NCBI RefSeq assembly: GCF_017983445.1
Contig: NZ_JAGOBJ010000006.1
Coordinates: 117,485-181,484 of the forward strand
Direction of reading: 5' to 3'
DNA: 64,000 bases
Source of the DNA: Halomonas sp.
GTDB lineage: Bacteria; Pseudomonadota; Gammaproteobacteria; Pseudomonadales; Halomonadaceae
The notes under the pieces are model-generated. The model saw nothing but the letters and a program-made list of their open reading frames with translations. It searched no databases and had not been told where the DNA came from. How positions within the stretch are numbered: the first letter of the stretch is position 1; each line of letters begins with the position of its first letter. Of this stretch, positions 1 through 64,000 are shown piece after piece. The position numbers and the translations under genes were made by a program.

Positions 1-773
1 TGTTCAAAAAGGCGTTGCAATTGACGGGAAGACACCCCGCTTCGCTTGGCGATGTCAGCTAACGATAGCGGCGCCTCCAGGTGGCGCTCCATCAACGCTA
101 CAGCCTCGATAAGGGGACGATGGTGAGTGCCAAGCCTGCGCGCTAACGACATGCGCTGCTGATCACTACGGCGACGTAACCGCTCATGTATAAGCTGCTC
201 GGAGACATCCACGGCCAGCTTGGTGCCATGGCGTCGAGCGATAACTTCCAACGCCATATCCATTGCTGCGGCTCCCCCCGCACAGGAGAAGCGACGCTCA
301 CTCAGCTCGAATAACTCATCAGAGGTTTCAATCATTGGGTAACGTTCGCGAAAAGCTGGCAGGCTTTCCCAATGCAGAGTAATGCGCTCGCCTTTCAATA
401 GCTTGGCGGCTGCCAGCAAAAAGCCGCCAGTGTCTAACCCGCCGAGTACACACCCTGCTTGATCCAGGCGATGCAGCCAAGCCATTAGCGGTCGGCTCAG
501 ATGTGCCTCAGGGTCAAAACCACCGCATAAAGCTAGTGAAGGTAAATCCAACACACGCCCTATTGGCTGATCCACCAGTAATGTCATCTCATTGCTCGCC
601 GTTACCGGGTCACCATCCAAGCTAAACAGTGTCCACTCGAATAACGTTTTGCCACTGATACGATTGGCAATCCGCAGTGGCTCCACGGCGGAAAAGAAAG
701 CCATCATGGAAAAACGTGGTAACAGCAAAAAACCGATACGTTCAGGCAAAGGCCCTGTGTAGTGCAGACGCAA
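1..773 (-). CDS. GlxA/GbdR-type AraC-family transcriptional regulator (C-terminus beyond window)
   Basis: The reading frame has an N-terminal DJ-1/PfpI-like domain (residues about 10-190) with the sequence SMMAFFSAVEPLRIANR, followed by the start of an AraC-type helix-turn-helix (ending LADIAKRSGVSSRQLQRLFE) that runs off the left edge. This architecture is that of GlxA-family activators; the SAVEPLR motif recalls GbdR/CdhR-type regulators of betaine and carnitine catabolism, but the ligand cannot be read from sequence. The start is taken as TTG at 773 because AAGGGG lies five bases upstream; an internal ATG pair about 23 codons later is an alternative. It lies just beyond the end of the nar operon on the same strand and probably has its own transcript. 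Confidence 0.8.
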   Translation of the reverse strand, partial: MRLHYTGPLPERIGFLLLPRFSMMAFFSAVEPLRIANRISGKTLFEWTLFSLDGDPVTASNEMTLLVDQPIGRVLDLPSLALCGGFDPEAHLSRPLMAWLHRLDQAGCVLGGLDTGGFLLAAAKLLKGERITLHWESLPAFRERYPMIETSDELFELSERRFSCAGGAAAMDMALEVIARRHGTKLAVDVSEQLIHERLRRRSDQQRMSLARRLGTHHRPLIEAVALMERHLEAPLSLADIAKRSGVSSRQLQRLFE

Positions 774-816
774 GGTTGCCCCTTCTCGTTAGTTAATCGT
801 TATTGTAGCATCCACT

Positions 817-1638
817 TTATTGCATCAAGCTGCCACCGGCATCGTCATCCAGAACGATCCCTTCGACACCGATGTCGCTTTCCAGCGCCAGCAGATAGTA
901 ACGTAATGCACGGCGCGTCACCTGCTCCCGCAGGCTATGGCGCACCCGGTCGGCCACCTGATCAAACGGCAACGCTCGCCCTTCCCGGCGCTCGTCGATA
1001 CTTACCACATGCCAGCCGTAACGCGATGCCAACGGGCGCTTGTAAAGTCCTTCGGGCAGGTGCTGCAAGGCGCGATCCAGTTCGGGCACAGTCTGCCCCG
1101 GCACCAGCCAGCCCAGATCACCGTCCATCTCCTTGGAAGGACAGGCGGAGTGATGCTGGGTAAATTCGGCAAACCGTTCGGGTATTCGAGTCAGTTCGTT
1201 AAGCAGCTTCTCGCCAAGCTGGTACGCCTCATCGCGGCCATCTGAATCATCCGGCGCTGCCGCCAGTAGAATATGCCGCACACGCAGTTGGGTCGGTTCG
1301 CTGAAGCGCTCGCGATGAGTATCAACAAAGCGCTGACAATCCGCCTCATTCGGTTCGGGCACGTCCAGTTCCTGTTCGAGCAAGGCGGCAATTGCCGTGT
1401 CCTCTTGAGCCTCGGTCGGCTCCTGAGACGGCATCAGGCCAAGCGCATTGGCCCGCTGGCGCAGCAACTCTCTGACCACCAAAGCGCGGGCCGCCTTTAG
1501 CTGGGCCTCCCCCGCCGTTTCGGCGGGGTGATACTGCATTTCCAGCGCAATCGTTGCTTCATCGATACTGGTGTCGCCGACGCGTACCAGGGGCGCTGCA
1601 GCGCCGCCGGGTAGTTGTTCGATATCAATCATCTGCAT
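817..1638 (-). CDS. PpiC-type (parvulin) peptidyl-prolyl cis-trans isomerase of the nar operon
   Basis: A 273-residue protein with a helical N-terminal part and a rotamase domain at about residues 125-235: HILLAAAPDD, GDLGWLVPGQ and YGWHVVSIDERREG are the usual parvulin blocks. No signal peptide is seen, so it should act in the cytoplasm. In Pseudomonas a PpiC/NifM-like gene follows narI in the same order, where it is thought to help fold or assemble the nitrate reductase; that role is inferred here from position. The start at 1638 lies 39 bp after the narI stop, so it is probably the last gene of narGHJI. Target protein unknown. Confidence 0.88.
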   Translation of the reverse strand: MQMIDIEQLPGGAAAPLVRVGDTSIDEATIALEMQYHPAETAGEAQLKAARALVVRELLRQRANALGLMPSQEPTEAQEDTAIAALLEQELDVPEPNEADCQRFVDTHRERFSEPTQLRVRHILLAAAPDDSDGRDEAYQLGEKLLNELTRIPERFAEFTQHHSACPSKEMDGDLGWLVPGQTVPELDRALQHLPEGLYKRPLASRYGWHVVSIDERREGRALPFDQVADRVRHSLREQVTRRALRYYLLALESDIGVEGIVLDDDAGGSLMQ

Positions 1639-1677
1639 GGTATTTTTCCCCTAATCCTGGCCAGGCAAAAGCCGAAT

Positions 1678-2370
1678 TTAGCCGCGGCGGCGGACAAGCT
1701 GATAACGCCGGGTTAAATACCCAAACGGCGCACTCCACACATGCACCAGCCGGGTGAACGGGAACAGCAGGATAATGGTCAGGCCGAGAAAGATATGCAC
1801 CTTGTAGATCCAGGAAACTTCCTGCATATAGTCCGCCGCGCCGCCGCTGAAGAACACGATGGCCTGCGCCCAGCTGGAAAGCGTCAGCATCATTTCGCCA
1901 TCCATATGCCCCAGTGAGAAGAAGATGGTGCCCATCCCCAGCCCCGCCTGAACAACGAGAATACCCAGAATCAGCGTGTCCATCAGGCTCGACGATTGAC
2001 GAACGCGGGGCATAAATATACGGCGATACAGCAACATGGCGCCGCCCACCAGGCACATGGCACCGGCGATCCCGCCAACCACGATCGCGACCAGTTGCTT
2101 GGTGCCGGCATGCAGAAATGGGGCATAGACCCAGTGTGGGGTGAGCATGCCCACCAGGTGGCCGAAGAAGATCACGATAATACCGACATGGAACAAATTG
2201 CTGGCCAGGCGCATGTTCTTGGAGGAAAGCATCTGGCTGGAACCGGTCTTCCAGGTGTACTGACCATGATCGAAACGGACCAGACTCCCGAGCAGAAACA
2301 CCGTGCCCGCAAGATAAGGGTAGTAACCGTAGATGAGGTGAGTGAAGTAGTGCGCAATCGCATCATGCAT
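1678..2370 (-). CDS. narI: Respiratory nitrate reductase gamma subunit (cytochrome b)
   Basis: NarI is the membrane cytochrome b that oxidises quinol and passes electrons to NarH. The 230 residues match the family length and contain five hydrophobic segments; the N-terminal block (IYGYYPYLAGTVFLLGSLVR), the GMLTPHWVY segment and the C-terminal FPFTRLVHVWSAPFGYLTRR block are characteristic, and the His residues in them include the haem b ligands of the family. It starts 13 bp after the narJ stop with GGAG about seven bases upstream. Fourth gene of narGHJI. Confidence 0.96.
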   Translation of the reverse strand: MHDAIAHYFTHLIYGYYPYLAGTVFLLGSLVRFDHGQYTWKTGSSQMLSSKNMRLASNLFHVGIIVIFFGHLVGMLTPHWVYAPFLHAGTKQLVAIVVGGIAGAMCLVGGAMLLYRRIFMPRVRQSSSLMDTLILGILVVQAGLGMGTIFFSLGHMDGEMMLTLSSWAQAIVFFSGGAADYMQEVSWIYKVHIFLGLTIILLFPFTRLVHVWSAPFGYLTRRYQLVRRRG

Positions 2371-2383
2371 GGCGGTTCTCCTA

Positions 2384-3169
2384 TTAACGATTGGCAGAAG
2401 AGGTTGGAGTGGTGGGCGTCATGATGCGCACGGCCTCGCTCTTAACAGTATGCTTGCGCTCAGCAAGACGACGGCCTTCGGCGGACTGCAGCGCGCAATC
2501 CTCATCTGACGTCGCCGAGAAGCGCACGGCCTCCTCTTCCCATACGGCATCCAGTGCTTCAGGCGTGTTGTCGGGTTTTTCCTGCTTGACCTGCGGCCGA
2601 TGTTCTTCGACATCGCCCTCGGCTCCGATCAACGCCAGAAGTGACAGCGGCACCAGGGCGTAATCTGCCCCGCGCTCTTCCAGGCGCGCGGTAAGCAGCG
2701 CCAGGATATGGCGTATTTCGCCCAGCCAGCGGCTGATCTCGGCGTCGTCGCACATGGACAGGTATTCGAGGAATACCGGCAAGTGGTCCGGCAACTCGCG
2801 GGCATCCAGTTCGAAACCGGCCGCATTGTATTCAGCCATCAGGTCGACCATGGCCTGACCACGATCGCGGGATTCGCCGTGAACGTGTTCGAACAACAGC
2901 AACGAGGTTGCACGGCCTTTATCGAACAGGGCCACGTACTCGGCCTGGAGTTCAAGCAGATCACCGTCGTGCAACTGCTGACACCACTGCATCAACGACG
3001 ACTTGAGAGCCGCCCCCAGGCGGCGCTCGGCGTTGAGGATTTCGCTAAGCTCGCCGCTGGCATCCTGCAACGCCTGAGTCGGATAATCGAGCAGACGGGC
3101 CAGTACCCGCAGGCTACGCATGCCTTGAACGGCCTGTTGCGATGGGGTTACCTGGGCGGCTTCAGTCAT
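2384..3169 (-). CDS. narJ: Nitrate reductase molybdenum cofactor assembly chaperone
   Basis: NarJ is a cytoplasmic TorD-family chaperone that holds apo-NarGH until the Mo-bisMGD cofactor and Fe-S clusters are in place. The all-helical N-terminal 180 residues contain the family signatures RLLDYPTQALQDASGEL, SLLLFEHVHGESRDRGQAM and ELPDHLPVFLEYLS. The remaining ~80 residues are low-complexity and charged, as is common in NarJ. The start at 3169 overlaps the narH stop by 8 bp and has a GAGGAG ribosome site, suggesting translational coupling. Confidence 0.95.
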   Translation of the reverse strand: MTEAAQVTPSQQAVQGMRSLRVLARLLDYPTQALQDASGELSEILNAERRLGAALKSSLMQWCQQLHDGDLLELQAEYVALFDKGRATSLLLFEHVHGESRDRGQAMVDLMAEYNAAGFELDARELPDHLPVFLEYLSMCDDAEISRWLGEIRHILALLTARLEERGADYALVPLSLLALIGAEGDVEEHRPQVKQEKPDNTPEALDAVWEEEAVRFSATSDEDCALQSAEGRRLAERKHTVKSEAVRIMTPTTPTSSANR

Positions 3170-4724
3170 GACGAGTCTCCTCGAGTTGCGGCTGCGGGTC
3201 GAATACTTCGACCGGTTTCACCAGAACGCTGGTCTGCTTGCGGCCGTTGAACAGGTTGGGCTGGCTTTCGCCATGGCAGCCATCGCCAAAGGTAAAGCCG
3301 CATCCGCCACGCTCAGGGAAGGCCTCAACCGCCATTTCGCGATGGCTGGTGGGGATCACAAAACGATCCTCGTAGTTGGCAATGGCCAGGTAACGGTACA
3401 TCTCTTCCACCTGGTCCTCGCTGAGCCCTACCGCATCGAGCACCTCGGTATTGGGGCTGCCTTCTACGTGCTTGCCCCGCATGTAAAGACGCATCGCCAT
3501 CAAGCGCTTGAGTGCCAGTACGACAGGCTCTTCTTCGCCAGCGGTCAGCATGTTGGCCAAGTACTTCACCGGAATACGCAGCGATTCGATCTTGGGTAGG
3601 ATGCCGTCAAACTCCACATGTCCCGCTTCGGCAGCAGACTGAATCGGCGAGAGCGGCGGCACATACCACACCATCGGCAAGGTGCGATATTCCGGGTGCA
3701 GCGGCAGCGCCAGCCCCCAGTCGATGGCCATTTTGTAAACCGGCGAAGCCTGGGCGGCCTTGATGACGTTTTCCTGAATGCCATCCCGCTTGGCCTGGGC
3801 AATCACTTCAGGGTCATGCGGGTCCAGGAAGATTTCGCACTGGCGGTGGTAGAGATCGCGCTCGTCGGGTGAGCTGGCCACTTCTTCAATGCGGTCGGCG
3901 TCGTAGAGCAATACGCCGAGGTAGCGAATGCGGCCCACACAGGTCTCGGAGCAAATGGTCGGCTGGCCGGACTCGATACGCGGGTAGCAGAAGATACACT
4001 TCTCGGACTTGCCACTCTTCCAGTTGTAATAGATTTTCTTGTAGGGGCAGCCGGAGATGCACATCCGCCAGCCGCGGCACTTGTCCTGGTCGATCAGGAC
4101 GATACCGTCCTCTTCGCGCTTGTAGATCGCACCGCTCGGGCAGGACGCGACGCAAGTAGGGTTCAAGCAGTGCTCGCAAAGGCGCGGCAGGTACATCATG
4201 AAGGTGTTTTCGAACTGGCCGTAGATATCCGCCTGGACCTTGTCGAAGTTGGCATCCTTGCGCCGCTTGGCAAACTCGGTGCCCAGGATCTCTTCCCAGT
4301 TCGGGCCCCATTCGATCTTTTGCATGCGTTTGCCGGAAATCAGCGAGCGCGGGCGCGCCACCGGCTGATGCTGGCCAATTTTGGCGGTATGCAGGTGTTG
4401 ATAGTCGAACGTGAACGGTTCGTAGTAGTCGTCCATTTCGGGCAGGTCGGGGTTGGCAAAGATATTTGCCAGCACCCGCCATTTGCCACCGATGCGCGGC
4501 TCGATCCGGCCGTCGGCACGGCGCATCCAACCGCCCTTCCACTTGGCCTGGTTCTCCCACTCCTTGGGATAACCGATGCCGGGCTTGGTCTCGACGTTGT
4601 TGAACCAGGCGTACTCCATACCTTCGCGGCTGGTCCAGACATTCTTGCAGGTTACCGAGCACGTATGGCAGCCGATACACTTGTCGAGGTTGAGGACCAT
4701 GCCTACTTGGGAGCGGATCTTCAT
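3162..4724 (-). CDS. narH: Respiratory nitrate reductase beta subunit (Fe-S)
   Basis: NarH carries the four Fe-S clusters that relay electrons from NarI haem to NarG. The 520 residues show the expected cysteine groups: CIGCHTCSVTCKNVW near the N-terminus, CEHCLNPTCVASCPSGAIY near residue 185, CRGWRMCISGCPYKK (Trp replaces one Cys, giving the 3Fe-4S cluster of the family) and CIFCYPRIESGQPTICSETC. Start ATG at 4724 overlaps the narG stop by 4 bp (ATGA) and is preceded by AGGAGG. Confidence 0.97.
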   Translation of the reverse strand: MKIRSQVGMVLNLDKCIGCHTCSVTCKNVWTSREGMEYAWFNNVETKPGIGYPKEWENQAKWKGGWMRRADGRIEPRIGGKWRVLANIFANPDLPEMDDYYEPFTFDYQHLHTAKIGQHQPVARPRSLISGKRMQKIEWGPNWEEILGTEFAKRRKDANFDKVQADIYGQFENTFMMYLPRLCEHCLNPTCVASCPSGAIYKREEDGIVLIDQDKCRGWRMCISGCPYKKIYYNWKSGKSEKCIFCYPRIESGQPTICSETCVGRIRYLGVLLYDADRIEEVASSPDERDLYHRQCEIFLDPHDPEVIAQAKRDGIQENVIKAAQASPVYKMAIDWGLALPLHPEYRTLPMVWYVPPLSPIQSAAEAGHVEFDGILPKIESLRIPVKYLANMLTAGEEEPVVLALKRLMAMRLYMRGKHVEGSPNTEVLDAVGLSEDQVEEMYRYLAIANYEDRFVIPTSHREMAVEAFPERGGCGFTFGDGCHGESQPNLFNGRKQTSVLVKPVEVFDPQPQLEETRHD

Positions 4725-7700
4725 TTCACGGCCTCCTGAACGCTGTCATTGCCTTCGCCATCCAGCCAGTCAACGTGCTTCATCTTGCGTACCAGCACGA
4801 ACTCATCGCGGTTTGAGCCGACAGTGCCGTAGTAATTGAAACTGTAAGAGAGCTGCGCGTAGCCGCCGATCATATGGGTGGGCTTGGGGCAAACACGGGT
4901 CACGGAGTTGTGAATCCCGCCTCGGGTACCGGTGATCTCGGAGCCCGGCACGTTCACCTGACGCTCCTGGGCGTGGTACATCATCACCATGCCGTCCTTG
5001 ACCCGTTGGCTGACCACGGCCCGCGCCGCAATCGAGCCGTTGGCGTTGTAGACCTCGATCCAGTCGTTGTCCTGGATATCGATTTCCGCGGCGTCCGCCT
5101 CGGAGAGCCACACTACCGGGCCACCACGGTTGAGCGTCAACATCAGCAGGTTGTCGGAGTAGGTGGAGTGGATGCCCCACTTCTGGTGCGGTGTGAGGAA
5201 GTTCAACGCCTTGCTCTTGAAGCCGTTATCGGCGGGAAGTTGAAAGCCCTTGGCGGCCTTGGTGTCGATGGGCGGACGATAGACCAGCAGACTTTCACCG
5301 AAGGCACGCATCCAGGCGTGATCCTGATAGAACTGCTGACGGCCACTCACGGTGCGCCAGGGAATCAGCTCATGAACGTTGGTGTAACCGGCGTTATAAG
5401 AGACATGCTCGTCTTCAAGACCAGACCAGGTCGGGCTTGAAATAATCTTGCGCGGCTGAGCAACGATATCGCGGAAGCGAATCTTCTCTTCATGCTTGGG
5501 CCTTGCCAGGTGGGTATGGTCGCGTCCAGTAATCTTGGAGAGCGCATCCCACGCTTTTACCGCCACCTGGCCATTGGTTTCCGGCGCCAGGGTCAGAATC
5601 ATCTCGGCGGCATCTATAGCGCTATCGATCAACGGGCGGCCTTTGTGCGGGCCATCTAGTTTGCGATGGTTGAGTTTACCCAGCAGCTCGACTTCAGCAT
5701 CGGTATTCCAGGCGATACCCTTGCCGCCGTTGCCGATGCTTTCCAGCAAAGGCCCTACGGAGGTGAAGCGCTCATAGGTTTCCGGGTAGTTGCGCTTGAC
5801 CTCGATCAGCGATGGCATGGTCTTGCCAGGAATGGCCTCGCACTCACCGTTTTTCCAATCCATTACCGCCGGCTGGGCCAACTCTCCAGGGGAGTCGTGC
5901 TGCATTGGCAGCGTGACCAGATCGGTCTCCTCTCCCAGGTGGCCGACACACACCTTGGAAAACGCCTTGGCAATGCCCTTGTAGATGTCCCAGTCGCTGC
6001 GCGATTCCCACGCCGGGTCGGTCGCTGCGGTCAACGGGTGGATAAAGGGGTGCATGTCAGAGGTGTTGAGATCGTTCTTCTCGTACCAGGTCGCCGTCGG
6101 CAAAACGATATCCGAGTAGAGGCAGGTAGTGGACATACGGAAATCCAGCGTCACCAGCAGGTCGAGCTTGCCTTCCGGTGCCTCGTCACGCCACACCACT
6201 TCTTCGGGTTTCTGGCCGCCGAAGTCACCCAGGTCCTTGCCCTGAATACCGTGACGGGTACCCAGCAGGTACTTGAGCATGTACTCATGGCCCTTGCCAG
6301 AGCTGCCCAGCAGGTTGGAGCGCCAGATGAACATGTTGCGCGGGAAGTTCTGCGGCGCATCCGGGTCTTCTGCGGCAAAACGCAGCTCGCCACCCTTGAG
6401 CTGCGAAACGGCGTAGTCGGCGGTCGACATGCCTGCCGCTTCGGCTTTTTTCGCCAGACGCAGCGGGTTAGTGCCCAGCTGAGGTGCAGACGGCAGCCAG
6501 CCCATACGCTCGGCGCGCACGTTGAAATCGATCAGGCTGCCCGGATAATCCTCGACCTTGGCCAGCGGTGAAAGAATCTCCTTTATCTCAAGCTTCTCGT
6601 AGCGCCACTGGGAGGAGTGGTTGTAGAAGAAGGAGGTAGAGTTCATGTGCCGCGGCGGGCGCTGCCAGTCAAGGCCAAAGGCTAGCGGGGTCCAGCCGGT
6701 TTGCGGGCGCAACTTCTCCTGGCCCACATAGTGCGCCCAGCCGCCGCCGCTCTGGCCGATACAGCCACACATGACCAGCATGTTGATCAGACCACGGTAA
6801 TTCATGTCCATATGGTACCAGTGGTTCATGCCGGCACCCACGATGATCATGCTGCGTCCGTTAGTCTTATTGGCATTATCGGCGAACTCACGGGCGATGC
6901 GGGCGCACTGCTTCGCCGGGACGCCGGTAATTTTCTCCTGCCACGCCGGGGTATAAGGGCGAATTTGGTCATAGGAGGTCGCGCCATCGTCCTCGCTGTC
7001 GCTGACGAAGCCACGGTCGATACCGTAGTTGGCACACATCAGGTCAAAAACGGTAACCGCCAGCATTTCGCTGCCATCGGCTCTTTTCAACCGCTTGGCG
7101 GGCAAATTGTGGAACAGCAGGTCATCGGCGGCGCCAACACCGGCACCTTTTACGTGTTTGAAGTGTTCATGCTCGATGCCACCGAAGTAGGGAAACGCCA
7201 CGCGTGCGACGCTATCGTGATGCGTGGACAAACTCAGAAGCGGCTTGATTTCGGTGCCTTCGGCATCTAATGATTCCAGGTTCCACTTGCCCACTTCATC
7301 GCCGGTTTCACCCCAGCGGAAGCCGATGGAGCCACGTGGCACTACCAACTGATCACGAGTTTCATCCCAGGCGACGGTTTTCCACTCGGGATTATTCTCC
7401 TGACCGAGTGCGGCATCGAAATCACTGGCCCGCAGCTGGCGGCCTGGAGCAAAGCTTCCATCCTCACGTGGCTCAAGCTCCACCATAAACGGCATATCGG
7501 TATAGCAGCGCACGTAGTCGGTGAAATAGACGCTGGGATTCTCGAGGTGGAATTCCTTGAGAATGACATGCCCCATGGCCATCGCGAGTGCGGCATCGGT
7601 GCCCTGCTTGGCAGACAGCCACTCATCGGTCAGCTTGGACACCTCGGCGTAGTCCGGGGTAATCGAGACGGTCTTGGTGCCCTTGTAGCGCACCTCGGTA

Positions 7701-8503
7701 AAGAAGTGTGCATCTGGAGTACGTGTCTGGGGTACGTTGGAACCCCAGGCGATGATGTAGCTGGAGTTGTACCAGTCGGCGGACTCCGGGACGTCGGTCT
7801 GCTCGCCCCAGGTCATGGGTGATGCTGGCGGCAGATCGCAGTACCAGTCGTAGAAGCTCATGCACACACCGCCGATCAGCGAAAGGTAGCGGCTACCCGC
7901 CGCGTAGCTGACCATCGACATGGCGGGAATCGGCGAGAAGCCGATGATGCGGTCCGGGCCATACTGCTTGGCGGTATAGACGTTGGAGGCTGCAACCAGC
8001 TCGTTGAGTTCGTCCCAGTCACCGCGCACAAAGCCGCCCATGCCGCGGGCACTCTTGTACTGCTTGGTCTTGGCCGGGTCTTCGACGATGGAGGCCCAGG
8101 CGTCTACCGGGTCCGGGTTGGCCTTGAGCGCCTCGCGCCATAAGGCCAGCAGCGGCTTGCGAATCAGCGGATACTTGAGGCGATTGGCGCTGTACAGGTA
8201 CCAGGAGTAGCTGGCGCCACGCGGACAGCCACGCGGTTCGTGGTTGGGCAGGTCAGGACGGGTACGCGGATAGTCGGTCTGCTGAGTTTCCCAGGTCACC
8301 AGGCCGTTCTTGACATAGATTTTCCAGCTGCACGAGCCGGTACAGTTCACACCGTGAGTACTGCGGACAACCTTGTCATGCTGCCAGCGGGCGCGGTAAC
8401 TATCTTCCCACTCGCGGGATTCGCTGCGTAGCTCGCCGTGCTCGTTAGCAAAGGGCTCGCGCGACTTGCGGAAGAAATTCAGCCGATCTATGAAGTGACT
8501 CAT
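4721..8503 (-). CDS. narG: Respiratory nitrate reductase alpha subunit (Mo-bisMGD)
   Basis: NarG is the catalytic subunit reducing nitrate to nitrite on the cytoplasmic face of the membrane. The 1260-residue product begins MSHFIDRLNFFRK; HGVNCTGSCSWKIYVKNGLV (His plus Cys ligands of cluster FS0) lies near residue 50, and the SADWYNSSYIIAWGSN block carries the Asp that ligates Mo in this family. No Tat signal is present beyond the vestigial N-terminus seen in NarG proteins. I chose ATG at 8503 because GGAG precedes it and the conserved N-terminus starts here; an upstream in-frame ATG at 8554 would add 17 unrelated residues. First gene of narGHJI-ppiC. Confidence 0.97.
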   Translation of the reverse strand: MSHFIDRLNFFRKSREPFANEHGELRSESREWEDSYRARWQHDKVVRSTHGVNCTGSCSWKIYVKNGLVTWETQQTDYPRTRPDLPNHEPRGCPRGASYSWYLYSANRLKYPLIRKPLLALWREALKANPDPVDAWASIVEDPAKTKQYKSARGMGGFVRGDWDELNELVAASNVYTAKQYGPDRIIGFSPIPAMSMVSYAAGSRYLSLIGGVCMSFYDWYCDLPPASPMTWGEQTDVPESADWYNSSYIIAWGSNVPQTRTPDAHFFTEVRYKGTKTVSITPDYAEVSKLTDEWLSAKQGTDAALAMAMGHVILKEFHLENPSVYFTDYVRCYTDMPFMVELEPREDGSFAPGRQLRASDFDAALGQENNPEWKTVAWDETRDQLVVPRGSIGFRWGETGDEVGKWNLESLDAEGTEIKPLLSLSTHHDSVARVAFPYFGGIEHEHFKHVKGAGVGAADDLLFHNLPAKRLKRADGSEMLAVTVFDLMCANYGIDRGFVSDSEDDGATSYDQIRPYTPAWQEKITGVPAKQCARIAREFADNANKTNGRSMIIVGAGMNHWYHMDMNYRGLINMLVMCGCIGQSGGGWAHYVGQEKLRPQTGWTPLAFGLDWQRPPRHMNSTSFFYNHSSQWRYEKLEIKEILSPLAKVEDYPGSLIDFNVRAERMGWLPSAPQLGTNPLRLAKKAEAAGMSTADYAVSQLKGGELRFAAEDPDAPQNFPRNMFIWRSNLLGSSGKGHEYMLKYLLGTRHGIQGKDLGDFGGQKPEEVVWRDEAPEGKLDLLVTLDFRMSTTCLYSDIVLPTATWYEKNDLNTSDMHPFIHPLTAATDPAWESRSDWDIYKGIAKAFSKVCVGHLGEETDLVTLPMQHDSPGELAQPAVMDWKNGECEAIPGKTMPSLIEVKRNYPETYERFTSVGPLLESIGNGGKGIAWNTDAEVELLGKLNHRKLDGPHKGRPLIDSAIDAAEMILTLAPETNGQVAVKAWDALSKITGRDHTHLARPKHEEKIRFRDIVAQPRKIISSPTWSGLEDEHVSYNAGYTNVHELIPWRTVSGRQQFYQDHAWMRAFGESLLVYRPPIDTKAAKGFQLPADNGFKSKALNFLTPHQKWGIHSTYSDNLLMLTLNRGGPVVWLSEADAAEIDIQDNDWIEVYNANGSIAARAVVSQRVKDGMVMMYHAQERQVNVPGSEITGTRGGIHNSVTRVCPKPTHMIGGYAQLSYSFNYYGTVGSNRDEFVLVRKMKHVDWLDGEGNDSVQEAVK

Positions 8504-8804
8504 GGTCGATCTCCGGGCTCCTCGGAAAATTGCGTACCCTAAAGTGGGTTCCATGGAGAGAAGTCTGCGTGATCGATCAGCAAATTACTGCGTGGTTACC
8601 TCCATATACACCCCTTCTACCCCCAAGGTGATAGAGCGGCCGGTACAAGGGAATAGACCCACGGAGGTGGCGATTTACAGCCGGTTTAAGCAAGGCACTC
8701 TTCTCGCTTGACAGAACATCTGATACGGCTTAATCCTGAATAGGAGTATCACGACGTGATATACAAGCGTTGATGACAACGCCAAACGAGCGGGAGATGA
8801 ACTC
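8504..8804. promoter_or_regulatory. Divergent intergenic region: narG promoter and Yip1-like gene promoter
   Basis: This 301-bp gap separates narG (minus) from a Yip1-like gene (plus). An imperfect NarL-like dyad lies near narG at 8535-8550 (TACCCTA, 2 bp, GTGGGTT; each half 5 of 7 to the NarL heptamer). More TACCYC-like heptamers cluster at about 8597-8630, and AGGAGTA at 8742-8748 fits the heptamer consensus in the other orientation. The palindrome TGATCGATCA is near 8571. I do not see a convincing FNR/Anr box (TTGAT-N4-ATCAA). Anaerobic, nitrate-responsive control of narG is therefore expected from context and weakly supported by sites. Confidence 0.45.
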
Positions 8805-9371
8805 ATGACCCCTTTAGCCGTTATTCAACTGCCTTTCACCCAGCAGGGTGGCTGGAAACGCCTGCACCAGCATAGCCCTTCCATTGCCACGCTGGCGTGG
8901 TGCGTGGTGTTACCCATGTCGCTACTCCCGCCGCTGATGCTTTATTATGCAGGCACCCACTACGGGGATGGTTTCGTATCAGGCTTCGCCGACCGGCAAT
9001 GGCGCTTCATCACCACTATCCTGTTTTTGGCCGAACTGCTCACCTTCTTCGTGATGGGCTGGTTAATTCATGCTGTTGTCAACAGCGACCGCGAGCTTTC
9101 CATCAGCTACCACGGTGCCTATCTGATAGCGGCACTGGCGCCGCTCCCCTTGTGGTCTGCCGCATTTGCACTACTGATACCCAATCTGCTATTTAATGCC
9201 GCGGTGGTACTGGTGATGCTCGGTATCTCTTGCAGCCTGGTTTACCACGGCTTACAGGCTCTGTGTGAACGCAAGGCTAACGATGTCACTACCATGTCGG
9301 TGACTTACACTGTCATGGCTGCCGGTGTGCTGGCATGGGGTATGCTGATGGCTATTGTATGGGCCTATTGA
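8805..9371 (+). CDS. Yip1-family-like multi-pass membrane protein, paralogue 1
   Basis: A 188-residue integral membrane protein with about five hydrophobic helices and the motif LPPLMLYYAGTHYGDGF. It is strongly similar over its entire length to the product of 17416-17982: the same length, same N-terminal FKLPF/IQLPF...GW motif, ISCSL(V/I)YHGLQALC and a final (A/V)IWAY. The pattern fits the bacterial Yip1-domain membrane proteins, whose function is unknown. It is divergent from narG and convergent with the SirB gene. GGGAG lies upstream of ATG. A respiratory role is only suggested by its position. Confidence 0.75.
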   Translation: MTPLAVIQLPFTQQGGWKRLHQHSPSIATLAWCVVLPMSLLPPLMLYYAGTHYGDGFVSGFADRQWRFITTILFLAELLTFFVMGWLIHAVVNSDRELSISYHGAYLIAALAPLPLWSAAFALLIPNLLFNAAVVLVMLGISCSLVYHGLQALCERKANDVTTMSVTYTVMAAGVLAWGMLMAIVWAY

Positions 9372-9450
9372 TGCCGGTTTCGGATGCAGAATGGGGAAGG
9401 GCAACGAAGAATTCGGACATGGCGCCGCCAGAAGCCATACCTTCAAGCCC

Positions 9451-9837
9451 CTAGGCAAGCCAGGAAAGCGGACTGTGTTGAATGGCCGCCCCTACCATAT
9501 AGGCAAAGACAGCCACGGCTAGGGCAGCGGCCAAAGCACGTACTCTGGGCGTTGGCCCACACTTGATGGCGATGGTACCAATACCGATATAAACCAACAG
9601 CGCCAGCAACTTGGCACCCAGCCATGGAAGCTGCCAGGGCCATACGGAAAGCAGCAGCATCAAGGTCACCCCGAGCCCTAGCAGGGCCGTATCAATGATA
9701 TGCGGCAACACCTTGACCCAGCGGGCATTGAGCCGCGGGCTTTCACGCACGGACCACCAGGCGCGCAACATGAAAAACGTGATGCTTAACGCGGCAGCAC
9801 TCATGTGCAAATGCTTGATCAGGAAGTAGTGCTCCAT
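9451..9837 (-). CDS. SirB-family small membrane protein
   Basis: The 128-residue product has four hydrophobic helices and the start HYFLIKHLHMSAAALSITFFMLRAWW, characteristic of the SirB2/SirB family (named from Salmonella invasion regulation, molecular role unclear). The block KVLPHIIDTALLGLGVTLML is also typical. It lies 11 bp after the stop of the upstream gene at 9849-10241 and probably shares a transcript with it and the membrane protein at 10292-10861. Confidence 0.85.
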   Translation of the reverse strand: MEHYFLIKHLHMSAAALSITFFMLRAWWSVRESPRLNARWVKVLPHIIDTALLGLGVTLMLLLSVWPWQLPWLGAKLLALLVYIGIGTIAIKCGPTPRVRALAAALAVAVFAYMVGAAIQHSPLSWLA

Positions 9838-9848
9838 GTCAGCGCCCT

Positions 9849-10241
9849 CTAGCCCACATTGACCGTATTACCCTGCGGATCGAAAACCAGAAAAGAAGCT
9901 ATATTTCCCGTTTGCAGAGACGCCATGATGCGCTGAAGCTGGCGCTCTACCTCAGCATCATCGTTCGGGTCGTCCATGGCCACCGCCACCATTAGATCCC
10001 ACGGCATGTCAGTGCGCCGCGACTCCTCGACCAAGTCCATCATGCTGCTCAACTCCTCGGTCGATTTGTCCACACAGATCACCGGCACCAGCACACCGCC
10101 CTCACCTTGCTCAAAGCGTTGGCGCTGTTCGTCATCGGGGAAATCAGGCAGTTCTGCACGTACAAATACAAACAGCAGCCGCTGGGGCTTAGGCTGCCTG
10201 CGAGCTTCCTGAAGTAAATCGGCAAACGTTGCGATTGTCAT
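9849..10241 (-). CDS. Conserved hypothetical protein (often mislabelled ribonucleotide reductase subunit alpha)
   Basis: A soluble 130-residue acidic protein beginning MTIATFADLLQEARRQPKPQ and containing LLFVFVRAELPD and GGVLVPVICVDKS. I recall a family of small proteobacterial proteins with this pattern annotated as ribonucleotide reductase subunit alpha, but nothing in it resembles a real NrdA (no radical-site cysteines, far too short). No catalytic motif can be identified. It sits in a short minus-strand operon with a SirB-family protein and a polytopic membrane protein. Confidence 0.75.
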   Translation of the reverse strand: MTIATFADLLQEARRQPKPQRLLFVFVRAELPDFPDDEQRQRFEQGEGGVLVPVICVDKSTEELSSMMDLVEESRRTDMPWDLMVAVAMDDPNDDAEVERQLQRIMASLQTGNIASFLVFDPQGNTVNVG

Positions 10242-10291
10242 GAAACGGGCCTTATCGTTAATAAATTATGTTCGTGGTCCGGCAGGTGGCA

Positions 10292-10861
10292 TTACTCAGG
10301 CGACTCGACGAAAAGCCATAGCAGTAGCATTATCATCAACAGTGGAATCAACAGGCTAAGTGGTGCGACTCGCCAACCGTAAGCCTCAACGACTAAAGGC
10401 ACCATCTGCAAGGAAAACCCTATACCCGCCACCAATGCCAAACACAGGCCTATGCATAAGCGAATTGTACGGCCAGGCATCCAGCCCTCGGCATGAGCAA
10501 CACCAGTCGCGATTACTGCGCCGCCTAGGCCGAGGCTTGCCCCCACCAGCAGAAATTGCCATGGCTGGCCAGCAACGCCAAACCCGCCCAACGCCAGCGC
10601 TAGGCCAATTAATAGCCATTGCATCAAGCGGCAGGTGTCGCCTCGCCGGGCAATGCGCCACGCAGGCCACGCCAACAGCATTGCGCTAATCAAGGGCACC
10701 CCGACATAGGCTGACTGTATGGCGAGCAGGGCATAGAGCGTCCAGATAGCCACCGCCAAGGCGCTTGCCAGCGGCATGATCAACATGGCAACCAGTAGCT
10801 GGTAGCCATTTAGCGACTCGGTTGATGTCTCAGGCGAGGGAGGCGGCACGGATGAAGGCAT
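10292..10861 (-). CDS. Polytopic membrane protein of unknown function
   Basis: The 189-residue product has a short Pro/Ser-rich N-terminus followed by about six hydrophobic helices. The segment GWRVAPLSLLIPLLMIMLLLWLF at the C-terminus resembles the end of the first half of an MFS transporter, so it could be a six-helix half-MFS-like protein, but I see no MFS signature loop and do not assign a substrate. It is transcribed away from narX and is followed at 50 bp by the 130-residue conserved hypothetical gene. Confidence 0.6.
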   Translation of the reverse strand: MPSSVPPPSPETSTESLNGYQLLVAMLIMPLASALAVAIWTLYALLAIQSAYVGVPLISAMLLAWPAWRIARRGDTCRLMQWLLIGLALALGGFGVAGQPWQFLLVGASLGLGGAVIATGVAHAEGWMPGRTIRLCIGLCLALVAGIGFSLQMVPLVVEAYGWRVAPLSLLIPLLMIMLLLWLFVESPE

Positions 10862-10957
10862 AGCGTTTCCCGGCTAGGGTATGAAGACATCAACAGACGT
10901 GTAAGAATTGTCTGTAAATATGGTATGCAGGTCAAAAAGCATCGGAGGTAGTTAGGC

Positions 10958-10973
10958 TATCTCTTAAGGAATA
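10958..10973. promoter_or_regulatory. Probable NarL site upstream of narX
   Basis: TATCTCT, 2-bp spacer, AGGAATA: a 7-2-7 inverted repeat matching the NarL/NarP consensus (TACYYMT / AKRRGTA) in 6 of 7 positions on each side, with symmetric mismatches. It lies about 70 bp before the narX ATG and suggests autoregulation of narXL. A second dyad, CTCGCAT/ATGCGAG, follows at about 10977-10995. Confidence 0.5.
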
Positions 10974-11040
10974 GCCCTCGCATCACCATGCGAGCAGTGA
11001 CACTCTCCTCCACTTTTTATTACGTGCTATCGGAACCACC

Positions 11041-12942
11041 ATGAAATTACTTCAACGTTCCCTGGTTGCTCGCATTATAGCGTCGCTGCTGGCCATTAGT
11101 GGCATGGCCTTTATCAGCATCACGCTAACCATGGCGATGTCCAGCGGCACCCGCGGCGACGCGGCTGCCATCAACGTTGCAGGTTCCTTACGCATGAACG
11201 CGCATCAGATCATGGGGGAATTACAGCGCGTGGAATATGCACCTGAAACGGCAAGCGAGTCACGCTTCAAAGCATTGATGACACGCTTTGATCAACGTCT
11301 GCAGAGTGCCACTTTGCAACAAAACGTTCGCAGCGGTGATCGTCACACCCAACTGGAGAACATCCAGGCTTACTGGCAACGCATGCTCCGCCCCCGCCTG
11401 AACGAGGCGGCGTCTGGTGGTGAAATCGATCTGGATGCATTGCAAGTCATGATCACCACCGTGGTCAGCGATATCGATACCCTGGTGATGCACCTTGAGC
11501 ACAGTACAGAAGCGAAAGTGCGCCTGCTGGGCATGATGCAGATACTTTTCCTAGCACTAATCGCCATCGTGGTGTTGATCGCCCTTTACGATGTTCGCCA
11601 CAACCTGGTGGTGCCTTTACGCCAGCTCATGGTGCTGGCCCGCGAGGCCGCCCAGCGTAATTTTGGCTATCGTTCGCGGCTACGCGGCAGCGACGAGCTG
11701 GCCCTTTTGGGCCACACCTTCAACAAGATGTCGGCCGAGCTTTCGTCAAGCTACGCGGCCCTTGAAGAAAAAGTATCCCGTAAAGAGCAGGAGCTTGAAC
11801 GCAGCAACCAGGCACTGCGCGTAATGCACGATGCCAGCCGCTCACTGTATGGCGGTGGTAATGATCTCTGTTCCAGCGCCGCCCCCATGTTGCGCGAGCT
11901 GGAAACACTGCTGGACATCGGGCCCATACGGCTTTCGCTGAATGACCCGTTCGACCAGCGGGAAATGCCGGTGCTGGAAACCCACTCGCACACCCGGCCG
12001 GAGTATTGCCGAGATCAGGAGTGCAACGCCTGTCTGATCGACCCACGCCCTTTGGATATGGTGGCCTCGGACCAGGCACAATGCCTGCTGCTCCCCATCA
12101 GCGTAGGCGATACGCTGCTAGGCACAATTGAATTGTGGTATCCCCAGGACAGGCTCAACAACAGCACCCGCCGCCTGCTCACCATGCTCGCCGACCAGTT
12201 GGCAACGGCGGTATATCTTCAGCGGCGCATTGAAGAACAACAGCAGGTGACCCTGATCAATGAACGCACCATTATTGCGCGCGAGCTACATGATTCTCTG
12301 GCACAATCGCTCTCCTATCTCAAGATGCAGGTTGCCCGGCTAGAACGCATGCAGCAGAAAGCAGCCCCTCAGGAAGCCCAAACCGCCGTCTTTGATGAGT
12401 TGCGCAACGGCCTTAACAGCGCCTACCGTCAATTACGCGAACTGCTTACCACCTTTCGGCTGAAACTCGATGGCCCGGGCCTGCAGTTTGCCCTGCGCCA
12501 GACCGTTGACGAGTTTACCCATCGCATAGGTGCGAACGTCGAGCTTGATTACGATGTGCCGCCTTATCTGCTTAATCCCAACGAAGAGATTCATGTTCTC
12601 CAGATCATTCGCGAGGCGCTGGCCAATACCCATAAACATGCGCAAGCCCACTGGGCGGCCGTCACGGTGCGCTTCACCAATGCTCAGATGCTGATTCGCA
12701 TCGAGGATGACGGCATCGGACTGAAAGACGACAGCTCGCCACCGATGCACTATGGGCTGGTCATCATACGTGACCGGGCCACTACCCTGAACGGGGAACT
12801 GAGCATCACCAACCGCTCCACCGGCGGTGCCTGTGTTGAACTTGTGTTTACGCCGCTAACCGCTCGCCTGATCCAGCAGCAGCCCGCATCGACTGCCAAC
12901 CACGCTCATACCGACACTCATTTAGGTACAAGGACCTCTTGA
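11041..12942 (+). CDS. narX: Nitrate/nitrite sensor histidine kinase
   Basis: NarX senses periplasmic nitrate/nitrite and phosphorylates NarL. The 633 residues have TM1 (about 12-34), a periplasmic four-helix sensor with the P-box-like [20 protein letters not shown] (residues 41-60), TM2 (about 160-184), HAMP (to about 237), a central GAF-like region with a Cys cluster (CRDQECNAC, near residue 322), HisKA_3 with phosphoacceptor His417 in [18 protein letters not shown], and a GHKL ATPase domain with [10 protein letters not shown]. Its stop overlaps the narL start (ATGA), so the two are co-translated. Confidence 0.94.
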
Positions 12943-13610
12943 TGACACTGTTAACCGCCAATGACACACCTGCCAGCCTGCTGATCATTGATGACCATCC
13001 GCTATTGCGTCGCGGCGTGGCCCAACTGCTTGAGCTTGAAGACGACCTGGCACTGATTGGCGAAACGGGCAATCCCGAGGAAGGCATTGCGCTGGCCCTC
13101 GAGCTTGAGCCTGACCTGGTACTGCTTGACCTGAACATGCCGGACGTTAACGGACTGGAAGCCTTGCGCCGCCTACGCGAGTCGAACTACAGCGGCCGCG
13201 TGGTGATGTTCACCGTCTCGGACCATGAAGACGATGTGGTGGCCGCCCTGCGCACCGGTGCCGACGGTTATCTTTTAAAAGACATGGAGCCCGAAGACAT
13301 GGTGCGCCAGCTGCGCCAGGCAGCGCTCGGCCGTATGGTCATCAGCGAAAGTCTGACCGCCCTGCTGGCCGAAGCCTTGCGCAGTCAGCGTAGCGCGCCG
13401 CCCACTCCCGACATTCATAGCCTGACGCAACGTGAGCGCGAGATACTCAAGCAGCTGGCCGGCGGCCTCTCCAATAAACTCATCGCCCGCAAGCTAGATA
13501 TCACCGAAGGCACCGTCAAGGTACACGTCAAACACCTGCTCAAGAAGCTCAACCTGCGCTCGCGCGTGGAAGCCGCAGTATGGGCCGTCCAGGAAGGCTT
13601 TGATCACTAG
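12939..13610 (+). CDS. narL: NarL-family nitrate/nitrite response regulator
   Basis: A 223-residue two-domain regulator: receiver (residues 14-130) with Asp64 in [13 protein letters not shown] as the phosphoacceptor and Lys in [11 protein letters not shown], and a LuxR/NarL HTH (residues 155-218; [25 protein letters not shown] is the recognition region, read here as two adjoining blocks). It overlaps narX by 4 bp. The probable NarL sites upstream of narX and narK, and weaker ones at narG, are its likely targets. Confidence 0.94.
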
Positions 13611-13720
13611 GCTATGTGTGGTTACCTCTAAAGACTTTCAGGGTACTTTTACACTGAAGCTTCCTACCCCCCGCCAGTTCTTTTACCTTTAAAAACAGCT
13701 ATCTCACATCAAAAAGCGAT

Positions 13721-13736
13721 TACCTCTCAAGGGGTA
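13721..13736. promoter_or_regulatory. Perfect NarL 7-2-7 binding site upstream of narK
   Basis: TACCTCT, CA, AGGGGTA matches the NarL/NarP inverted heptamer consensus TACYYMT-N2-AKRRGTA at every position. It is centred about 119 bp upstream of the narK ATG. Another perfect heptamer, TACCTCT, occurs at 13623-13629, just after the narL stop. Nitrate-dependent induction of narK by the adjacent NarXL pair is the natural reading. Confidence 0.8.
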
Positions 13737-13846
13737 TGTCGCTGATTTTCAGGCGCTTTCAGCCGGTTTCTCAATACCCTTTCCCGGCGTATCTTGCTTT
13801 TTAACTGCTACCCGCAGAAAGGTTTTGACGCTAAAGGGAAACCGCC

Positions 13847-15442
13847 ATGAGCAAGAAAAACGCTGATATAGAAACGTGGGATATCGAAGACGAGCAGTTC
13901 TGGGAGCAGACCGGCAAACGTGTCGCCAACCGCAACCTGTGGATCTCCATACCCAGCCTGCTAATAGGCTTTGCCGTATGGATGATGTGGGGCATGATCA
14001 CCACGCAGATGCAGAACCTGGGCTTTGCGTTCACCACCGACCAGCTGTTTACTCTGACCGCCATGGCGGGCTTGGCCGGAGCCACGCTGCGTATCCCCGC
14101 TTCGTTCATGCTGCGCCTGGCCGGCGGGCGCAACACCATTTTCCTGACCACTACGCTTCTGATCATTCCTGCTACCGGCACCGGTATTGCGCTGATGAAC
14201 CCCGGCACGCCGTTCTGGGTATTCCAGGCGCTGGCCCTGCTTTCCGGCATCGGCGGAGGTAACTTCGCCTGCTCAATGAGCAACATTTCAAGCTTCTATC
14301 CCAAGAGCCAGCAGGGGTATGCGCTGGGCATGAACGCGGGGCTTGGCAATTTCGGCGTCACGACCATGCAGATTCTGGTGCCACTGGTCATGACCATCGG
14401 TATTTTCGGCGCAATTGCCGGTTCTCCCATGGAGCTACAAAGCGCTAGCGGCACCCTGATTGGCCGTATCGAGGCGGGTACCGATACCTGGATTCAGAAT
14501 GCCGGCTTCATCTGGCTGGTGTTCTTGATTCCGCTCTCCTTCGCCAGCTGGTTTGGCATGAACAACCTGCGCACCATCTCCCCCAACCCCGGCACTCCGC
14601 TTCAGGCATGCGGCAAGATTATGGGGCTCTATGGCGTGGGGATCATTGCGACGGTTATTGGCCTGGCCGCGCTGAGCTGGCTCAGCATGTGGATCGCTCT
14701 ACCGCTGACCATCGTGGTGACGCTAGTGATGCTGCGCCTGCTGCCTGGCGAAGATATAAAACCCAATATTCAAAAGCAGTTCGCGATTTTCCGCGATAAA
14801 CACACCTGGGCGATGACCCTGCTTTATATCCTTACCTTTGGCTCCTTCATCGGTTTCTCCGCAGCACTACCGCTCTCCATCACCATCATTTTCGGCAACA
14901 TGATGGACATTACCGCTGACGGAACCGTGACCCGCATTATCAACCCGGATGCCCCCAGCGCCTTGACCTGGTCCTGGATCGGCCCGTTTGTGGGTGCATT
15001 GGTTCGCCCTATCGGGGGCTGGATTGCCGACAAACTTGGCGGATCGTTGGTGACCCAGTTGGTGACCGCCGTGATGATCGTGGCGTCCGTAGCCGCCGGG
15101 TACGTGATGATGCTGGCCTACAACGCAACGGACCCCAATCAGTATTTCTGGATGTTCATGCTGCTGTTTATCGTGCTGTTCACGGCAAGCGGTATCGGCA
15201 ACGGTTCTACCTTTCGCAGTATCGGCTTCATTTTCGATGCCCAGAGCAAAGGGCCGGTGCTCGGCTGGACGGCGGCGGTGGCCGGTTACGGCTCGTTTAT
15301 CGCGCCGGTGATGATAGGCGATCAGATCAAGGCGGGTACGCCTGAAGTGGCCATGTACGGGTTCGCCGTTTTCTATGCTATCTGCCTGGTCATCAACTGG
15401 TGGTTCTATCTGCGCAAGAGCGCTTACGTGAAGAATCCCTGA
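13847..15442 (+). CDS. narK: Nitrate/nitrite transporter, NNP family of MFS
   Basis: A 12-helix transporter of 531 residues that imports nitrate and/or exports nitrite for the cytoplasm-facing NarGHI. The NNP signature appears as GGGNFACSMSNISSFYPKSQ with GYALGMNAGLGNFGV, and GPFVGALVRPIGGWIADKLGG marks the second half. The N-terminus carries an extra ~30 hydrophilic residues, and loop insertions make it longer than the ~430-470 residues of Pseudomonas NarK1/NarK2. It is preceded by a perfect NarL site and followed by a GC-rich hairpin (GCCCGG/CCGGGC, 15461-15481). A decayed second transporter lies immediately downstream. Confidence 0.93.
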   Translation: MSKKNADIETWDIEDEQFWEQTGKRVANRNLWISIPSLLIGFAVWMMWGMITTQMQNLGFAFTTDQLFTLTAMAGLAGATLRIPASFMLRLAGGRNTIFLTTTLLIIPATGTGIALMNPGTPFWVFQALALLSGIGGGNFACSMSNISSFYPKSQQGYALGMNAGLGNFGVTTMQILVPLVMTIGIFGAIAGSPMELQSASGTLIGRIEAGTDTWIQNAGFIWLVFLIPLSFASWFGMNNLRTISPNPGTPLQACGKIMGLYGVGIIATVIGLAALSWLSMWIALPLTIVVTLVMLRLLPGEDIKPNIQKQFAIFRDKHTWAMTLLYILTFGSFIGFSAALPLSITIIFGNMMDITADGTVTRIINPDAPSALTWSWIGPFVGALVRPIGGWIADKLGGSLVTQLVTAVMIVASVAAGYVMMLAYNATDPNQYFWMFMLLFIVLFTASGIGNGSTFRSIGFIFDAQSKGPVLGWTAAVAGYGSFIAPVMIGDQIKAGTPEVAMYGFAVFYAICLVINWWFYLRKSAYVKNP

Positions 15443-15512
15443 ATACAGCGCATCCTTTTCGCCCGGGGCCAGGCTCCGGGCCTTGCCCCCTACCCCAAGG
15501 CGGGAGGACACC

Positions 15513-16368
15513 ATGAAAATCATGACTGCCTACGACGGCTCGCGCAACGCCAAGCTGGCGCTCGCTCAAGTCGTAAAGACACCGGCTTTGCTGAAGGCTT
15601 ATACGCCGGTTGGGGTAACTTCGGCTCCGCCGTGGCAGCCATGTCGCTACCGGCCATTGCCCTAAGCATGTATGGCGGCCCCGACGGTTGGCGCTGGGCC
15701 ATAACCCAAAGCGCCGTGGTCATGGCGGCTTACGGCGTTTACTACTGGTTTGCGATCACCGACGGCCCCGACGCCCAGGCCCACCGCAAGCCGCGCAAGA
15801 GCGCTGCCATGGAAGTCAGTACCTGGGCGGATATGGTCAAGCTGATTATCTAGACGATCCCACTGGTCGGCGTGCTTGCCATCCTGGTCTGGTGTATCCA
15901 GTACATGGGGCACCTATCGGTCATGGGCGTGGTCGCCGCTTCCCTGGCCATCATTGCTATCATTATTTACTAGGTCATCCAGATTCTGCGGGTCAATCTA
16001 CCCATTTTGCGCAAGGGTGTGCCTGACGATGACAAGTACTCGTTCAACAGCGTGGCTGCGCTCAACAGCACCTACTTTGCCAACTTCGGTGCCGAACTGG
16101 CGGTAGTGTCGATGCTACCTATTTTCTTTGAAGCAACCTGGGGGCTGAATGCGGCAACGGCAATGTAAGCGCGGTGGTCTACCTGACGATTTATACGTTT
16201 GTCACGCCGTCGCAGTTCTTCTACATCATCGCCACGGGCGCGTTTATCAGCTGGTTGATCTGCTTGGTATTGCTCAAGGAGCCAGAAGGCGCTTTTGATG
16301 ACGAGTATTACGTCTCGTCAGTGGATCGAAACATCGAAGCGCAAGCGCTACAGGGTTCAAAAACCTAG
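15513..16368 (+). pseudogene. Chimeric pseudogene: universal-stress-protein start fused to a decayed second nitrate transporter
   Basis: With a good GGGAGG ribosome site, the ATG at 15513 opens MKIMTAYDGSRNAKLALAQ, the N-terminus of a UspA-type protein, which breaks off near codon 23. From about 15584, in another frame, the DNA encodes part of an NNP nitrate transporter (GFAEGLYAGWGNFGSAVAAM). That frame is interrupted by in-frame TAG codons at 15851 and 15971, shifts frame near 16165, and ends ...LIYLVLLKEP-like at 16366 (C-terminal tail VDRNIEAQALQGSKT). The N-terminal third of the transporter is missing. A deletion joining a usp gene to a narK paralogue explains the structure. Confidence 0.85.
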
Positions 16369-16442
16369 AGCCCAAAAACCTAGAGTTTGGGGAATCGAGC
16401 ATCGCGGCTCTGCCCGGCGCCCATTGAACGGGCAGAACGCCT

Positions 16443-16763
16443 TTACACAGGATCAGTAATATCTTCTATCCAAGTCAGGGCGGCAACGGCGGTAGGAAAA
16501 CCGGTAGTCGGAATCGCCAGCATGGCGACCTGCTTGAGCTCCTCGGCACTGATGCCCTCTTTCAGGGCACGACGAACATGGGAGTGAACAGCCCCCTCGG
16601 AGCGCGAACCAATGGCCAGTGAGAGTTTGATTAGGCGCCGGCTACGCTCATCAAGCGGGCCGGCTTCCGCGCAGGCTTTGCCCAGGGAGGCGTAGGCATC
16701 CCATATATCCGGGTACTGGTTGGCAACATTCCCGGCTCCGGAGGGTAAATCGTGCTTGCTCAT
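16443..16763 (-). CDS. Carboxymuconolactone decarboxylase/AhpD-like family protein
   Basis: A 106-residue, helical protein with the CMD-family core LIKLSLAIGSRSEGAVHSHVRRALKEG (blocks read from residues 45-72) and an ALTWIEDI end. The CxxC redox pair of AhpD is absent: the corresponding region reads GAVHSHV, so a peroxidase role like AhpD is unlikely; a CMD-like fold with another or no enzymatic role is more probable. It has its own promoter region and is followed on the same strand by nothing obvious before the narK pseudogene. Confidence 0.8.
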   Translation of the reverse strand: MSKHDLPSGAGNVANQYPDIWDAYASLGKACAEAGPLDERSRRLIKLSLAIGSRSEGAVHSHVRRALKEGISAEELKQVAMLAIPTTGFPTAVAALTWIEDITDPV

Positions 16764-16857
16764 AAGGGTACTACCTTGGTGATAACGTATATGAAATTAC
16801 AGTATAGAAATAAGATGGTTAAATACCATTCGCCCAACGCTAAAGCGAAAACCGGCA

Positions 16858-17274
16858 TTACGCAGGGCTGTTCCATAACGGAAACGGCGCACTTTCCTGC
16901 AAATGGCGCAACTCGGGTTGGTGGGTTTGGGCAATCTGGGTTACGCGTTTTACGCCCTCTTCCAACAGATGCACCTCGATCTGTCGGCGGTCTTCGCGGC
17001 CCCTGCGCCGCTCTACCAACGCTAACTGCTCGCAGCGGTCAATCAACGCCACAACACCGTGGTGCTTCGCCTGAAGGCGCTCGGCAAGCTCACCGATGGT
17101 CGCCCAATCTCTTCTCGGGAACCCTCGCAGATGCAGCAGCAGTTGATACTGCAGAGGCGTCAACTCATAACGGCGGCAGATATCTTCACTATGGCGAAGG
17201 AAACAGCGCAACCGGTAACGAAATTGCGACAACTGTTCAAAGTCGCTTTTATCCAGCGTCGATTCTTGGCTCAT
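16858..17274 (-). CDS. MarR-family transcriptional regulator
   Basis: A 138-residue winged-helix regulator: LTPLQYQLLLHLRGFP (helix 2 region), IGELAERLQAKHHGVVALIDRCEQLALV (recognition helix) and ERRRGREDRRQIEVHLLEEG (beta-wing) are the MarR pattern. I chose ATG 17274 because it follows AAGGGGAAG; an upstream in-frame start at 17331 would add a basic 19-residue extension. It lies between the CMD-family gene and the divergent Yip1-like gene, either of which could be its target. Confidence 0.85.
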   Translation of the reverse strand: MSQESTLDKSDFEQLSQFRYRLRCFLRHSEDICRRYELTPLQYQLLLHLRGFPRRDWATIGELAERLQAKHHGVVALIDRCEQLALVERRRGREDRRQIEVHLLEEGVKRVTQIAQTHQPELRHLQESAPFPLWNSPA

Positions 17275-17415
17275 TCTTCCCCTTTCCTTTGTCACAGGCC
17301 TACGGTTCCTTTCGTGACCATGGGCAGACACTTGATGCGCCGGGCGCTTTCAAACAACAGCATCACAACATGATACAGGCAGCCCGTTTAGTCCAGGCCG
17401 ATGCAGGAGTCTGAA

Positions 17416-17982
17416 ATGAACAAACTTACTTTCTTCAAATTGCCGTTCAGCCACCGTGCCGGCTGGAAAGAGCTGCAAGCATCCTCGCCTTCCATTCCGC
17501 TGCTGGCATGGCTGGTGGTCTTGCCCCTGGCGTTCTTGCCACCCGTCATGCTCTATTATGCAGGCACTCACTATGGCGATGCCTTCATGGTCGGCTTTGC
17601 GAATCGTGAGTGGCGGTTTATCACCACGGTCATCTTTCTGGCTGAGCTTGTCAGCTTTTTCGCTATCGGATGGGTAATACACGCGGTGGTCAATGGTACT
17701 GAAGCGCTATCCATCAGCTATCAAGATGCCTACCTGCTCTCAGCCCTGGCGCCACTGCCGCTGTTCATCTCGTCTCTGGTACTGCTGATACCCAATCTAT
17801 TGGTCAATGTCATTGTCATTCTCTCGGCTCTGGGTATTTCCTGTAGCCTGATTTACCACGGATTACAGGCGCTCTGCACCCACAAGACATTTGATATGGT
17901 TACCATTTCAGTCACCTATACCATTATGGCGGCCTGCGCGTTGGGATGGGGCGTCTTGTTTGCGGTTATCTGGGCTTACTGA
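17416..17982 (+). CDS. Yip1-family-like multi-pass membrane protein, paralogue 2
   Basis: A 188-residue membrane protein nearly collinear with the product of 8805-9371 (motifs GWKELQASSPSIPLLAW, MLYYAGTHYGDAF, ISYQDAYLLSALAPLPL, ISCSLIYHGLQALC, final VIWAY). About five helices. The start is ATG 17416, preceded by AGGAG and giving exactly the length of the paralogue; an ATG at 17401 is in frame but lacks a ribosome site at the right distance. Function unknown. The two copies bracket the nar regulatory and transport genes. Confidence 0.77.
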   Translation: MNKLTFFKLPFSHRAGWKELQASSPSIPLLAWLVVLPLAFLPPVMLYYAGTHYGDAFMVGFANREWRFITTVIFLAELVSFFAIGWVIHAVVNGTEALSISYQDAYLLSALAPLPLFISSLVLLIPNLLVNVIVILSALGISCSLIYHGLQALCTHKTFDMVTISVTYTIMAACALGWGVLFAVIWAY

Positions 17983-18092
17983 CGTTGAGCGTTTGCTCAT
18001 ATGCCCAATGCTGGCTAGGCTGACAACAGCCCTTCTTGATGGTTAAACATCATGATGGGAATTGGAAGCCCGTTCATAAGGAGAGTGAAATC

Positions 18093-18581
18093 ATGTCCAG
18101 CCCGGAACATAAGCAGAAGATCTGGAAGATGATCAAGGATATCAAGGTAGGCATGCTGGTCACCCTGGACCACAATACACCACGCGCGCGGCCCATGCAC
18201 CTGGTGCAGGAAGAGTACGACGGCACGCTGTGGTTCTACACCCGTCGCAGCGCCGAAAAGGTCTTTGAAACCGAAAGCGATCATGATGTTTGCCTGAGTT
18301 TCTCCGACCAGGAAGACGGCGTGTATGTCTCACTTTCCGGCAAGGCCAACCTGAACGATAACCACGAGCTGATTCACAAGTACTGGAACCCCTTCGTCGC
18401 CGCCTGGTTCCCGGAAGGTAAGGACGATCCGGACGTTACGCTTCTGGAAATCAAGGTCGAGATGGGCGAGCACTGGAAATCCAAAGAGAGCAAGACCTAC
18501 CAGCTTTACGAGATTGCCAAGGCCAACCTCAAGAAAGATGCCACGCCGGATCTTGGCGAAAATGAAAAATTCGGTAGCTAA
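18093..18581 (+). CDS. Pyridoxamine 5'-phosphate oxidase-fold general stress protein
   Basis: A 162-residue protein of the flavin-binding split-barrel (PNPOx-like, general stress protein 26) family: IWKMIKDIKVGMLVTLDH, RARPMHLVQEEYDGTLWFYT and VYVSLSGKANLNDN are the typical blocks, and the C-terminal YQLYEIAKANLKKD helix is conserved. The family binds FMN or F420, but the physiological reaction is usually unknown. The start at 18093 follows AAGGAGA. A hairpin just past the stop (18591-18616) may end its transcript. Confidence 0.85.
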   Translation: MSSPEHKQKIWKMIKDIKVGMLVTLDHNTPRARPMHLVQEEYDGTLWFYTRRSAEKVFETESDHDVCLSFSDQEDGVYVSLSGKANLNDNHELIHKYWNPFVAAWFPEGKDDPDVTLLEIKVEMGEHWKSKESKTYQLYEIAKANLKKDATPDLGENEKFGS

Positions 18582-19128
18582 TTCCGCTATAAAGCGCCCT
18601 GCCCCCAGGGCGCTTTTCCGTTTAGCAGCCTTGATGCTACTGGGTACCGGAGCAGCCTGGGCCTCTGATGATGCGCCGCAAGGCGGCTCATCCAGCAACT
18701 GCGAACCTACCGAGCAGCAGCAGGAAATGCTTTCACTGGTTAACGAGGCGCGCAGCCAAACTCGGCAGTGCGGCAATCAATCGTTTGATTCGGTAGCGCC
18801 ACTGACCTGGAGCTGCAAGCGTCACGAGGCAGCCAAGGCGCGCTCGGAAGATATGGCCGAGAACGAGTACTTCAGCCACACAAGCCCCGAAGGCGTGGGC
18901 ATCGAACAGCGCGTGGATGCGCAAGGCTATGTATGGCGCGCGGTAGGGGAAAACATTGCCGCCGGCCATATGTCGTCATCGGCCGCGGTGGATGGCTGGC
19001 TGGAAAGCCCTGGCCACTGCAGCAATATCATGAACGGTGCCTTTACCCAGATGGGCATGGCCAACGCCGACAACCCGGAATCCCGCTACACTACTTACTG
19101 GACCCAGGCACTGGGCCAGCCCCGCTAG
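18562..19128 (+). CDS. Secreted CAP-domain (SCP/PR-1, YkwD-like) protein
   Basis: The 188-residue product has an N-terminal basic/hydrophobic signal peptide ending near AAWAS (about residue 35) and a CAP domain at residues 62-185 with HEAAKARSEDMAENEYFSH, GENIAAGH and NIMNGAFTQMGMA, the four-motif pattern of the family including the two cavity His residues. Four or more Cys suggest disulfides in the periplasm. The start is uncertain: ATG 18562 overlaps the previous gene by 20 bp and has no strong ribosome site, but later starts would destroy the signal peptide. Confidence 0.8.
   Translation: MKNSVANSAIKRPAPRALFRLAALMLLGTGAAWASDDAPQGGSSSNCEPTEQQQEMLSLVNEARSQTRQCGNQSFDSVAPLTWSCKRHEAAKARSEDMAENEYFSHTSPEGVGIEQRVDAQGYVWRAVGENIAAGHMSSSAAVDGWLESPGHCSNIMNGAFTQMGMANADNPESRYTTYWTQALGQPR
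18591..18616 (+). terminator. Strong hairpin inside the CAP-protein signal-peptide coding sequence
   Basis: Arms AAAGCGCCCTG (18591-18601) and CAGGGCGCTTT (18606-18616) form an 11-bp perfect stem with a CCCC loop, followed by T and then CCGTTT. It is placed where a terminator of the 18093-18581 gene would be, yet it lies within the first codons of the CAP-domain gene. The T-tract is short, so it may act as a partial terminator or only as a translation-coupling structure. Confidence 0.6.
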
Positions 19129-19165
19129 CCAGGCTGAACATGCCGGTTCACATGCCTGTACTAGG

Positions 19166-19666
19166 TTACTGAGCTGGCGTCAGATCCCCATAGTGAACCG
19201 CCGTTATCGCATTCTTGGGCGACCCATCCACCAGCTTGGTGCTGTAGGTCAGGTACACGAAGGTTTCGGTTTCAGCGTCGTGCATGCGCACTACGCGCAT
19301 ATTCTTGAATAGCGCTGAACGGCGCTGGGTAAACACCACTTCCTGCTCTTCTACCTCCGCCGGGTTAAACACGATCTCGCCCGTTTGCCGACACGCAACG
19401 CTCGCCTCACTGGCCTCTTCGGCAAGCCCCACCGCGCCTGAAAGCCCGCCAATCTGAGAATAGGAAATATAGCAGGAAATCCCCTGCACCTTGGGGTCGT
19501 CAAAGCGCTCTACTTCAATGGTGTTATTTGGCCCCAGCATGCGGAACTCGGTACGCACACTGCCAATATGGGCGTCCTGGGCCAGCAGCGTGGCGGGCAG
19601 CAACGCCATCATGGCGGCGAACGAGCCAACGGCAACGCGTTGAGCGAAAAACGGGCGCATGGACAT
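19166..19666 (-). CDS. creA: CreA-family periplasmic protein
   Basis: A 166-residue protein with a signal peptide ending near LLAQDAHIG, followed by the CreA pattern: VRTEFRMLGPNNTIEVERFDDP, VQGISCYISYSQIGGLSGAVGLAE and FLV-like YLTYSTKLVDGSPKNA. Its function is unknown in E. coli. I start at ATG 19666, eight bases after AAGGAAG; an ATG at 19687 would include the ribosome site in the coding region. It is convergent with the CAP-domain gene. Confidence 0.88.
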   Translation of the reverse strand: MSMRPFFAQRVAVGSFAAMMALLPATLLAQDAHIGSVRTEFRMLGPNNTIEVERFDDPKVQGISCYISYSQIGGLSGAVGLAEEASEASVACRQTGEIVFNPAEVEEQEVVFTQRRSALFKNMRVVRMHDAETETFVYLTYSTKLVDGSPKNAITAVHYGDLTPAQ

Positions 19667-19801
19667 AAGCGTGACTTCCTTGGGCATTAAAATAAACGGG
19701 AGTGGGAGACTATCAATTTAGGTGCCCAAAAGGGAAACGCGCCGGCAATATGCCCCAGCCGATTAATGGCATGGCAATATGCGGCTACCTATCTAGTGAA
19801 C

Positions 19802-20041
19802 CTAGTGAACGCGCACCCCTTCCGTCTGATACAGCAGATTGACCTCTACCACCCGCCCTTCCAGCAAGTGGCAATACTGGCGCGTCTCGCCCACTTCCTG
19901 GTGCACTCGTACTTCGCCGCCTTCCTGCTCACAGTAATTGACGGCAATCTGCTGCGCCTGTTCAGCGCCAGCGGTGGGGCCCTGGGTCGAACACCCAGCC
20001 AGAGCCATCCCTATCAATACCAACAGGCCATAACGAGCCAT
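19802..20041 (-). CDS. DUF333-type small lipoprotein
   Basis: The 79-residue precursor has a lipobox LAGC at residues 14-17 (MARYGLLVLIGMALAGC), then a short domain YCEQEGGEVRVHQEVGETRQYCHLLEGRVVE typical of the DUF333 putative hemolysin family (listed here as adjoining blocks). It should be an outer- or inner-membrane-anchored periplasmic protein. ATG 20041 is chosen because AAGGGAGA precedes it. Function unknown. Confidence 0.82.
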   Translation of the reverse strand: MARYGLLVLIGMALAGCSTQGPTAGAEQAQQIAVNYCEQEGGEVRVHQEVGETRQYCHLLEGRVVEVNLLYQTEGVRVH

Positions 20042-20160
20042 GCGCTTCTCCCTTTGCGTCAATATGTTAAACAGTGGTTATTGGCGTCTTAAAACGTCTA
20101 CGCTCTCTTCACTATAGTCAATATTTCGGCTTTCCTGGGTTAGGGATGCCAGCAAGGCCG

Positions 20161-21066
20161 TTATAACCCTGCTGCCATCAAGGCGCTGCCCGCACGTGAC
20201 CGGTTGGGGACGTTGATCGCCTGTGTGATCCACTCCCCTGTTCTTGCCAGCTCGTTTAAATCGATGCCCGATGCGATACCCAAGCCATTCAGCATATACA
20301 CCACATCTTCACTGGCCACATTGCCGGAAGCGCCCTTGGCATAGGGGCAGCCACCCAAGCCAGCCACTGAGCTGTCTATAATGCTTATGCCCTCCTCCAT
20401 CACGGCGTATAAGTTCGCCAATGCCTGGCCATACGTATCATGAAAGTGAGCCGCCAGGCTCGCTATCGGCACGTTAGAGGACGCGGCTTCGAGCATACGT
20501 TTTGCCTTTAATGGCGTTCCTGTGCCGATCGTATCGCCAAGGGAAATTTCATCACAGCCCATTTGATAAAGCGCGTCGGCAACCCATTTCACCTGTGCAG
20601 GCGCTATATCGCCTTCATAATGACACCCCAATACGCAGGAAACGTAGCCACGCACACGTAGCCCGGCTTGGTGTGCCTGAGCGACAACTGGCTCAAACCG
20701 TTGCAAAGAGTCAGCAATCGAGCAGTTGATATTTTTTTGCGAAAAGGCCTCGCTAGCGGCGCCGAAAACGGCCACTTCATCAGCACCACTTTGAATCGCT
20801 GCTTCCAGCCCTTTTAGATTGGGAGTCAATGCCGAATAAGTAACGCCTGATCGGCGCTTGATGCCTTGCATGATTTCGCGGTGATCAGCCATTTGCGGCA
20901 CCCAGCGTGCAGAAACGAAGCTGGCCGCCTCAATATGCTTACAGCCTGCGTCGGCCAAACGCTCAATAAGCGCAAGCTTCAGATGAGTCGGCACGAACTC
21001 ACGCTCATTTTGCAGACCGTCGCGCGGGCCAACCTCGACCAGGCGTACAGAAGATGGCAGAGCCAT
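20161..21066 (-). CDS. mvaB: Hydroxymethylglutaryl-CoA lyase
   Basis: Cleaves HMG-CoA to acetyl-CoA and acetoacetate. The 301-residue TIM-barrel protein has the N-terminal VEVGPRDGLQNE (metal and substrate site), EISLGDTIGTGTP, AAHFHDTYGQALAN (metal-binding His pair) and GLGGCPYAKGASGN with the flexible-loop catalytic Cys. It starts 9 bp after the HMG-CoA reductase stop with AAGGAGA upstream, so mvaA-mvaB form an operon like the Pseudomonas mevalonii mevalonate catabolic operon. Confidence 0.95.
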   Translation of the reverse strand: MALPSSVRLVEVGPRDGLQNEREFVPTHLKLALIERLADAGCKHIEAASFVSARWVPQMADHREIMQGIKRRSGVTYSALTPNLKGLEAAIQSGADEVAVFGAASEAFSQKNINCSIADSLQRFEPVVAQAHQAGLRVRGYVSCVLGCHYEGDIAPAQVKWVADALYQMGCDEISLGDTIGTGTPLKAKRMLEAASSNVPIASLAAHFHDTYGQALANLYAVMEEGISIIDSSVAGLGGCPYAKGASGNVASEDVVYMLNGLGIASGIDLNELARTGEWITQAINVPNRSRAGSALMAAGL

Positions 21067-21075
21067 GTCTTCTCC

Positions 21076-22335
21076 TTAACCGTTACGCAACTGTTCAAGA
21101 AGCTGCTGGGCGATATCCACACGCACTTTGCCGCCATCCACGAGCAGCGCTGCGATACGGTCGACTTCCTCGTTTTCGGCACCGGCCATCACCGCAATAT
21201 TCTTGGCGTGCAGTGCCATATGGCCTTTCTGAATACCGGTGGTCGCGAGCGCCTTCATGGCGGCAAAATTCTGCGCCAGCCCCACCGCGACGATAATACG
21301 CGCCAAGCGATCCGCCGTTTTCACACCCAGAATATCCAGGCAGTGCCGGGCACTGGGGTGCGAGCGAGTAGCGCCGCCCACCAGACCTACCGGCATGGGC
21401 ATTTCCAGCGTGCCGGTCAGGTTGCCTTCGCTATCGGCTTCCCAATGCGTCAAGGAACGGTAGCGCCCGGTACGCGCCGCATAGGCATGGGCGCCCGCTT
21501 CCACCGCACGGGTATCGTTGCCGGTTGCCAGCACGACAGCGCTCACCCCGTTCATGATGCCTTTGTTATGGGTGGCCGCGCGGTAAGGGTCCTGATCCGC
21601 GAAGCGATACGCGTTGAGCATACCGTCACGCACCGACTCACCACCCAGGTCCTCAAGCGTCCAGGTAGCGCGCGCACGGGCAATGCGCCGATCCGCAAGG
21701 TTGGAAAGAATACGCAGGCAGCTGCGGCCACCGCTCCACTCTGCCAGAGAAGGCGCGACAGCTTCAGCCATCGAGTTGACGGCGTTGGCGCCCATGGCGT
21801 CACGCACATCCACCAGCAGATGCACGATCAGCATGTTGTCGAGAACGCGCACTTCCAGGTCGCGAAAACCGCCGCCATGCTGGAGAAGTACCGGGTCGGT
21901 TGCATCACAAATGCTTTTTACCTGTTCGAACTCGGAAAGCAGCCGAAGACGGGCAAACTCGGGGTTGGGGACATCCAGCAACTGCACCTGCGCAATCATG
22001 ATGGGTTCTGACGTATCGGTATGGAACCCGCCCGAGGCACGACACTGCCTGGCCGCATTACATACGGCAGCCACCACGGAGGACTCCTCGGTCGCCATGG
22101 GTACCAGTTGTTCTTCGCCATCAATGATCAAATTGGTGGCAACGCCGATCGGCAGGTTCAGCGTACCAATGACGTTTTCGATCATGGCATCGGCAGTGGC
22201 TGAAGAGATATTGCCTGTATCGGAGAAATGCGTGCGAACCTCGCTGCCAAGCCCGGCTATTTCAATGACTTTCTCAAGCCGCTCGCTGGGAGGAAGCTGA
22301 TAAAAACCGGGAATGCGGGATGTGCTGTGTGCCAT
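21076..22335 (-). CDS. mvaA: Class II (degradative-type) hydroxymethylglutaryl-CoA reductase
   Basis: Class II HMG-CoA reductases in this setting oxidise mevalonate to HMG-CoA with NAD. The 419-residue protein carries the catalytic set of the family: Glu in MIENVIGTLNLPIGVATN, Lys in THNKGIMNG, Asp in LATGNDTRAVEAGAHAY and His in GHMALHAKNIA near the C-terminus. It precedes mvaB by 9 bp and follows the TctA-type permease on the same strand (99-bp gap), pointing to mevalonate use as a carbon source rather than isoprenoid synthesis. Confidence 0.94.
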   Translation of the reverse strand: MAHSTSRIPGFYQLPPSERLEKVIEIAGLGSEVRTHFSDTGNISSATADAMIENVIGTLNLPIGVATNLIIDGEEQLVPMATEESSVVAAVCNAARQCRASGGFHTDTSEPIMIAQVQLLDVPNPEFARLRLLSEFEQVKSICDATDPVLLQHGGGFRDLEVRVLDNMLIVHLLVDVRDAMGANAVNSMAEAVAPSLAEWSGGRSCLRILSNLADRRIARARATWTLEDLGGESVRDGMLNAYRFADQDPYRAATHNKGIMNGVSAVVLATGNDTRAVEAGAHAYAARTGRYRSLTHWEADSEGNLTGTLEMPMPVGLVGGATRSHPSARHCLDILGVKTADRLARIIVAVGLAQNFAAMKALATTGIQKGHMALHAKNIAVMAGAENEEVDRIAALLVDGGKVRVDIAQQLLEQLRNG

Positions 22336-22433
22336 GGATAATGCCTCTGATCAATTGAGGTTGAATAAGTAAATGTGCCTGAAGCAGACGATTACCAGGA
22401 CGCTGCATATGCTTCAGGCATGAACCAAGCGGA

Positions 22434-23786
22434 TTAAGCGATTAGCCCCAACAGCCACGGCGCTGCATACAGCGTCATGAACTGCACGCCGTAGTTGACG
22501 CCCCACCGGTTGAGCAGCCCCGCCATCAGTGCCAGCACCATCACGCCTAAAATGCCCATTACGCCGGCATCCATATAGGCAAGCAGCATGACCAGCGAGA
22601 AGAACATCGCCAGGAACGCTTCGTGAGGAATGTGCTTGAACACAAAGATGCAGATACGCCGCGCGTAACGAACCGCAATCGGGTAGGTAATCAGCAAAGC
22701 GACACCGGCACCCAAGATGCTGGCGATGGTAATTTCAGAAAAACTCATCAAGTGGTGAGCGTTCTGTTCGAGCGTCAGCACCGGCGGTGCGTTGAAGAAA
22801 GCATTGCCCGGGCCAATCGCCATGGGGCTCATGGGAATGCCCAGCGCTGCCAGGGGAATCAAGATGCCCGCGATATAAGAGGCGTTGGTGACCGCATCCA
22901 TTGAAGAGAGCGCGCGACTGGCCTTATTGACCGTACCTTTCACCCAGCTCGACATTACTTCACCCAGAAAGATCGTGATGCCGACCGGGCTCATGAAGAA
23001 CGTGACCGAACCCAGCACCGAGCTTGCCGCCGCCGAGGCGGTTTCCTGACGCGTAAGAATGCGAAACGGATTGGGTAACTGCCCTTTCTCATCGTTACCG
23101 TAAATCTGGATCTGCTTGGGCTCAGCCTCAGCCATTTTATGGCGTTCACTGTTGACCGTTAGCTGCGCCAGGTTAAACATCATCGGGCCAATGGTGATGC
23201 CCAAAAAGAACGAGATGAAGACCGTCTGCCCCTCCGGGATGATGCCCATCCCCCAGTACAGGTGCCGCAAGCCCTGAATCAGTGCCGCCAATAGCACAAT
23301 ACTGATCAGGCTGATGACTTTCTCTTTACTCATCAGGGCAAGGAATACGGCGCCACCAAAAAATATCTGGCTGGCGTACTGGCCAAGCACATCGGCTAGC
23401 GGTGTTAACAGAAAAGCCAGAAACAAACTGATGGGGATCGCCACCAGCGTACCGATGACTGAACCGGACGCCATTTTACGAATCGCCAGAGTGGCATGGC
23501 CTTCACGCTTCAAGATCAGCGCGTGCTCGACCATGGGGGCCGACATCACCCCGCCCGGTATACCTGCTACCGAAACGGGAATGGAATCGGTCAGCTTCTT
23601 GGCAACAATTGCCGCCATAAAGAAAGCCAGCACCACGGGAAGCGGTATGCCCGCGACCACCAGCGCCAGCGTTACCGGAGCCAGTACGGCGGTTTCATCA
23701 GTACCCGGCGCAACGCCGATGGCGGTATAAACGATGACGGCAATGATCGCAGCCGCCAGCATTTGAAGTAATAAGACGGGATCCAT
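22434..23786 (-). CDS. TctA-family permease, candidate mevalonate transporter
   Basis: A 450-residue membrane protein with about 11-12 helices and the TctA (tripartite tricarboxylate transporter large subunit) signatures VSVAGIPGGVMSAPMVEHAL and GIIPEGQTVFISFFLGITIGP. No periplasmic TctC binding protein is encoded nearby, and the only companion is the 77-residue two-helix protein just upstream, so it may work as a reduced system. Position before mvaA-mvaB suggests mevalonate or a related hydroxyacid as substrate (inference). Confidence 0.85.
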   Translation of the reverse strand: MDPVLLLQMLAAAIIAVIVYTAIGVAPGTDETAVLAPVTLALVVAGIPLPVVLAFFMAAIVAKKLTDSIPVSVAGIPGGVMSAPMVEHALILKREGHATLAIRKMASGSVIGTLVAIPISLFLAFLLTPLADVLGQYASQIFFGGAVFLALMSKEKVISLISIVLLAALIQGLRHLYWGMGIIPEGQTVFISFFLGITIGPMMFNLAQLTVNSERHKMAEAEPKQIQIYGNDEKGQLPNPFRILTRQETASAAASSVLGSVTFFMSPVGITIFLGEVMSSWVKGTVNKASRALSSMDAVTNASYIAGILIPLAALGIPMSPMAIGPGNAFFNAPPVLTLEQNAHHLMSFSEITIASILGAGVALLITYPIAVRYARRICIFVFKHIPHEAFLAMFFSLVMLLAYMDAGVMGILGVMVLALMAGLLNRWGVNYGVQFMTLYAAPWLLGLIA

Positions 23787-23788
23787 TA

Positions 23789-24022
23789 CTACTGCTCCTC
23801 ACCGGTTTGCAGCTGCCGCTTGGGGCGAAACAGCAGCGCATTGATGAAGAACCCGAGGATAGCGCCGCTTAGCCCTAAGATAAGCGGAAGCGGAGGCTGC
23901 GCTGGGGCAAGCAGATAGCCGCCTAATGTTAACGGCGTCGAAATACACAGTGACAGCAGGAGATCTCTCCCGCTCACCGAGTCATCCCACACGTTGAGAA
24001 ACCGATTCTTCTTTTCAGACAT
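23789..24022 (-). CDS. Small two-helix membrane protein accompanying the TctA-type permease
   Basis: The 77-residue product has a hydrophilic N-terminus (KKNRFLNVWDDSVSGRD) and two hydrophobic helices (about residues 22-40 and 44-62), ending in a basic tail. It stops 2 bp before the permease start, so the two are surely co-translated; it may be the counterpart of the small TctB subunit, although I see no clear TctB homology. ATG 24022 follows AAGGAGA. Divergent from the MocR gene. Confidence 0.72.
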   Translation of the reverse strand: MSEKKNRFLNVWDDSVSGRDLLLSLCISTPLTLGGYLLAPAQPPLPLILGLSGAILGFFINALLFRPKRQLQTGEEQ

Positions 24023-24100
24023 GGCGTGTCTCCTTGAATTTATTATGGATGTGTCTTTTTTAATGCAGCACATGATGGGTAAACTTGCTGATTACTGACA

Positions 24101-24155
24101 GGTACAGTTAGCGAAATTGTACGAGGTACTGTACCCATCGAAAGACAGGTACACT
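24101..24155. promoter_or_regulatory. Three phased GGTAC boxes, probable MocR operator
   Basis: GGTACAGT at 24101, GGTACTGT at 24125 (part of the palindrome GGTACTGTACC, 24125-24135) and GGTACACT at 24148 repeat at 24- and 23-bp intervals, i.e. on roughly one helix face. The first and third copies are both preceded by GACA. They lie in the 179-bp gap between the mvaA operon and the divergent MocR gene, about 50-100 bp from the MocR ATG. GGTAC/GTACC-type direct repeats are usual for MocR regulators. Confidence 0.65.
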
Positions 24156-24201
24156 GATTTCACCGGGTTGGGTTTAGCCCGTTTTTCGGGAGACCCCTAC
24201 C

Positions 24202-25566
24202 ATGTCGAAATCCAGGCACGTGGCCGACACCATCCTCAAGGCTATCGAAGAAGGCCGCCTGGCACCGGGTGCCAGGCTCGCTTCTATACGCGAAGCCGCG
24301 CGGCAACACGGGGTTTCGAAAAACACTATTGTGGATGCCTATGATCAGCTGATTGCGCTGGGCAGGTTGCGCGCCCGCCAAGGGGCAGGCTTTTTCGTTA
24401 CCCAGCCACCCGCGCTTGAAGCGCTGGAAAAAACCCACGAGCTTAATGAAGCCGTTGATAGTGTCTCGCTCTTAAGAGAGCAGTTGGTAGGCAACTTTCA
24501 GGTACGGGTAGGCGATGGCCGCGCACCCGCCAGCTGGATGGGCGGCGCGGCGCTTGCCCGGCAAGCCAAGCGGTTAACGTCCATCGGCAATGATGATATC
24601 GAGTATGGCGCACCCCAAGGGTATCTCCCACTACGGGAAACAATTGCAAGAGTGCTGGCCGGGCGCTCCATTCACGCCTCTCATGAACAGATACTGCTGA
24701 CCTTCGGCGCCAACCACGCCTTCGATCTTATTATTCGCCACCTGATCGCTCCCGGCGACCGCGTCCTGGTGGAAACGCCCGGCTATTACCCGCTGTTTGG
24801 CAAGCTGCGTCTGGCCAAGGCAAAGCTGATTGGCGTTTCACGCAGCCACGACGGGCTAGACCTTGATGACCTGGAGCGCAAGATTATTCAATATCGCCCC
24901 AACGTTTTCTTTCTACAGCCCAATGCCCATAACCCGACGGGCTCTACCCTTTCGCTTAACCAATTGTATCGGCTACTGACACTTGCCGAGCGCTACAACC
25001 TGATACTGGTGGAAGACGACGCCTTTGCCGACCTGCTCCATCGAGGAAGCGCCCACCTCGCGGCACTGGATGATCTTAATCGAGTGATTTACGTAGGCAC
25101 GTTTTCCAAGACGCTTTCCACTGGCATTCGCTCGGGCTATTTAGCGGCCAACCCTGCGCTGGTCAATGCGCTTACCGATATCAAGATGGTCACCGTCGTT
25201 AACAGCTCCACCTTCAGCGAGCGCCTGATTCACGACATGATTACCCACGGCCGTTACCGCCGCCACCTGGTACAACTTCGCGAACGCATCACCAAAGCCA
25301 GCGCCAGTACCATTACCGCGTTGAAAGAGGTGGGGCTTGAGAATATAGAGGGGCCGGGAGAGGGTTACTACTTATGGGCGCGCCTGCCGAATAACATTGA
25401 TGCGATGCAACTGGCTAAAAAAGCCTCGGACGAAGGTATTTTTATTGCCCCAGGCAGCATCTTTTCGCTACGCCCTAACGGGCCGGATGCATCGTCCATG
25501 CGCATGCATATTGCGTATGCTAATGATCACCGGTTTTTGGGGTTTCTTGAGCGTTGTTTGGGGTAG
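24202..25566 (+). CDS. MocR-family regulator (GntR HTH fused to class I aminotransferase fold)
   Basis: A 454-residue PLP-dependent regulator: a winged-helix GntR domain (residues 1-75; GARLASIREAARQHGVSKNTIVDAYDQL in adjoining blocks) and a fold-type I aminotransferase domain (about 105-450) with PNAHNPTGSTL, LVEDDAFADL and the PLP-lysine block TFSKTLSTGIRSGYL. Divergent transcription from the permease-mvaA-mvaB operon makes it the likely local regulator, with PLP adducts of an amine as possible effector. The three GGTAC boxes in the gap are its probable operators. Its stop lies 4 bp before the left boundary of the tRNA-Arg island. Confidence 0.9.
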   Translation: MSKSRHVADTILKAIEEGRLAPGARLASIREAARQHGVSKNTIVDAYDQLIALGRLRARQGAGFFVTQPPALEALEKTHELNEAVDSVSLLREQLVGNFQVRVGDGRAPASWMGGAALARQAKRLTSIGNDDIEYGAPQGYLPLRETIARVLAGRSIHASHEQILLTFGANHAFDLIIRHLIAPGDRVLVETPGYYPLFGKLRLAKAKLIGVSRSHDGLDLDDLERKIIQYRPNVFFLQPNAHNPTGSTLSLNQLYRLLTLAERYNLILVEDDAFADLLHRGSAHLAALDDLNRVIYVGTFSKTLSTGIRSGYLAANPALVNALTDIKMVTVVNSSTFSERLIHDMITHGRYRRHLVQLRERITKASASTITALKEVGLENIEGPGEGYYLWARLPNNIDAMQLAKKASDEGIFIAPGSIFSLRPNGPDASSMRMHIAYANDHRFLGFLERCLG

Positions 25567-25570
25567 GTGT

Positions 25571-25587
25571 TGGCGTCCCTAGCAGGA
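25571..25587 (+). repeat. Distal attachment repeat of the tRNA-Arg island
   Basis: TGGCGTCCCTAGCAGGA repeats, with a single mismatch (A for G at position 11), the 17 bp at 33984-34000 that form the 3' end of the tRNA-Arg gene including its CCA. The copies are in the same orientation. This is the usual signature of tyrosine-recombinase integration into a tRNA 3' end. Confidence 0.8.
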
Positions 25588-25815
25588 TCTTAAAATAAAT
25601 TATAAGCTCATGTAAATAATAAATATTTTATTAAAACATAATACTCAAATATACCATCAGGTATACCACTAGCTTATAAGCAGCCTTTTAACAGTTTACA
25701 TTGGAAAATACTTATTACAGTCGCTATTGCTAGAGGTAGATATACGCTGCTTACGGCTAGGAGCATTCATTTTCGTTGCGCGTAGCCGCAGAAGGAACCT
25801 AGTCAATTCTGAGGA
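25588..25815. other. AT-rich non-coding segment between att repeat and gajB-like gene
   Basis: Runs of A and T, short direct TATAAG/TTATAAG motifs (25600, 25673) and no credible reading frame. No hairpin with T-tract was identified for the end of the helicase gene. Confidence 0.5.
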
Positions 25816-27690
25816 CTAGCCCAAATGTTCGACACCATGGATTATGGTCTCAGGAAATAGACCCTGCTCAATGATCGCGGCACGAGCCACAGAGACATCT
25901 GGAACAAAAGCAACAACTGCTAGGTCTTTCGTTGCACGCGAGCAGCACACATAGAAGAGACGGCGTGTTCGATCAAGTACGGACTCCTCCCCTGCCGCAA
26001 TCCTGGCTCGATCGTTCTCCGATAGAGAAATGTACCCAAAATACTTGCCATAAGAGTATTGGTGGTAGCCAGCTTCTTCATCATCGATAACAACCAAGAC
26101 TCGCTCGAACTGAGCTCCTTTCACACCATGATGTGTTGCGAACGGTGATTCCTCGTTGTAGTAGCGCCGGTAGGCCCAGAGCTCGTCTAAACTACACTTT
26201 AGGTACGCTTGAATATTCTCGAAACCGCTACTGCCGTCGTCTACTGGCTCGGCAACCAGATGCACATTAAAGCGGTCATCTAGGCGCAGGAGGTCGCAAT
26301 CTCTTATATGCATTAAGGCATTTTTTACAGTCGTCCCCGGCTCGTCCATCAGGACGACTAACTCATCGAATGATTGCTGCAGCGCAGCAAGGGCAAGTTT
26401 TACTTCCTGCCCACGAAGGCGATCTTGCTCAAGCTTCGGACATTCGCTACGCAAGATCGACATAATTGTGAATCGATCACCCGCTCGGGCTGCGACAACT
26501 AATGGGAGTATTTGGTGGACAAGTGGTCTGAGCGGCCAAGCTGTTCCATCCTTCAGCCCTTCACTCAGGTTTATCGGAGCTCGATCATTAAGCGCTGCAT
26601 ATAGATTGGGAAAGCCTAGCCGGGTCGCCGCCATGCGGTGCACAAGTACAAGCAAGCGCACATCTTCTTCCCGCATATCGCTTAACCAGAGGCCATCACC
26701 GGTCTCGGCCGCTAACCACCGCCTGACGGCAGAGAGATTAGCGTTTCGCTGCGTGTCCGCAGGCAGTATAAACAGATTGGTGGTACCGGCAACTGAGTGC
26801 TCAATGCCATCAACGTTTATCGTCCGACCACGCACCTGCTCGAGCCCGTCGGCAGGGACGCGGACCGCATTAATAACCTCAAGTACCGATGTCGGGCATC
26901 GAAAGTTCTCAGGTTTTGTGATCTTCGCCCAGCCGTCGTTTGAAGGGACATCGCCTGCTCCGCTCATATAGATCCTTTGCATCGGGTCTCCGAAGTACCC
27001 GACACACAGACTAGAATGCTCGCCCGCAATGTGTTGTAACGCTCGGACAACCTCTGGATTTGTATCTTGGCTTTCATCAACAAAGATATAAGGAAATCGC
27101 TTAGCTACGAGCCGTCTCAGTAGCGGATGTTTTGCGATACAGGCTGGGGTGAGCTTGAGAATATCGTCGTGGCCGAGGATACCATCGGCGTAGCTGCTAC
27201 CAGTACCATAGACGAACTTTTCAACGCTATTGACTACGCTTAGCTCGGCCTCAAGATCAGCGATCTCCTGTTCGAGACGAGCCTTCGTTTTAGCCTGAGT
27301 CCGAGGCTTAATATAGTGTTCCCGTCGCTCTGCGATCTTTTCCTCAATGCGGGAGGCAACCCAGGCCGCAATATCCGAGTGGAACGGTCGAATAAGCAGC
27401 CATAGAAAACTGTGAATGGTTGAAATGTGGAATAGCGCCGAGACGCCAACATCGGCCGTAATCTCAACGACAGCAACTTCAGTATAAGTAATGCAGACGA
27501 TTTGCTGTCCGGCGCGTCTCAACATGGGACCACGGGTTTCGCCCAGGTGTGCGATCGCCTTAATCAGCGAGGTTGTCTTGCCCGATCCAGCTCCAGCAAC
27601 CATGACGAACGAACGCGGGGGCGCCCGATCAAGACACGCCCGAACGTTCAGATCAGCTGGCGTGTCAGGACTGTTAATTCGGGTCGTCAT
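25816..27690 (-). CDS. UvrD/PcrA-like SF1 helicase, GajB-like component
   Basis: A 624-residue SF1A helicase: motif I AGAGSGKTT (residues 32-40), motif II FVDESQD (near 205), motif III YFGDPMQRIY, motif V THHGVKGAQFERVLVV and motif VI RLFYVCCSRATKDLAV. Its start overlaps the OLD-nuclease stop by 4 bp (ATGA), the arrangement of Gabija anti-phage systems (GajA nuclease, GajB helicase). In Gabija, GajB is thought to activate GajA. It is longer than the ~494-residue Bacillus cereus GajB, mostly through a charged insertion around residues 115-165. Confidence 0.87.
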   Translation of the reverse strand: MTTRINSPDTPADLNVRACLDRAPPRSFVMVAGAGSGKTTSLIKAIAHLGETRGPMLRRAGQQIVCITYTEVAVVEITADVGVSALFHISTIHSFLWLLIRPFHSDIAAWVASRIEEKIAERREHYIKPRTQAKTKARLEQEIADLEAELSVVNSVEKFVYGTGSSYADGILGHDDILKLTPACIAKHPLLRRLVAKRFPYIFVDESQDTNPEVVRALQHIAGEHSSLCVGYFGDPMQRIYMSGAGDVPSNDGWAKITKPENFRCPTSVLEVINAVRVPADGLEQVRGRTINVDGIEHSVAGTTNLFILPADTQRNANLSAVRRWLAAETGDGLWLSDMREEDVRLLVLVHRMAATRLGFPNLYAALNDRAPINLSEGLKDGTAWPLRPLVHQILPLVVAARAGDRFTIMSILRSECPKLEQDRLRGQEVKLALAALQQSFDELVVLMDEPGTTVKNALMHIRDCDLLRLDDRFNVHLVAEPVDDGSSGFENIQAYLKCSLDELWAYRRYYNEESPFATHHGVKGAQFERVLVVIDDEEAGYHQYSYGKYFGYISLSENDRARIAAGEESVLDRTRRLFYVCCSRATKDLAVVAFVPDVSVARAAIIEQGLFPETIIHGVEHLG

Positions 27691-29981
27691 GCTGTTACCT
27701 CGTCGCCCGTGGCAGCCCGCACACCTTCAAGCTCTTCCCCCTGCAATAGCTCCTCGACTATATTATCGTCCGACTCTGGCAGCGCGACTTCGGTCTCGAG
27801 CCAGCTCAGGCCCTCTGCAATATAAGTTGGAACCGACCAACTGTTAGGATTTTCAGCGAGCAAGGCGAGCGCAAAGTCGGTTTTGCTAAAGCTCTTAGAC
27901 TGCACGCGCTTGTGGATGCGCTGCGCAAGTGTGTTCAGATCCATCTTGTCGGCCTTTGCGATGCGGAGTTGAAGCGTTCTACGGACCTTATCCTGGCACC
28001 ATTCAAGATTTTCGAGCGCGAATGCTTCCTCTAGTGTACGCCCTGCGAGCGTCAAGGTTTCTCTGTTCCAGGTGACATCGGTCCGGCACTGATAGGCAAC
28101 TCGAACCAAAGCGTCATTGTCGTTCGTCCGCGGCTGGATCTTCTGCTCTGCTTTTGCATCCCAAAGGTCAGCAACCGCAGAGCATTTCGGTATCCATTGG
28201 AGCAGAGTCTGATTGGACGTCGCAGCGCCTGGATGGCCTGCAATGCACGCCTTTCCAGGTTTCTCGCCACCAACAAGCACCTCATCTTCATCTTCATCTT
28301 CATCTTCATCTTCATCTTCATCTTCATCTATATCCTCAGCACCACTGTTGCTCTGTCCCAGTGGTCCGAACACGCTGTCGAGATCGGTTATGATGAGCGT
28401 TGTCAGCCCGAGAAAATCTATCAGCTCTTTGAATCGGTAGCCGAATGCCCCGCCGATTTCAAGGATGGTAAGATAGGTCGATTGTAGCCGTGGCGCGGCA
28501 ATGGAAATCATCTGTGGCAATAGCAGCCGCTCGACATTGCCTTCAACCAGCACGACGCCGTCGGCGAAGAACAGATCGCAGTGCGCAAGTTTCAAATAGC
28601 GCTCAAGGAAACTCCGGATGTTCGGATCGGCGCTGTCATAGAAATTCGATAGGTTGAGTACATTAGAAGTCGCCACATTCTGCTCACGGCTACGGCGAAA
28701 ATAGCGGATGGGCCGAAACCCCCGTTCGTAAAGAATATGAGTCGAGTGGGTCGTGACTACAACCTGACTCGTATAGTGCGTGCGGTCTTCGTCCTGCAGC
28801 GCCAGGATGGCCATTACCTTGCGGATGAAAGCCTGTTGGAGCTGGGCATGGAGGTGCGCCTCGGGCTCCTCAATGAAGATCAGGTGCACCGGCGGGCGGT
28901 TCTCCTCAATCGCCAACCATTGGGCGTGGAGGTCGAGCAGCTCGACGACCATGAAAATAAGGTTCTTGAAGCCCAGTCCGTTATAACGGTCAGGTAAGGT
29001 AGGTGGATCTGGGTTTCCGTCATCTGCCCCCAACGCATAATGAATGATTGCACCATCTCGACCGTTCATAATCTGTGCCGGGTCGAGGGCCGAGCGGATT
29101 ATCATGCGAGGATTGGAAAGGCCTGGATAACCAAGCTTCGATAAGCTCTTAAGAGTCGGCTCGAAGACTCGTTCGAGATGTTGATTGAGCGAAACTTCTG
29201 ATGCTGCAAGGGCACGCAACGCCTCGGTGTCTTCACCTTTTTGTTCAAGGTTGCGCCCGTAGAAGCGGCTGAGCACGCGAGAAAGGTCCTCGGCGCGGGA
29301 GCCACCTGGGCCGTCCGAGAGATGGCGCTGTGCGTTCAAGAAGTTAACATGGATAAGACCGTTCAAGATCTCACGGCCGCTACGGTCACGGCCAGTAAGA
29401 CAGGCTGGAGTATAGTCCTCCTCTGCTACCATGCTTGAATCAAACCGGGCGGGATCAAGAACAAAATAACGTAGCTCATACTCATCGTACAGCCTATCGC
29501 GAAGGAACTCCCGCAGGTTACGTGGCGAGGGATCGAAGACGGGAGCTCCGGCCTGATCTTTAGTGACAGCATCTAGCGCTCGCTGGCGCACCTCGATGTA
29601 ACGTGCTTGTGTCGCCGCTGGGTTGCTGGGTACGTAGGCAATACGCATCCCTACCAGTTTACCTTCCCAAGCAAGACTTGGAAGAAGATCAATGACGCGA
29701 TGAACGTCGTCCGGGCTGATTTCGAACCAAATGTCAACTTCTATCGTGGGTAGGCACGCTTCGCTATCACCCTCACCAAACGAAACGATATCGCTCCAGA
29801 GTTCAGCGCTAAAGTCATGTATATTGAAGCGGCCATGACCAGTGAATAACTGGAGTGCGTGCCCGACCGATGTTTTGCCGCTGTTGTTCGAGCCGACAAA
29901 AATGGAGATGTCAGAAGCAAGATCAATCACAACATCCTTAAGTCGCCTGAAATTGCGTATGGCCAACACTTTTAAGTGCAT
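27687..29981 (-). CDS. OLD-family ATPase/TOPRIM endonuclease, GajA-like component
   Basis: The 764-residue product has an ABC-type ATPase with Walker A VGSNNSGKTS (residues 29-38), Walker B HLIFIEEPEAHLHAQLQ and TTHSTHIL, then a TOPRIM domain with VLVEGNVERLLLP (Glu near 479) and ITDLDSV (Asp pair near 533). Class 2 OLD + UvrD is the Gabija pair: GajA nicks DNA when nucleotides fall. It is about 190 residues longer than B. cereus GajA; a (DE)8 acidic run lies right after the TOPRIM DxD motif. ATG 29981 is chosen because GGAGGGGG precedes it; GTG 29996 is in frame. Confidence 0.87.
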   Translation of the reverse strand: MHLKVLAIRNFRRLKDVVIDLASDISIFVGSNNSGKTSVGHALQLFTGHGRFNIHDFSAELWSDIVSFGEGDSEACLPTIEVDIWFEISPDDVHRVIDLLPSLAWEGKLVGMRIAYVPSNPAATQARYIEVRQRALDAVTKDQAGAPVFDPSPRNLREFLRDRLYDEYELRYFVLDPARFDSSMVAEEDYTPACLTGRDRSGREILNGLIHVNFLNAQRHLSDGPGGSRAEDLSRVLSRFYGRNLEQKGEDTEALRALAASEVSLNQHLERVFEPTLKSLSKLGYPGLSNPRMIIRSALDPAQIMNGRDGAIIHYALGADDGNPDPPTLPDRYNGLGFKNLIFMVVELLDLHAQWLAIEENRPPVHLIFIEEPEAHLHAQLQQAFIRKVMAILALQDEDRTHYTSQVVVTTHSTHILYERGFRPIRYFRRSREQNVATSNVLNLSNFYDSADPNIRSFLERYLKLAHCDLFFADGVVLVEGNVERLLLPQMISIAAPRLQSTYLTILEIGGAFGYRFKELIDFLGLTTLIITDLDSVFGPLGQSNSGAEDIDEDEDEDEDEDEDEDEVLVGGEKPGKACIAGHPGAATSNQTLLQWIPKCSAVADLWDAKAEQKIQPRTNDNDALVRVAYQCRTDVTWNRETLTLAGRTLEEAFALENLEWCQDKVRRTLQLRIAKADKMDLNTLAQRIHKRVQSKSFSKTDFALALLAENPNSWSVPTYIAEGLSWLETEVALPESDDNIVEELLQGEELEGVRAATGDEVTA
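28282..28329. repeat. Hexanucleotide microsatellite (8 units of TCATCT) inside gajA-like gene
   Basis: Eight perfect copies of TCATCT (read on the minus strand as codons for Asp-Glu) encode (DE)8 at about residues 552-567 of the nuclease, directly after the TOPRIM DxD. Copy-number change by slippage would keep the frame and lengthen or shorten the acidic loop by two residues per unit. Confidence 0.95.
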
Positions 29982-30231
29982 ATCCCCCTCCCCCACTAAG
30001 CTTGTTTGATCCGCATCCCAGCGCTATTGAAAGAGATCATCCGTATCAACATAGAAATACCCATCCTGTTTCCAAATAATGACGAGCAATGTATGAATAT
30101 TGGCAACTTTATTAGTCGCACCGATCTTAATGTCCACTTAAAGCCGAAGTTGCCACACTAGTGTCGAGCATAATTTTTTATATCCCTAGGCTCAGGCGTC
30201 TGCTTTATGAAGCTTTTGTATCGTCCAAATG

Positions 30232-30248
30232 GACAATCGGCGATTGTC
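30232..30248. promoter_or_regulatory. 17-bp perfect palindrome upstream of Gabija-like operon
   Basis: GACAATCG-G-CGATTGTC, an 8-1-8 perfect dyad, overlapped on its left by a second, shorter dyad GTCCA-AA-TGGAC (30223-30234). The geometry is that of a repressor operator. It is about 250 bp from the nuclease start; no regulator gene is obvious in the island apart from the HigA remnant. Confidence 0.45.
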
Positions 30249-30509
30249 AGGTCTCCGCATCTCCCGCAAGCGAATTAATACTCATTGCCCCTTTATAAAT
30301 TTAATTATTATTAGCAGTATTACCCATACCGTCATACCTATACAACCCGATCATTTGCGACTTAAGGCTATTCAACACACAGTATTTTTAGGAAGGCGTC
30401 GGTACTACCAGGCCTCATGGGGAACATTCTTTTCTACTATCGGCCAGCAGATGACCAGACTTGAGGTAGTTGCTTTTGATCCTATCTGTCTAAAGCGCAT
30501 AAACCCGCA

Positions 30510-30869
30510 TTAATTCGCATGATTTTCATGCGCCCATTTTCCACCCTCCAGCCCAGCAGTGGCGCGGCTTGGCATCGTGTGCAATGGTGCATAAAAACCA
30601 ATACATTTAGCGCGCGGGCGGGGCGGGGTGTCGATAGCGCGCCGTGGGTTGCGGCCGGTATGCGGGTATGAGGTTGGCAACATCCTAGCCAGACAATCTG
30701 TGGCCGCGCTCAATAGCTGCCCTTCTGTTGCTCTAAGCCCTAACACACGAACGCCCCGCACAAGGGCGGGGCGTCGATCATATACACGCTTTTTGACCGA
30801 TGCAGCGTGCTTACTTTGGACAGCGTGCCGTAGGCCGGAGTTGGGGCGAAAGCCTATGACTGACAACAC
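30510..30869 (-). CDS. Possible Ash/Icd-like phage-satellite small protein
   Basis: The 119-codon frame contains VYDRRPALVRGVRVLGLRA and a basic Pro/Arg-rich C-terminus, reminiscent of the Ash/Icd-like proteins often predicted in P4-type satellites and prophage immunity regions. These reading frames are short and compositionally biased, and many are doubtful. A diverged copy of its CGCCCC hairpin segment occurs at 31437-31471. I list it as possible only. Confidence 0.25.
   Translation of the reverse strand: MLSVIGFRPNSGLRHAVQSKHAASVKKRVYDRRPALVRGVRVLGLRATEGQLLSAATDCLARMLPTSYPHTGRNPRRAIDTPPRPRAKCIGFYAPLHTMPSRATAGLEGGKWAHENHAN
30750..30785. repeat. Hairpin-bearing repeat, copy 1
   Basis: AACGCCCCGC-ACAA-GGGCGGGGCGT followed by GATCATATAC. 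A second copy at 31437-31471 matches at nearly all positions. The inverted CGCCCCGC/GCGGGGCG arms make a stable stem. The two copies flank the GNAT gene and could be bidirectional terminators or copies of a satellite-associated element. Confidence 0.6.
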
Positions 30870-30897
30870 TGCCGCTAGAGTGCCTTTGAGTGCTAGG

Positions 30898-31332
30898 TTA
30901 TGAATGCACTACCTGATACCGCATTTCAATTAGTTGGTGTTCGCCTACAATTTCTACTTCCTTGACGAACTCAAATCCAAACCTTTCGTAGTAATTTCTA
31001 AGGTAGCTGTGGGCATGGATCTCAATAGAAGTCACACCTAACGCTTGCGCATATTGCATCATTGCCTGGACGACTTTTGAAGCGACGCCCATTCCACGGC
31101 ATACCTCACTGACCGCTACTCTAGCCATGGTAGAAGAACCATCTTCTTCCACGGTTAGCCGGGCCGTTGCAATGGGTTCACCGTTTTCCGTTACCAATGC
31201 GTGGTATGAAGCCTCATCCAGTCCATCCAGGTCCAGCTCTGCAGGAATGTTTTGTTCACGTGTAAACACCTGATAACGGATGCCCTGGGCTTGGTGGATC
31301 AGCTCAGAATCATTACCGATAGTGACTTCCAT
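30898..31332 (-). CDS. GNAT-family N-acetyltransferase
   Basis: A 144-residue single-domain GNAT: GIRYQVFTREQNIP near the N-terminus (ElaA/YjcF-like), acetyl-CoA-binding block VCRGMGVASKVVQAMM (residues 81-96), and the C-terminal NYYERFGFEFVKEVEIVG. Substrate unknown. It starts with ATG 31332 preceded by TTGGAGA. It is flanked by two hairpin repeats and by an 11-bp inverted repeat (30867-30877 and 31610-31620), which may mark it as a separately acquired unit. Confidence 0.85.
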   Translation of the reverse strand: MEVTIGNDSELIHQAQGIRYQVFTREQNIPAELDLDGLDEASYHALVTENGEPIATARLTVEEDGSSTMARVAVSEVCRGMGVASKVVQAMMQYAQALGVTSIEIHAHSYLRNYYERFGFEFVKEVEIVGEHQLIEMRYQVVHS

Positions 31333-31686
31333 TGTTGTTTTTCTCCAAGAAATAGTAGGTATAAGGTATCACATTCGTTTTTCCCGCTTGAACGGGTGGC
31401 GGCAGGCAGAGCGGAGATTCCTAGCCATAAAGTACAAACGCCCCACAAAAGGCGGGGCGTAGATCACATACAACCATCTTTTGCCTATGCGGCGTCGAGA
31501 TCGTCTAGGTTGGGCACATGCGCTTCAAGCTAAAGCTACTTCAAATGGCGGAAGAATCTAAAGTAGATGGGTACTCACTGCTCAATTTAGACTTGCCGTG
31601 GTTGAGCATAGCGGCAGTGCTGACACATTAAATAGCCTCACCCTTCCTCCATGTTCTTTCGCCGCTTGAAGCTCAAGCCATCGAAA
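31333..31686. other. Intergenic region with second hairpin repeat
   Basis: 354 bp without a credible gene. It contains hairpin-repeat copy 2 (31437-31471) and the sequence TAGCGGCAGTG (31610-31620), inverted relative to 30867-30877. The remainder near 31540-31680 shows no identifiable signal. Confidence 0.5.
31437..31471. repeat. Hairpin-bearing repeat, copy 2
   Basis: AACGCCCCAC-AAAA-GGCGGGGCGT followed by GATCACATAC, matching copy 1 at 30750-30785 apart from a few substitutions and a 1-bp length difference in the stem. Confidence 0.6.
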
Positions 31687-33327
31687 CTACGATACGGCTT
31701 GCAACTGTTTTCCGGCTAGCGCAAGCGACTCTCTGTATTCCCACGCCTCAGCGGCCATCGTCCAATGAACCTCGGCTTGCTGACTATCCACCACTTCTCG
31801 AACTTCAGAGATAGGGACTTGGAAAAACTCCTTGCGCGCATTAAGCCGGTTTACTTGGCGGTTAGCGAATCTGCGGTGAAGCTCGCGTTCTAAAGAGGGA
31901 GCGTCATCGGAATAAATCATCGCATGCACATCAAATGAGAACGGCACGCTGGCATCACCAAGTTCTTTAACGCGATCCAGAGGCTCAAGCCGTCGGGTCA
32001 TGCCTATTTTGAAAACATTCTCGCCAAATGAGCCAATGTTTGAAATTACGTAAACGTGACCACGCCTTGTCTGCTGGGCCATTGAAATTGCACGTTGGCC
32101 GCGCGCCTCTGATTCCTGCAGTTGAAGCTCAAGTTCTGCCAAGCGAGCCTTATAATCTTCGCGCTCAGCCTCACTGGCACTCTCGAGTTGCTTTCGAGCC
32201 TCGGCCATCGCCTTGGCGAGCATTTTCTCTTCTTTTTCAGCCTGTTTTAAAGCCTTCTCAATATCCCTACGGGCCTTTTCTTCTTCGCGCATTTGTTCAC
32301 GGATTTCTCTCTGCTCCTCTTGCTCAATGCGCTTCAGCTCCATTGTGGCTACGGCCCACTTCAACTCTTCTAGGCGCGCTTGCAAATATAGATCGGTGAT
32401 TCGAGCGTTTTTGAAGGGCTGTCCATTGTGGTTTACCAGCGCAAACGCATCGAGAATGCCTTGTTTCAGTTTGCCGTAATTATCATGCTTAACTTTAGAC
32501 AGGATAGAATCGACCTTGCCATTGAAAGCATCAACGGCAAAGTGGATGGCGTATTCTCTTCTTATTTTCTCAACATAATCACAGCCGCCAGCTCGGCCAT
32601 TTTTTGCCATGTCTGCACTATGCTTACGTGATTGCTTGAGTTTTTGCCCGGCATCTTTATGTGAAAAATCTTCGGCCAAGTCGTCTAACAGACTTGCGTT
32701 CGGAATGATGTAATCATCATGATAGCCCTCAATGACATTCTTCATAGCCTTTGCTGTTTGCTCATATAGCTTGGCGTTTTCCACCGCTTTCAATGCATTT
32801 CCAGCGGTCTCCTCGGCCTGAATGCGGGCATGAGAAATGATCTTTTCGGCTCTAGCGTGAGCCTCTTGAATGAGGCTTTGTGATTTAGATTCTGAAAGCC
32901 TGACTTTGTCACGAATTTCAGATGCTTCGCGCCGCGCTTCTGCAATTATCTGAGACCGCTTTTCATCAGCATCTCGTTTAATATTGGCAGCTTCAAATTC
33001 AGCGTTCTCTTTTCTGCTGAATGCGGCTTTTAAATGGCTTTTGCTTTCACGTTCGGCGTCTTGCCATAGCTGTCCGCCTTTTTTCTTTGCCTCAAAAACG
33101 ATTCGCTCCGCTTCCAGCTCGGCATCCTCAATCGCTTGATACTTTGATAAGCGCTCAAGAGCGGCGTCTAGCTCGCTTATCTTATGGCTTCTTTCTTCAA
33201 GCGCTGAAGTTATATCAACCACTTGCTTCTCTGCGCTTTTTTTCTTTCTCGCAATCACCAGGGCGGCAACCCACCCAGAGAGCATCAAGCAGCCGAGAAC
33301 CACTAGAACAACTTTCGAAAATTCCAT
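31687..33327 (-). CDS. Membrane-anchored DUF4041 coiled-coil protein with T5orf172/Mug113 GIY-YIG-like domain
   Basis: The 546-residue product has an N-terminal membrane helix (residues 5-25), a long charged coiled coil (about 40-200), a DUF4041 domain (about 215-330, around YHDDYIIPNASLLDDLAEDF), a second coiled coil (about 330-410) and a C-terminal T5orf172 domain (about 418-510; GHVYVISNIGSFGENVFKIG, ELHRRFANRQVNRLNARKEF). T5orf172 is a divergent GIY-YIG nuclease-like fold. Such proteins recur in phages and defence islands, but the activity is not known; the membrane anchor hints at action on incoming DNA at the envelope (inference). Confidence 0.85.
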   Translation of the reverse strand: MEFSKVVLVVLGCLMLSGWVAALVIARKKKSAEKQVVDITSALEERSHKISELDAALERLSKYQAIEDAELEAERIVFEAKKKGGQLWQDAERESKSHLKAAFSRKENAEFEAANIKRDADEKRSQIIAEARREASEIRDKVRLSESKSQSLIQEAHARAEKIISHARIQAEETAGNALKAVENAKLYEQTAKAMKNVIEGYHDDYIIPNASLLDDLAEDFSHKDAGQKLKQSRKHSADMAKNGRAGGCDYVEKIRREYAIHFAVDAFNGKVDSILSKVKHDNYGKLKQGILDAFALVNHNGQPFKNARITDLYLQARLEELKWAVATMELKRIEQEEQREIREQMREEEKARRDIEKALKQAEKEEKMLAKAMAEARKQLESASEAEREDYKARLAELELQLQESEARGQRAISMAQQTRRGHVYVISNIGSFGENVFKIGMTRRLEPLDRVKELGDASVPFSFDVHAMIYSDDAPSLERELHRRFANRQVNRLNARKEFFQVPISEVREVVDSQQAEVHWTMAAEAWEYRESLALAGKQLQAVS

Positions 33328-33486
33328 CCAAATCCCTTAAAAGCAATTGTCAGTTGCGCCTCTACGGGCGATCTAATCAATCTTAGCTTTAAAGGTAAGG
33401 GTGGCGCTATCGCGACTGCTGCACTTTCAACAGAAAGTTGAAGCTATACCGCTATACGGTGTAATGGGTTAGCGAGAGGACTGCAA

Positions 33487-33693
33487 ATGATCAAATCATT
33501 CAGAGACCAATGGCTAGAAAAATTTTACAAGACTGAAGAAGTAACCGGATCGATTCCATCAACGATAGTTAGATTAAAGCGCAAGCTGGACTTGATCGAT
33601 GCATCAGTATCTTAGGCTGACTTGAGAGTGCCTCGCGGCAACCGTTTCAAGCACTTGAGTGGTCCAATGGTCAGGCTAGCGATATCAATCTAG
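33487..33693 (+). pseudogene. higB: higB-like toxin remnant
   Basis: MIKSFRDQWLEKFYKTEE is the typical HigB start and, after an in-frame TAG at 33613, the frame continues ADLRVPRGNRFKHLSG, the conserved middle of HigB, before ending at 33691 without the C-terminal RNase segment (WHSIRVNKQWRL-type block missing). The gene is thus interrupted by a nonsense codon and truncated. It precedes the higA-like remnant. Confidence 0.8.
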
Positions 33694-33717
33694 ACCCGCA
33701 CACTTATAGGTGACGCC

Positions 33718-33906
33718 ATGATGACAGAGCGCAAGCCCACCACTGTTGGTGAGATGCTGACCCTTGAATTCCTTGAGCCGCTGAAGCTTACCCAATCTGC
33801 GCTTGCGCGTCAGATGGGTACGGCGCCCCGCCTGGTCAACGAACTCTGCAATCACAAGCTAGCATTGACGGCTGAAGCCGACAACATGTTGAATTCATCT
33901 GCATAA
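33718..33906 (+). pseudogene. higA: higA-like antitoxin, C-terminally truncated
   Basis: The 62 codons encode KPTTVGEMLTLEFLEPLKLTQ and ALARQMGTAPRLVNELCNHK, the N-terminal helix-turn-helix of HigA/VapI antitoxins (normally about 95-100 residues). The frame ends soon after TAEAD, where functional proteins continue TALRLARLF...FWLNLQ. DNA binding may remain possible, but the partner toxin is broken, so the module looks dead. Confidence 0.65.
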
Positions 33907-33983
33907 CAAGTCAAATGGCAGGCCCCATGCTTACGCCTGGACACGGCTTGCGCGTTTGGCACATGTAATAAGAAGAGGTGAAA

Positions 33984-34000
33984 TGGCGTCCCTGGCAGGA
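33984..34000 (+). repeat. tRNA-side attachment repeat of the island
   Basis: TGGCGTCCCTGGCAGGA is the reverse complement of the tRNA-Arg 3' end and matches 25571-25587 in 16 of 17 positions. Confidence 0.8.
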
Positions 34001-34060
34001 GTCGAACCTGCGACCTGCCGCTTAGGAGGCGGCTGCTCTATCCTACTGAGCTACAGGGAC
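33984..34060 (-). tRNA. tRNA-Arg (anticodon CCT)
   Basis: Read on the minus strand from 34060: acceptor GTCCCTG, D-arm GCTC...GAGC, anticodon stem GCCGC with loop CTCCTAA (anticodon CCT), T-arm GCAGG-TTCGACT-CCTGC, acceptor CAGGGAC, discriminator G and an encoded CCA (33984-33986). Its 3' end is the integration site of the island to its left. Confidence 0.97.
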
Positions 34061-34128
34061 TTTGCTTACAGAAGGGGCGCGTAGTATAGCGTGTTACACA
34101 TGACACTCCAACCCGCAGCCGCCTCTTC

Positions 34129-35076
34129 TTATACCCACCCCAGCAGGCGCAGAGCAAAAATGCCCAGCGTGATGGAGATGCTGGCCATCATCGTGGTGAT
34201 CGCAATAATATTCGCGGCCAGCGCTGCGTTACCGCCCATGGCTTTGACCATGACAAAGCTGGCGGCGGCGGTGGGGCTTGCAAAGAACAGGAACAGCAGA
34301 CCGAGCTGTTCGCCCTCAAAGCCCAGCATCCACGCGGCAGCGGTTGAAACTACCGGAAGAACCACCATTTTCATGACGCTCGAACTTAGCGCAATCTCGC
34401 TTTTATCGCGGATGCTGGATACTGACAGCGTGGCGCCAATACAGATGAGTGCTAGCGGCAGGGTTAATGAGGCAAAGTAGTCGCCAGAGGTCATCAGCCA
34501 GCTAGGCAGTGAGATAGACAGAGCGGTAAACGGCAGCGCCACAATTACCGAGATAATCAGCGGGTTCATGGCAATATTTTTTAATATGCTGCGCCAATCG
34601 GCGGCCTGGCCCGGCTGATAGGTTGCCAATATCCAGACGGATAGCGCGTTATACATGACGATGACAATGCCCACCAGCAAGCTACCCGCCGATAATCCGT
34701 AGTTACCGTACATACCCGCTGCCAGAGCTAATCCCACGACCCCACAGTTGCCACGAAATGCACCTTGAATGTAGATGCCGCGCTCAGCGTAAGGGATGCG
34801 AAAACGCGCCCATAGCCAGCTAACGACAAACTGGCCAAATGTGGCGGCGGTAAAAAACAGCATCAGCGGAATATCAAGGGCAACGCTAAGGTCTGCCTTG
34901 ATTAAGCTAAGAAAAATAAGCGTGGGTAGCGTGGCTTTAAAGACCAATGCAGACGCCGTCGATACAAACGTACGGTCAATCAAGCCCAGGCGTTTTAGGC
35001 CAATACCCAGAAAAACCATGGCAAACACCGGTAAGGTGATATCCAGCGTTCGGGCAAACAGTTCAAGTAGATTCAC
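34129..35076 (-). CDS. AEC-family (auxin efflux carrier-like) transporter
   Basis: A 315-residue ten-helix protein: LPVFAMVFLGIGLKRLGLID at the start, GAFRGNCGVVGLALA in helix 4 and FFASPTAAASFVMVKAMGGN near helix 9 are the AEC/PIN-domain family signatures. Bacterial members export or import malonate, malate or amino acids; the substrate is not predictable here. The start is GTG 35076 with only a weak ribosome site. It stands just upstream (in chromosome terms) of the tRNA-Arg gene and has no operon partner. Confidence 0.88.
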   Translation of the reverse strand: MNLLELFARTLDITLPVFAMVFLGIGLKRLGLIDRTFVSTASALVFKATLPTLIFLSLIKADLSVALDIPLMLFFTAATFGQFVVSWLWARFRIPYAERGIYIQGAFRGNCGVVGLALAAGMYGNYGLSAGSLLVGIVIVMYNALSVWILATYQPGQAADWRSILKNIAMNPLIISVIVALPFTALSISLPSWLMTSGDYFASLTLPLALICIGATLSVSSIRDKSEIALSSSVMKMVVLPVVSTAAAWMLGFEGEQLGLLFLFFASPTAAASFVMVKAMGGNAALAANIIAITTMMASISITLGIFALRLLGWV

Positions 35077-35188
35077 AGCATCGTCTCTGCCAATTCAGCA
35101 CACCTTAATATTCCATTGTAATCGATACGATGTCGACTTGATCACTCAGGCTGATACAGCGTTTAATGCTTTTTGCTGCCTTATTGAC

Positions 35189-37207
35189 CTAATCGAATAA
35201 TTTCATCAGGCCTACCTCAGGCGGGACTTTAGTGACCACGCTATCACGCCCCTTCGCTTTTGCCTCGTAGCTTCCGGCATCGGCGCGGGAAAGCGCATCT
35301 TCAGTACAGGTATCGTTATCGTCGAAGCTGGTCACCCCGATACTGAGCGTTACTCGATACTCTTTATCTAAATGAGTAACCGAAATTTCGCTGACCGCCT
35401 GCCGCAGTGATTCAGCAATTTTCTGCGCCTGCCCCAGCGTGCAGCTGGGCAGCAGCACGCTAAACTCATCCCCACCTTGGCGCGCTACATGATCACTGCG
35501 TCGTACCTCCCATGCAACCACTTGTGCAATTCGACGCAGCATCTCATCACCCAGCGCGTGCCCTCCTTCATCGTTGATCGGTTTAAAGTGATCCAAATCG
35601 AACATGAAGAGCGCCGACGGCGTACTGGTTTTGCGAAAATCGGCAAACGCCTCTTCAATGCGGCGTTCAAAACCACGTCGATTTAAAAGCCCCGTTAATG
35701 GATCGTGCTCGGCTTCCCAACGCTGCAGCGCTTCTTGTTGGCGGCGTTCGGTAATATCTTTCACCACGCCAACCAACCCCAGGGAATGCCCGCCCTGGGT
35801 CAGCATCACTACCCGCGCATGAATATCCAGCCACAGGGTTTCACTATCAGCATGTATGAACCGCATTTGACGTATGAAGTCGCTGCCATTTTTTAAACTA
35901 TACAGCCACATATCCCTTGCCCCTTCAAAGTCGTCGGGATGGATCTGATTTAACCAGGCTTCCATAGGGCGAGCAGCAGGCATACCCAGCATTTCCAGTA
36001 ATGCCGGGTTCATATAGGTAATTTCGCCATCAAAATTGGCAACAAACATGCCTTGGGGGGTAGCGCTTAATACGGAATCCAAAAACGCCTGGCGCTCTTG
36101 CAGATGATCGACAAGCGTTTGCCGCTCTTCTTCTACGCGGTTAAAGGTAGTGGCAACCTGTTGCAACTCCTGCATTGCCGTGGCCAGGTTGACGCGCTCG
36201 CGGCGCCCTAAGCCTACTTCACCAATTTGAGTTTCCAGATGCTTGAGCGGCGCCAATATACGCGCTAATAAAAGCCATAGTGCTGGCATCATCAAAATGG
36301 CCAGCAGTAACCACATCCACCCTAATTTATGAATGAACCCTGATAGCGGCAGCTGCGATTGTTCAAGCGGTAAATAGAGACCAATGATCCAGTTAGCGGG
36401 CCATACTTGTGTATAGGATTGAAGCCCCATTCGTTCGTTAAATAATTTCCCGACCCCATCACCCTGCCAGCCGTCTAACGCCATATCCAGCAAGGGGTTG
36501 ATGGATTCACCTTCCAAATGAACATTCACTAGCGCCGCATCAGGATGAAACAGGATTTTCCCCGAGGCGGTGATCACCCCTGCATACCCCTGCTCACCTA
36601 AGCGCACTTTTGCCAAACGACTGAATAACCCTCCCGTATCCAAGGTCAGCACACCACCCACCACCCCAGCAAACTCCCCCTTCTCATCAATCCGGGGAAC
36701 ACTGACCAGTACCATGGGTACACGGCTTGCCCTTCCTATAAATGGCTCACTTACGTAGGGCTGCAGAGTGCCGCGCAGCATTTTGAAATGCTCAGTGTGT
36801 GTAACCTCAAGACCCGCTCGCCCAATGACGCTAGGCCAATCGGCAAGTACTTTTCCAGTGCGATCGGCAACGATAATGCCATCAAACCAGGCCATTAAAG
36901 TGTCGTTATGGCGCAGTTCGTAACTTAGCCAATCAGTATCATCGCTGTAACCAATAATCGCGTCGAGCCGTTGCAGCGCATCGAAACGAAGCTCAATCTG
37001 CTGGGTAACCTCATCCGCCAAAAGCCTGGCTTCGTAGCGCAGATGCATCATGTTGGTTTCAAGCACCATGGTTTTACCCACCTGCCATGCCAAACTCAGC
37101 AGCAGCGCAACCAGTAGTAACAAGGTACCTAAAAGCCCCAGCAACAGCCGACCTTTTAGCGTTCTGAAAGAGCGTATTTTTTTTAGCGGGTAAGACAAAG
37201 GCACCAA
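35189..37207 (-). CDS. Membrane Cache-PAS-GGDEF diguanylate cyclase
   Basis: The 672-residue protein has TM1 (about 20-42), a periplasmic double-Cache sensor (about 45-290), TM2 (about 295-317), a HAMP-like linker, PAS with PAC (about 370-495; VGVVKDITERRQQEA) and a GGDEF domain (about 500-660). The active-site motif is intact: RQGGDEFSVLL near residue 578, and RRSD five residues before it forms the inhibitory I-site for c-di-GMP. No EAL domain follows, so it should make c-di-GMP in response to an external small molecule. It lies back-to-back with the capsule operon, which fits control of surface polysaccharide. Confidence 0.93.
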   Translation of the reverse strand: MVPLSYPLKKIRSFRTLKGRLLLGLLGTLLLLVALLLSLAWQVGKTMVLETNMMHLRYEARLLADEVTQQIELRFDALQRLDAIIGYSDDTDWLSYELRHNDTLMAWFDGIIVADRTGKVLADWPSVIGRAGLEVTHTEHFKMLRGTLQPYVSEPFIGRASRVPMVLVSVPRIDEKGEFAGVVGGVLTLDTGGLFSRLAKVRLGEQGYAGVITASGKILFHPDAALVNVHLEGESINPLLDMALDGWQGDGVGKLFNERMGLQSYTQVWPANWIIGLYLPLEQSQLPLSGFIHKLGWMWLLLAILMMPALWLLLARILAPLKHLETQIGEVGLGRRERVNLATAMQELQQVATTFNRVEEERQTLVDHLQERQAFLDSVLSATPQGMFVANFDGEITYMNPALLEMLGMPAARPMEAWLNQIHPDDFEGARDMWLYSLKNGSDFIRQMRFIHADSETLWLDIHARVVMLTQGGHSLGLVGVVKDITERRQQEALQRWEAEHDPLTGLLNRRGFERRIEEAFADFRKTSTPSALFMFDLDHFKPINDEGGHALGDEMLRRIAQVVAWEVRRSDHVARQGGDEFSVLLPSCTLGQAQKIAESLRQAVSEISVTHLDKEYRVTLSIGVTSFDDNDTCTEDALSRADAGSYEAKAKGRDSVVTKVPPEVGLMKLFD

Positions 37208-37455
37208 TTATCCTTTTTCGAAGACTTCCCTATGCTGTGCAGCATTAATTCTTCCAGCGAATGCTAAATTACCAAAAACACTATTATTGTGCGCGTTGAT
37301 TAAACCAAAGTTAATTCTATTTTCTTTAAACTATCTGATTATTAATGCGGCTTGGTTAAAATTAGTAAGCACTTACTGCGCTTAATTGATAAGCGCGCCT
37401 GTTTCACGTATGTTCGCTCGCCTAACTTCTTCTCCCGTTACTAACGACGATCCCC
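37208..37455. promoter_or_regulatory. Divergent promoter region of the GGDEF gene and the capsule operon
   Basis: 248 AT-rich bases. I looked for an ops element (GGCGGTAGYNT-like) expected if the distal RfaH-like protein acts on this operon and did not find a clear one. TTGATT near 37298 with TAAACTAT about 30 bp later is a possible sigma-70 promoter for kpsC but is weak evidence. Confidence 0.35.
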
Positions 37456-39459
37456 ATGGCAAAAAGTACGGCAGGTTATACATCAGCTGGCATTGGCAAA
37501 ATAGACACGCTTCCCGCTCTGCTGTCTGAATTTAGCCACTTCTCACGCCTGCGGCCACTACAAAAAAAACCAGACGCCGTCATTGGTTGGGGACTGAAAC
37601 CAACAAGCCTTAACGCAAGGCGTTATGCCAAGCGTAACCAGTTACCTTATATCGCCCTGGAAGACGGCTTTTTGCGTTCACTTGGCCTTGGAGTGGAAGG
37701 ATTTCAAGCACATAGCGTGGTAGTTGACCACACCGGCATCTATTACGATGCCTCGCGGCCCTCGGATCTCGAAAACTGGTTAAATACCGCTACTTTTACA
37801 CAGGATGAACTTCATCAGGCAGAGCGATGTATCAAGCAACTCATCCGCTATCGTCTGTCAAAATATAATCATGCTCCAGACTTCGTAATAGACCACTCGC
37901 CCCAGCCAAGGGTGTTAGTGGTTGACCAAACCGCAGGCGATGCCTCGATTGGATTTGGCGGTGCAAGCGCCGAAAGCTTCCAACACATGCTGGAAACGGC
38001 GCTGAGCGACCACCCAGACGCTGAAATCCTTGTCAAGATACATCCTGACGTCATTGCCGGTAAAAAACAGGGGCATCTGCTCAGCGCGCAAGATCACCCA
38101 CGCTGCCGTGTGGTTAGTGAAAACATTAACCCCTGGGCACTATTTGATCAGGTGGATAGCGTTTATGTCGTCACCAGCCAGCTAGGTTTTGAAGCCTTGC
38201 TGGCTGGCAAACGCGTTCACTGTTTTGGCCTGCCCTTCTATGCCAGCTGGGGACTGACTCAGGATCAAATCTCCTGCTCGAGGCGGCGTACAAAGCGGTC
38301 GCTTCACGAAGTATTTGCGGCCGCTTATTTGCGCTATACGCGCTACGCCAACCCCTATACGTTAAAGTCCGCCACGCTAGAAGAAACGATCGCGCTGATT
38401 GCTGACCAAAAGCGCCAGCAGGAACGGCTGCGCGGGGAGTGGTTGGCGTGCGGATTCTCATCCTGGAAGCGGCGCTTTATTCATCATTTTATGGGAAGCG
38501 CGGCGCAGCTGACCTATCAGGCAACGCTTCCTGACAAACCGCCTGCGCAAAAGCTTTTAGTATGGTCTAGCCGGATTGATCATGATTTTGAGCAGCAGCA
38601 CACAGCGCTTATGCCGCATATATGGCGAATAGAGGATGGGTTTATCCGCTCAGTGGGTTTGGGCGTTGATCTTACCCAGCCCCTTTCGCTAGTGATTGAC
38701 GCCCAGGGCATTTATTACGACCCGAGCCAACCAAGTGACCTGGAAACGCTGCTCCAGCACACGACGTTTAACGACGATCTGCTTGAGCGAGCAGCGCAGT
38801 TGCGAGAACGCCTGGTGGCATTGAAGCTTTCAAAATATAACGTCCGCGGGCACAGCTCTATCGATTTGCCGTATAATACGCGGATAATTCTGGTACCTGG
38901 CCAAGTCGAGAGCGATGCATCCATTGCCATGGGGTCACCGCAGATACGTACCAATAGCGCGTTGTTGAACGCGGTACGTACGGCCAATCCTGACGCCTAT
39001 ATTATCTATAAAGCACATCCTGATGTGATTAGCGGCGCGCGCATAGGGGCACTCGAACCCGATGCCCAACGCCTGTATGATCTGGATGCCAGCCACATGG
39101 ATATCGCAACGTTACTAGAGCGCGTCGATGCGGTTCATACCATGAGCTCATTAACGGGGTTTGAGGCACTATTACGCCACCGAGAAGTCGTAACCTACGG
39201 CATGCCGTTTTACGCCGGCTGGGGATTAACGCAGGACGCCATGCGCTGCGAGCGCCGTTCGCGTCATTTATCGCTCGATGCACTGGTGGCAGGCACATTA
39301 ATCCTTTACCCGTGTTATGTAGACCCGTCAAGCCGTCAGCTCTGTAACGCTGAAACCGTCGTTAGTCTTTTAGAACAGGCAAGAGCACACCAGCCGACGC
39401 TGACATGGAAGCAGCGTCTCTACCGGCTTTACCGCAATTTATTGATTGGAAGACATTGA
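37456..39459 (+). CDS. kpsC: Capsule polysaccharide beta-Kdo transferase KpsC
   Basis: KpsC adds alternating beta-Kdo residues of the linker between the phospholipid and group 2 capsule. The 667 residues contain two related halves, each with the IALEDGFLRSLGLGV / WRIEDGFIRSVGLGVD block, a GIYYDxSxPSDLE motif, LSKYN, a QxxxDASIxxG motif and KxHPDVIxG, matching the two GT domains of KpsC. First gene of the operon; its stop lies just before the kpsS start. ATG 37456 has a weak ribosome site. Confidence 0.95.
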   Translation: MAKSTAGYTSAGIGKIDTLPALLSEFSHFSRLRPLQKKPDAVIGWGLKPTSLNARRYAKRNQLPYIALEDGFLRSLGLGVEGFQAHSVVVDHTGIYYDASRPSDLENWLNTATFTQDELHQAERCIKQLIRYRLSKYNHAPDFVIDHSPQPRVLVVDQTAGDASIGFGGASAESFQHMLETALSDHPDAEILVKIHPDVIAGKKQGHLLSAQDHPRCRVVSENINPWALFDQVDSVYVVTSQLGFEALLAGKRVHCFGLPFYASWGLTQDQISCSRRRTKRSLHEVFAAAYLRYTRYANPYTLKSATLEETIALIADQKRQQERLRGEWLACGFSSWKRRFIHHFMGSAAQLTYQATLPDKPPAQKLLVWSSRIDHDFEQQHTALMPHIWRIEDGFIRSVGLGVDLTQPLSLVIDAQGIYYDPSQPSDLETLLQHTTFNDDLLERAAQLRERLVALKLSKYNVRGHSSIDLPYNTRIILVPGQVESDASIAMGSPQIRTNSALLNAVRTANPDAYIIYKAHPDVISGARIGALEPDAQRLYDLDASHMDIATLLERVDAVHTMSSLTGFEALLRHREVVTYGMPFYAGWGLTQDAMRCERRSRHLSLDALVAGTLILYPCYVDPSSRQLCNAETVVSLLEQARAHQPTLTWKQRLYRLYRNLLIGRH

Positions 39460-39460
39460 G

Positions 39461-40696
39461 TTGAAGCAAAAGCGCGCATTCTTATTCTTACAAGGGGTCT
39501 GCTCGCCCTTCTATCAGCGCTTGGCACGTCGGCTTTCTGACGATGGCCACCGCGTGGTGAAGGTCAACTTCAACGCAGGCGATATTGCCTACTGGCAAAA
39601 AACACATAGTGAAAACCATTTATTTCGCGCCCCATTAAGTGAACTGCCGGCCTATATCGAATCGCTCTGGCAGCGCTATGCGATTACGGATCAGGTAATG
39701 TTTGGCGACCGTCGGCCGATTCATCGGCCTGCAGTGGATAATGCCCAAAAGGCTGGCGTGCGCACCCATGTGTTTGAAGAGGGCTACTTTCGTCCTTTCT
39801 GGGTAACGCTTGAGCGCGATGGTGTTAACGGCCATTCGCTTTTACCCCGTGATCCTCAATGGTTTTATGAAACGGGTAAAGCGCTGCCTGAAATGCCCCC
39901 ACCCGTGCGCTTTCGTTCATCGTTCAAGATCCGCGCCATGCACGATGTTGCCTATCATCTGGCGGGGTTAGCCAACCCATTGGTGGCGCCGCATTATCGT
40001 AACCATGCGCCCATTACGGCGCCGGTCGAGTACGCCGGTTATCTCAAGCGCTTTACGCTGTTGAAGCAGTGGAAAAAGCAGGATGCCCAGCGTATTAAAA
40101 CGTTGATTGAAAGCGCTAAGCCCTACTTTATATTGCCGCTTCAGCTTAATACGGATGCCCAGATCCGTGATCACTCGCCGTATGCCAACATGCAGGAAGT
40201 GATGGATCATGTCATGGGATCGTTTGCCGAGCATGCGCCAAGCGATGCGCTGCTGTGCATTAAAAACCATCCGCTGGATATGGGGCTGGTGAACTACTCA
40301 AGAATCATCAAGCAGCTGGCTCAGTTTTATGGCCTGCAAGAGCGAATCGTCTATTTGGAGTCAGGCAATTTAGACACGCTTATCAAACACGCCGTGGGTA
40401 CCGTCACGGTTAACAGCACCGTCGGGTTTGTTTCTCTGGAAAAGCAGTGCCCTACCTTTGCGTTGAGCGACCCGATCTACAACCTCGCCGGGCTTACCTA
40501 TGAAGGAAGCCTGGACGAGTTCTGGAATCAGCCGCCCAAGCCGAGCCTGGAGCTGTTTACCTATTTCCGCAACACGGTGATGCATACCGTGCAGGTCAAC
40601 GGCGGTTTCTATTGCCAGCCCAGCATTGATCTGGCCGTCAATAATGCAGCCCACATACTGGAAGCCTGCCCATCGCCGCTGGAGAAACTACTGTGA
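39461..40696 (+). CDS. kpsS: Capsule polysaccharide beta-Kdo transferase KpsS (RkpJ-like)
   Basis: KpsS adds the first Kdo to lyso-phosphatidylglycerol in group 2 capsules. The 411-residue product shows AFLFLQGVCSPFYQRLARRL at the start, MFGDRRPIHRPAV, THVFEEGYFRPFWVTLE and CIKNHPLDMGLVNYSRII. The start is probably TTG 39461, immediately after the kpsC stop and preceded by GGAAG; TTG 39446, inside kpsC, would add five residues. The C-terminus overlaps the next gene by 4 bp. Confidence 0.92.
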   Translation: MKQKRAFLFLQGVCSPFYQRLARRLSDDGHRVVKVNFNAGDIAYWQKTHSENHLFRAPLSELPAYIESLWQRYAITDQVMFGDRRPIHRPAVDNAQKAGVRTHVFEEGYFRPFWVTLERDGVNGHSLLPRDPQWFYETGKALPEMPPPVRFRSSFKIRAMHDVAYHLAGLANPLVAPHYRNHAPITAPVEYAGYLKRFTLLKQWKKQDAQRIKTLIESAKPYFILPLQLNTDAQIRDHSPYANMQEVMDHVMGSFAEHAPSDALLCIKNHPLDMGLVNYSRIIKQLAQFYGLQERIVYLESGNLDTLIKHAVGTVTVNSTVGFVSLEKQCPTFALSDPIYNLAGLTYEGSLDEFWNQPPKPSLELFTYFRNTVMHTVQVNGGFYCQPSIDLAVNNAAHILEACPSPLEKLL

Positions 40697-41499
40697 GTGC
40701 TGCATTGAACCCCGTAACCCAGCGCTGCGTACTGATTACCGGAGCAACGGGCGCCATTGGCGGTGCGCTGGCAAAAGCCTACGCCAATCAGCACACCCAT
40801 TTAGTGCTGCATGGTCGGCAGCAAGAGGTGCTCTCGGCCCTGGCCGATACCTGCCGCGAACAGGGTGCGCAAGTGACCACTGCCTCGGTCAATCTTACTG
40901 ATGAGGCAGCGCTTGCGCAGTGGCTTCACGGCCTTTGTACAGAGCACCTGCCGGATATCGTGATAGCTACCGCGGGTAAAAACACCCACCCCCAAGCATC
41001 AGGAGCACTCGAACCCTGGAGTGACGTACAGACGCTGTTGGATATCAACCTGAAAACGCCGATCGCCATGGCTCAGCACCTGGTACCCGCGATGCAGGCA
41101 CGCGGCAGCGGCCAGCTGGTATTTATCAGCTCGCTTGCCGGGTGGCACGGCCTGCCTAGCACCCCCACTTATAGCGCTAGCAAAGCAGGCATTAAAGCTT
41201 ACGGTGAAGGTCTGCGCGGTCTGCTGGCCCCTTACGGTATCGGTGTGACCGTGGTAATGCCTGGCTATGTAACGTCGCCCATGTGCAATGCCATGCCCGG
41301 CCCCAAGCCGTTCGAATGGCCTCCTGAGCGAGCCGCCAAGGTGATCAAGCGCGGCATCGAGGCTAACCGGGCGCGCATCAGCTTTCCTTTTCCGCTTAAT
41401 TTCGGCACCTGGTGGCTGGCGGTACTTCCCGCCGGTATTTCCCAGTGGTTAATCAAGCGCCTGGGGTTTGATCATCTCGACCACCCAGGAGGTGCCTGA
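40693..41499 (+). CDS. Short-chain dehydrogenase/reductase, RkpH-like
   Basis: A 268-residue classical SDR: Rossmann motif TGATGAIGGALAKAYA, NAG-region variant ATAGKNTH, catalytic Ser (SSLAGWHGLPSTPTYSASKAG) with Tyr-x-x-x-Lys in YSASK, and VMPGYVTSPM. The start is GTG 40693, overlapping the kpsS stop (GTGA). In the rhizobial rkp-1 region RkpH occupies the same place; together with the oxoamine synthase downstream it may reduce a 3-keto intermediate, as 3-ketosphinganine reductase does (inference). Confidence 0.87.
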   Translation: MSAALNPVTQRCVLITGATGAIGGALAKAYANQHTHLVLHGRQQEVLSALADTCREQGAQVTTASVNLTDEAALAQWLHGLCTEHLPDIVIATAGKNTHPQASGALEPWSDVQTLLDINLKTPIAMAQHLVPAMQARGSGQLVFISSLAGWHGLPSTPTYSASKAGIKAYGEGLRGLLAPYGIGVTVVMPGYVTSPMCNAMPGPKPFEWPPERAAKVIKRGIEANRARISFPFPLNFGTWWLAVLPAGISQWLIKRLGFDHLDHPGGA

Positions 41500-41500
41500 C

Positions 41501-43159
41501 ATGGCCACCTCACTGTCTATTCAGCTGCTATGGCCATTATTGATTGGACTGCTGGGAACGATCATTTTTGAAGCGCTGCTTAACCCGCGCCCTCGCCCGT
41601 TTTGGCGACGTGGCCTGGCTGCCAACAGCGTGCACCTGGGCAGCTGGTTATTGCTGTTTGGGGCATTTGTTTTAGTGCTTCAACGGCCTTGGTTTGCGGT
41701 GATTTTTATTCTTTCACTACAGTTGGTCGTCGTGCAGTCCAGCAATACCAAATCACGCACGCTGAACGAGCCGTTTATTTGCCACGATTTTGAATACTTC
41801 TGGGATGCTATCCTCCACCCACGCCTTTATGTACCCTTTTTTGGAACAGGCCTTGCCATCGCCGCGATTGGTGCAGGAGCGGCCGCTATCGGGGCGTTTC
41901 TTTACTGGGAGCCTTCGCTGGTGTCGCGCTGGAGTGGGCAAGGCTTTATCACCTGCTGCTTATTGTTAAGCGTGTCAGGCGCACTGCTGGTTACGTCAGG
42001 TTGGCGGGCGCTAGCGCCGGTTACGCTGAACCCTGTTGATGACATGAATCGCCTGGGATTATTCGCAAGCCTCTGGGCTTACGGCATTGCACTAATGCGT
42101 TCCTCCGCGCCTGCACCGGAACAATCGCCGTTTTATCAGTTAGCCCATCATCTGAAAGAAGAGCACCGGGCATCGTTATCATCTGAGGCCTCGTCTGAAA
42201 CGCGGCCCAATGTCGTGTTGGTACAAAGCGAATCGTTTTTCGACCCGCGGCCCTGGTATACGGATGTCAGCGACAGCTTACTGACGCATTTTGATACGAC
42301 GCGTAAACAAGCCTTACAGCAGGGTGAGCTAAGCGTGCCCGCCTGGGGTGCCAATACCGTGCGCACCGAATGCGCGGTGCTTACCGGGCTTTCACCCAGC
42401 GCCTGGGGGCCACGTCAATTCAACCCCTATCGCACGCTGTCACGCCATCCGCTTCCCAGCCTTGCGAGCACATTTAAGACAGCGGGCTATCGCACGGTGT
42501 GTATTCACCCCTACCCCGCCAGCTTTTATATGCGTCACAAGGTAATCCCCCAGTTAGGGTTTGATCAGTTCATCGATATCGGTAGTTTTGAGAGTAGCGA
42601 TAAGCAAGGCCAGTACATTGGCGACTTGGCCGTGGCACGAAAGGTTGGACGACTGCTTGAAGATAGCGATAATAGACCGCTTTTCGTGTTCGTGATTACC
42701 ATGGAAAACCATGGCCCGCTACACTTGGAAGCACCTCATCAGGAAAGTGTAGCGGCTGCGCTGCCCACGGCACCCTGGCCACTGCCCACGCACTTACGCG
42801 ATTTATCTGTGTATTTGCGCCATTTGGGTGAGGCCGACAAAATGCTGGCCCATGTAAAAGATGCTTTAAATGAGGCTAAAAGGCCGGGGCTGCTAGGCTG
42901 GTATGGTGACCATGTACCGATTTTACCGGCAGCGTATGAATATTTCTCACCGCCTACGGGTCATACACCTTACATGATATGGTCAACACAATTGCCCAGT
43001 CAGTCGCAGGTACCACCATGCGATAGAGCACAAAACCCGCATGAGTCGTACGCGCTGTCAGCTAACGAGCTTGGCGTCCAGCTATTTAAACAAGCGTTTG
43101 GACACGATATAAGTAGCGATGTGATCAAGGCAGAACCAGAACCTCAGGAGCAAGAATGA
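41501..43159 (+). CDS. LTA synthase-like, sulfatase-fold membrane enzyme (RkpI-like)
   Basis: The 552-residue product has about five N-terminal helices (to about residue 200) and an alkaline-phosphatase/sulfatase-fold domain (about 225-530) with VVLVQSESFFDPR (metal-binding Glu), a WGANTVRTECAVLTGLSP block holding the nucleophile Thr, FVFVITMENHGPLH and LLGWYGDHVP. Members transfer phosphoglycerol, phosphoethanolamine or similar groups at the periplasmic face. ATG 41501 follows AGGAGG, one base after the SDR stop; its own stop overlaps the PKS start (ATGA). A role in decorating the capsule or its lipid is inferred. Confidence 0.86.
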   Translation: MATSLSIQLLWPLLIGLLGTIIFEALLNPRPRPFWRRGLAANSVHLGSWLLLFGAFVLVLQRPWFAVIFILSLQLVVVQSSNTKSRTLNEPFICHDFEYFWDAILHPRLYVPFFGTGLAIAAIGAGAAAIGAFLYWEPSLVSRWSGQGFITCCLLLSVSGALLVTSGWRALAPVTLNPVDDMNRLGLFASLWAYGIALMRSSAPAPEQSPFYQLAHHLKEEHRASLSSEASSETRPNVVLVQSESFFDPRPWYTDVSDSLLTHFDTTRKQALQQGELSVPAWGANTVRTECAVLTGLSPSAWGPRQFNPYRTLSRHPLPSLASTFKTAGYRTVCIHPYPASFYMRHKVIPQLGFDQFIDIGSFESSDKQGQYIGDLAVARKVGRLLEDSDNRPLFVFVITMENHGPLHLEAPHQESVAAALPTAPWPLPTHLRDLSVYLRHLGEADKMLAHVKDALNEAKRPGLLGWYGDHVPILPAAYEYFSPPTGHTPYMIWSTQLPSQSQVPPCDRAQNPHESYALSANELGVQLFKQAFGHDISSDVIKAEPEPQEQE

Positions 43160-46100
43160 CTAAACGCGTTGCCATTATCGGCGCCGCCCATCGTTTCCCC
43201 GGCACCACCCCTGAAACGTTCTGGCAGGACCTGCAAGCCGAGAAAGATTTAGTTACCCAAGTGGCGCCTGACCGCTGGAGCCATGACGCTTTCTGGCACC
43301 CGGACAAACGTCATCCCGGTACCAGCGTCACGTTTGCCGCGGGTAGCCTGGGTGATATCAGTGGGTTCGATGCCGAGTTCTTTGGCATTTCGCCCCGCGA
43401 AGCAGCCAATATGGACCCGCAGCAGCGCATGCTGCTGGAGCTTGCCTGGGAAGCCATGGAAAGCGCTGGCATCGTGCCCAGCAGCCTGAGAGGCAGCCAG
43501 TGTGGCGTGTTCCTGGGCGTTGCCAGTCTTGATTACTCGTACCGTATGGCTGATGACATGGCGGCCATTGATGCCTCCACCGCCACGGGCAACACGTCCA
43601 GCATTGCCTCAAACCGTCTGTCTTACGTGTTTGACCTGCACGGCCCCAGCATGTCGTTAGATACGGCCTGTTCATCGTCCATGGTCGCGTTTCACCAAGC
43701 CTGCCAATCCATCCGCAGCGGTGAAACCAACATGGCGCTGGCTGGCGGTATCAGTCTTCACCTGCACCCTTACGGTTTTATTATTTTCTCCAAGGCGAGC
43801 ATGCTGTCGCCGACCGGTCGCTGCCAGGTGTTCGATGAATCGGGCAACGGCTACGTACGCTCTGAAGGCGCAGGGCTTTTCCTGCTCAAGGACTACGACC
43901 AGGCCATCGCCGACGGCGACAATATTCTGGCAGTAGTGGCGGGTTCGGCGGTAAATACCGATGGTCATAAATCGGGCATCACGGTACCCAACCCCAGCGC
44001 GCAGACTGACCTCATGCGCCGCGCCTACGCGCAGGCAGGCATCAGCCCCGACGAGATCGACTACCTGGAAGCCCACGGTACGGGCACCGCTGTGGGTGAT
44101 CCTATTGAAACCCGCGCCATTGGCGAAGCCTTGGGCAAACATCGTCAAACGCCGCTGTTGATCGGCTCTATTAAAAGCAACATCGGCCACCTGGAAACCG
44201 CGTCAGGGGTCGCCGGTCTTGCCAAAGCACTTTACAGCTTGCAGCACCGCGAAGTGCCCGCCACCATCGGTATTCGCAAGCTTAATCCGCGTATCAAATT
44301 TGATGAGTGGAACCTGCATGTCGTTACCCAGGCGCAGCCTCTGAAAAAGGAGGGTCGCTTAGTCATCGGGATTAACTCGTTTGGCTTTGGCGGCGCTAAC
44401 GCCCACGTCATTTTGGAAAGTGCACCTGAAAAATCATCAGCACCTAGCCAAGCGCCCGCACCTGCTCACGCCTTGCCTATCCGGCTAAGTGCCAAAAGTC
44501 AGGAAGCGCTTACGGCGACAGCCCAAAATTTCGCGGCGCACTTTACCACCAGCGCTGATCAAGACGGCGCTAATAAAGACAGCAATGCGTTTTACGATAT
44601 TGCCCATACGCTGTTCCATCATCGTGAACAGCATGCATTTGGTGCGCTCTGCTTTGCGAAAACCCCAGAAGAGGCAGCCGCGGCGCTGAACCAGTACGCC
44701 GAGGGGGATACCACAAGCGTTACCACCCTGGAGCGGCTAACCAATGCTCGCGGGCCTGTGTTTGTGTATGACGGTAACGGCTGCCAGTGGGAAACCATGG
44801 GCCGCGACCTTCTTGATACGGCTCCGGTATTCGCGGAAGCCATCGACCGCGTGGACGCCCTGTTCCAGCAGTACGGTGATTTCTCACTACGCGCCGAGCT
44901 TGGCGGTCAAAATGGCGAGAACCGCTTTGAGCTTACCGAAATTGCCCAGCCCGCTCTGTTTGCGCTGCAAGTAGCCTTAACCGAATGGTTGAAAGCGCAG
45001 GGCGTCATGCCGGCAGCGGTATTTGGGCACAGCGTTGGCGAAGTCGCCGCCGCCTGGGCGGCGGGCGCGTTAAGTCTTGAAGACGCGGTAAAAGTGATCT
45101 ACTACCGCAGCTTTTATCAAGGCAAAACCCGGGGCATGGGTGGAATGACCGCGGTTGCCATGAGTGCCGAGGACATTGCTCCATGGCTTGCCAAGCCAGA
45201 ATTCAACCAGGTATGTCTGGCCGGTATCAACAGCCCCAAAGGGATTACGCTTGCCGGTGAGAACAACCAACTCACCGCACTTGAAGCAGCGTTAAGCGAG
45301 CAAAGCACGTTTGCCAAGCGCCTGCCGCTGGATTACGCCTTCCACAGCCCGGCCATGGACAGCATCCAAAGCGGCGTGATTGAGGCCTTAAGCACGATTA
45401 CGCCACGTGAGACGCAGCTCCCCTATTACTCGACCGTCACCGGTGAACTCAGCCAAGGCAGTGCATTAGGTGCTACCTATTGGTGGGAAAACATTCGCGA
45501 ACCAGTTCTATTCGATAACGCCGCGACAGCGCTAATCAAGCAGGGTTATAACGTTTTCGTAGAGATTGGCGCTCACCCCATTCTGCGTCGCTATCTCAAT
45601 GAATCATTACGCCAGCAGGAGCGTACCGGGCTGATGATTGGTACGATCGAGCGCCATAAGCCCGGTCTTGAAAAACTCCAGCAAAGCGTTAGCCAGCTGC
45701 TGTTAAGCGGGCTTTCGTTTGATATGCAGCACACCTTCCCCGTGGAAGGCCAGCGCGTATTGTTGCCGCGCTACACATGGCAGCGTACACGCCATTGGGT
45801 CAACAGTACTGAAGACGGCCAGGGCCTGCTTTCCCGCTACTACCAGCATCCGTTGCTGGGTTACCCGCTCGCGCAGCAGGAGCACACCTGGGAAAGCCAG
45901 CTGGACACCAAACGCCAGCCCTGGCTTGCCGATCACGTGGTAGGCGAAGGCGCCGTATTCCCGGGGGCTGGCTTTGTTGAATTAACTTTGGCGGCCGCGT
46001 TACAGCAGAAAGACACCCCGCTTTTAGATATCGAAGAGCTGGAAATTCGTGCGCCGTTACTGTTGGATGGCCCCAATGGCCGCACCCTGCGCTTATCGCT

Positions 46101-49100
46101 TAACCCGGATGATGGGCGCATCGCCATTCACTCCCGCGAGCCTGCCACCGGCGTTGAGTGGCAGTTGAACGCAGTAGCACGCAACATGCACGAAAGCCGC
46201 GGTTTTCTACTCAACCGTCAGGCGCCAGCACTGCCTACGCGCGCGCCGGATTACACCCTGTCGGATCACTTACACATGGCTGAGCGCATCGGCCTGCATT
46301 ACGGCCCCGCGTTCCAGGCGATCAGCCATGGCTGGATCGAAGATAACGCCGTGATCGGCGCGATTGATTTATCCAGCGACGTTCAGGCACAGCTATCGAC
46401 GCTTCACGTGCACCCAGGCATTCTGGATAGCGCTTTCCAGATGTTTATTCCGCTACTGGCACAGCACAGCGAATTTGCTTCTCAGCTTGCGTTTGTTCCC
46501 GTTCGCGTAGGCCGTATACAGGTCAATACCCAGGCCGGTACGCCGGTACTTGCCCGCGCAGTGATGGGCAAGCGTGCGCCCCACTCGTTTACCGCTGATT
46601 TTGAGCTTTACGATGCCTCAGGTAACGCCGTTGCCGTGCTTAGCCAGACGCGCTTCAAGGCGATACGTTTAAACCGTGCCCATCACCAGCAGTTTAGCTA
46701 CCTGGACGTTGAGCTTACGCCAGCGCCGCTTAGCTCTTCGCCGCTTCCCCTGCCTGCCGAGGCACTGAGCCGCTTGGCAGGACTGAGTGATTATTACGCT
46801 GCGCATACCGGCCAACGTTACGCTCAGGAAGTCGCCCCATTACTGGATAGCTTAAGTGAAGCGTTTGGCCAGCAAGGCTTTACCGTTGAGGGTAACGAAG
46901 AAGCGCTGGCGCCTGAAACGATCTGGCAACTGCTGGTACAGGACTACCCCGACTATTTTGCACCGATTCATCTGGTAGGCAGGCTCGGCCTGCACCGTCA
47001 GGCGCTGCAAAATGGCTCTACTCAGCTAGATACGCTGGGCATTTCGACAGAGCATCTGGCAAGGCTTAACCGCGTGCTGGTAGGCGAAAGCGGCTGGCAG
47101 GCGCTTGCCAGCGAACTGGGCAGTTTGATGGAAGCATCGCTTGGCGCCCTAGGGTCAAGCGAGCGCTTACAGCTGCTTGAAGCTGGCCCATGCGCCCCGG
47201 CGCTGGGACAACGCCTTCTCGAACAGCTGGCGGGCTCACCGCTAACAGATAATCATCACTACCGGGTGATCACCACGCATGACAGCGCACGCCACCAGGC
47301 CGAACAGCTGCAAGAGCGTTACCCGCTGATTGATGTGCAGTCGTTGGATGATGCGCCACCGACCCTGGCAAATGCGGAAAAAGCCCAGCTAGCCTTTATC
47401 AGTACGGATGTCACCCAGCCTGCCCGCACACGCCAGTTGATCGAAGCCCTACCTGCGCAGCTAGCGCCCGGGGCGCATATCATGGTGGTGGGCGTTGCCC
47501 CCAGCCGCTGGCTAGACGACGTGCTAGCCACACCAGGGATCGATCAAACGGCTCTGGAATCCGCTACGGTAAGCGAGTGGCTAAGCGCCCAAGGGTTTAG
47601 CGTTTCAGCCCCTATCGAGCTTGAAGAAAGTGATACCGGCGCATACCTGCTGCATGCCCAAATGCCCGAACTGGTACAGGCACAGGCAGCGGCAAGCAGC
47701 GTGAGTGCTTCTTGCCAGCTAATCGTGACCGATGAGGCCAATCAAGCGTTGGCGGCGCGCCTTGCCAACGCGCTTAACGCGCGTCAGGCAAGCGTGATCG
47801 TTGAACAAAGCGACGGCTTGCCCAGTGAGCTGCTACAGAAGTCGCTGGATAAATGGGGTGAAGCGCTCCAAACGCTGAATGTGATTGACCTGCACGATCT
47901 TGGTAACACCGGCACCGCCATGCAAACGCTACGCTGCCACCGCGCTCAGCAGTGGAGCCTGGCTCTGGAAACTGCTGAACTTGCCTCGGCAACGCTATGG
48001 TTGACCACTCAGGGCGTTAGCGTGCTGTGGCAGTCGCAAAACGCGCACACGAACGTGCCTGATGATGCTGCACTCTGGGGCTTTGGCCGCTCGCTTGCCA
48101 ATGAAGCCGTTGGGCATACGGCTAGTCTGCTGGATATCCCCTATGACGTTAGCGACGCTGCGCTAAGCGCATGGGTCGAGTCACTGACCGCGCCGGATAA
48201 CGAAAACGAAGTAGTCATCAATGCTCGCGGTGAGCGCTTTGCCACCCGTCTACGCACCTTGCCAGCACCGGCGCCTCAACAAACCGCTGATACCGGAGCT
48301 TCTGCACGGCAGGCGATGACCTTAGGCTTTGCCCTGCCCGGCCAGTTGCGCCAGCTTCAGTGGCGCCCGCGTGAGCTGCCCGCGCTCAAGGCCGATGACG
48401 TTGAAATCAAGGTAAAAGCCACGGGGCTTAACTTCCGTGATGTAATGTACACCCTCGGCCTGCTGTCTGATGAAGCAATCGAGAACGGTTTTGCCGGGCC
48501 AACGCTGGGCCTTGAGTTTTCCGGTGAAGTCGTCGCTGTCGGTGATAACGTTACTCACGTAGCCCCCGGTCAAGCCGTGGTTGGCTTTGGTCCGGCAAGC
48601 TTCAGTGACCGACTGATTGCCAGCCAGCACGCGGTGGCGCCATTGCCGGAAGGCGTAAGCTACGCTGCTGCCGCAACTATTCCCACCACGTTCTTTACCG
48701 TGTACTACGCGCTAAAACACCTGGCTCGCCTGGAGCCGGGCGAGAAAGTCCTGATTCATGGTGCAGCGGGCGGCGTGGGTATTGCCGCGCTGCAAATTGC
48801 CCAGTGGCTAGGTGCGGAAATTTACGCCACGGTAGGTTCTGAAGAGAAGCGTGACTTCTTACGCCTGATGGGCGTTGAGCGCCTTTATGACTCCCGCTCG
48901 CTCACCTTTGCAGAAGAGATCCTTGAAGATACCCAGGGGGAAGGTGTCGATATCGTGCTGAACTCGCTTGCCGGGGAAGCCATCAACCAGAACCTGCGCG
49001 CCCTGCGCCCCTTTGGTCGATTCCTGGAACTGGGTAAACGCGATTTTTATGAAAATACGCATATCGGCCTGCGCCCGTTCCGTAACAACTTGAGCTACTT

Positions 49101-50538
49101 CGGTATCGACTCCGACCAGCTGATGAAGGTGCAGCCCGCGCTTACCCAGCGTTTGTTTGGGGAAATGATGGCGCTGTTCAACGACGGCACGCTCAGCCCG
49201 CTACCGTTTACCGCGTTCAGCCATAGCCAGGTGATCGACGCCTTCCGCTATATGCAGCAGGCGCGTCAGATCGGTAAAGTCGTTGTTACCTATGAGCAGC
49301 CCATTGCGCCGCCCAAAAATGAAGCGCTTGGTCGTGAAACGCTGAGCCTTCCAGACGATGGCAGCTATCTGGTGACCGGCGGCCTGGGCGGGTTCGGTCT
49401 TAAAACCGCTCAGTGGCTGGTGAGTAAAGGCGCTCGCCAACTGATTCTGCTTAGTCGCAGCGGCCCTTCCAGTGATGAGGCTCAAGCCGCTATCGCCGAA
49501 TTCGATGCCCAAGGCGTCAAGGTGATGGCCGCTGCCTGCGACATTACCGACCGCGATGCGCTGGCAAGCGTCCTGGCACGTGCCAAGGATGAGCTTGGCC
49601 CGCTGCGTGGTATCGTGCACGCCGCCACGGTGATTGACGACGGTTTGATTCGTAACCTGGATGCCGAGCGTATTCACAAGGTATTAACGCCCAAGATGGA
49701 AGGGGCCCGCCACCTGGATGCTTTAACACGGGGCGAGCCGTTGGATTTCTTTATCCTCTACTCGTCAGCGACCACGCTATTCGGCAACCCAGGCCAAGCC
49801 AATTACGTGGCCGCCAACCACTGGCTCGAAGCGTTTGCGGCCAACCGTCGAGCTGCGGGTCTTCCCGCGACCTGTGTACGCTGGGGCGCGATTGAAGATG
49901 TCGGCTTCCTGGCCCGCAATACACGTACGCGTGATGCGCTGCAAGAGCGTTTAGGCGGCTCTGCCCTGCGCTCTGATGATGCGCTCAACGTGCTTGAACA
50001 AATGCTGGCAACCCCTGGGCCAAGCCTTGGCGTACTGGAGCTTGAGTGGGGAGCACTGGCGCGCTTCTTGCCGACGGCCAATGCGCCGCGCTTTAACGAG
50101 ATAGCCCGCGCCAGTGACGACGATAACAGTCACGAAAGTGATGATGATATCAGCGCCCTGCTTGCCGATCTTTCACCGGAAGAGCTTCACACCACGGTGA
50201 CAGAGCTACTTCGGGCAGAGCTTGCCAGTATCCTGCTGATCGAAGAGGAGAAGATTGACGTTAATCGCTCGGTCTACGATATGGGCTTTGACTCGTTGAT
50301 GGGCGTTGAGCTGATGACCGCAATTGAAAACCGCCTGGGCGTCCAGGTGCCGGTCATGGTACTCAGCGAAGCCTCAACGCTTAACAAGCTTGCCGGCGTG
50401 CTGATTAAAAAGCTCCAGCAGCATGACGATGATGTTGAAGAAGCACCGCAAGATGCGTTAGCCTCTCTCGCCGCTCGCCACGGGGCTGACGGGCTCTCTG
50501 AGTCTGCCTCAACATCATCGACGACCGAGACACCATGA
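43156..50538 (+). CDS. rkpA: Single-module reducing type I polyketide synthase (RkpA-like) without thioesterase
   Basis: The 2460-residue enzyme has KS (1-430; Cys172 in DTACSSS, His307, His345), AT (about 535-850; Ser626 in GHSVGE), DH (about 890-1180; His927, Asp1091), a ~400-residue region with a wrecked methyltransferase motif (LEAGPCAPALG near 1345), ER (about 1715-2045; LIHGAAGGVGIAAL), KR (about 2065-2250; TGGLGGFGLKTA, Tyr2217) and ACP (about 2350-2430; Ser2380 in GFDSLMG). All domains for full reduction appear active, so it should build a saturated acyl chain iteratively. No thioesterase follows; the next gene, an alpha-oxoamine synthase, is the probable off-loader. The rhizobial counterpart is RkpA. 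Confidence 0.93.
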   Translation: MTKRVAIIGAAHRFPGTTPETFWQDLQAEKDLVTQVAPDRWSHDAFWHPDKRHPGTSVTFAAGSLGDISGFDAEFFGISPREAANMDPQQRMLLELAWEAMESAGIVPSSLRGSQCGVFLGVASLDYSYRMADDMAAIDASTATGNTSSIASNRLSYVFDLHGPSMSLDTACSSSMVAFHQACQSIRSGETNMALAGGISLHLHPYGFIIFSKASMLSPTGRCQVFDESGNGYVRSEGAGLFLLKDYDQAIADGDNILAVVAGSAVNTDGHKSGITVPNPSAQTDLMRRAYAQAGISPDEIDYLEAHGTGTAVGDPIETRAIGEALGKHRQTPLLIGSIKSNIGHLETASGVAGLAKALYSLQHREVPATIGIRKLNPRIKFDEWNLHVVTQAQPLKKEGRLVIGINSFGFGGANAHVILESAPEKSSAPSQAPAPAHALPIRLSAKSQEALTATAQNFAAHFTTSADQDGANKDSNAFYDIAHTLFHHREQHAFGALCFAKTPEEAAAALNQYAEGDTTSVTTLERLTNARGPVFVYDGNGCQWETMGRDLLDTAPVFAEAIDRVDALFQQYGDFSLRAELGGQNGENRFELTEIAQPALFALQVALTEWLKAQGVMPAAVFGHSVGEVAAAWAAGALSLEDAVKVIYYRSFYQGKTRGMGGMTAVAMSAEDIAPWLAKPEFNQVCLAGINSPKGITLAGENNQLTALEAALSEQSTFAKRLPLDYAFHSPAMDSIQSGVIEALSTITPRETQLPYYSTVTGELSQGSALGATYWWENIREPVLFDNAATALIKQGYNVFVEIGAHPILRRYLNESLRQQERTGLMIGTIERHKPGLEKLQQSVSQLLLSGLSFDMQHTFPVEGQRVLLPRYTWQRTRHWVNSTEDGQGLLSRYYQHPLLGYPLAQQEHTWESQLDTKRQPWLADHVVGEGAVFPGAGFVELTLAAALQQKDTPLLDIEELEIRAPLLLDGPNGRTLRLSLNPDDGRIAIHSREPATGVEWQLNAVARNMHESRGFLLNRQAPALPTRAPDYTLSDHLHMAERIGLHYGPAFQAISHGWIEDNAVIGAIDLSSDVQAQLSTLHVHPGILDSAFQMFIPLLAQHSEFASQLAFVPVRVGRIQVNTQAGTPVLARAVMGKRAPHSFTADFELYDASGNAVAVLSQTRFKAIRLNRAHHQQFSYLDVELTPAPLSSSPLPLPAEALSRLAGLSDYYAAHTGQRYAQEVAPLLDSLSEAFGQQGFTVEGNEEALAPETIWQLLVQDYPDYFAPIHLVGRLGLHRQALQNGSTQLDTLGISTEHLARLNRVLVGESGWQALASELGSLMEASLGALGSSERLQLLEAGPCAPALGQRLLEQLAGSPLTDNHHYRVITTHDSARHQAEQLQERYPLIDVQSLDDAPPTLANAEKAQLAFISTDVTQPARTRQLIEALPAQLAPGAHIMVVGVAPSRWLDDVLATPGIDQTALESATVSEWLSAQGFSVSAPIELEESDTGAYLLHAQMPELVQAQAAASSVSASCQLIVTDEANQALAARLANALNARQASVIVEQSDGLPSELLQKSLDKWGEALQTLNVIDLHDLGNTGTAMQTLRCHRAQQWSLALETAELASATLWLTTQGVSVLWQSQNAHTNVPDDAALWGFGRSLANEAVGHTASLLDIPYDVSDAALSAWVESLTAPDNENEVVINARGERFATRLRTLPAPAPQQTADTGASARQAMTLGFALPGQLRQLQWRPRELPALKADDVEIKVKATGLNFRDVMYTLGLLSDEAIENGFAGPTLGLEFSGEVVAVGDNVTHVAPGQAVVGFGPASFSDRLIASQHAVAPLPEGVSYAAAATIPTTFFTVYYALKHLARLEPGEKVLIHGAAGGVGIAALQIAQWLGAEIYATVGSEEKRDFLRLMGVERLYDSRSLTFAEEILEDTQGEGVDIVLNSLAGEAINQNLRALRPFGRFLELGKRDFYENTHIGLRPFRNNLSYFGIDSDQLMKVQPALTQRLFGEMMALFNDGTLSPLPFTAFSHSQVIDAFRYMQQARQIGKVVVTYEQPIAPPKNEALGRETLSLPDDGSYLVTGGLGGFGLKTAQWLVSKGARQLILLSRSGPSSDEAQAAIAEFDAQGVKVMAAACDITDRDALASVLARAKDELGPLRGIVHAATVIDDGLIRNLDAERIHKVLTPKMEGARHLDALTRGEPLDFFILYSSATTLFGNPGQANYVAANHWLEAFAANRRAAGLPATCVRWGAIEDVGFLARNTRTRDALQERLGGSALRSDDALNVLEQMLATPGPSLGVLELEWGALARFLPTANAPRFNEIARASDDDNSHESDDDISALLADLSPEELHTTVTELLRAELASILLIEEEKIDVNRSVYDMGFDSLMGVELMTAIENRLGVQVPVMVLSEASTLNKLAGVLIKKLQQHDDDVEEAPQDALASLAARHGADGLSESASTSSTTETP

Positions 50539-51875
50539 CCGCCAAGCGCTCTGATTTGAAACGGCAGCTGTTGGAACAGGCACGTAAACGTACTACGTCG
50601 CGTGCCACTCCCCATGCTGCCAGCCCCTCACCGGGCCACAATACATCTTCAAACCCGGTGCCCGAGCGCTTTACGCGATTTGATGCCCACCCTGGCTATC
50701 AGCAGCTCGCCATGCTGCGCCAGGGCGCCGAACAGCTGGGGTTGAAAGACCCCTTCTTTAAGGTGCATGAAGGAATCGCCGGCGCGACCAGCGTTATTCA
50801 AGGGCAACCCTGCATCAATTTCGCAAGCTATAACTACCTTGGCTATTCAGGCGACCCGCGGGTTAACCAAGCGGCCAGCGATGCGGTGGCTCGCTACGGC
50901 ACGTCGGTATCAGCCAGCCGGGTGGTCTCTGGTGAGCGACCGATTCACCGCGAGCTTGAGCAGGCTATCGCCAAGGCTTATCAAGTCGATGATGCGGTTG
51001 CGTTTGTCAGCGGGCATGCCACTAACGTTTCAACGCTTGGCTATCTGCTGGGGCCGAAAGACCTCGTGCTCCACGATGAGTATATTCACAACAGCTCGTT
51101 GGTGGGCGCGCAGCTTTCCGGTGCCAAACGGATGTCATTTGCGCATAACGATCCCGACGCGCTAGATGCGCTGCTTGGCCGCCATCGCCATCAGTTTGAA
51201 CGGGTGATCGTGGTCATCGAAGGGCTTTACAGCATGGATGGCGACATCCCTGATCTGCCGCGCTTTATCGAGCTTAAAAAGCGCCACCAGGTATGGCTGA
51301 TGGTCGACGAAGCGCACTCCTTCGGCGTTATGGGCGATAACGGCCTGGGGCTTCACGAGTACTTTTCCATCGACCCGCGTGATGTCGATATCTGGATGGG
51401 CACCATGAGCAAAACGCTCTCCGGATGTGGCGGTTATATTGCGGGCAATAAAGCCCTGGTAGAAACGCTGCGCTACTTTGCGCCGGGCTTTTTATACAGC
51501 GTGGGAATGCCTGCCCAAGTGGCGGCGCCCTCCATCAAAGTGCTTGAGCTGATGCAACAGGAGCCTGAGCGGGTGGAGAAACTCCACACCATTTCACGCT
51601 ACTTCCTGCAGCAGGCCAAAAAACACGGCATGGATACCGGCCATAGCATTGGTGCTGCCGTGGTACCCATTATTGTCGGCAGCTCGCCATTGGCGGCGCA
51701 TCTTTCCCATACGCTGCTTGAGCAATACCACATCAACGTGCAGCCGATCCTGCATCCGGCCGTGCCTGAAAAGAGCGCCCGGCTGCGGTTCTTCCTATCC
51801 TATGCTCACACTCAGGAGCATATCGATCACACGTTAGATGCCCTTGCCACACTGCTTGGCCAAGCCAGAAGCTAA
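50535..51875 (+). CDS. Alpha-oxoamine synthase (AONS/SPT-like, RkpG-like)
   Basis: A 446-residue fold-type I PLP enzyme: NFASYNYLGYSGDPRV, GTSVSASRVVSGERPIH, LVGAQLSGAKRMSF, MVDEAHSFGVMGDNG and Lys293 in GTMSKTLSGCGGYIAG (PLP Schiff base). The family condenses an acyl thioester with an amino acid and decarboxylates it (BioF, serine palmitoyltransferase, Kbl). It overlaps the PKS by 4 bp, and there is no biotin gene nearby, so a PKS-bound acyl chain is the likely substrate, as with Fum8 in fumonisin synthesis. The rhizobial counterpart is RkpG. Confidence 0.9.
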   Translation: MTAKRSDLKRQLLEQARKRTTSRATPHAASPSPGHNTSSNPVPERFTRFDAHPGYQQLAMLRQGAEQLGLKDPFFKVHEGIAGATSVIQGQPCINFASYNYLGYSGDPRVNQAASDAVARYGTSVSASRVVSGERPIHRELEQAIAKAYQVDDAVAFVSGHATNVSTLGYLLGPKDLVLHDEYIHNSSLVGAQLSGAKRMSFAHNDPDALDALLGRHRHQFERVIVVIEGLYSMDGDIPDLPRFIELKKRHQVWLMVDEAHSFGVMGDNGLGLHEYFSIDPRDVDIWMGTMSKTLSGCGGYIAGNKALVETLRYFAPGFLYSVGMPAQVAAPSIKVLELMQQEPERVEKLHTISRYFLQQAKKHGMDTGHSIGAAVVPIIVGSSPLAAHLSHTLLEQYHINVQPILHPAVPEKSARLRFFLSYAHTQEHIDHTLDALATLLGQARS

Positions 51876-51879
51876 CTAT

Positions 51880-52425
51880 ATGGAACCCCCTAATACAGCG
51901 CTAAATGATACAGCGCCCGGCAGCGAAGAAGACGCGTCATCCAGTTGGTACGTCATTCAATGTAAAGGCAGCGAATCATTTCGCGCCGCCGAGCACCTCA
52001 CTAATCAAGGTTATGAGGTGTTTCATCCGGTGCTGGACGTCAAGCGCAAGCGTCAAGGCAAGCTTGCCACCGTGACCGAGCCTCTATTCCCCTACTATCT
52101 GTTTATTCGCCTCGACCAGGTAGTGAGCAATTGGCGACCCATTCGCTCGACAAGGGGCGTGCTGCGCCTACTCACCTTTGGCAATAACCCCGTAAGCGTT
52201 CCCAGTGCACTAGTAGAGACACTTCGCGCCCAGCCCCACCGCCAGGAAGGCAGCCACACCTACTTCAGCGCGGGTGAAAAGGTCACCATTACCGAAGGCC
52301 CTTTCAAGGACCTGGAAGCCATCTTCGAGCGCTGCAAAGGCGAAGAGCGCGCCATTGTGCTGCTCAACGTACTCCAGCGGCCTCAGCATCTTAATGTGCC
52401 GCTGGATCAGTTGCGCAAGTGGTGA
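51880..52425 (+). CDS. rfaH: RfaH-like NusG-family transcription antiterminator
   Basis: The 181-residue protein has an NGN domain (residues about 16-115; SWYVIQCKGSESFRAAEHL, EPLFPYYLFIRLD, RSTRGVLRLLTFG) and a KOW domain (about 128-175; FSAGEKVTITEGPFKDLEAIF). RfaH-type factors let RNA polymerase read through long, poorly translated surface-polysaccharide operons. It begins 4 bp after the oxoamine synthase and ends the operon, so it may act on the same long transcript. ATG 51880 is the first credible start; the in-frame codon 14 triplets earlier lies in the preceding gene. Confidence 0.88.
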   Translation: MEPPNTALNDTAPGSEEDASSSWYVIQCKGSESFRAAEHLTNQGYEVFHPVLDVKRKRQGKLATVTEPLFPYYLFIRLDQVVSNWRPIRSTRGVLRLLTFGNNPVSVPSALVETLRAQPHRQEGSHTYFSAGEKVTITEGPFKDLEAIFERCKGEERAIVLLNVLQRPQHLNVPLDQLRKW

Positions 52426-52541
52426 AGAGTAAACGTAAATCTTCCCCGCATTCAGCCAAACGCACGCTTGGTTAGCCTAAGTATCAAAAGACGTTCATAA
52501 GCTTATCCTGCTAATGTTGAGCCATAAACAAAACATTGGCC

Positions 52542-52557
52542 TGCCTGGCCCCAGGCA
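52542..52557. other. Perfect 16-bp palindrome upstream of the gamma-glutamyltransferase gene
   Basis: TGCCTGG-CC-CCAGGCA lies 14 bp before the ATG at 52572, close to its ribosome site AAGGAAG. It has no T-tract on either side, so it is more likely an operator or a stem affecting translation than a terminator. Confidence 0.4.
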
Positions 52558-52571
52558 TAAGGAAGCTTTTA

Positions 52572-54179
52572 ATGAATCTCGATCCTCATTACTACCCCAC
52601 CGCGTCTCGGCGTATGGTGGCTTTTGGTAAACGCGGCATGGTAGCCACCTCCCAATCGCTGGCGGCTCAAGTGGGTGCAGATATATTGCGCCAAGGTGGC
52701 AATGCCATTGACGCCGCCATTGCCACGGCGGCCGCGCTTACCGTCGTTGAGCCTACCTCTAACGGTATTGGCAGCGATGCATTTGCCCTGGTATGGGTAA
52801 ACGATAAATTGCACGGTTTAAATGCCAGCGGCAGAGCCCCAATGGGGCTTAGCGTTGACGCTGTGCGTGAGCTTGGTCATGAAGAAATGCCCGCCCATGG
52901 ATTGATTCCGGTTACCGTGCCGGGCGCCCCGGCGGCCTGGGCCACGCTTTCCGAGCGCTTTGGCAAACTGCCTCTGGCCACGCTGCTGGCCCCTGCGATC
53001 ACGCTTGCCGAAGAGGGCTTTGCGGTTTCCCCGGTGGTGAGCCAGCTTTGGCAAAAAGCCTACGCCCGCTATAAACAGTACGATCGCCCGGAGTTTGCGC
53101 CCTGGTTTGAACACTTTGCTCCAGAAGGCCACGCTCCCGAGGCGGGTGATATCTGGCGTTCGCCGGATATGGCTAAAACGCTACGCGCCATTGCACAAAG
53201 CGGCGCCAAGGCGTTTTACCAAGGCGAGCTAGCCGACGCGATAGATGCCTTCTCGCGTGAGCATGGTGGCTTTTTACGCAAGGAAGATCTCGCGGCCTTC
53301 AGCTCCGAATGGGTCGACCCGATCAACGTCCGTTACCAGGGTCACGATATCTGGGAAATCCCACCCAACGGCAGCGGCTTGATCGCCTTGCAGGCGCTCG
53401 GCATTTTAGAAGCGCTTGGCGATGAGCCTCACGACCCGGTGGAAACGCTGCACCGGCGCATCGAAGCCACCAAGCTTGGCTATGTAGATGGCCTGCGTTA
53501 TATCACCGAGCATACCGATATGACACACAGCGTCGAACAGCTGCTCGCTCCGCGTTATCTGGAACAACGCGCCGCTCTTATTGGCGAACAAGCGATCGAT
53601 CCACTGCATGGCAACCCGTTGCTAGGTGGAACGGTTTACCTGGCAACCGCTGACGATGAAGGTAATATGGTGTCTTTCATCCAAAGCAACTTTGAAGGGT
53701 TTGGTTCGGGCATCGTGGTACCCGGTACGGGCATCAGCCTGCAAAACCGCGGCTGGTCTTTCTCGCTCGATGAACAACACGCCAACGTGCTGCGCCCTGG
53801 AAAGCGCACTTATCACACGATTATTCCCGGCTTTATTACCAAGGATAACCAAGCGGTTGGCCCCTTCGGCGTAATGGGTGGTTATATGCAGCCCCAAGGC
53901 CACGTACAGGTAGTCGCCAGTATGCTGGCAGATAAGCTCAATCCCCAAGCCGCGCTGGATCTACCCCGTTGGAAATGGGTGGCAGGCAAAACCGTTGAAG
54001 TAGAACCAGGCTTCCCCGACCATCTCGCCCAAGCGCTAGAGCGACGCGGCCATCGTATCGTCCGATGCACCGACGCCCTCACCTTTGGCCGCGGGCAGAT
54101 CATTCTACGCAACGCAGAAAATGGCGTGCTTCAAGGTGGGACCGAACCGCGCGCCGATGGCGCAGTATTGCCCGTTTAA
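52572..54179 (+). CDS. Gamma-glutamyltransferase family protein
   Basis: A 535-residue Ntn-hydrolase precursor. The large-subunit part begins RRMVAFGKRGMVATSQSLAA with GNAIDAAIATAAALTVVEP; the autocleavage/nucleophile Thr is at about residue 354 in GGTVYLATADDEGN, followed by GSGIVVPGTGISLQNRG and GVMGGYMQPQGH. No signal peptide is visible, which points to the cytoplasmic YwrD-like subgroup rather than periplasmic Ggt. Substrate unknown; glutathione or gamma-glutamyl amides are the family choices. ATG 52572 follows AAGGAAG. Monocistronic. Confidence 0.9.
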   Translation: MNLDPHYYPTASRRMVAFGKRGMVATSQSLAAQVGADILRQGGNAIDAAIATAAALTVVEPTSNGIGSDAFALVWVNDKLHGLNASGRAPMGLSVDAVRELGHEEMPAHGLIPVTVPGAPAAWATLSERFGKLPLATLLAPAITLAEEGFAVSPVVSQLWQKAYARYKQYDRPEFAPWFEHFAPEGHAPEAGDIWRSPDMAKTLRAIAQSGAKAFYQGELADAIDAFSREHGGFLRKEDLAAFSSEWVDPINVRYQGHDIWEIPPNGSGLIALQALGILEALGDEPHDPVETLHRRIEATKLGYVDGLRYITEHTDMTHSVEQLLAPRYLEQRAALIGEQAIDPLHGNPLLGGTVYLATADDEGNMVSFIQSNFEGFGSGIVVPGTGISLQNRGWSFSLDEQHANVLRPGKRTYHTIIPGFITKDNQAVGPFGVMGGYMQPQGHVQVVASMLADKLNPQAALDLPRWKWVAGKTVEVEPGFPDHLAQALERRGHRIVRCTDALTFGRGQIILRNAENGVLQGGTEPRADGAVLPV

Positions 54180-54202
54180 TTCAATTCAATCCAAACCAAA
54201 GC

Positions 54203-54712
54203 AGCCCGGCACGGGAGCAGCGCGAAGCGGTGCCAAGGTTGGGTGGCACGGCCGGGGCGGCTTGGCAGCCGCCATTCGCGGGTGTCGCATTTACTCGTAC
54301 CTCGCAAGATTTGTTACCACGCGCTACGATTCGCGCCCTTATCAAATGTGACACCGTTCAAATGTAGCGCGTGGTAAGCGCCAGCGCACCCGCGGGAGCA
54401 GCGCAAAGCGGTGCCAAGGTTGGATGGCCCGGCCCGGGCGGCTTGGCAGCCGCCATTCGCGGGTGCCGCATTTGCTCGTACCTCGCAAGACTTGTTACCC
54501 CGCGCTACGATTCGCGCCCTTATCAAATGTGGCACCGTTCAAATGTAGCGCGTGGTAAGCGCCAGCGCACCCGCAGCGGCGGCCCGGCGCGGGAACAGCG
54601 CGAAGCGGTGCCATATGGGTGGCACCGCCGGAGCGGCTTGGCAGCCGCCATCCGCGGGTGCCGCATTTGCTCGTGCCTCGCAAGATTTGTTACCCCGCGC
54701 TACATATGAGGA
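54203..54712 (-). repeat. Tandem palindromic repeat array 1 (3 units, inverted relative to arrays 2 and 3)
   Basis: About 2.8 units of ~180 bp. Recurring landmarks are GTAGCGCGTGGTAAGCGCC (as TGTAGCG..., 54364 and 54544), GGGAGCAGCGCGAAGCGGTGCC (in pieces at 54209, 54391, 54591) and TTGGCAGCCGCC. Relative to arrays 2 and 3 the unit is reversed: here GTGGTAAGCGCCAGCGCACCC is read on the plus strand, there its complement. Confidence 0.9.
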
Positions 54713-54820
54713 TTCCCCCAATAACCTGAGATAGCGTTAACCGCAGCGCGGTATCAGCCCGACTGCGGCAGGCGTCCTTAAGCGCTATACATCAATAATT
54801 CTGCATCAACACCCCAAAAA

Positions 54821-54849
54821 AACGTTTAATTACTGTTAGTTAGAAAATA
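54821..54849 (+). promoter_or_regulatory. Element shared with the rnk upstream region (gdhA copy)
   Basis: CGTTTAATTACTGTTAGTTA followed by GAAAATAC. The copy before rnk (56463-56490) differs at only a few positions. It lies about 170-200 bp before the gdhA ATG. It could be a common activator site or promoter, or a small dispersed repeat. Confidence 0.45.
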
Positions 54850-54893
54850 CTAATAAAATGAGCTTGAGCTAAAATTTTGCGACCTTAGTCTAA

Positions 54894-56372
<1,479 letters not shown>

Positions 56373-56412
56373 TCGCCTTCCTCTATTAGATCGCTTACAC
56401 TGACATTGGCGA

Positions 56413-56445
56413 ACAGTCCTCCCTTTTCGGGGAGGGCTGTTTTTA
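56413..56445 (+). terminator. Rho-independent terminator of gdhA
   Basis: Arms ACAGTCCTCCC (56413-56423) and GGGAGGGCTGT (56430-56440) with a short TTTTCG loop, followed by TTTTA. One G-T pair in an otherwise complementary 11-bp stem. Confidence 0.9.
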
Positions 56446-56462
56446 TTGATAGGTACAAAAAT

Positions 56463-56490
56463 CGTTTATTTACTGTTAAATAGAAGTACA
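56463..56490 (+). promoter_or_regulatory. Element shared with the gdhA upstream region (rnk copy)
   Basis: CGTTTATTTACTGTTAAATA followed by GAAGTAC, nearly identical to 54823-54849. It lies about 35-62 bp before the rnk ATG, a promoter-like distance. Confidence 0.45.
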
Positions 56491-56524
56491 CGATTGATTT
56501 TATTGCTTTCTAAGGAGAGTAACC

Positions 56525-56938
56525 ATGGGGCAGCGTCCTCCTATTATTATTAACCGTCTTGATGCAGAACGTTTGCAGCGCTTGATTGATAACGCAAGTG
56601 ATAAAGAGCTTGCCGTTGCCACGCTGCTTGAGGAAGAGTTAGCCCGTGGGGAAGTGATTGACCCTAGAGATATTCCTGACAATGTAGTCAGCATGAACAG
56701 CCAAATTCGCTTCACCGATTTAACCCGTGGGCGTCAAATGGTACGCACATTGGTTTATCCCCATGCGCTTAGTACGGTGGAAGATGGCATCTCGGTGATG
56801 GCTCCGATTGGCGCAGGCCTTATCGGCCTAAAAGTAGGCGATATTATCGACTGGCCGCTGCCTAACAATGCTGAAGCACGCCTGCGTATCGATGCCATTT
56901 TATGGCAGCCCGAACGCGAACAGCAGTTTCATCGTTAG
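56525..56938 (+). CDS. rnk: Nucleoside diphosphate kinase regulator Rnk
   Basis: A 137-residue GreA/GreB-related protein with a short N-terminal coiled coil (LDAERLQRLIDNASDKEL) and the C-terminal GreA-like domain (VRTLVYPHALSTVEDGISVMAPIGAGLIGL in adjoining blocks). Rnk binds RNA polymerase and in Pseudomonas and E. coli influences nucleoside diphosphate kinase and alginate or growth control. ATG 56525 follows AAGGAGAG. Monocistronic, preceded by a motif shared with gdhA. Confidence 0.93.
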   Translation: MGQRPPIIINRLDAERLQRLIDNASDKELAVATLLEEELARGEVIDPRDIPDNVVSMNSQIRFTDLTRGRQMVRTLVYPHALSTVEDGISVMAPIGAGLIGLKVGDIIDWPLPNNAEARLRIDAILWQPEREQQFHR

Positions 56939-57009
56939 TAACGTTCTGAACATTTTTCCTTGAAAGATTGCGGGCGCGCCCGAGCGCATTAAGCGCTAAA
57001 GCCTTATTG

Positions 57010-57050
57010 CGCGGCTTAAGCGTTAGCGCACCCGCGAGCTAATGCCGCCA
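57010..57050 (-). repeat. Diverged half-unit of the palindromic repeat upstream of the RAYT gene
   Basis: TTAAGCGTTAGCGCACCCGC matches TAAGCGCCAGCGCACCCGC of the arrays with few changes and is in array-1 orientation, i.e. inverted relative to array 2 on the other side of the RAYT gene. A local dyad with GCGCTAAAGCC at 56990-57003 precedes it. Confidence 0.55.
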
Positions 57051-57121
57051 CGATGAAATACATTTCCTAATCCATTAACCTTACTTCGAATATTGACTTT
57101 ATATTTTGAAGGAAGGCAACG

Positions 57122-57631
57122 ATGGCAACCTATCGGCGAGCATGCGTGCCCGGGGGCACCTATTTCTTTACTGTCGTGACTCATTCGCGCCAACCGTTGC
57201 TTGCCAATCAACTCAACATCAATGCCCTTGGGAGGGCTTTTCGCCGAGTACGCGAACAACGGCCTTTTGTAATGGAAGCATTTGTACTACTTCCCGACCA
57301 CCTTCACTGCCTCTGGACTCTGCCGGAAGGCGATACGGATTACTCCTCTCGCTGGAGAGATATCAAAAAATACGCATCGAAAGAATTTCAGCTTCCCAGT
57401 AAAAGCTCAGGAACTTGGCAACGCGGCTTCTGGGAGCACGTAATCCGTGATGAACACGATTGGCAGCGGCATATGGATTACATTCACTACAACCCAGTGA
57501 AACACGGCTGGGCCAAAGCACCGCGCGATTGGGAGTGGTCAAGTTTTCATCAATGCGTAGAGAAAGGATGGTACGACAGCGATTGGGGCGCACAAAATAT
57601 TCCCGACGTTGCCGAAATGAATTGGGAATAG
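57122..57631 (+). CDS. REP-associated tyrosine transposase (RAYT, Y1/HUH family)
   Basis: A 169-residue single-domain Y1 transposase: [17 protein letters not shown] at the start, the HUH pair His60/His62 in [23 protein letters not shown], and the nucleophile Tyr in [13 protein letters not shown] (Tyr120 or Tyr123). This is the RAYT group, single-copy relatives of IS200 that cut at GC-rich REP hairpins and are thought to spread them. It is flanked by inverted repeat material upstream (57010-57050) and a ~2.1-kb palindromic array that begins right at its stop. The frame is intact, so the enzyme may be active. Confidence 0.94.
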
Positions 57632-59702
57632 CACTCGCTTTGCGCTGCTCCCGCGGGAGGCGGCGCTAGCTGCCTTTGCTTTGGCACCCAATTCTGGCAC
57701 CGCTTTGCGCTGCTCCCGCCCCGCCCAGGGTTTTGGCACCCAACCCCGGCACCGCTATGCGCGCTGCTCCCGCGGGTGCGCTGGCGCTTACCACGCGCTA
57801 CATGAGTATCGCGCCAAATTGGAATCTGGCAACCACCGTAGCGCGTGGTAACGAATGCGAGGAACGAGTATGAGGCACCCGCGAGAGGCGGCGCTAGCCG
57901 CCCGGGCCTCGGCACCTAACCCCGGCAGCGCTATGCGCGCTTCTCCCGCGGGTGCGCTGGCGCTTACCACGCGCTACATGAGTATCGCGACAAGTTAGAA
58001 ACCGTAGCGCGTGGTAACGAATGCGAGGAACGAGCATGAGGCACCCGCGAGAGGCGGCGCTAGCCGCCTGGGCCTCGGACACCAACCCCGGCACCGCTAT
58101 GCGCGCTGCTCTCGCGGGTGCGCTGGCGCTTACCACGCGCTACATGGGTATCGCGCCAAATTGGAATCTGCAATTAACCGTAGCGCGTGGTAACGCATGC
58201 GAGGCACGAGCATGAGGCACCCGCGGGTGGCGGCGCTAGCCGCCCGGGCTTCGGCCCCCAACCCCGGCACCGCTATGCGCGCTGCTCCCGCGGGTGCGCT
58301 GGCGCTTACCACGCGCTACATGAGTATCACGACAAGTTAGAACCCGGCAATCACCGTAGCGCGTGGTAACGAATACGAGGCACGAGTATAAGGCACCCGC
58401 GGGAGGCGGCGCCAGCCGCCCGGGCCTCGGCACCCAACCCCGGCACCGCTATGCGCTGCTCCCGCGGGTGCGCTGGCGCTTACCACGCGCTGCATGAGTA
58501 TCGCGCCAAGTTAGAACCCGGCAATCACCGTAGCGCGTGGTAACGAATGCGAGGCACGAGTATAAGGCACCCGCGGGAGGCGGCGCCAGCCGCCCGGGCC
58601 TCGGCACCCAACCCCGGCACCGCTATGCGCTGCTCCCGCGGGTGCGCTGGCGCTTACGCCGCGCTACATGAGTATCGCGACAAGTTAGAACCCGGCAATC
58701 ACCGTAGCGCGTGGTAACGAATGCGAGGCACGAGCATAAGGCACCCGCGGGAGGCGGCGCTAGCCGCCCGGGCCTCGGCACCCAACCCCGGCAGCGCTAT
58801 GCGCTGCTCCCGCGGGTGCGCTGGCGCTTACCACGCGCTACATGAGTATCGCGCCAAATTGGAATCTGGCAGTTAAACGTAGCGCGTGGTAACGAATGCG
58901 AGGAACGAGCATGAGGCACCCGCGGGAGGCGGCGCTAGCCGCCCGGGCCTCGGCACCCAACCCCGGCAGCGCTATGCGCTGCTCCCGCGGGTGCGCTGGC
59001 GCTTACCACGCGCTACATGAGTATCGCGCCAAGTTAGAACCCGGCAAAAAACGTAGCGCGTGGTAACGAATGCGAGGCACGAGCATAAGGCACCCGCGAG
59101 AGGCAGCGCTAGCCGCCCGGGCTTCGGCCCCCAACCCCGGCACCGCTATGCGCGCTGCTCCCGCGGGTGCGCTGGCGCTTACCACACGCTACATGGGTAT
59201 CGCGCCAAATTGGAATCTGGCAGTTAAACGTAGCGCGTGGTAACGAATGCGAGGAACGAGCATGAGGCACCCGCGGGAGGCGGCGTTAGCCGCCCGGGCC
59301 TCGGCACCCAGCCCCGGCACCGCTATGCGCGCTGCTCTCGCGGGTGCGCTGGCGCTTACCACGCGCTACATGAGTATCGCGCCAAGTTAGAACCCGGCAA
59401 AAAACGTAGCGCGTGGTAACGAATGCGAGGCACGAGCATAAGGCACCCGCGGGAGGCGGCGCTAGCCGCCCGGGCCTCGGCACCCAACCCCGGCAGCGCT
59501 ATGCGCGCTGCTCTCGCGGGTGCGCTGGCGCTTACCACACGCTACATGGGTATCGCGCCAAATTGGAATCTGCAATTAACCGTAGCGCGGGGTAACGAAT
59601 GCGAGGAACGAGCATTAGGCACCCGCAGCGGCGGCCCGGCGCGGGTGGCGGCGCTAGCCGCCTGGGCTTTGGCACCCAATTCTGGCACCGCTTTGCTCTA
59701 CG
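57632..59702 (+). repeat. Tandem palindromic repeat array 2 (about 11-12 units of 166-177 bp)
   Basis: CGCTTACCACGCGCTAC-type landmarks begin at 57785, 57961, 58127, 58303, 58477, 58651, 58825, 59000, 59176, 59353 and 59529, giving spacings of 176, 166, 176, 174, 174, 174, 175, 176, 177 and 176 bp, with partial units at both ends. Each unit has nested inverted repeats: GTAGCGCGTGGTAA pairs with TTACCACGCGCTAC, CACCCGCGGGAG pairs with CTCCCGCGGGTG, and GGCGGCGCTAGCCGCC is self-complementary. The array fills all the space between the RAYT stop and the cysQ stop. Confidence 0.95.
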
Positions 59703-59703
59703 C

Positions 59704-60465
59704 TTAAAACCCCCAAACAACAAAATCAGGATTGAGGATGTGGGCGGGAGTCGCGTAGTTTAAGGGCGTTCCATCTAAGGTCACTACTCTTCCACCCGCC
59801 TGTTCAATTACTGCTTGAGCGGCAGCGGTGTCCCATAGGCTGGTGGGGCCTAAACGTGGATACACATCGGCGCTGCCTTCAGCGATGATGCCGAATTTTA
59901 ACGAGCTTCCCATGGGCCGTGTCTCATGCGGGCCTAACTGCTGTAACCAGCGCTCCAGATGGGGATGCGCGTGGGAGCGGCTACCCATCACGCGCCAGCT
60001 CTTGCCTTCACTCGGCTTACCGGAAACACGAATAGGGTATTGCTGCCCATGTTCATCGATCTTGAACGCACCCACACTTGTGGCTGCGATATACGCCACG
60101 TTGAATACCGGCGCCAGCACTACGCCTAATACAGGCTTGCCGTGCTCAATCAGCGCGATGTTAACCGTGAACTCATCGTTGCGCTTAACAAACTCTTTCG
60201 TGCCATCCAGCGGATCGATTAGCCAGTAGCGCCCTTTTGCATCCGGCCCGGCAAAGTCTTCGCCCCCTTCTTCTGAAAGAATAGGGATCTTTTCTTGAAG
60301 GGCATTGAGGCCATCCAAAATAACCTGATTGGCCGCGTTATCAGCCGCCGTTACCGGGCTATGATCGGATTTAATTTCCACCTTAAAATCCTGGGCATAC
60401 ACTTTTAAAATAGAGCTGCCCGCTTCACGGGCAATGTCCAGCACCTGCGTTAGTAAACTCTCCAT
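59704..60465 (-). CDS. cysQ: 3'(2'),5'-bisphosphate nucleotidase CysQ
   Basis: Hydrolyses PAP to AMP during sulfate assimilation; Mg-dependent, Li-sensitive IMPase superfamily. The 253 residues show SDHSPVTAADNAAN, PILSEEGGE, WLIDPLDGTKEFVKRNDEF and the C-terminal GPTSLWDTAAAQAVIEQAGG. I chose ATG 60465 (MESLLTQVLDIAREAG) because AAGGG lies just upstream; the longer frame to 60543 runs through the galU terminator. Its 3' end abuts repeat array 2. Confidence 0.93.
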   Translation of the reverse strand: MESLLTQVLDIAREAGSSILKVYAQDFKVEIKSDHSPVTAADNAANQVILDGLNALQEKIPILSEEGGEDFAGPDAKGRYWLIDPLDGTKEFVKRNDEFTVNIALIEHGKPVLGVVLAPVFNVAYIAATSVGAFKIDEHGQQYPIRVSGKPSEGKSWRVMGSRSHAHPHLERWLQQLGPHETRPMGSSLKFGIIAEGSADVYPRLGPTSLWDTAAAQAVIEQAGGRVVTLDGTPLNYATPAHILNPDFVVWGF

Positions 60466-60501
60466 AACGGCCCTTGTAGAAAACTGTGGCTGAAAAAACG
60501 C

Positions 60502-60526
60502 AAAAAACCGCCCTGCAGGCGGTTTT
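60502..60526 (-). terminator. Rho-independent terminator of galU
   Basis: On the minus strand AAAACCGCC-TGCAG-GGCGGTTTTTT: a GC stem with A/T-rich flanks ending in T6, located 24 bp after the galU stop and before the cysQ start. Confidence 0.85.
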
Positions 60527-60549
60527 CTATCAAGCATAAGCATTCGATG

Positions 60550-61404
60550 TTACAGGTTATACCCTGCTTCACGCGCCAGGGTGTTATTCGCCTGCAGCCA
60601 GCCTTCAATATGGCCACAATCAAACGTACGGCCCTGCATACGGAATGCCTGAACCTTTTGGCCTTCCTGCATCAAGCGGTCAATCGCATCGGTCAACTGA
60701 ATTTCATTACCGGCACCGGGGGGCTGGTCGCGTAAAAGCTCCATAATCCGGTACGGTAGAATATAGCGACCAATCACGGACAAGCGCGAAGGTGCTTCTT
60801 CTGGCTTGGGCTTTTCTACCACACCGCGCATGTCCGCACTTTCGCCGGCACTGGGCTCATCGCAGTCAACAATGCCATAGCGATAGACTTCTTCCTGTGG
60901 CACTGCCTCCACCATGATTTGTGCGGCGTTGCTGGTATCCCAAAGTTCAACCATGCGGCCCAGGTCACAGGTATTGCTATTCGCCTGAGGCTTAACCAGA
61001 ACATCTGGCAGAATAACGGCAAACGGCTCATCTTTACTCAGCAAATGGGCGGCGCAGAAGACCGCATGGCCCAGGCCCTGAGCGTTTGGCTGACGCACGC
61101 TGGTAATCTTCAGCTCTGGCGGTGCAATGGCCGCCAGTGTTGCCAACAAGGCATCTTTACCTTTACTGGCCAGCGCGTCCTCAAGCTCTGCATGGGCATC
61201 AAAGTGATCTTCAATGGCCGATTTACCCGAACGAGTTACCAACACGATTTCATTAATACCGGCCGCCAACGCTTCCTCTACCACATGCTGAATTAGCGGA
61301 CGGTCAACAACGGGTACCATTTCCTTGGGGATTGCCTTACTAATCGGCAATAAACGCGTACCAAAACCGGCTACTGGAATAATCGCCTTGCGCACCTGGG
61401 TCAT
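60550..61404 (-). CDS. galU: UTP-glucose-1-phosphate uridylyltransferase
   Basis: Makes UDP-glucose for capsule, LPS and trehalose/exopolysaccharide routes. The 284-residue nucleotidyltransferase has AGFGTRLLPISKAIPKEMVP (nucleotide loop), VEEALAAGINEIVLVT, LGHAVFCAAHLL and GRYILPYRIMELL. It starts 24 bp after the pgi stop with a gap lacking a terminator, so pgi-galU probably form an operon ended by the hairpin at 60502-60526. Confidence 0.95.
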   Translation of the reverse strand: MTQVRKAIIPVAGFGTRLLPISKAIPKEMVPVVDRPLIQHVVEEALAAGINEIVLVTRSGKSAIEDHFDAHAELEDALASKGKDALLATLAAIAPPELKITSVRQPNAQGLGHAVFCAAHLLSKDEPFAVILPDVLVKPQANSNTCDLGRMVELWDTSNAAQIMVEAVPQEEVYRYGIVDCDEPSAGESADMRGVVEKPKPEEAPSRLSVIGRYILPYRIMELLRDQPPGAGNEIQLTDAIDRLMQEGQKVQAFRMQGRTFDCGHIEGWLQANNTLAREAGYNL

Positions 61405-61428
61405 TACTTATTTCCTTATTTCGTTACG

Positions 61429-63102
61429 TTACTGGCGCCACTCGTTAATTTTACTCAGCAGCTGTTCTGTACTGGGGTCTTTTACATTGTTATGGGCAAG
61501 CGTTTCGCCTGCAAGCATTTCGTATAAGCTGGTCGCTAATTGCTTGCCAAGCTCAACCCCTGGTTGATCAAAGGGGTTAAGGTTCCAAAGCACCGATTGC
61601 ACAAATACCTTGTGCTCATAAAGTGCCAACAGCGCGCCAATGCCCCATGCATTCAACTCTTTCAGCAAGAGTAGTGAATTAGGATGATTACCCCGATACC
61701 CTTGCGCCATATGGCCGCGTAGCGAAGCGGGAATGGCGTCATCGCCCAACGCAAAAAGCTGTGATTGAGCCAGGCAGTTGGCAAGCGTCAACTGCTCCTG
61801 GGCACATAACGAATTGCTGACATTATCGGTTGTCGCCACATCGCGCTTGGCAACGGCTACAAAATCAGCACTAACGGTATGCCCGCCCTGGTGCAGCAGT
61901 TGGTAAAACGCGTGCTGCGCATTAGGCCCCACATCACCCCATATAATCGGGCATGTAGCATGATTAACCGAGCGGCCATCCAAACCCACGCTTTTACCGT
62001 TGGACTCCATTTCGAGCTGCTGCAAGTACGCCGACAGGCTCTTCAATCGGCCATCATAAGGTAGCACCGCATGGGTCGGAATATTCAAAAACTGGCAGTT
62101 CCACGCACCGACCAGCGCCATCAAGGCGGGTAAATTTTCCTCAAGCGGTGCGTCTAAAAAGTGCTGGTCCATGGCGTGGGCACCGGCTAGCAGCGCATTA
62201 AATGTCTCCATGCCCAGCTGCATGGCCACACTGACCCCGATAGGCGACCAAATTGAGAAGCGACCGCCAATCCAATCTTTAAATATCAGTTGATGGGCTT
62301 CTGGAATACCAAAATCCGTCATCTTCTCCGGTTTGGACGACACACCCACCAACTGATAGCGGCAAACGGTGGGTACATCTACTTCCAACGCCTCACTGAG
62401 CCAGGCGAGTGCCGTACGCACATTGAACTGGGTATCGGCGGTAGTAAACGATTTTGAAGCTAACACCAAAAGCGTAGTGGCGGGATTCAGGCGCTCCATT
62501 AAAGGTAATAATTGGGCACCGTCCATCGTTGATACGTAATGAATGCTTATTTTTTCATGGCTGGGGCAGTCAGCTAGAGCCTCACTGATCAATTTTGGCC
62601 CTAAATCTGAGCCACCCACGCCAATATGCACCACATCGGTGATGGTCTGGCCGGTTGCACCAAACCACTGGCCTTCGTGTACGCGCGCCACCATTTCAGC
62701 CAAACGAGACTGTTGTTGCTGACAGAAGGCAGCCGCTGATTCCATACCGCTAGGCGGCTTTTTAGTACTTGGCCAACGCGCTGCCATATGCAGCGCAGCC
62801 CGACGCTCAGAAGTATTGACGTTCTTACCGGCAAACAAGGCCGTGCGTTTTGTTTCAATCCCGCAGCTACGCGCCCAGTCACTTAAAAGCCTAAGCGTTT
62901 GAGGGGTAATGCGTTGTTTGCTGAAATCAACATGAAGCGTGCCAAAGGTAAACGCCAAAGCGCCTGCGCGCTGCTGGGCGAAAGACGTATCGCCCCCGAG
63001 AAGATCGCTTAAGGATTGCGCCTGTAACTGCTCAGCATGAGCACTGAGTGCCGTTACAGGAGTATAGGCACGCGGGGAACGTGAAAGCTTTGATACATTC
63101 AT
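61429..63102 (-). CDS. pgi: Glucose-6-phosphate isomerase
   Basis: Interconverts glucose-6-P and fructose-6-P. The 557-residue protein has the SIS-domain blocks VHIGVGGSDLGPKLISEAL, LVLASKSFTTADTQFN and the PGI signatures IIWGDVGPNAQHAFYQLLHQGG and GALLALYEHKVFVQSVLWN. In IIWGDVG the catalytic Glu of the E. coli-type WGEPG motif is replaced by Asp; other gammaproteobacterial PGIs also vary at this position, so activity is still expected. First gene of pgi-galU; a 180-bp leader separates it from repeat array 3. Confidence 0.94.
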   Translation of the reverse strand: MNVSKLSRSPRAYTPVTALSAHAEQLQAQSLSDLLGGDTSFAQQRAGALAFTFGTLHVDFSKQRITPQTLRLLSDWARSCGIETKRTALFAGKNVNTSERRAALHMAARWPSTKKPPSGMESAAAFCQQQQSRLAEMVARVHEGQWFGATGQTITDVVHIGVGGSDLGPKLISEALADCPSHEKISIHYVSTMDGAQLLPLMERLNPATTLLVLASKSFTTADTQFNVRTALAWLSEALEVDVPTVCRYQLVGVSSKPEKMTDFGIPEAHQLIFKDWIGGRFSIWSPIGVSVAMQLGMETFNALLAGAHAMDQHFLDAPLEENLPALMALVGAWNCQFLNIPTHAVLPYDGRLKSLSAYLQQLEMESNGKSVGLDGRSVNHATCPIIWGDVGPNAQHAFYQLLHQGGHTVSADFVAVAKRDVATTDNVSNSLCAQEQLTLANCLAQSQLFALGDDAIPASLRGHMAQGYRGNHPNSLLLLKELNAWGIGALLALYEHKVFVQSVLWNLNPFDQPGVELGKQLATSLYEMLAGETLAHNNVKDPSTEQLLSKINEWRQ

Positions 63103-63289
63103 GATTTCATCCTTGAAACATCGTTTCTATCTATTAACCCGCTTTTGATAACGCAAATACAAAGCCAGTTTAGGTTCTTTGCTTGCTAATCCATTAACTT
63201 ACAATAGGATAAATTATACCCCCTATACGATGCTAAATGTTAAAAGTGAGCGGGCATTACCAGTATTGCTCTGAGGTGCCAGCGTGGCC

Positions 63290-64000
63290 TTGGCACTAAC
63301 CCCCGCACCGCACCGCTCTGCGCTGTTCCCGCGCCGGGCTGCGGGTGCGCTGGCGTTTACCACGCGCTACGTGTTTATCTCGCCGGATTAGAGCCAGGCA
63401 ACAACCGTAGCGCGTGGTAACGTTTTGCGAGGTACGAGCAAATAAGGCACCCGCGGGTGGCGGCGCCAAGCTGCCCTGGTTGCGCCGCAGAACCCCGGCA
63501 CCGCTCTGCGCTGCTCCCGCGGGTGCGCTGGCGCTTACCACGCGCTACGTGGGTATTGCGCTAGGTTAGCATCCGGCAACTAACCGTAGCGCGTGGTAAC
63601 GTTTTGCCAGGGACGAGCAAATTAGGCACCCGCGGGTGGCGGCGCCAAGCTGCCCTGGTTGCGCCGCCGAACCTCGGCACCGCTCTGCGCTGCTCCCGCG
63701 GGTGCGCTGGCGCTTACCACGCGCTACGTGTTTATCTCGCCGGATTAGAGCCAGGTAATCCCCGTAGCGCGTGGTAACGTTTTGCGAGGCACGAGCAAAT
63801 AAGGCACCCGCGGGTGGCGGCGCCAAGCCGCCTTGGCCTTGGCACCAACCCCGGCACCGCTTCGCGCTGCTCTCGCGGGTGCGCTGGCGCTTACCACGCG
63901 CTACGTGTTTATCTCGCCGGATTAGAGCCAGGTAATCCCCGTAGCGCGTGGTAACGTTTTGCGAGGCACGAGCAAATAAGGCACCCGCGGGTGGCGGCGC
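63290..64000 (+). repeat. Tandem palindromic repeat array 3 (at least 4 units, continues past the window)
   Basis: Landmarks CGYTTACCACGCGCTACGT at 63354, 63532, 63711 and 63888 give 178-, 179- and 177-bp periods. Same orientation as array 2 and the same nested arms, but with a distinct spacer family (TTTATCTCGCCGGATTAGAG) and TTTTGCGAGG in place of GAATGCGAGG. The right end is cut by the window. Confidence 0.93.

Follow-up and report, generated by a model that had tools for sequence, protein, structure and literature searches.

The Sinorhizobium rkp-1 region (rkpA, rkpG, rkpH, rkpI, and rkpJ) holds in one cluster genes of the polyketide or fatty acid synthase (PKS/FAS), alpha-oxoamine synthase (AOS), SDR, sulfatase-fold, and KpsS types. 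Studies of rhizobial rkp-1 mutants report that these genes are needed for capsule production, and the accessible text of the papers concerned terms the product a lipophilic molecule or a lipid carrier (PMC3557214, PMC4881576); to judge from the dates in their reference lists, the identity of this lipid has been a standing question since the 1990s. In Cobetia, the equivalent wcb genes lie downstream of kpsSC and are named for lipid carrier biosynthesis, and WcbQ and WcbR have already been named in Halomonas piscis (PMC11766843, PMC10752968); reports of the cassette cover symbionts, marine bacteria, and a pathogen. Two further systems bear on the chemistry: in E. coli K5, it is the glycerol of (lyso-)phosphatidylglycerol that bears the first Kdo (PMC7694667), and in a bacterial sphingolipid operon encoding a serine palmitoyltransferase (SPT), an ACP, and an acyl-ACP synthetase, the AOS is supplied by an ACP and its product is then reduced (PMC9386255).

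The 64,000-nucleotide stretch of Halomonas sp. DNA analyzed here (the window) contains an operon of the rkp-1/wcb type, which probably makes a lipid devoted to a capsule of the ABC-transporter-dependent (Kps) kind (Table 1). Directly visible are its gene content and order (kpsC-kpsS-SDR-sulfatase-PKS-AOS-rfaH, all on the plus strand, positions 37456 to 52425), intact catalytic motifs, and the family membership of the products. Pfam and NCBIfam profiles recovered at their coordinates, on the plus strand, all of the genes named in the preliminary description of this DNA, which had also placed the AOS after the PKS with a 4-bp overlap; the overlap is present (50535 to 50538), but the SDR gene does not directly precede the PKS, as had been implied, because the sulfatase gene sits between the two. 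The seventh gene of the operon, rfaH, was absent from that reasoning.

Table 1. Genes of the operon, with positions in the window, profile matches, and predicted roles.
Gene or product	Coordinates	Strand	Profile match	Predicted role or counterpart
kpsC	37456..39459	+	PF05159, three stretches, E 1.1e-94	Dual-module beta-Kdo transferase, capsule linker
kpsS	39446..40696	+	PF05159, E 2.1e-83; NF050054 (KpsS), 280 bits, below the cutoff of 600	First Kdo transferase, RkpJ counterpart
SDR	40693..41499	+	PF00106, E 9.7e-36	WcbP/RkpH counterpart, candidate 3-oxo amine reductase
Membrane sulfatase-fold enzyme	41468..43159 (longest ORF; ATG at 41501 likelier)	+	PF00884	WcbQ/RkpI counterpart, putative phosphoglycerol transferase
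Iterative fully reducing type I PKS	43156..50538	+	Pfam domains, without thioesterase	WcbR/RkpA counterpart
AOS	50535..51875	+	PF00155	WcbT/RkpG counterpart, candidate off-loading enzyme
rfaH	51838..52425	+	TIGR01955, 171.6 bits, above the cutoff of 144.5	Operon-specific antiterminator

The same cassette occurs in capsule loci of Pseudomonas, Sinorhizobium meliloti, Caballeronia, and Shinella. The parallel with rkp-1 that had been drawn beforehand is sound and central to the interpretation, both clusters uniting PKS, AOS, SDR, sulfatase-fold, and KpsS-type genes, but the novelty claimed for the group is not: the lipid carrier operon was published for Cobetia (PMC11766843) and WcbQ and WcbR for Halomonas piscis (PMC10752968), and the window operon is an additional member of a type already named there, whose chemistry the accessible text of those papers leaves unsettled. 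Locus L030 of S. meliloti Ak57 has the rkp-1 gene order, from which that of the window differs. Identities to L030 are 50% for the AOS, 38% for KpsS, 36% and 43% (in two pieces) for the PKS, and 28% over 437 amino acids (E 4e-34) for WcbQ; those to a second relative, L029, are 57% for the AOS, 51% for the SDR, 49% over 2,539 aligned positions for the PKS, and 45% for WcbQ. The SDR is 37% and 26% identical to those of L031 and L033, respectively, and just 21 to 24% identical to those of S. meliloti (21%) and Shinella; a tblastn search with the window SDR at 1e-5 did not match the S. meliloti SDR. In gene content as published, the wcbPQRT operon of Burkholderia and Cobetia has the same four genes, whereas the window cassette is joined by overlaps to kpsC/kpsS and to rfaH. 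Loci L031 and L082 carry an additional LpxC-family deacetylase, and a capsule locus of Acidisoma, in which no PKS was found, combines an AOS, an SDR, a fatty-acid hydroxylase, an LTA-synthase-like protein, and two PF05159 proteins. In a survey of neighboring genes, for which 78 of the 140 neighbor ORFs listed were scanned, export and sugar functions dominated the 25 families listed out of 71; a lipid A acyltransferase family occurred in 2, and member 1 had LpxC.

The domain order of the PKS is KS-AT-DH-(degenerate MT-like region)-ER-KR-ACP, with no Pfam match to a thioesterase, and the KS, HGTGT, AT, KR, and ACP motifs are retained in 69 of 69 aligned PKSs. C-methylation by the window enzyme is unlikely, since no methyltransferase family matched residues 1171 to 1746, even at an E value of 5, and the motif-I stretch is degenerate; relatives may vary, and the 40 motif-I variants listed for the 69 PKSs are mostly degenerate, with a few glycine-rich stretches retained. 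Of 54 full-length named loci with a related AOS, 53 have a PKS upstream of it in the same orientation, indicating that the pairing is not due to chance, although these loci were selected by the presence of the AOS and the count therefore signifies that the AOS keeps its PKS and not that the PKS keeps its AOS. Even so qualified, the pairing argues against a special fatty acid or ketone carrier as the PKS product, with an amino group that has no role in attachment and a Kdo linker built on phosphatidylglycerol. We regard this alternative as unlikely: it accommodates the presence of both KpsC and KpsS and the published naming of the product, in the available text, as nothing more specific than a lipid carrier or a lipophilic molecule (PMC3557214, PMC4881576), but not the presence of SPT in genomes where WcbQ adjoins KpsS without the cassette.

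Among the matches listed, the AOS falls below the cutoffs of all 12 NCBIfam models, including those for BioF (321 bits; cutoff, 426), Kbl (283 of 460 for PRK06939 and 237 of 493 for TIGR01822), and SPT (275, 269, and 196; cutoffs, 640, 500, and 670). Its closest PDB entry, 3a2b, is a serine palmitoyltransferase. Phylogenetically, it belongs to its own clade, apart from BioF, Kbl, and SPT; a group of 31 rows (support 91/94, unstarred) comprises 29 WcbT-type rows and two PKS-fused AOS rows. Because the AOS lies under the BioF, Kbl, and SPT cutoffs and in a separate clade, we dropped the reading, anticipated in the preliminary description, that it acts only as BioF or Kbl. That it is the cell's own BioF or Kbl, present in the operon by accident, is hardly credible, even with bioB in the genome and no second AOS found there: two genomes of the same genus (G002 and G036) lack a match to this AOS at an E value of ≤0.001, and in others a second match accompanies this AOS. 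No SPT match was found in the window genome at an E value of ≤1e-80. One AOS relative was seen among viral contigs, at the extreme end of a 43-kb contig.

Related AOS genes fused to parts of a PKS are present in plasmid records of Planktothrix and Streptomyces, where the stretch examined has no annotated capsule gene, and they raise the prospect of a cluster for a secreted secondary metabolite that adjoins capsule genes to which it is unrelated. This is very improbable given that the operon overlaps kpsC/kpsS and that, in a sample of 398 genomes of the phylum, PF05159 occurs in 15 of the 17 with a strong AOS match (at least 530 bits), as opposed to 65 of the 381 others.

Serine, alanine, and glycine are the candidate amino acid substrates of the AOS, among which the sequence cannot decide. 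Off-loading of a reducing PKS by an AOS, followed by reduction, is the scheme of fumonisin synthesis (Fum1, Fum8, and Fum13), a possible parallel in enzyme types that yields a fungal secondary metabolite and involves no capsule. Compared with the bacterial sphingolipid operon, the window has its own PKS for the chain, an AOS of a separate clade, and, as candidate reductase, an SDR in place of the epimerase-family gene seen beside three SPTs. A motif in the S. meliloti and Shinella SDRs is reminiscent of 3-ketosphinganine reductase, but the 60 top-ranking PDB matches and the top 25 from NCBIfam include no such enzyme, leaving that assignment as a lead only.

The closest solved structures to WcbQ are GacH, LtaP, and LtaS, of which GacH is the best match and GacH and LtaP are the nearest. 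Against the LtaS model, WcbQ scores 21 bits (cutoff, 970), and these comparisons place it in a fold related to LtaS, but not as LtaS itself, with phosphoglycerol transferases as its apparent nearest relatives. Residues E255, T297, H347, R356, H415, D481, and H482 are invariant in 22 of 22 aligned sequences, and the putative metal and glycerol-phosphate ligands, assigned as in LtaS, align with GacH and are likewise identical in all 22. By a crude method, hydropathy peaks fall within residues 12 to 177, corresponding to about four to five segments, and the sulfatase domain begins at 247. LtaS-family domains usually lie on the periplasmic side and KpsS and KpsC in the cytoplasm, so that an anchor lipid would need to be flipped.

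WcbQ might instead put glycerol phosphate on the polysaccharide and not on the lipid, as proposed for Cobetia, leaving the amino alcohol as anchor. GacH, its best structural relative, decorates a polysaccharide; moreover, 5 of the 17 strong-AOS genomes (G318, G220, G315, G069, and G222) have no WcbQ at an E value of ≤1e-10 with all candidates scored, two of which (G069 and G222) also lack PF05159. The Cobetia capsule carries phosphoglycerol, and the authors, in the text available, tie WcbQ to its transfer (PMC11766843). We nevertheless consider decoration doubtful, since WcbQ belongs to the lipid cassette in loci from alpha-, beta-, and gammaproteobacteria and tracks the AOS, being found at 270 bits or more in 12 of 17 strong-AOS genomes versus 2 of 381 others, or else tracks SPT. 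Because of the five genomes without it, a WcbQ head-group step cannot be universal, and we rejected any such requirement; near two WcbQ-less loci (L109 and L147) are sulfate-activation genes, perhaps denoting a different head group or sulfation of the capsule.

All 15 genomes with both PF05159 and WcbQ (at least 200 bits, as hereafter unless stated) have either a strong AOS (12 genomes) or SPT (G356, G369, and G379), and at any WcbQ score the proportion is 15 of 16, the exception being G360 (about 156 bits). Among the 65 PF05159 genomes without a strong AOS, SPT is present in all 3 that also have WcbQ and in 1 of the 62 that lack it (P = 9e-5). This pattern was selected after the data were seen and depends on the WcbQ cutoff: at 270 bits or more, the SPT cases shrink to two genomes from a single family (P = 0.003). 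In the three genomes, the SPT gene has an ACP gene and genes of the AMP-binding and epimerase families as neighbors. G356 and G379 encode another AOS (about 305 to 308 bits) away from the capsule genes, so SPT is not the sole possible source of an amino ketone in these two. A further 6 of the 21 genomes with WcbQ have no PF05159, strong AOS, or SPT. The co-occurrence of WcbQ and capsule Kdo transferases with an AOS or SPT points to a sphingoid-like product.

We therefore favor, with a probability of roughly one-half, a pathway in which the PKS would assemble an acyl chain, unbranched and saturated, on its ACP, and the AOS would off-load it by decarboxylative condensation with serine, alanine, or glycine, giving a 2-amino-3-ketone. 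The SDR would reduce this to a 2-amino-3-hydroxy lipid, either a sphingoid base or a 1-deoxy-sphingoid analogue, onto which WcbQ would move glycerol phosphate from phosphatidylglycerol, forming a lyso-phosphatidylglycerol look-alike. KpsS could then add the first Kdo to that glycerol and KpsC lengthen the linker, the lipid serving as the capsule anchor. An amino-alcohol lipid as capsule anchor or carrier, as originally proposed, remains the best reading of the cassette, capsule, and SPT gene comparisons, with the product itself a prediction. Among the open-access papers listed in literature searches, none linking the rkp/wcb lipid to sphingoid bases came up.

E. coli group 2 and 3 capsules, which end in (lyso-)phosphatidylglycerol, share the KpsS/KpsC Kdo linker and Kps export with the window but are not known to have such a lipid cassette. 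In a KpsS tree from which E. coli KpsS was left out, the window protein groups with those of other cassette-bearing loci, and the topology follows cassette presence and not class, with 15 cassette-less rows (from genomes without a strong AOS) on one side of a weak branch (36/81). Forcing gamma- and betaproteobacterial KpsS with and without the cassette together was rejected (approximately unbiased [AU] test, P = 7e-80) for a clade selected after the data were seen. More tentatively, the Kps capsules of Gram-negative bacteria may include a large class that rests on a sphingoid-type phosphoglycerol lipid instead of phosphatidylglycerol. The lipid would derive from the PKS-AOS-SDR cassette or from the cell's sphingolipid pathway, and in either case WcbQ would turn it into a lyso-phosphatidylglycerol look-alike accepted by the matching KpsS branch. 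If this is true, the generalization that Kps capsules end in a conserved phosphatidylglycerol gains a second branch, and sphingoid-like lipids occur in bacteria not reckoned as sphingolipid makers.

The capsule chain would leave through kps export genes about 50 kb from the operon. These share its contig but fall beyond the window; they comprise a kpsE homologue (G000:C1:218207), which at 280 bits does not reach the model cutoff of 437.5, and an OPX protein (C1:221454), adjoined by ABC transporter genes, with glycosyltransferase genes in between. RfaH would let RNA polymerase traverse the long operon, and rfaH adjoins the AOS gene in 20 of 20 loci (L009 to L028, L009 being the window itself). 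The RfaH ops element, GGCGGTAGC, has no perfect match anywhere in the window; one-mismatch matches number 38, against 23 expected, and this excess stems partly from a repeat array at 57.6 to 59.7 kb.

The gene set pointed out in the preliminary description, a PKS, an alpha-oxoamine synthase (AOS) and an SDR in a Kps capsule operon, was correctly observed: it belongs to a run of seven tightly packed genes (see the table), and 4 bp are common to the PKS and AOS genes. The PKS has KS, AT, DH, ER, KR and ACP domains and no match to a thioesterase; between DH and ER, where the domain search returned no recognised domain, lies a degenerate methyltransferase-like motif. The same contig continues beyond the window (C1:117485-181484 of a 3.9-Mb genome) with glycosyltransferases and export genes (for a kpsE homologue, an OPX protein and an ABC transporter), reaching to about C1:222 kb.

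Positions of the operon and of other features in the window and in related loci
Feature	Source	Position	Strand
kpsC, kpsS, SDR, sulfatase-fold protein, PKS, AOS, rfaH, in this order	window	37456-52425	+
UvrD-type helicase gene overlapping OLD-type TOPRIM ATPase gene by 4 bp	window	25816-29996	-
Protein with DUF4041 and T5orf172/MUG113 domains	window	31687-33327	-
Tandem array, 176-bp unit, 9.3 copies, 92% matches	window	58000-59626	
bioB	same genome (G000), contig C5	38955	
LpxC-family deacetylase gene between PKS and AOS	Caballeronia, L031	15018-15944	
LpxC-family deacetylase gene between PKS and AOS	Cupriavidus, L082	9217-9969	
AOS of the wider clade fused to PKS parts	Planktothrix plasmid record, L122	2602-10200	
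AOS of the wider clade fused to PKS parts	Streptomyces plasmid record, L032	8317-13140	
AOS, SDR, fatty-acid hydroxylase (PF04116), glycosyltransferases, two PF05159 proteins, LTA-synthase-like protein	Acidisoma plasmid capsule locus, L123	8025-18007	

Capsule loci in Pseudomonas, S. meliloti, Caballeronia and Shinella plasmid records also contain PKS, AOS, SDR and sulfatase-fold genes. In S. meliloti these follow the rkp-1 gene order, but the record (named pSymB, 3.72 Mb) lacks rkp names, so that the assignment of this locus rests on order and on passages of the literature (PMC7902896, PMC3557214, PMC4881576), in which the rkp-1 product is described as a lipophilic molecule, a lipid carrier or an anchor. 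Sections of two further reports name a wcbPQRT operon in Cobetia (PMC11766843) and, in Halomonas piscis, WcbQ and WcbR (PMC10752968), so the cassette is already known in the Halomonas group; its chemistry as proposed here is inferred throughout. The LpxC-family gene of the Caballeronia and Cupriavidus cassettes hints at a possible extra deacylation step in that lineage.

Matches to the AOS at E < 1e-200 were present in 25 of the 37 genomes of the genus (its own included), and in each of the 20 fetched loci L009 to L028 it lies between PKS and rfaH. The named scan confirmed at least 523 AOS relatives, the nearest among the matches listed being that of Vreelandella aquamarina (89%). PKS is present in 76 of the best 80 of these loci and, in 53 of the 54 that are full length, lies upstream of the AOS on the same strand. 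Of those 54 loci, 28 have a sulfatase-fold gene no more than 10 kb from the AOS, 23 an SDR, 18 KpsS and 13 KpsC; these counts are underestimates, since most of one flank is taken up by the PKS. All 69 aligned PKSs (the window and 68 others) retain the KS cysteine, HGTGT, the AT serine motif, the KR tyrosine motif and the ACP serine.

The best solved relative of the AOS is a serine palmitoyltransferase (SPT; 3a2b), and the AOS scores below the cut-off of all 12 NCBIfam models matched. In a 45-row tree, it falls in a 34-row clade (support 100/99) of 29 WcbT-type rows, fused Planktothrix and Streptomyces forms and a group of three Acidisoma-type rows, with SPT, Kbl and BioF rows outside; the deep split is weak (62/84), and BioF and one Bacteroidota row sit on long branches. 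The alignment contains the lysine, histidine and aspartate motifs that we take to form the PLP site. The tree, models and motifs do not reveal which amino acid the enzyme uses. No capsule gene is annotated in the fetched stretch of either fused form. A further AOS group (L149, L150 and L152; 300-320 bits) occurs in three genomes (G356, G379 and G446), all of which also have SPT. Neither the AOS search nor the surroundings of bioB revealed a bioF-like or kbl-like gene in the Halomonas genome, which may thus have a gap in biotin synthesis.

A sample of 398 genomes of the phylum was surveyed by scoring the first few candidates per genome. The AOS was found at E <= 1e-90 in 28 genomes, 17 of them strong (at least 530 bits; next score below, 464), PF05159 capsule proteins in 80, SPT (E <= 1e-80) in 37, and a WcbQ-like (sulfatase-fold) protein in 41 at E <= 1e-15, 21 at >=200 bits and 14 at >=270 bits. 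PF05159 accompanies the strong AOS in 15 of 17 genomes versus 65 of 381 others (P = 1e-9), and 18 of the 28 at E <= 1e-90; for WcbQ at >=270 bits the fractions are 12/17 and 2/381 (P = 2e-17). Both PF05159 and WcbQ (>=200 bits) occur in 15 genomes, 12 with strong AOS and three (G356, G369 and G379) with SPT, in which WcbQ and KpsS overlap or lie no more than about 1.2 kb apart; of the 21 genomes with WcbQ at >=200 bits, six have no PF05159, strong AOS or SPT. In a test prompted by the data, with about two independent lineages behind it, the 65 genomes with PF05159 but no strong AOS have SPT in 3/3 cases with WcbQ (>=200 bits) versus 1/62 without (P = 9e-5). At >=270 bits the fractions are 2/2 and 2/63 (P = 0.003; both, G356 and G379, of one family), and at any score 3/4 and 1/61 (P = 4e-4), the exception (G360) having a 156-bit WcbQ on a contig other than that of its best capsule gene.

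AMP-binding and epimerase genes surround the three SPTs, and a nearby ACP is Pfam-confirmed in two; G369 has only a weak small-ORF match to the PKS profile (27 bits). The Acidisoma locus lacks a PKS over the 19 kb retrieved. Our reading of this locus and the WcbQ/SPT survey is that a sphingoid base could stand in for the cassette product, which speaks for a sphingoid-like nature of that product. WcbQ could instead be fed in G356 and G379 by a second AOS (308 and 305 bits), which lies away from the capsule genes and in a clade adjoining the WcbT group. A further class sample of 289 genomes yielded WcbQ (E <= 1e-50) in seven, four already counted; of the other three, G484 and G611 carry the AOS cassette next to WcbQ, while the contig in G455 is, at 3 kb, too short to judge.

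Among solved structures, WcbQ comes nearest to GacH, a phosphoglycerol transferase (E = 2e-11), LtaP and LtaS, and all 22 sequences have identical residues at the positions aligned to the presumed site for metal and glycerol phosphate. Portions of published accounts state that E. coli KpsS acts on the glycerol moiety of (lyso-)PG (PMC7694667) and that KpsMT is thought to recognise a conserved lipid and/or Kdo part (PMC11041684). On these grounds we propose that WcbQ would place a phosphoglycerol head onto the amino alcohol. Its absence from 5 of the 17 strong-AOS genomes, three of these with PF05159, counts against this step, as does the membrane side expected for such an enzyme, which is wrong unless the lipid is flipped. 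WcbQ may be tied instead to glycerol phosphate on the polysaccharide itself, a connection made by the Cobetia authors in part of their report (PMC11766843). Among the Stappiaceae, cassettes L100, L109, L111, L113 and L147 have no WcbQ match: the first four have two KpsS copies each, L109 and L147 include nearby genes of the PAPS reductase family, for APS kinase or of the inositol-phosphatase family, and L147 (G315) and L111, whose contigs are equally long, are seemingly one and the same contig. 

The 44-row KpsS tree holds 26 cassette-linked rows (window and Acidisoma included), 15 cassette-less rows drawn from those 65 genomes that have PF05159 but no strong AOS, and three WcbQ-only rows. All 15 cassette-less rows lie on one side of a weak branch (36/81). 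Of the WcbQ-only rows, KpsS of G369 groups with that of Acidisoma (100/100); KpsS of G356 and of G379 groups with 13 cassette-linked rows (81/84, not starred). Forcing gamma- and betaproteobacterial KpsS without and with the cassette (7 and 14 rows, a group named once the tree had been seen) into one clade was rejected (AU test, P = 7e-80). This topology fits a capsule acceptor that may differ between the cassette-linked and cassette-less sets; the split could also represent two old capsule lineages.

Elsewhere in the window, no ORF of at least 150 aa is listed in the tandem array. The helicase and ATPase genes presumably resemble a Gabija-type phage defence pair, and the DUF4041 protein is encoded close to them.
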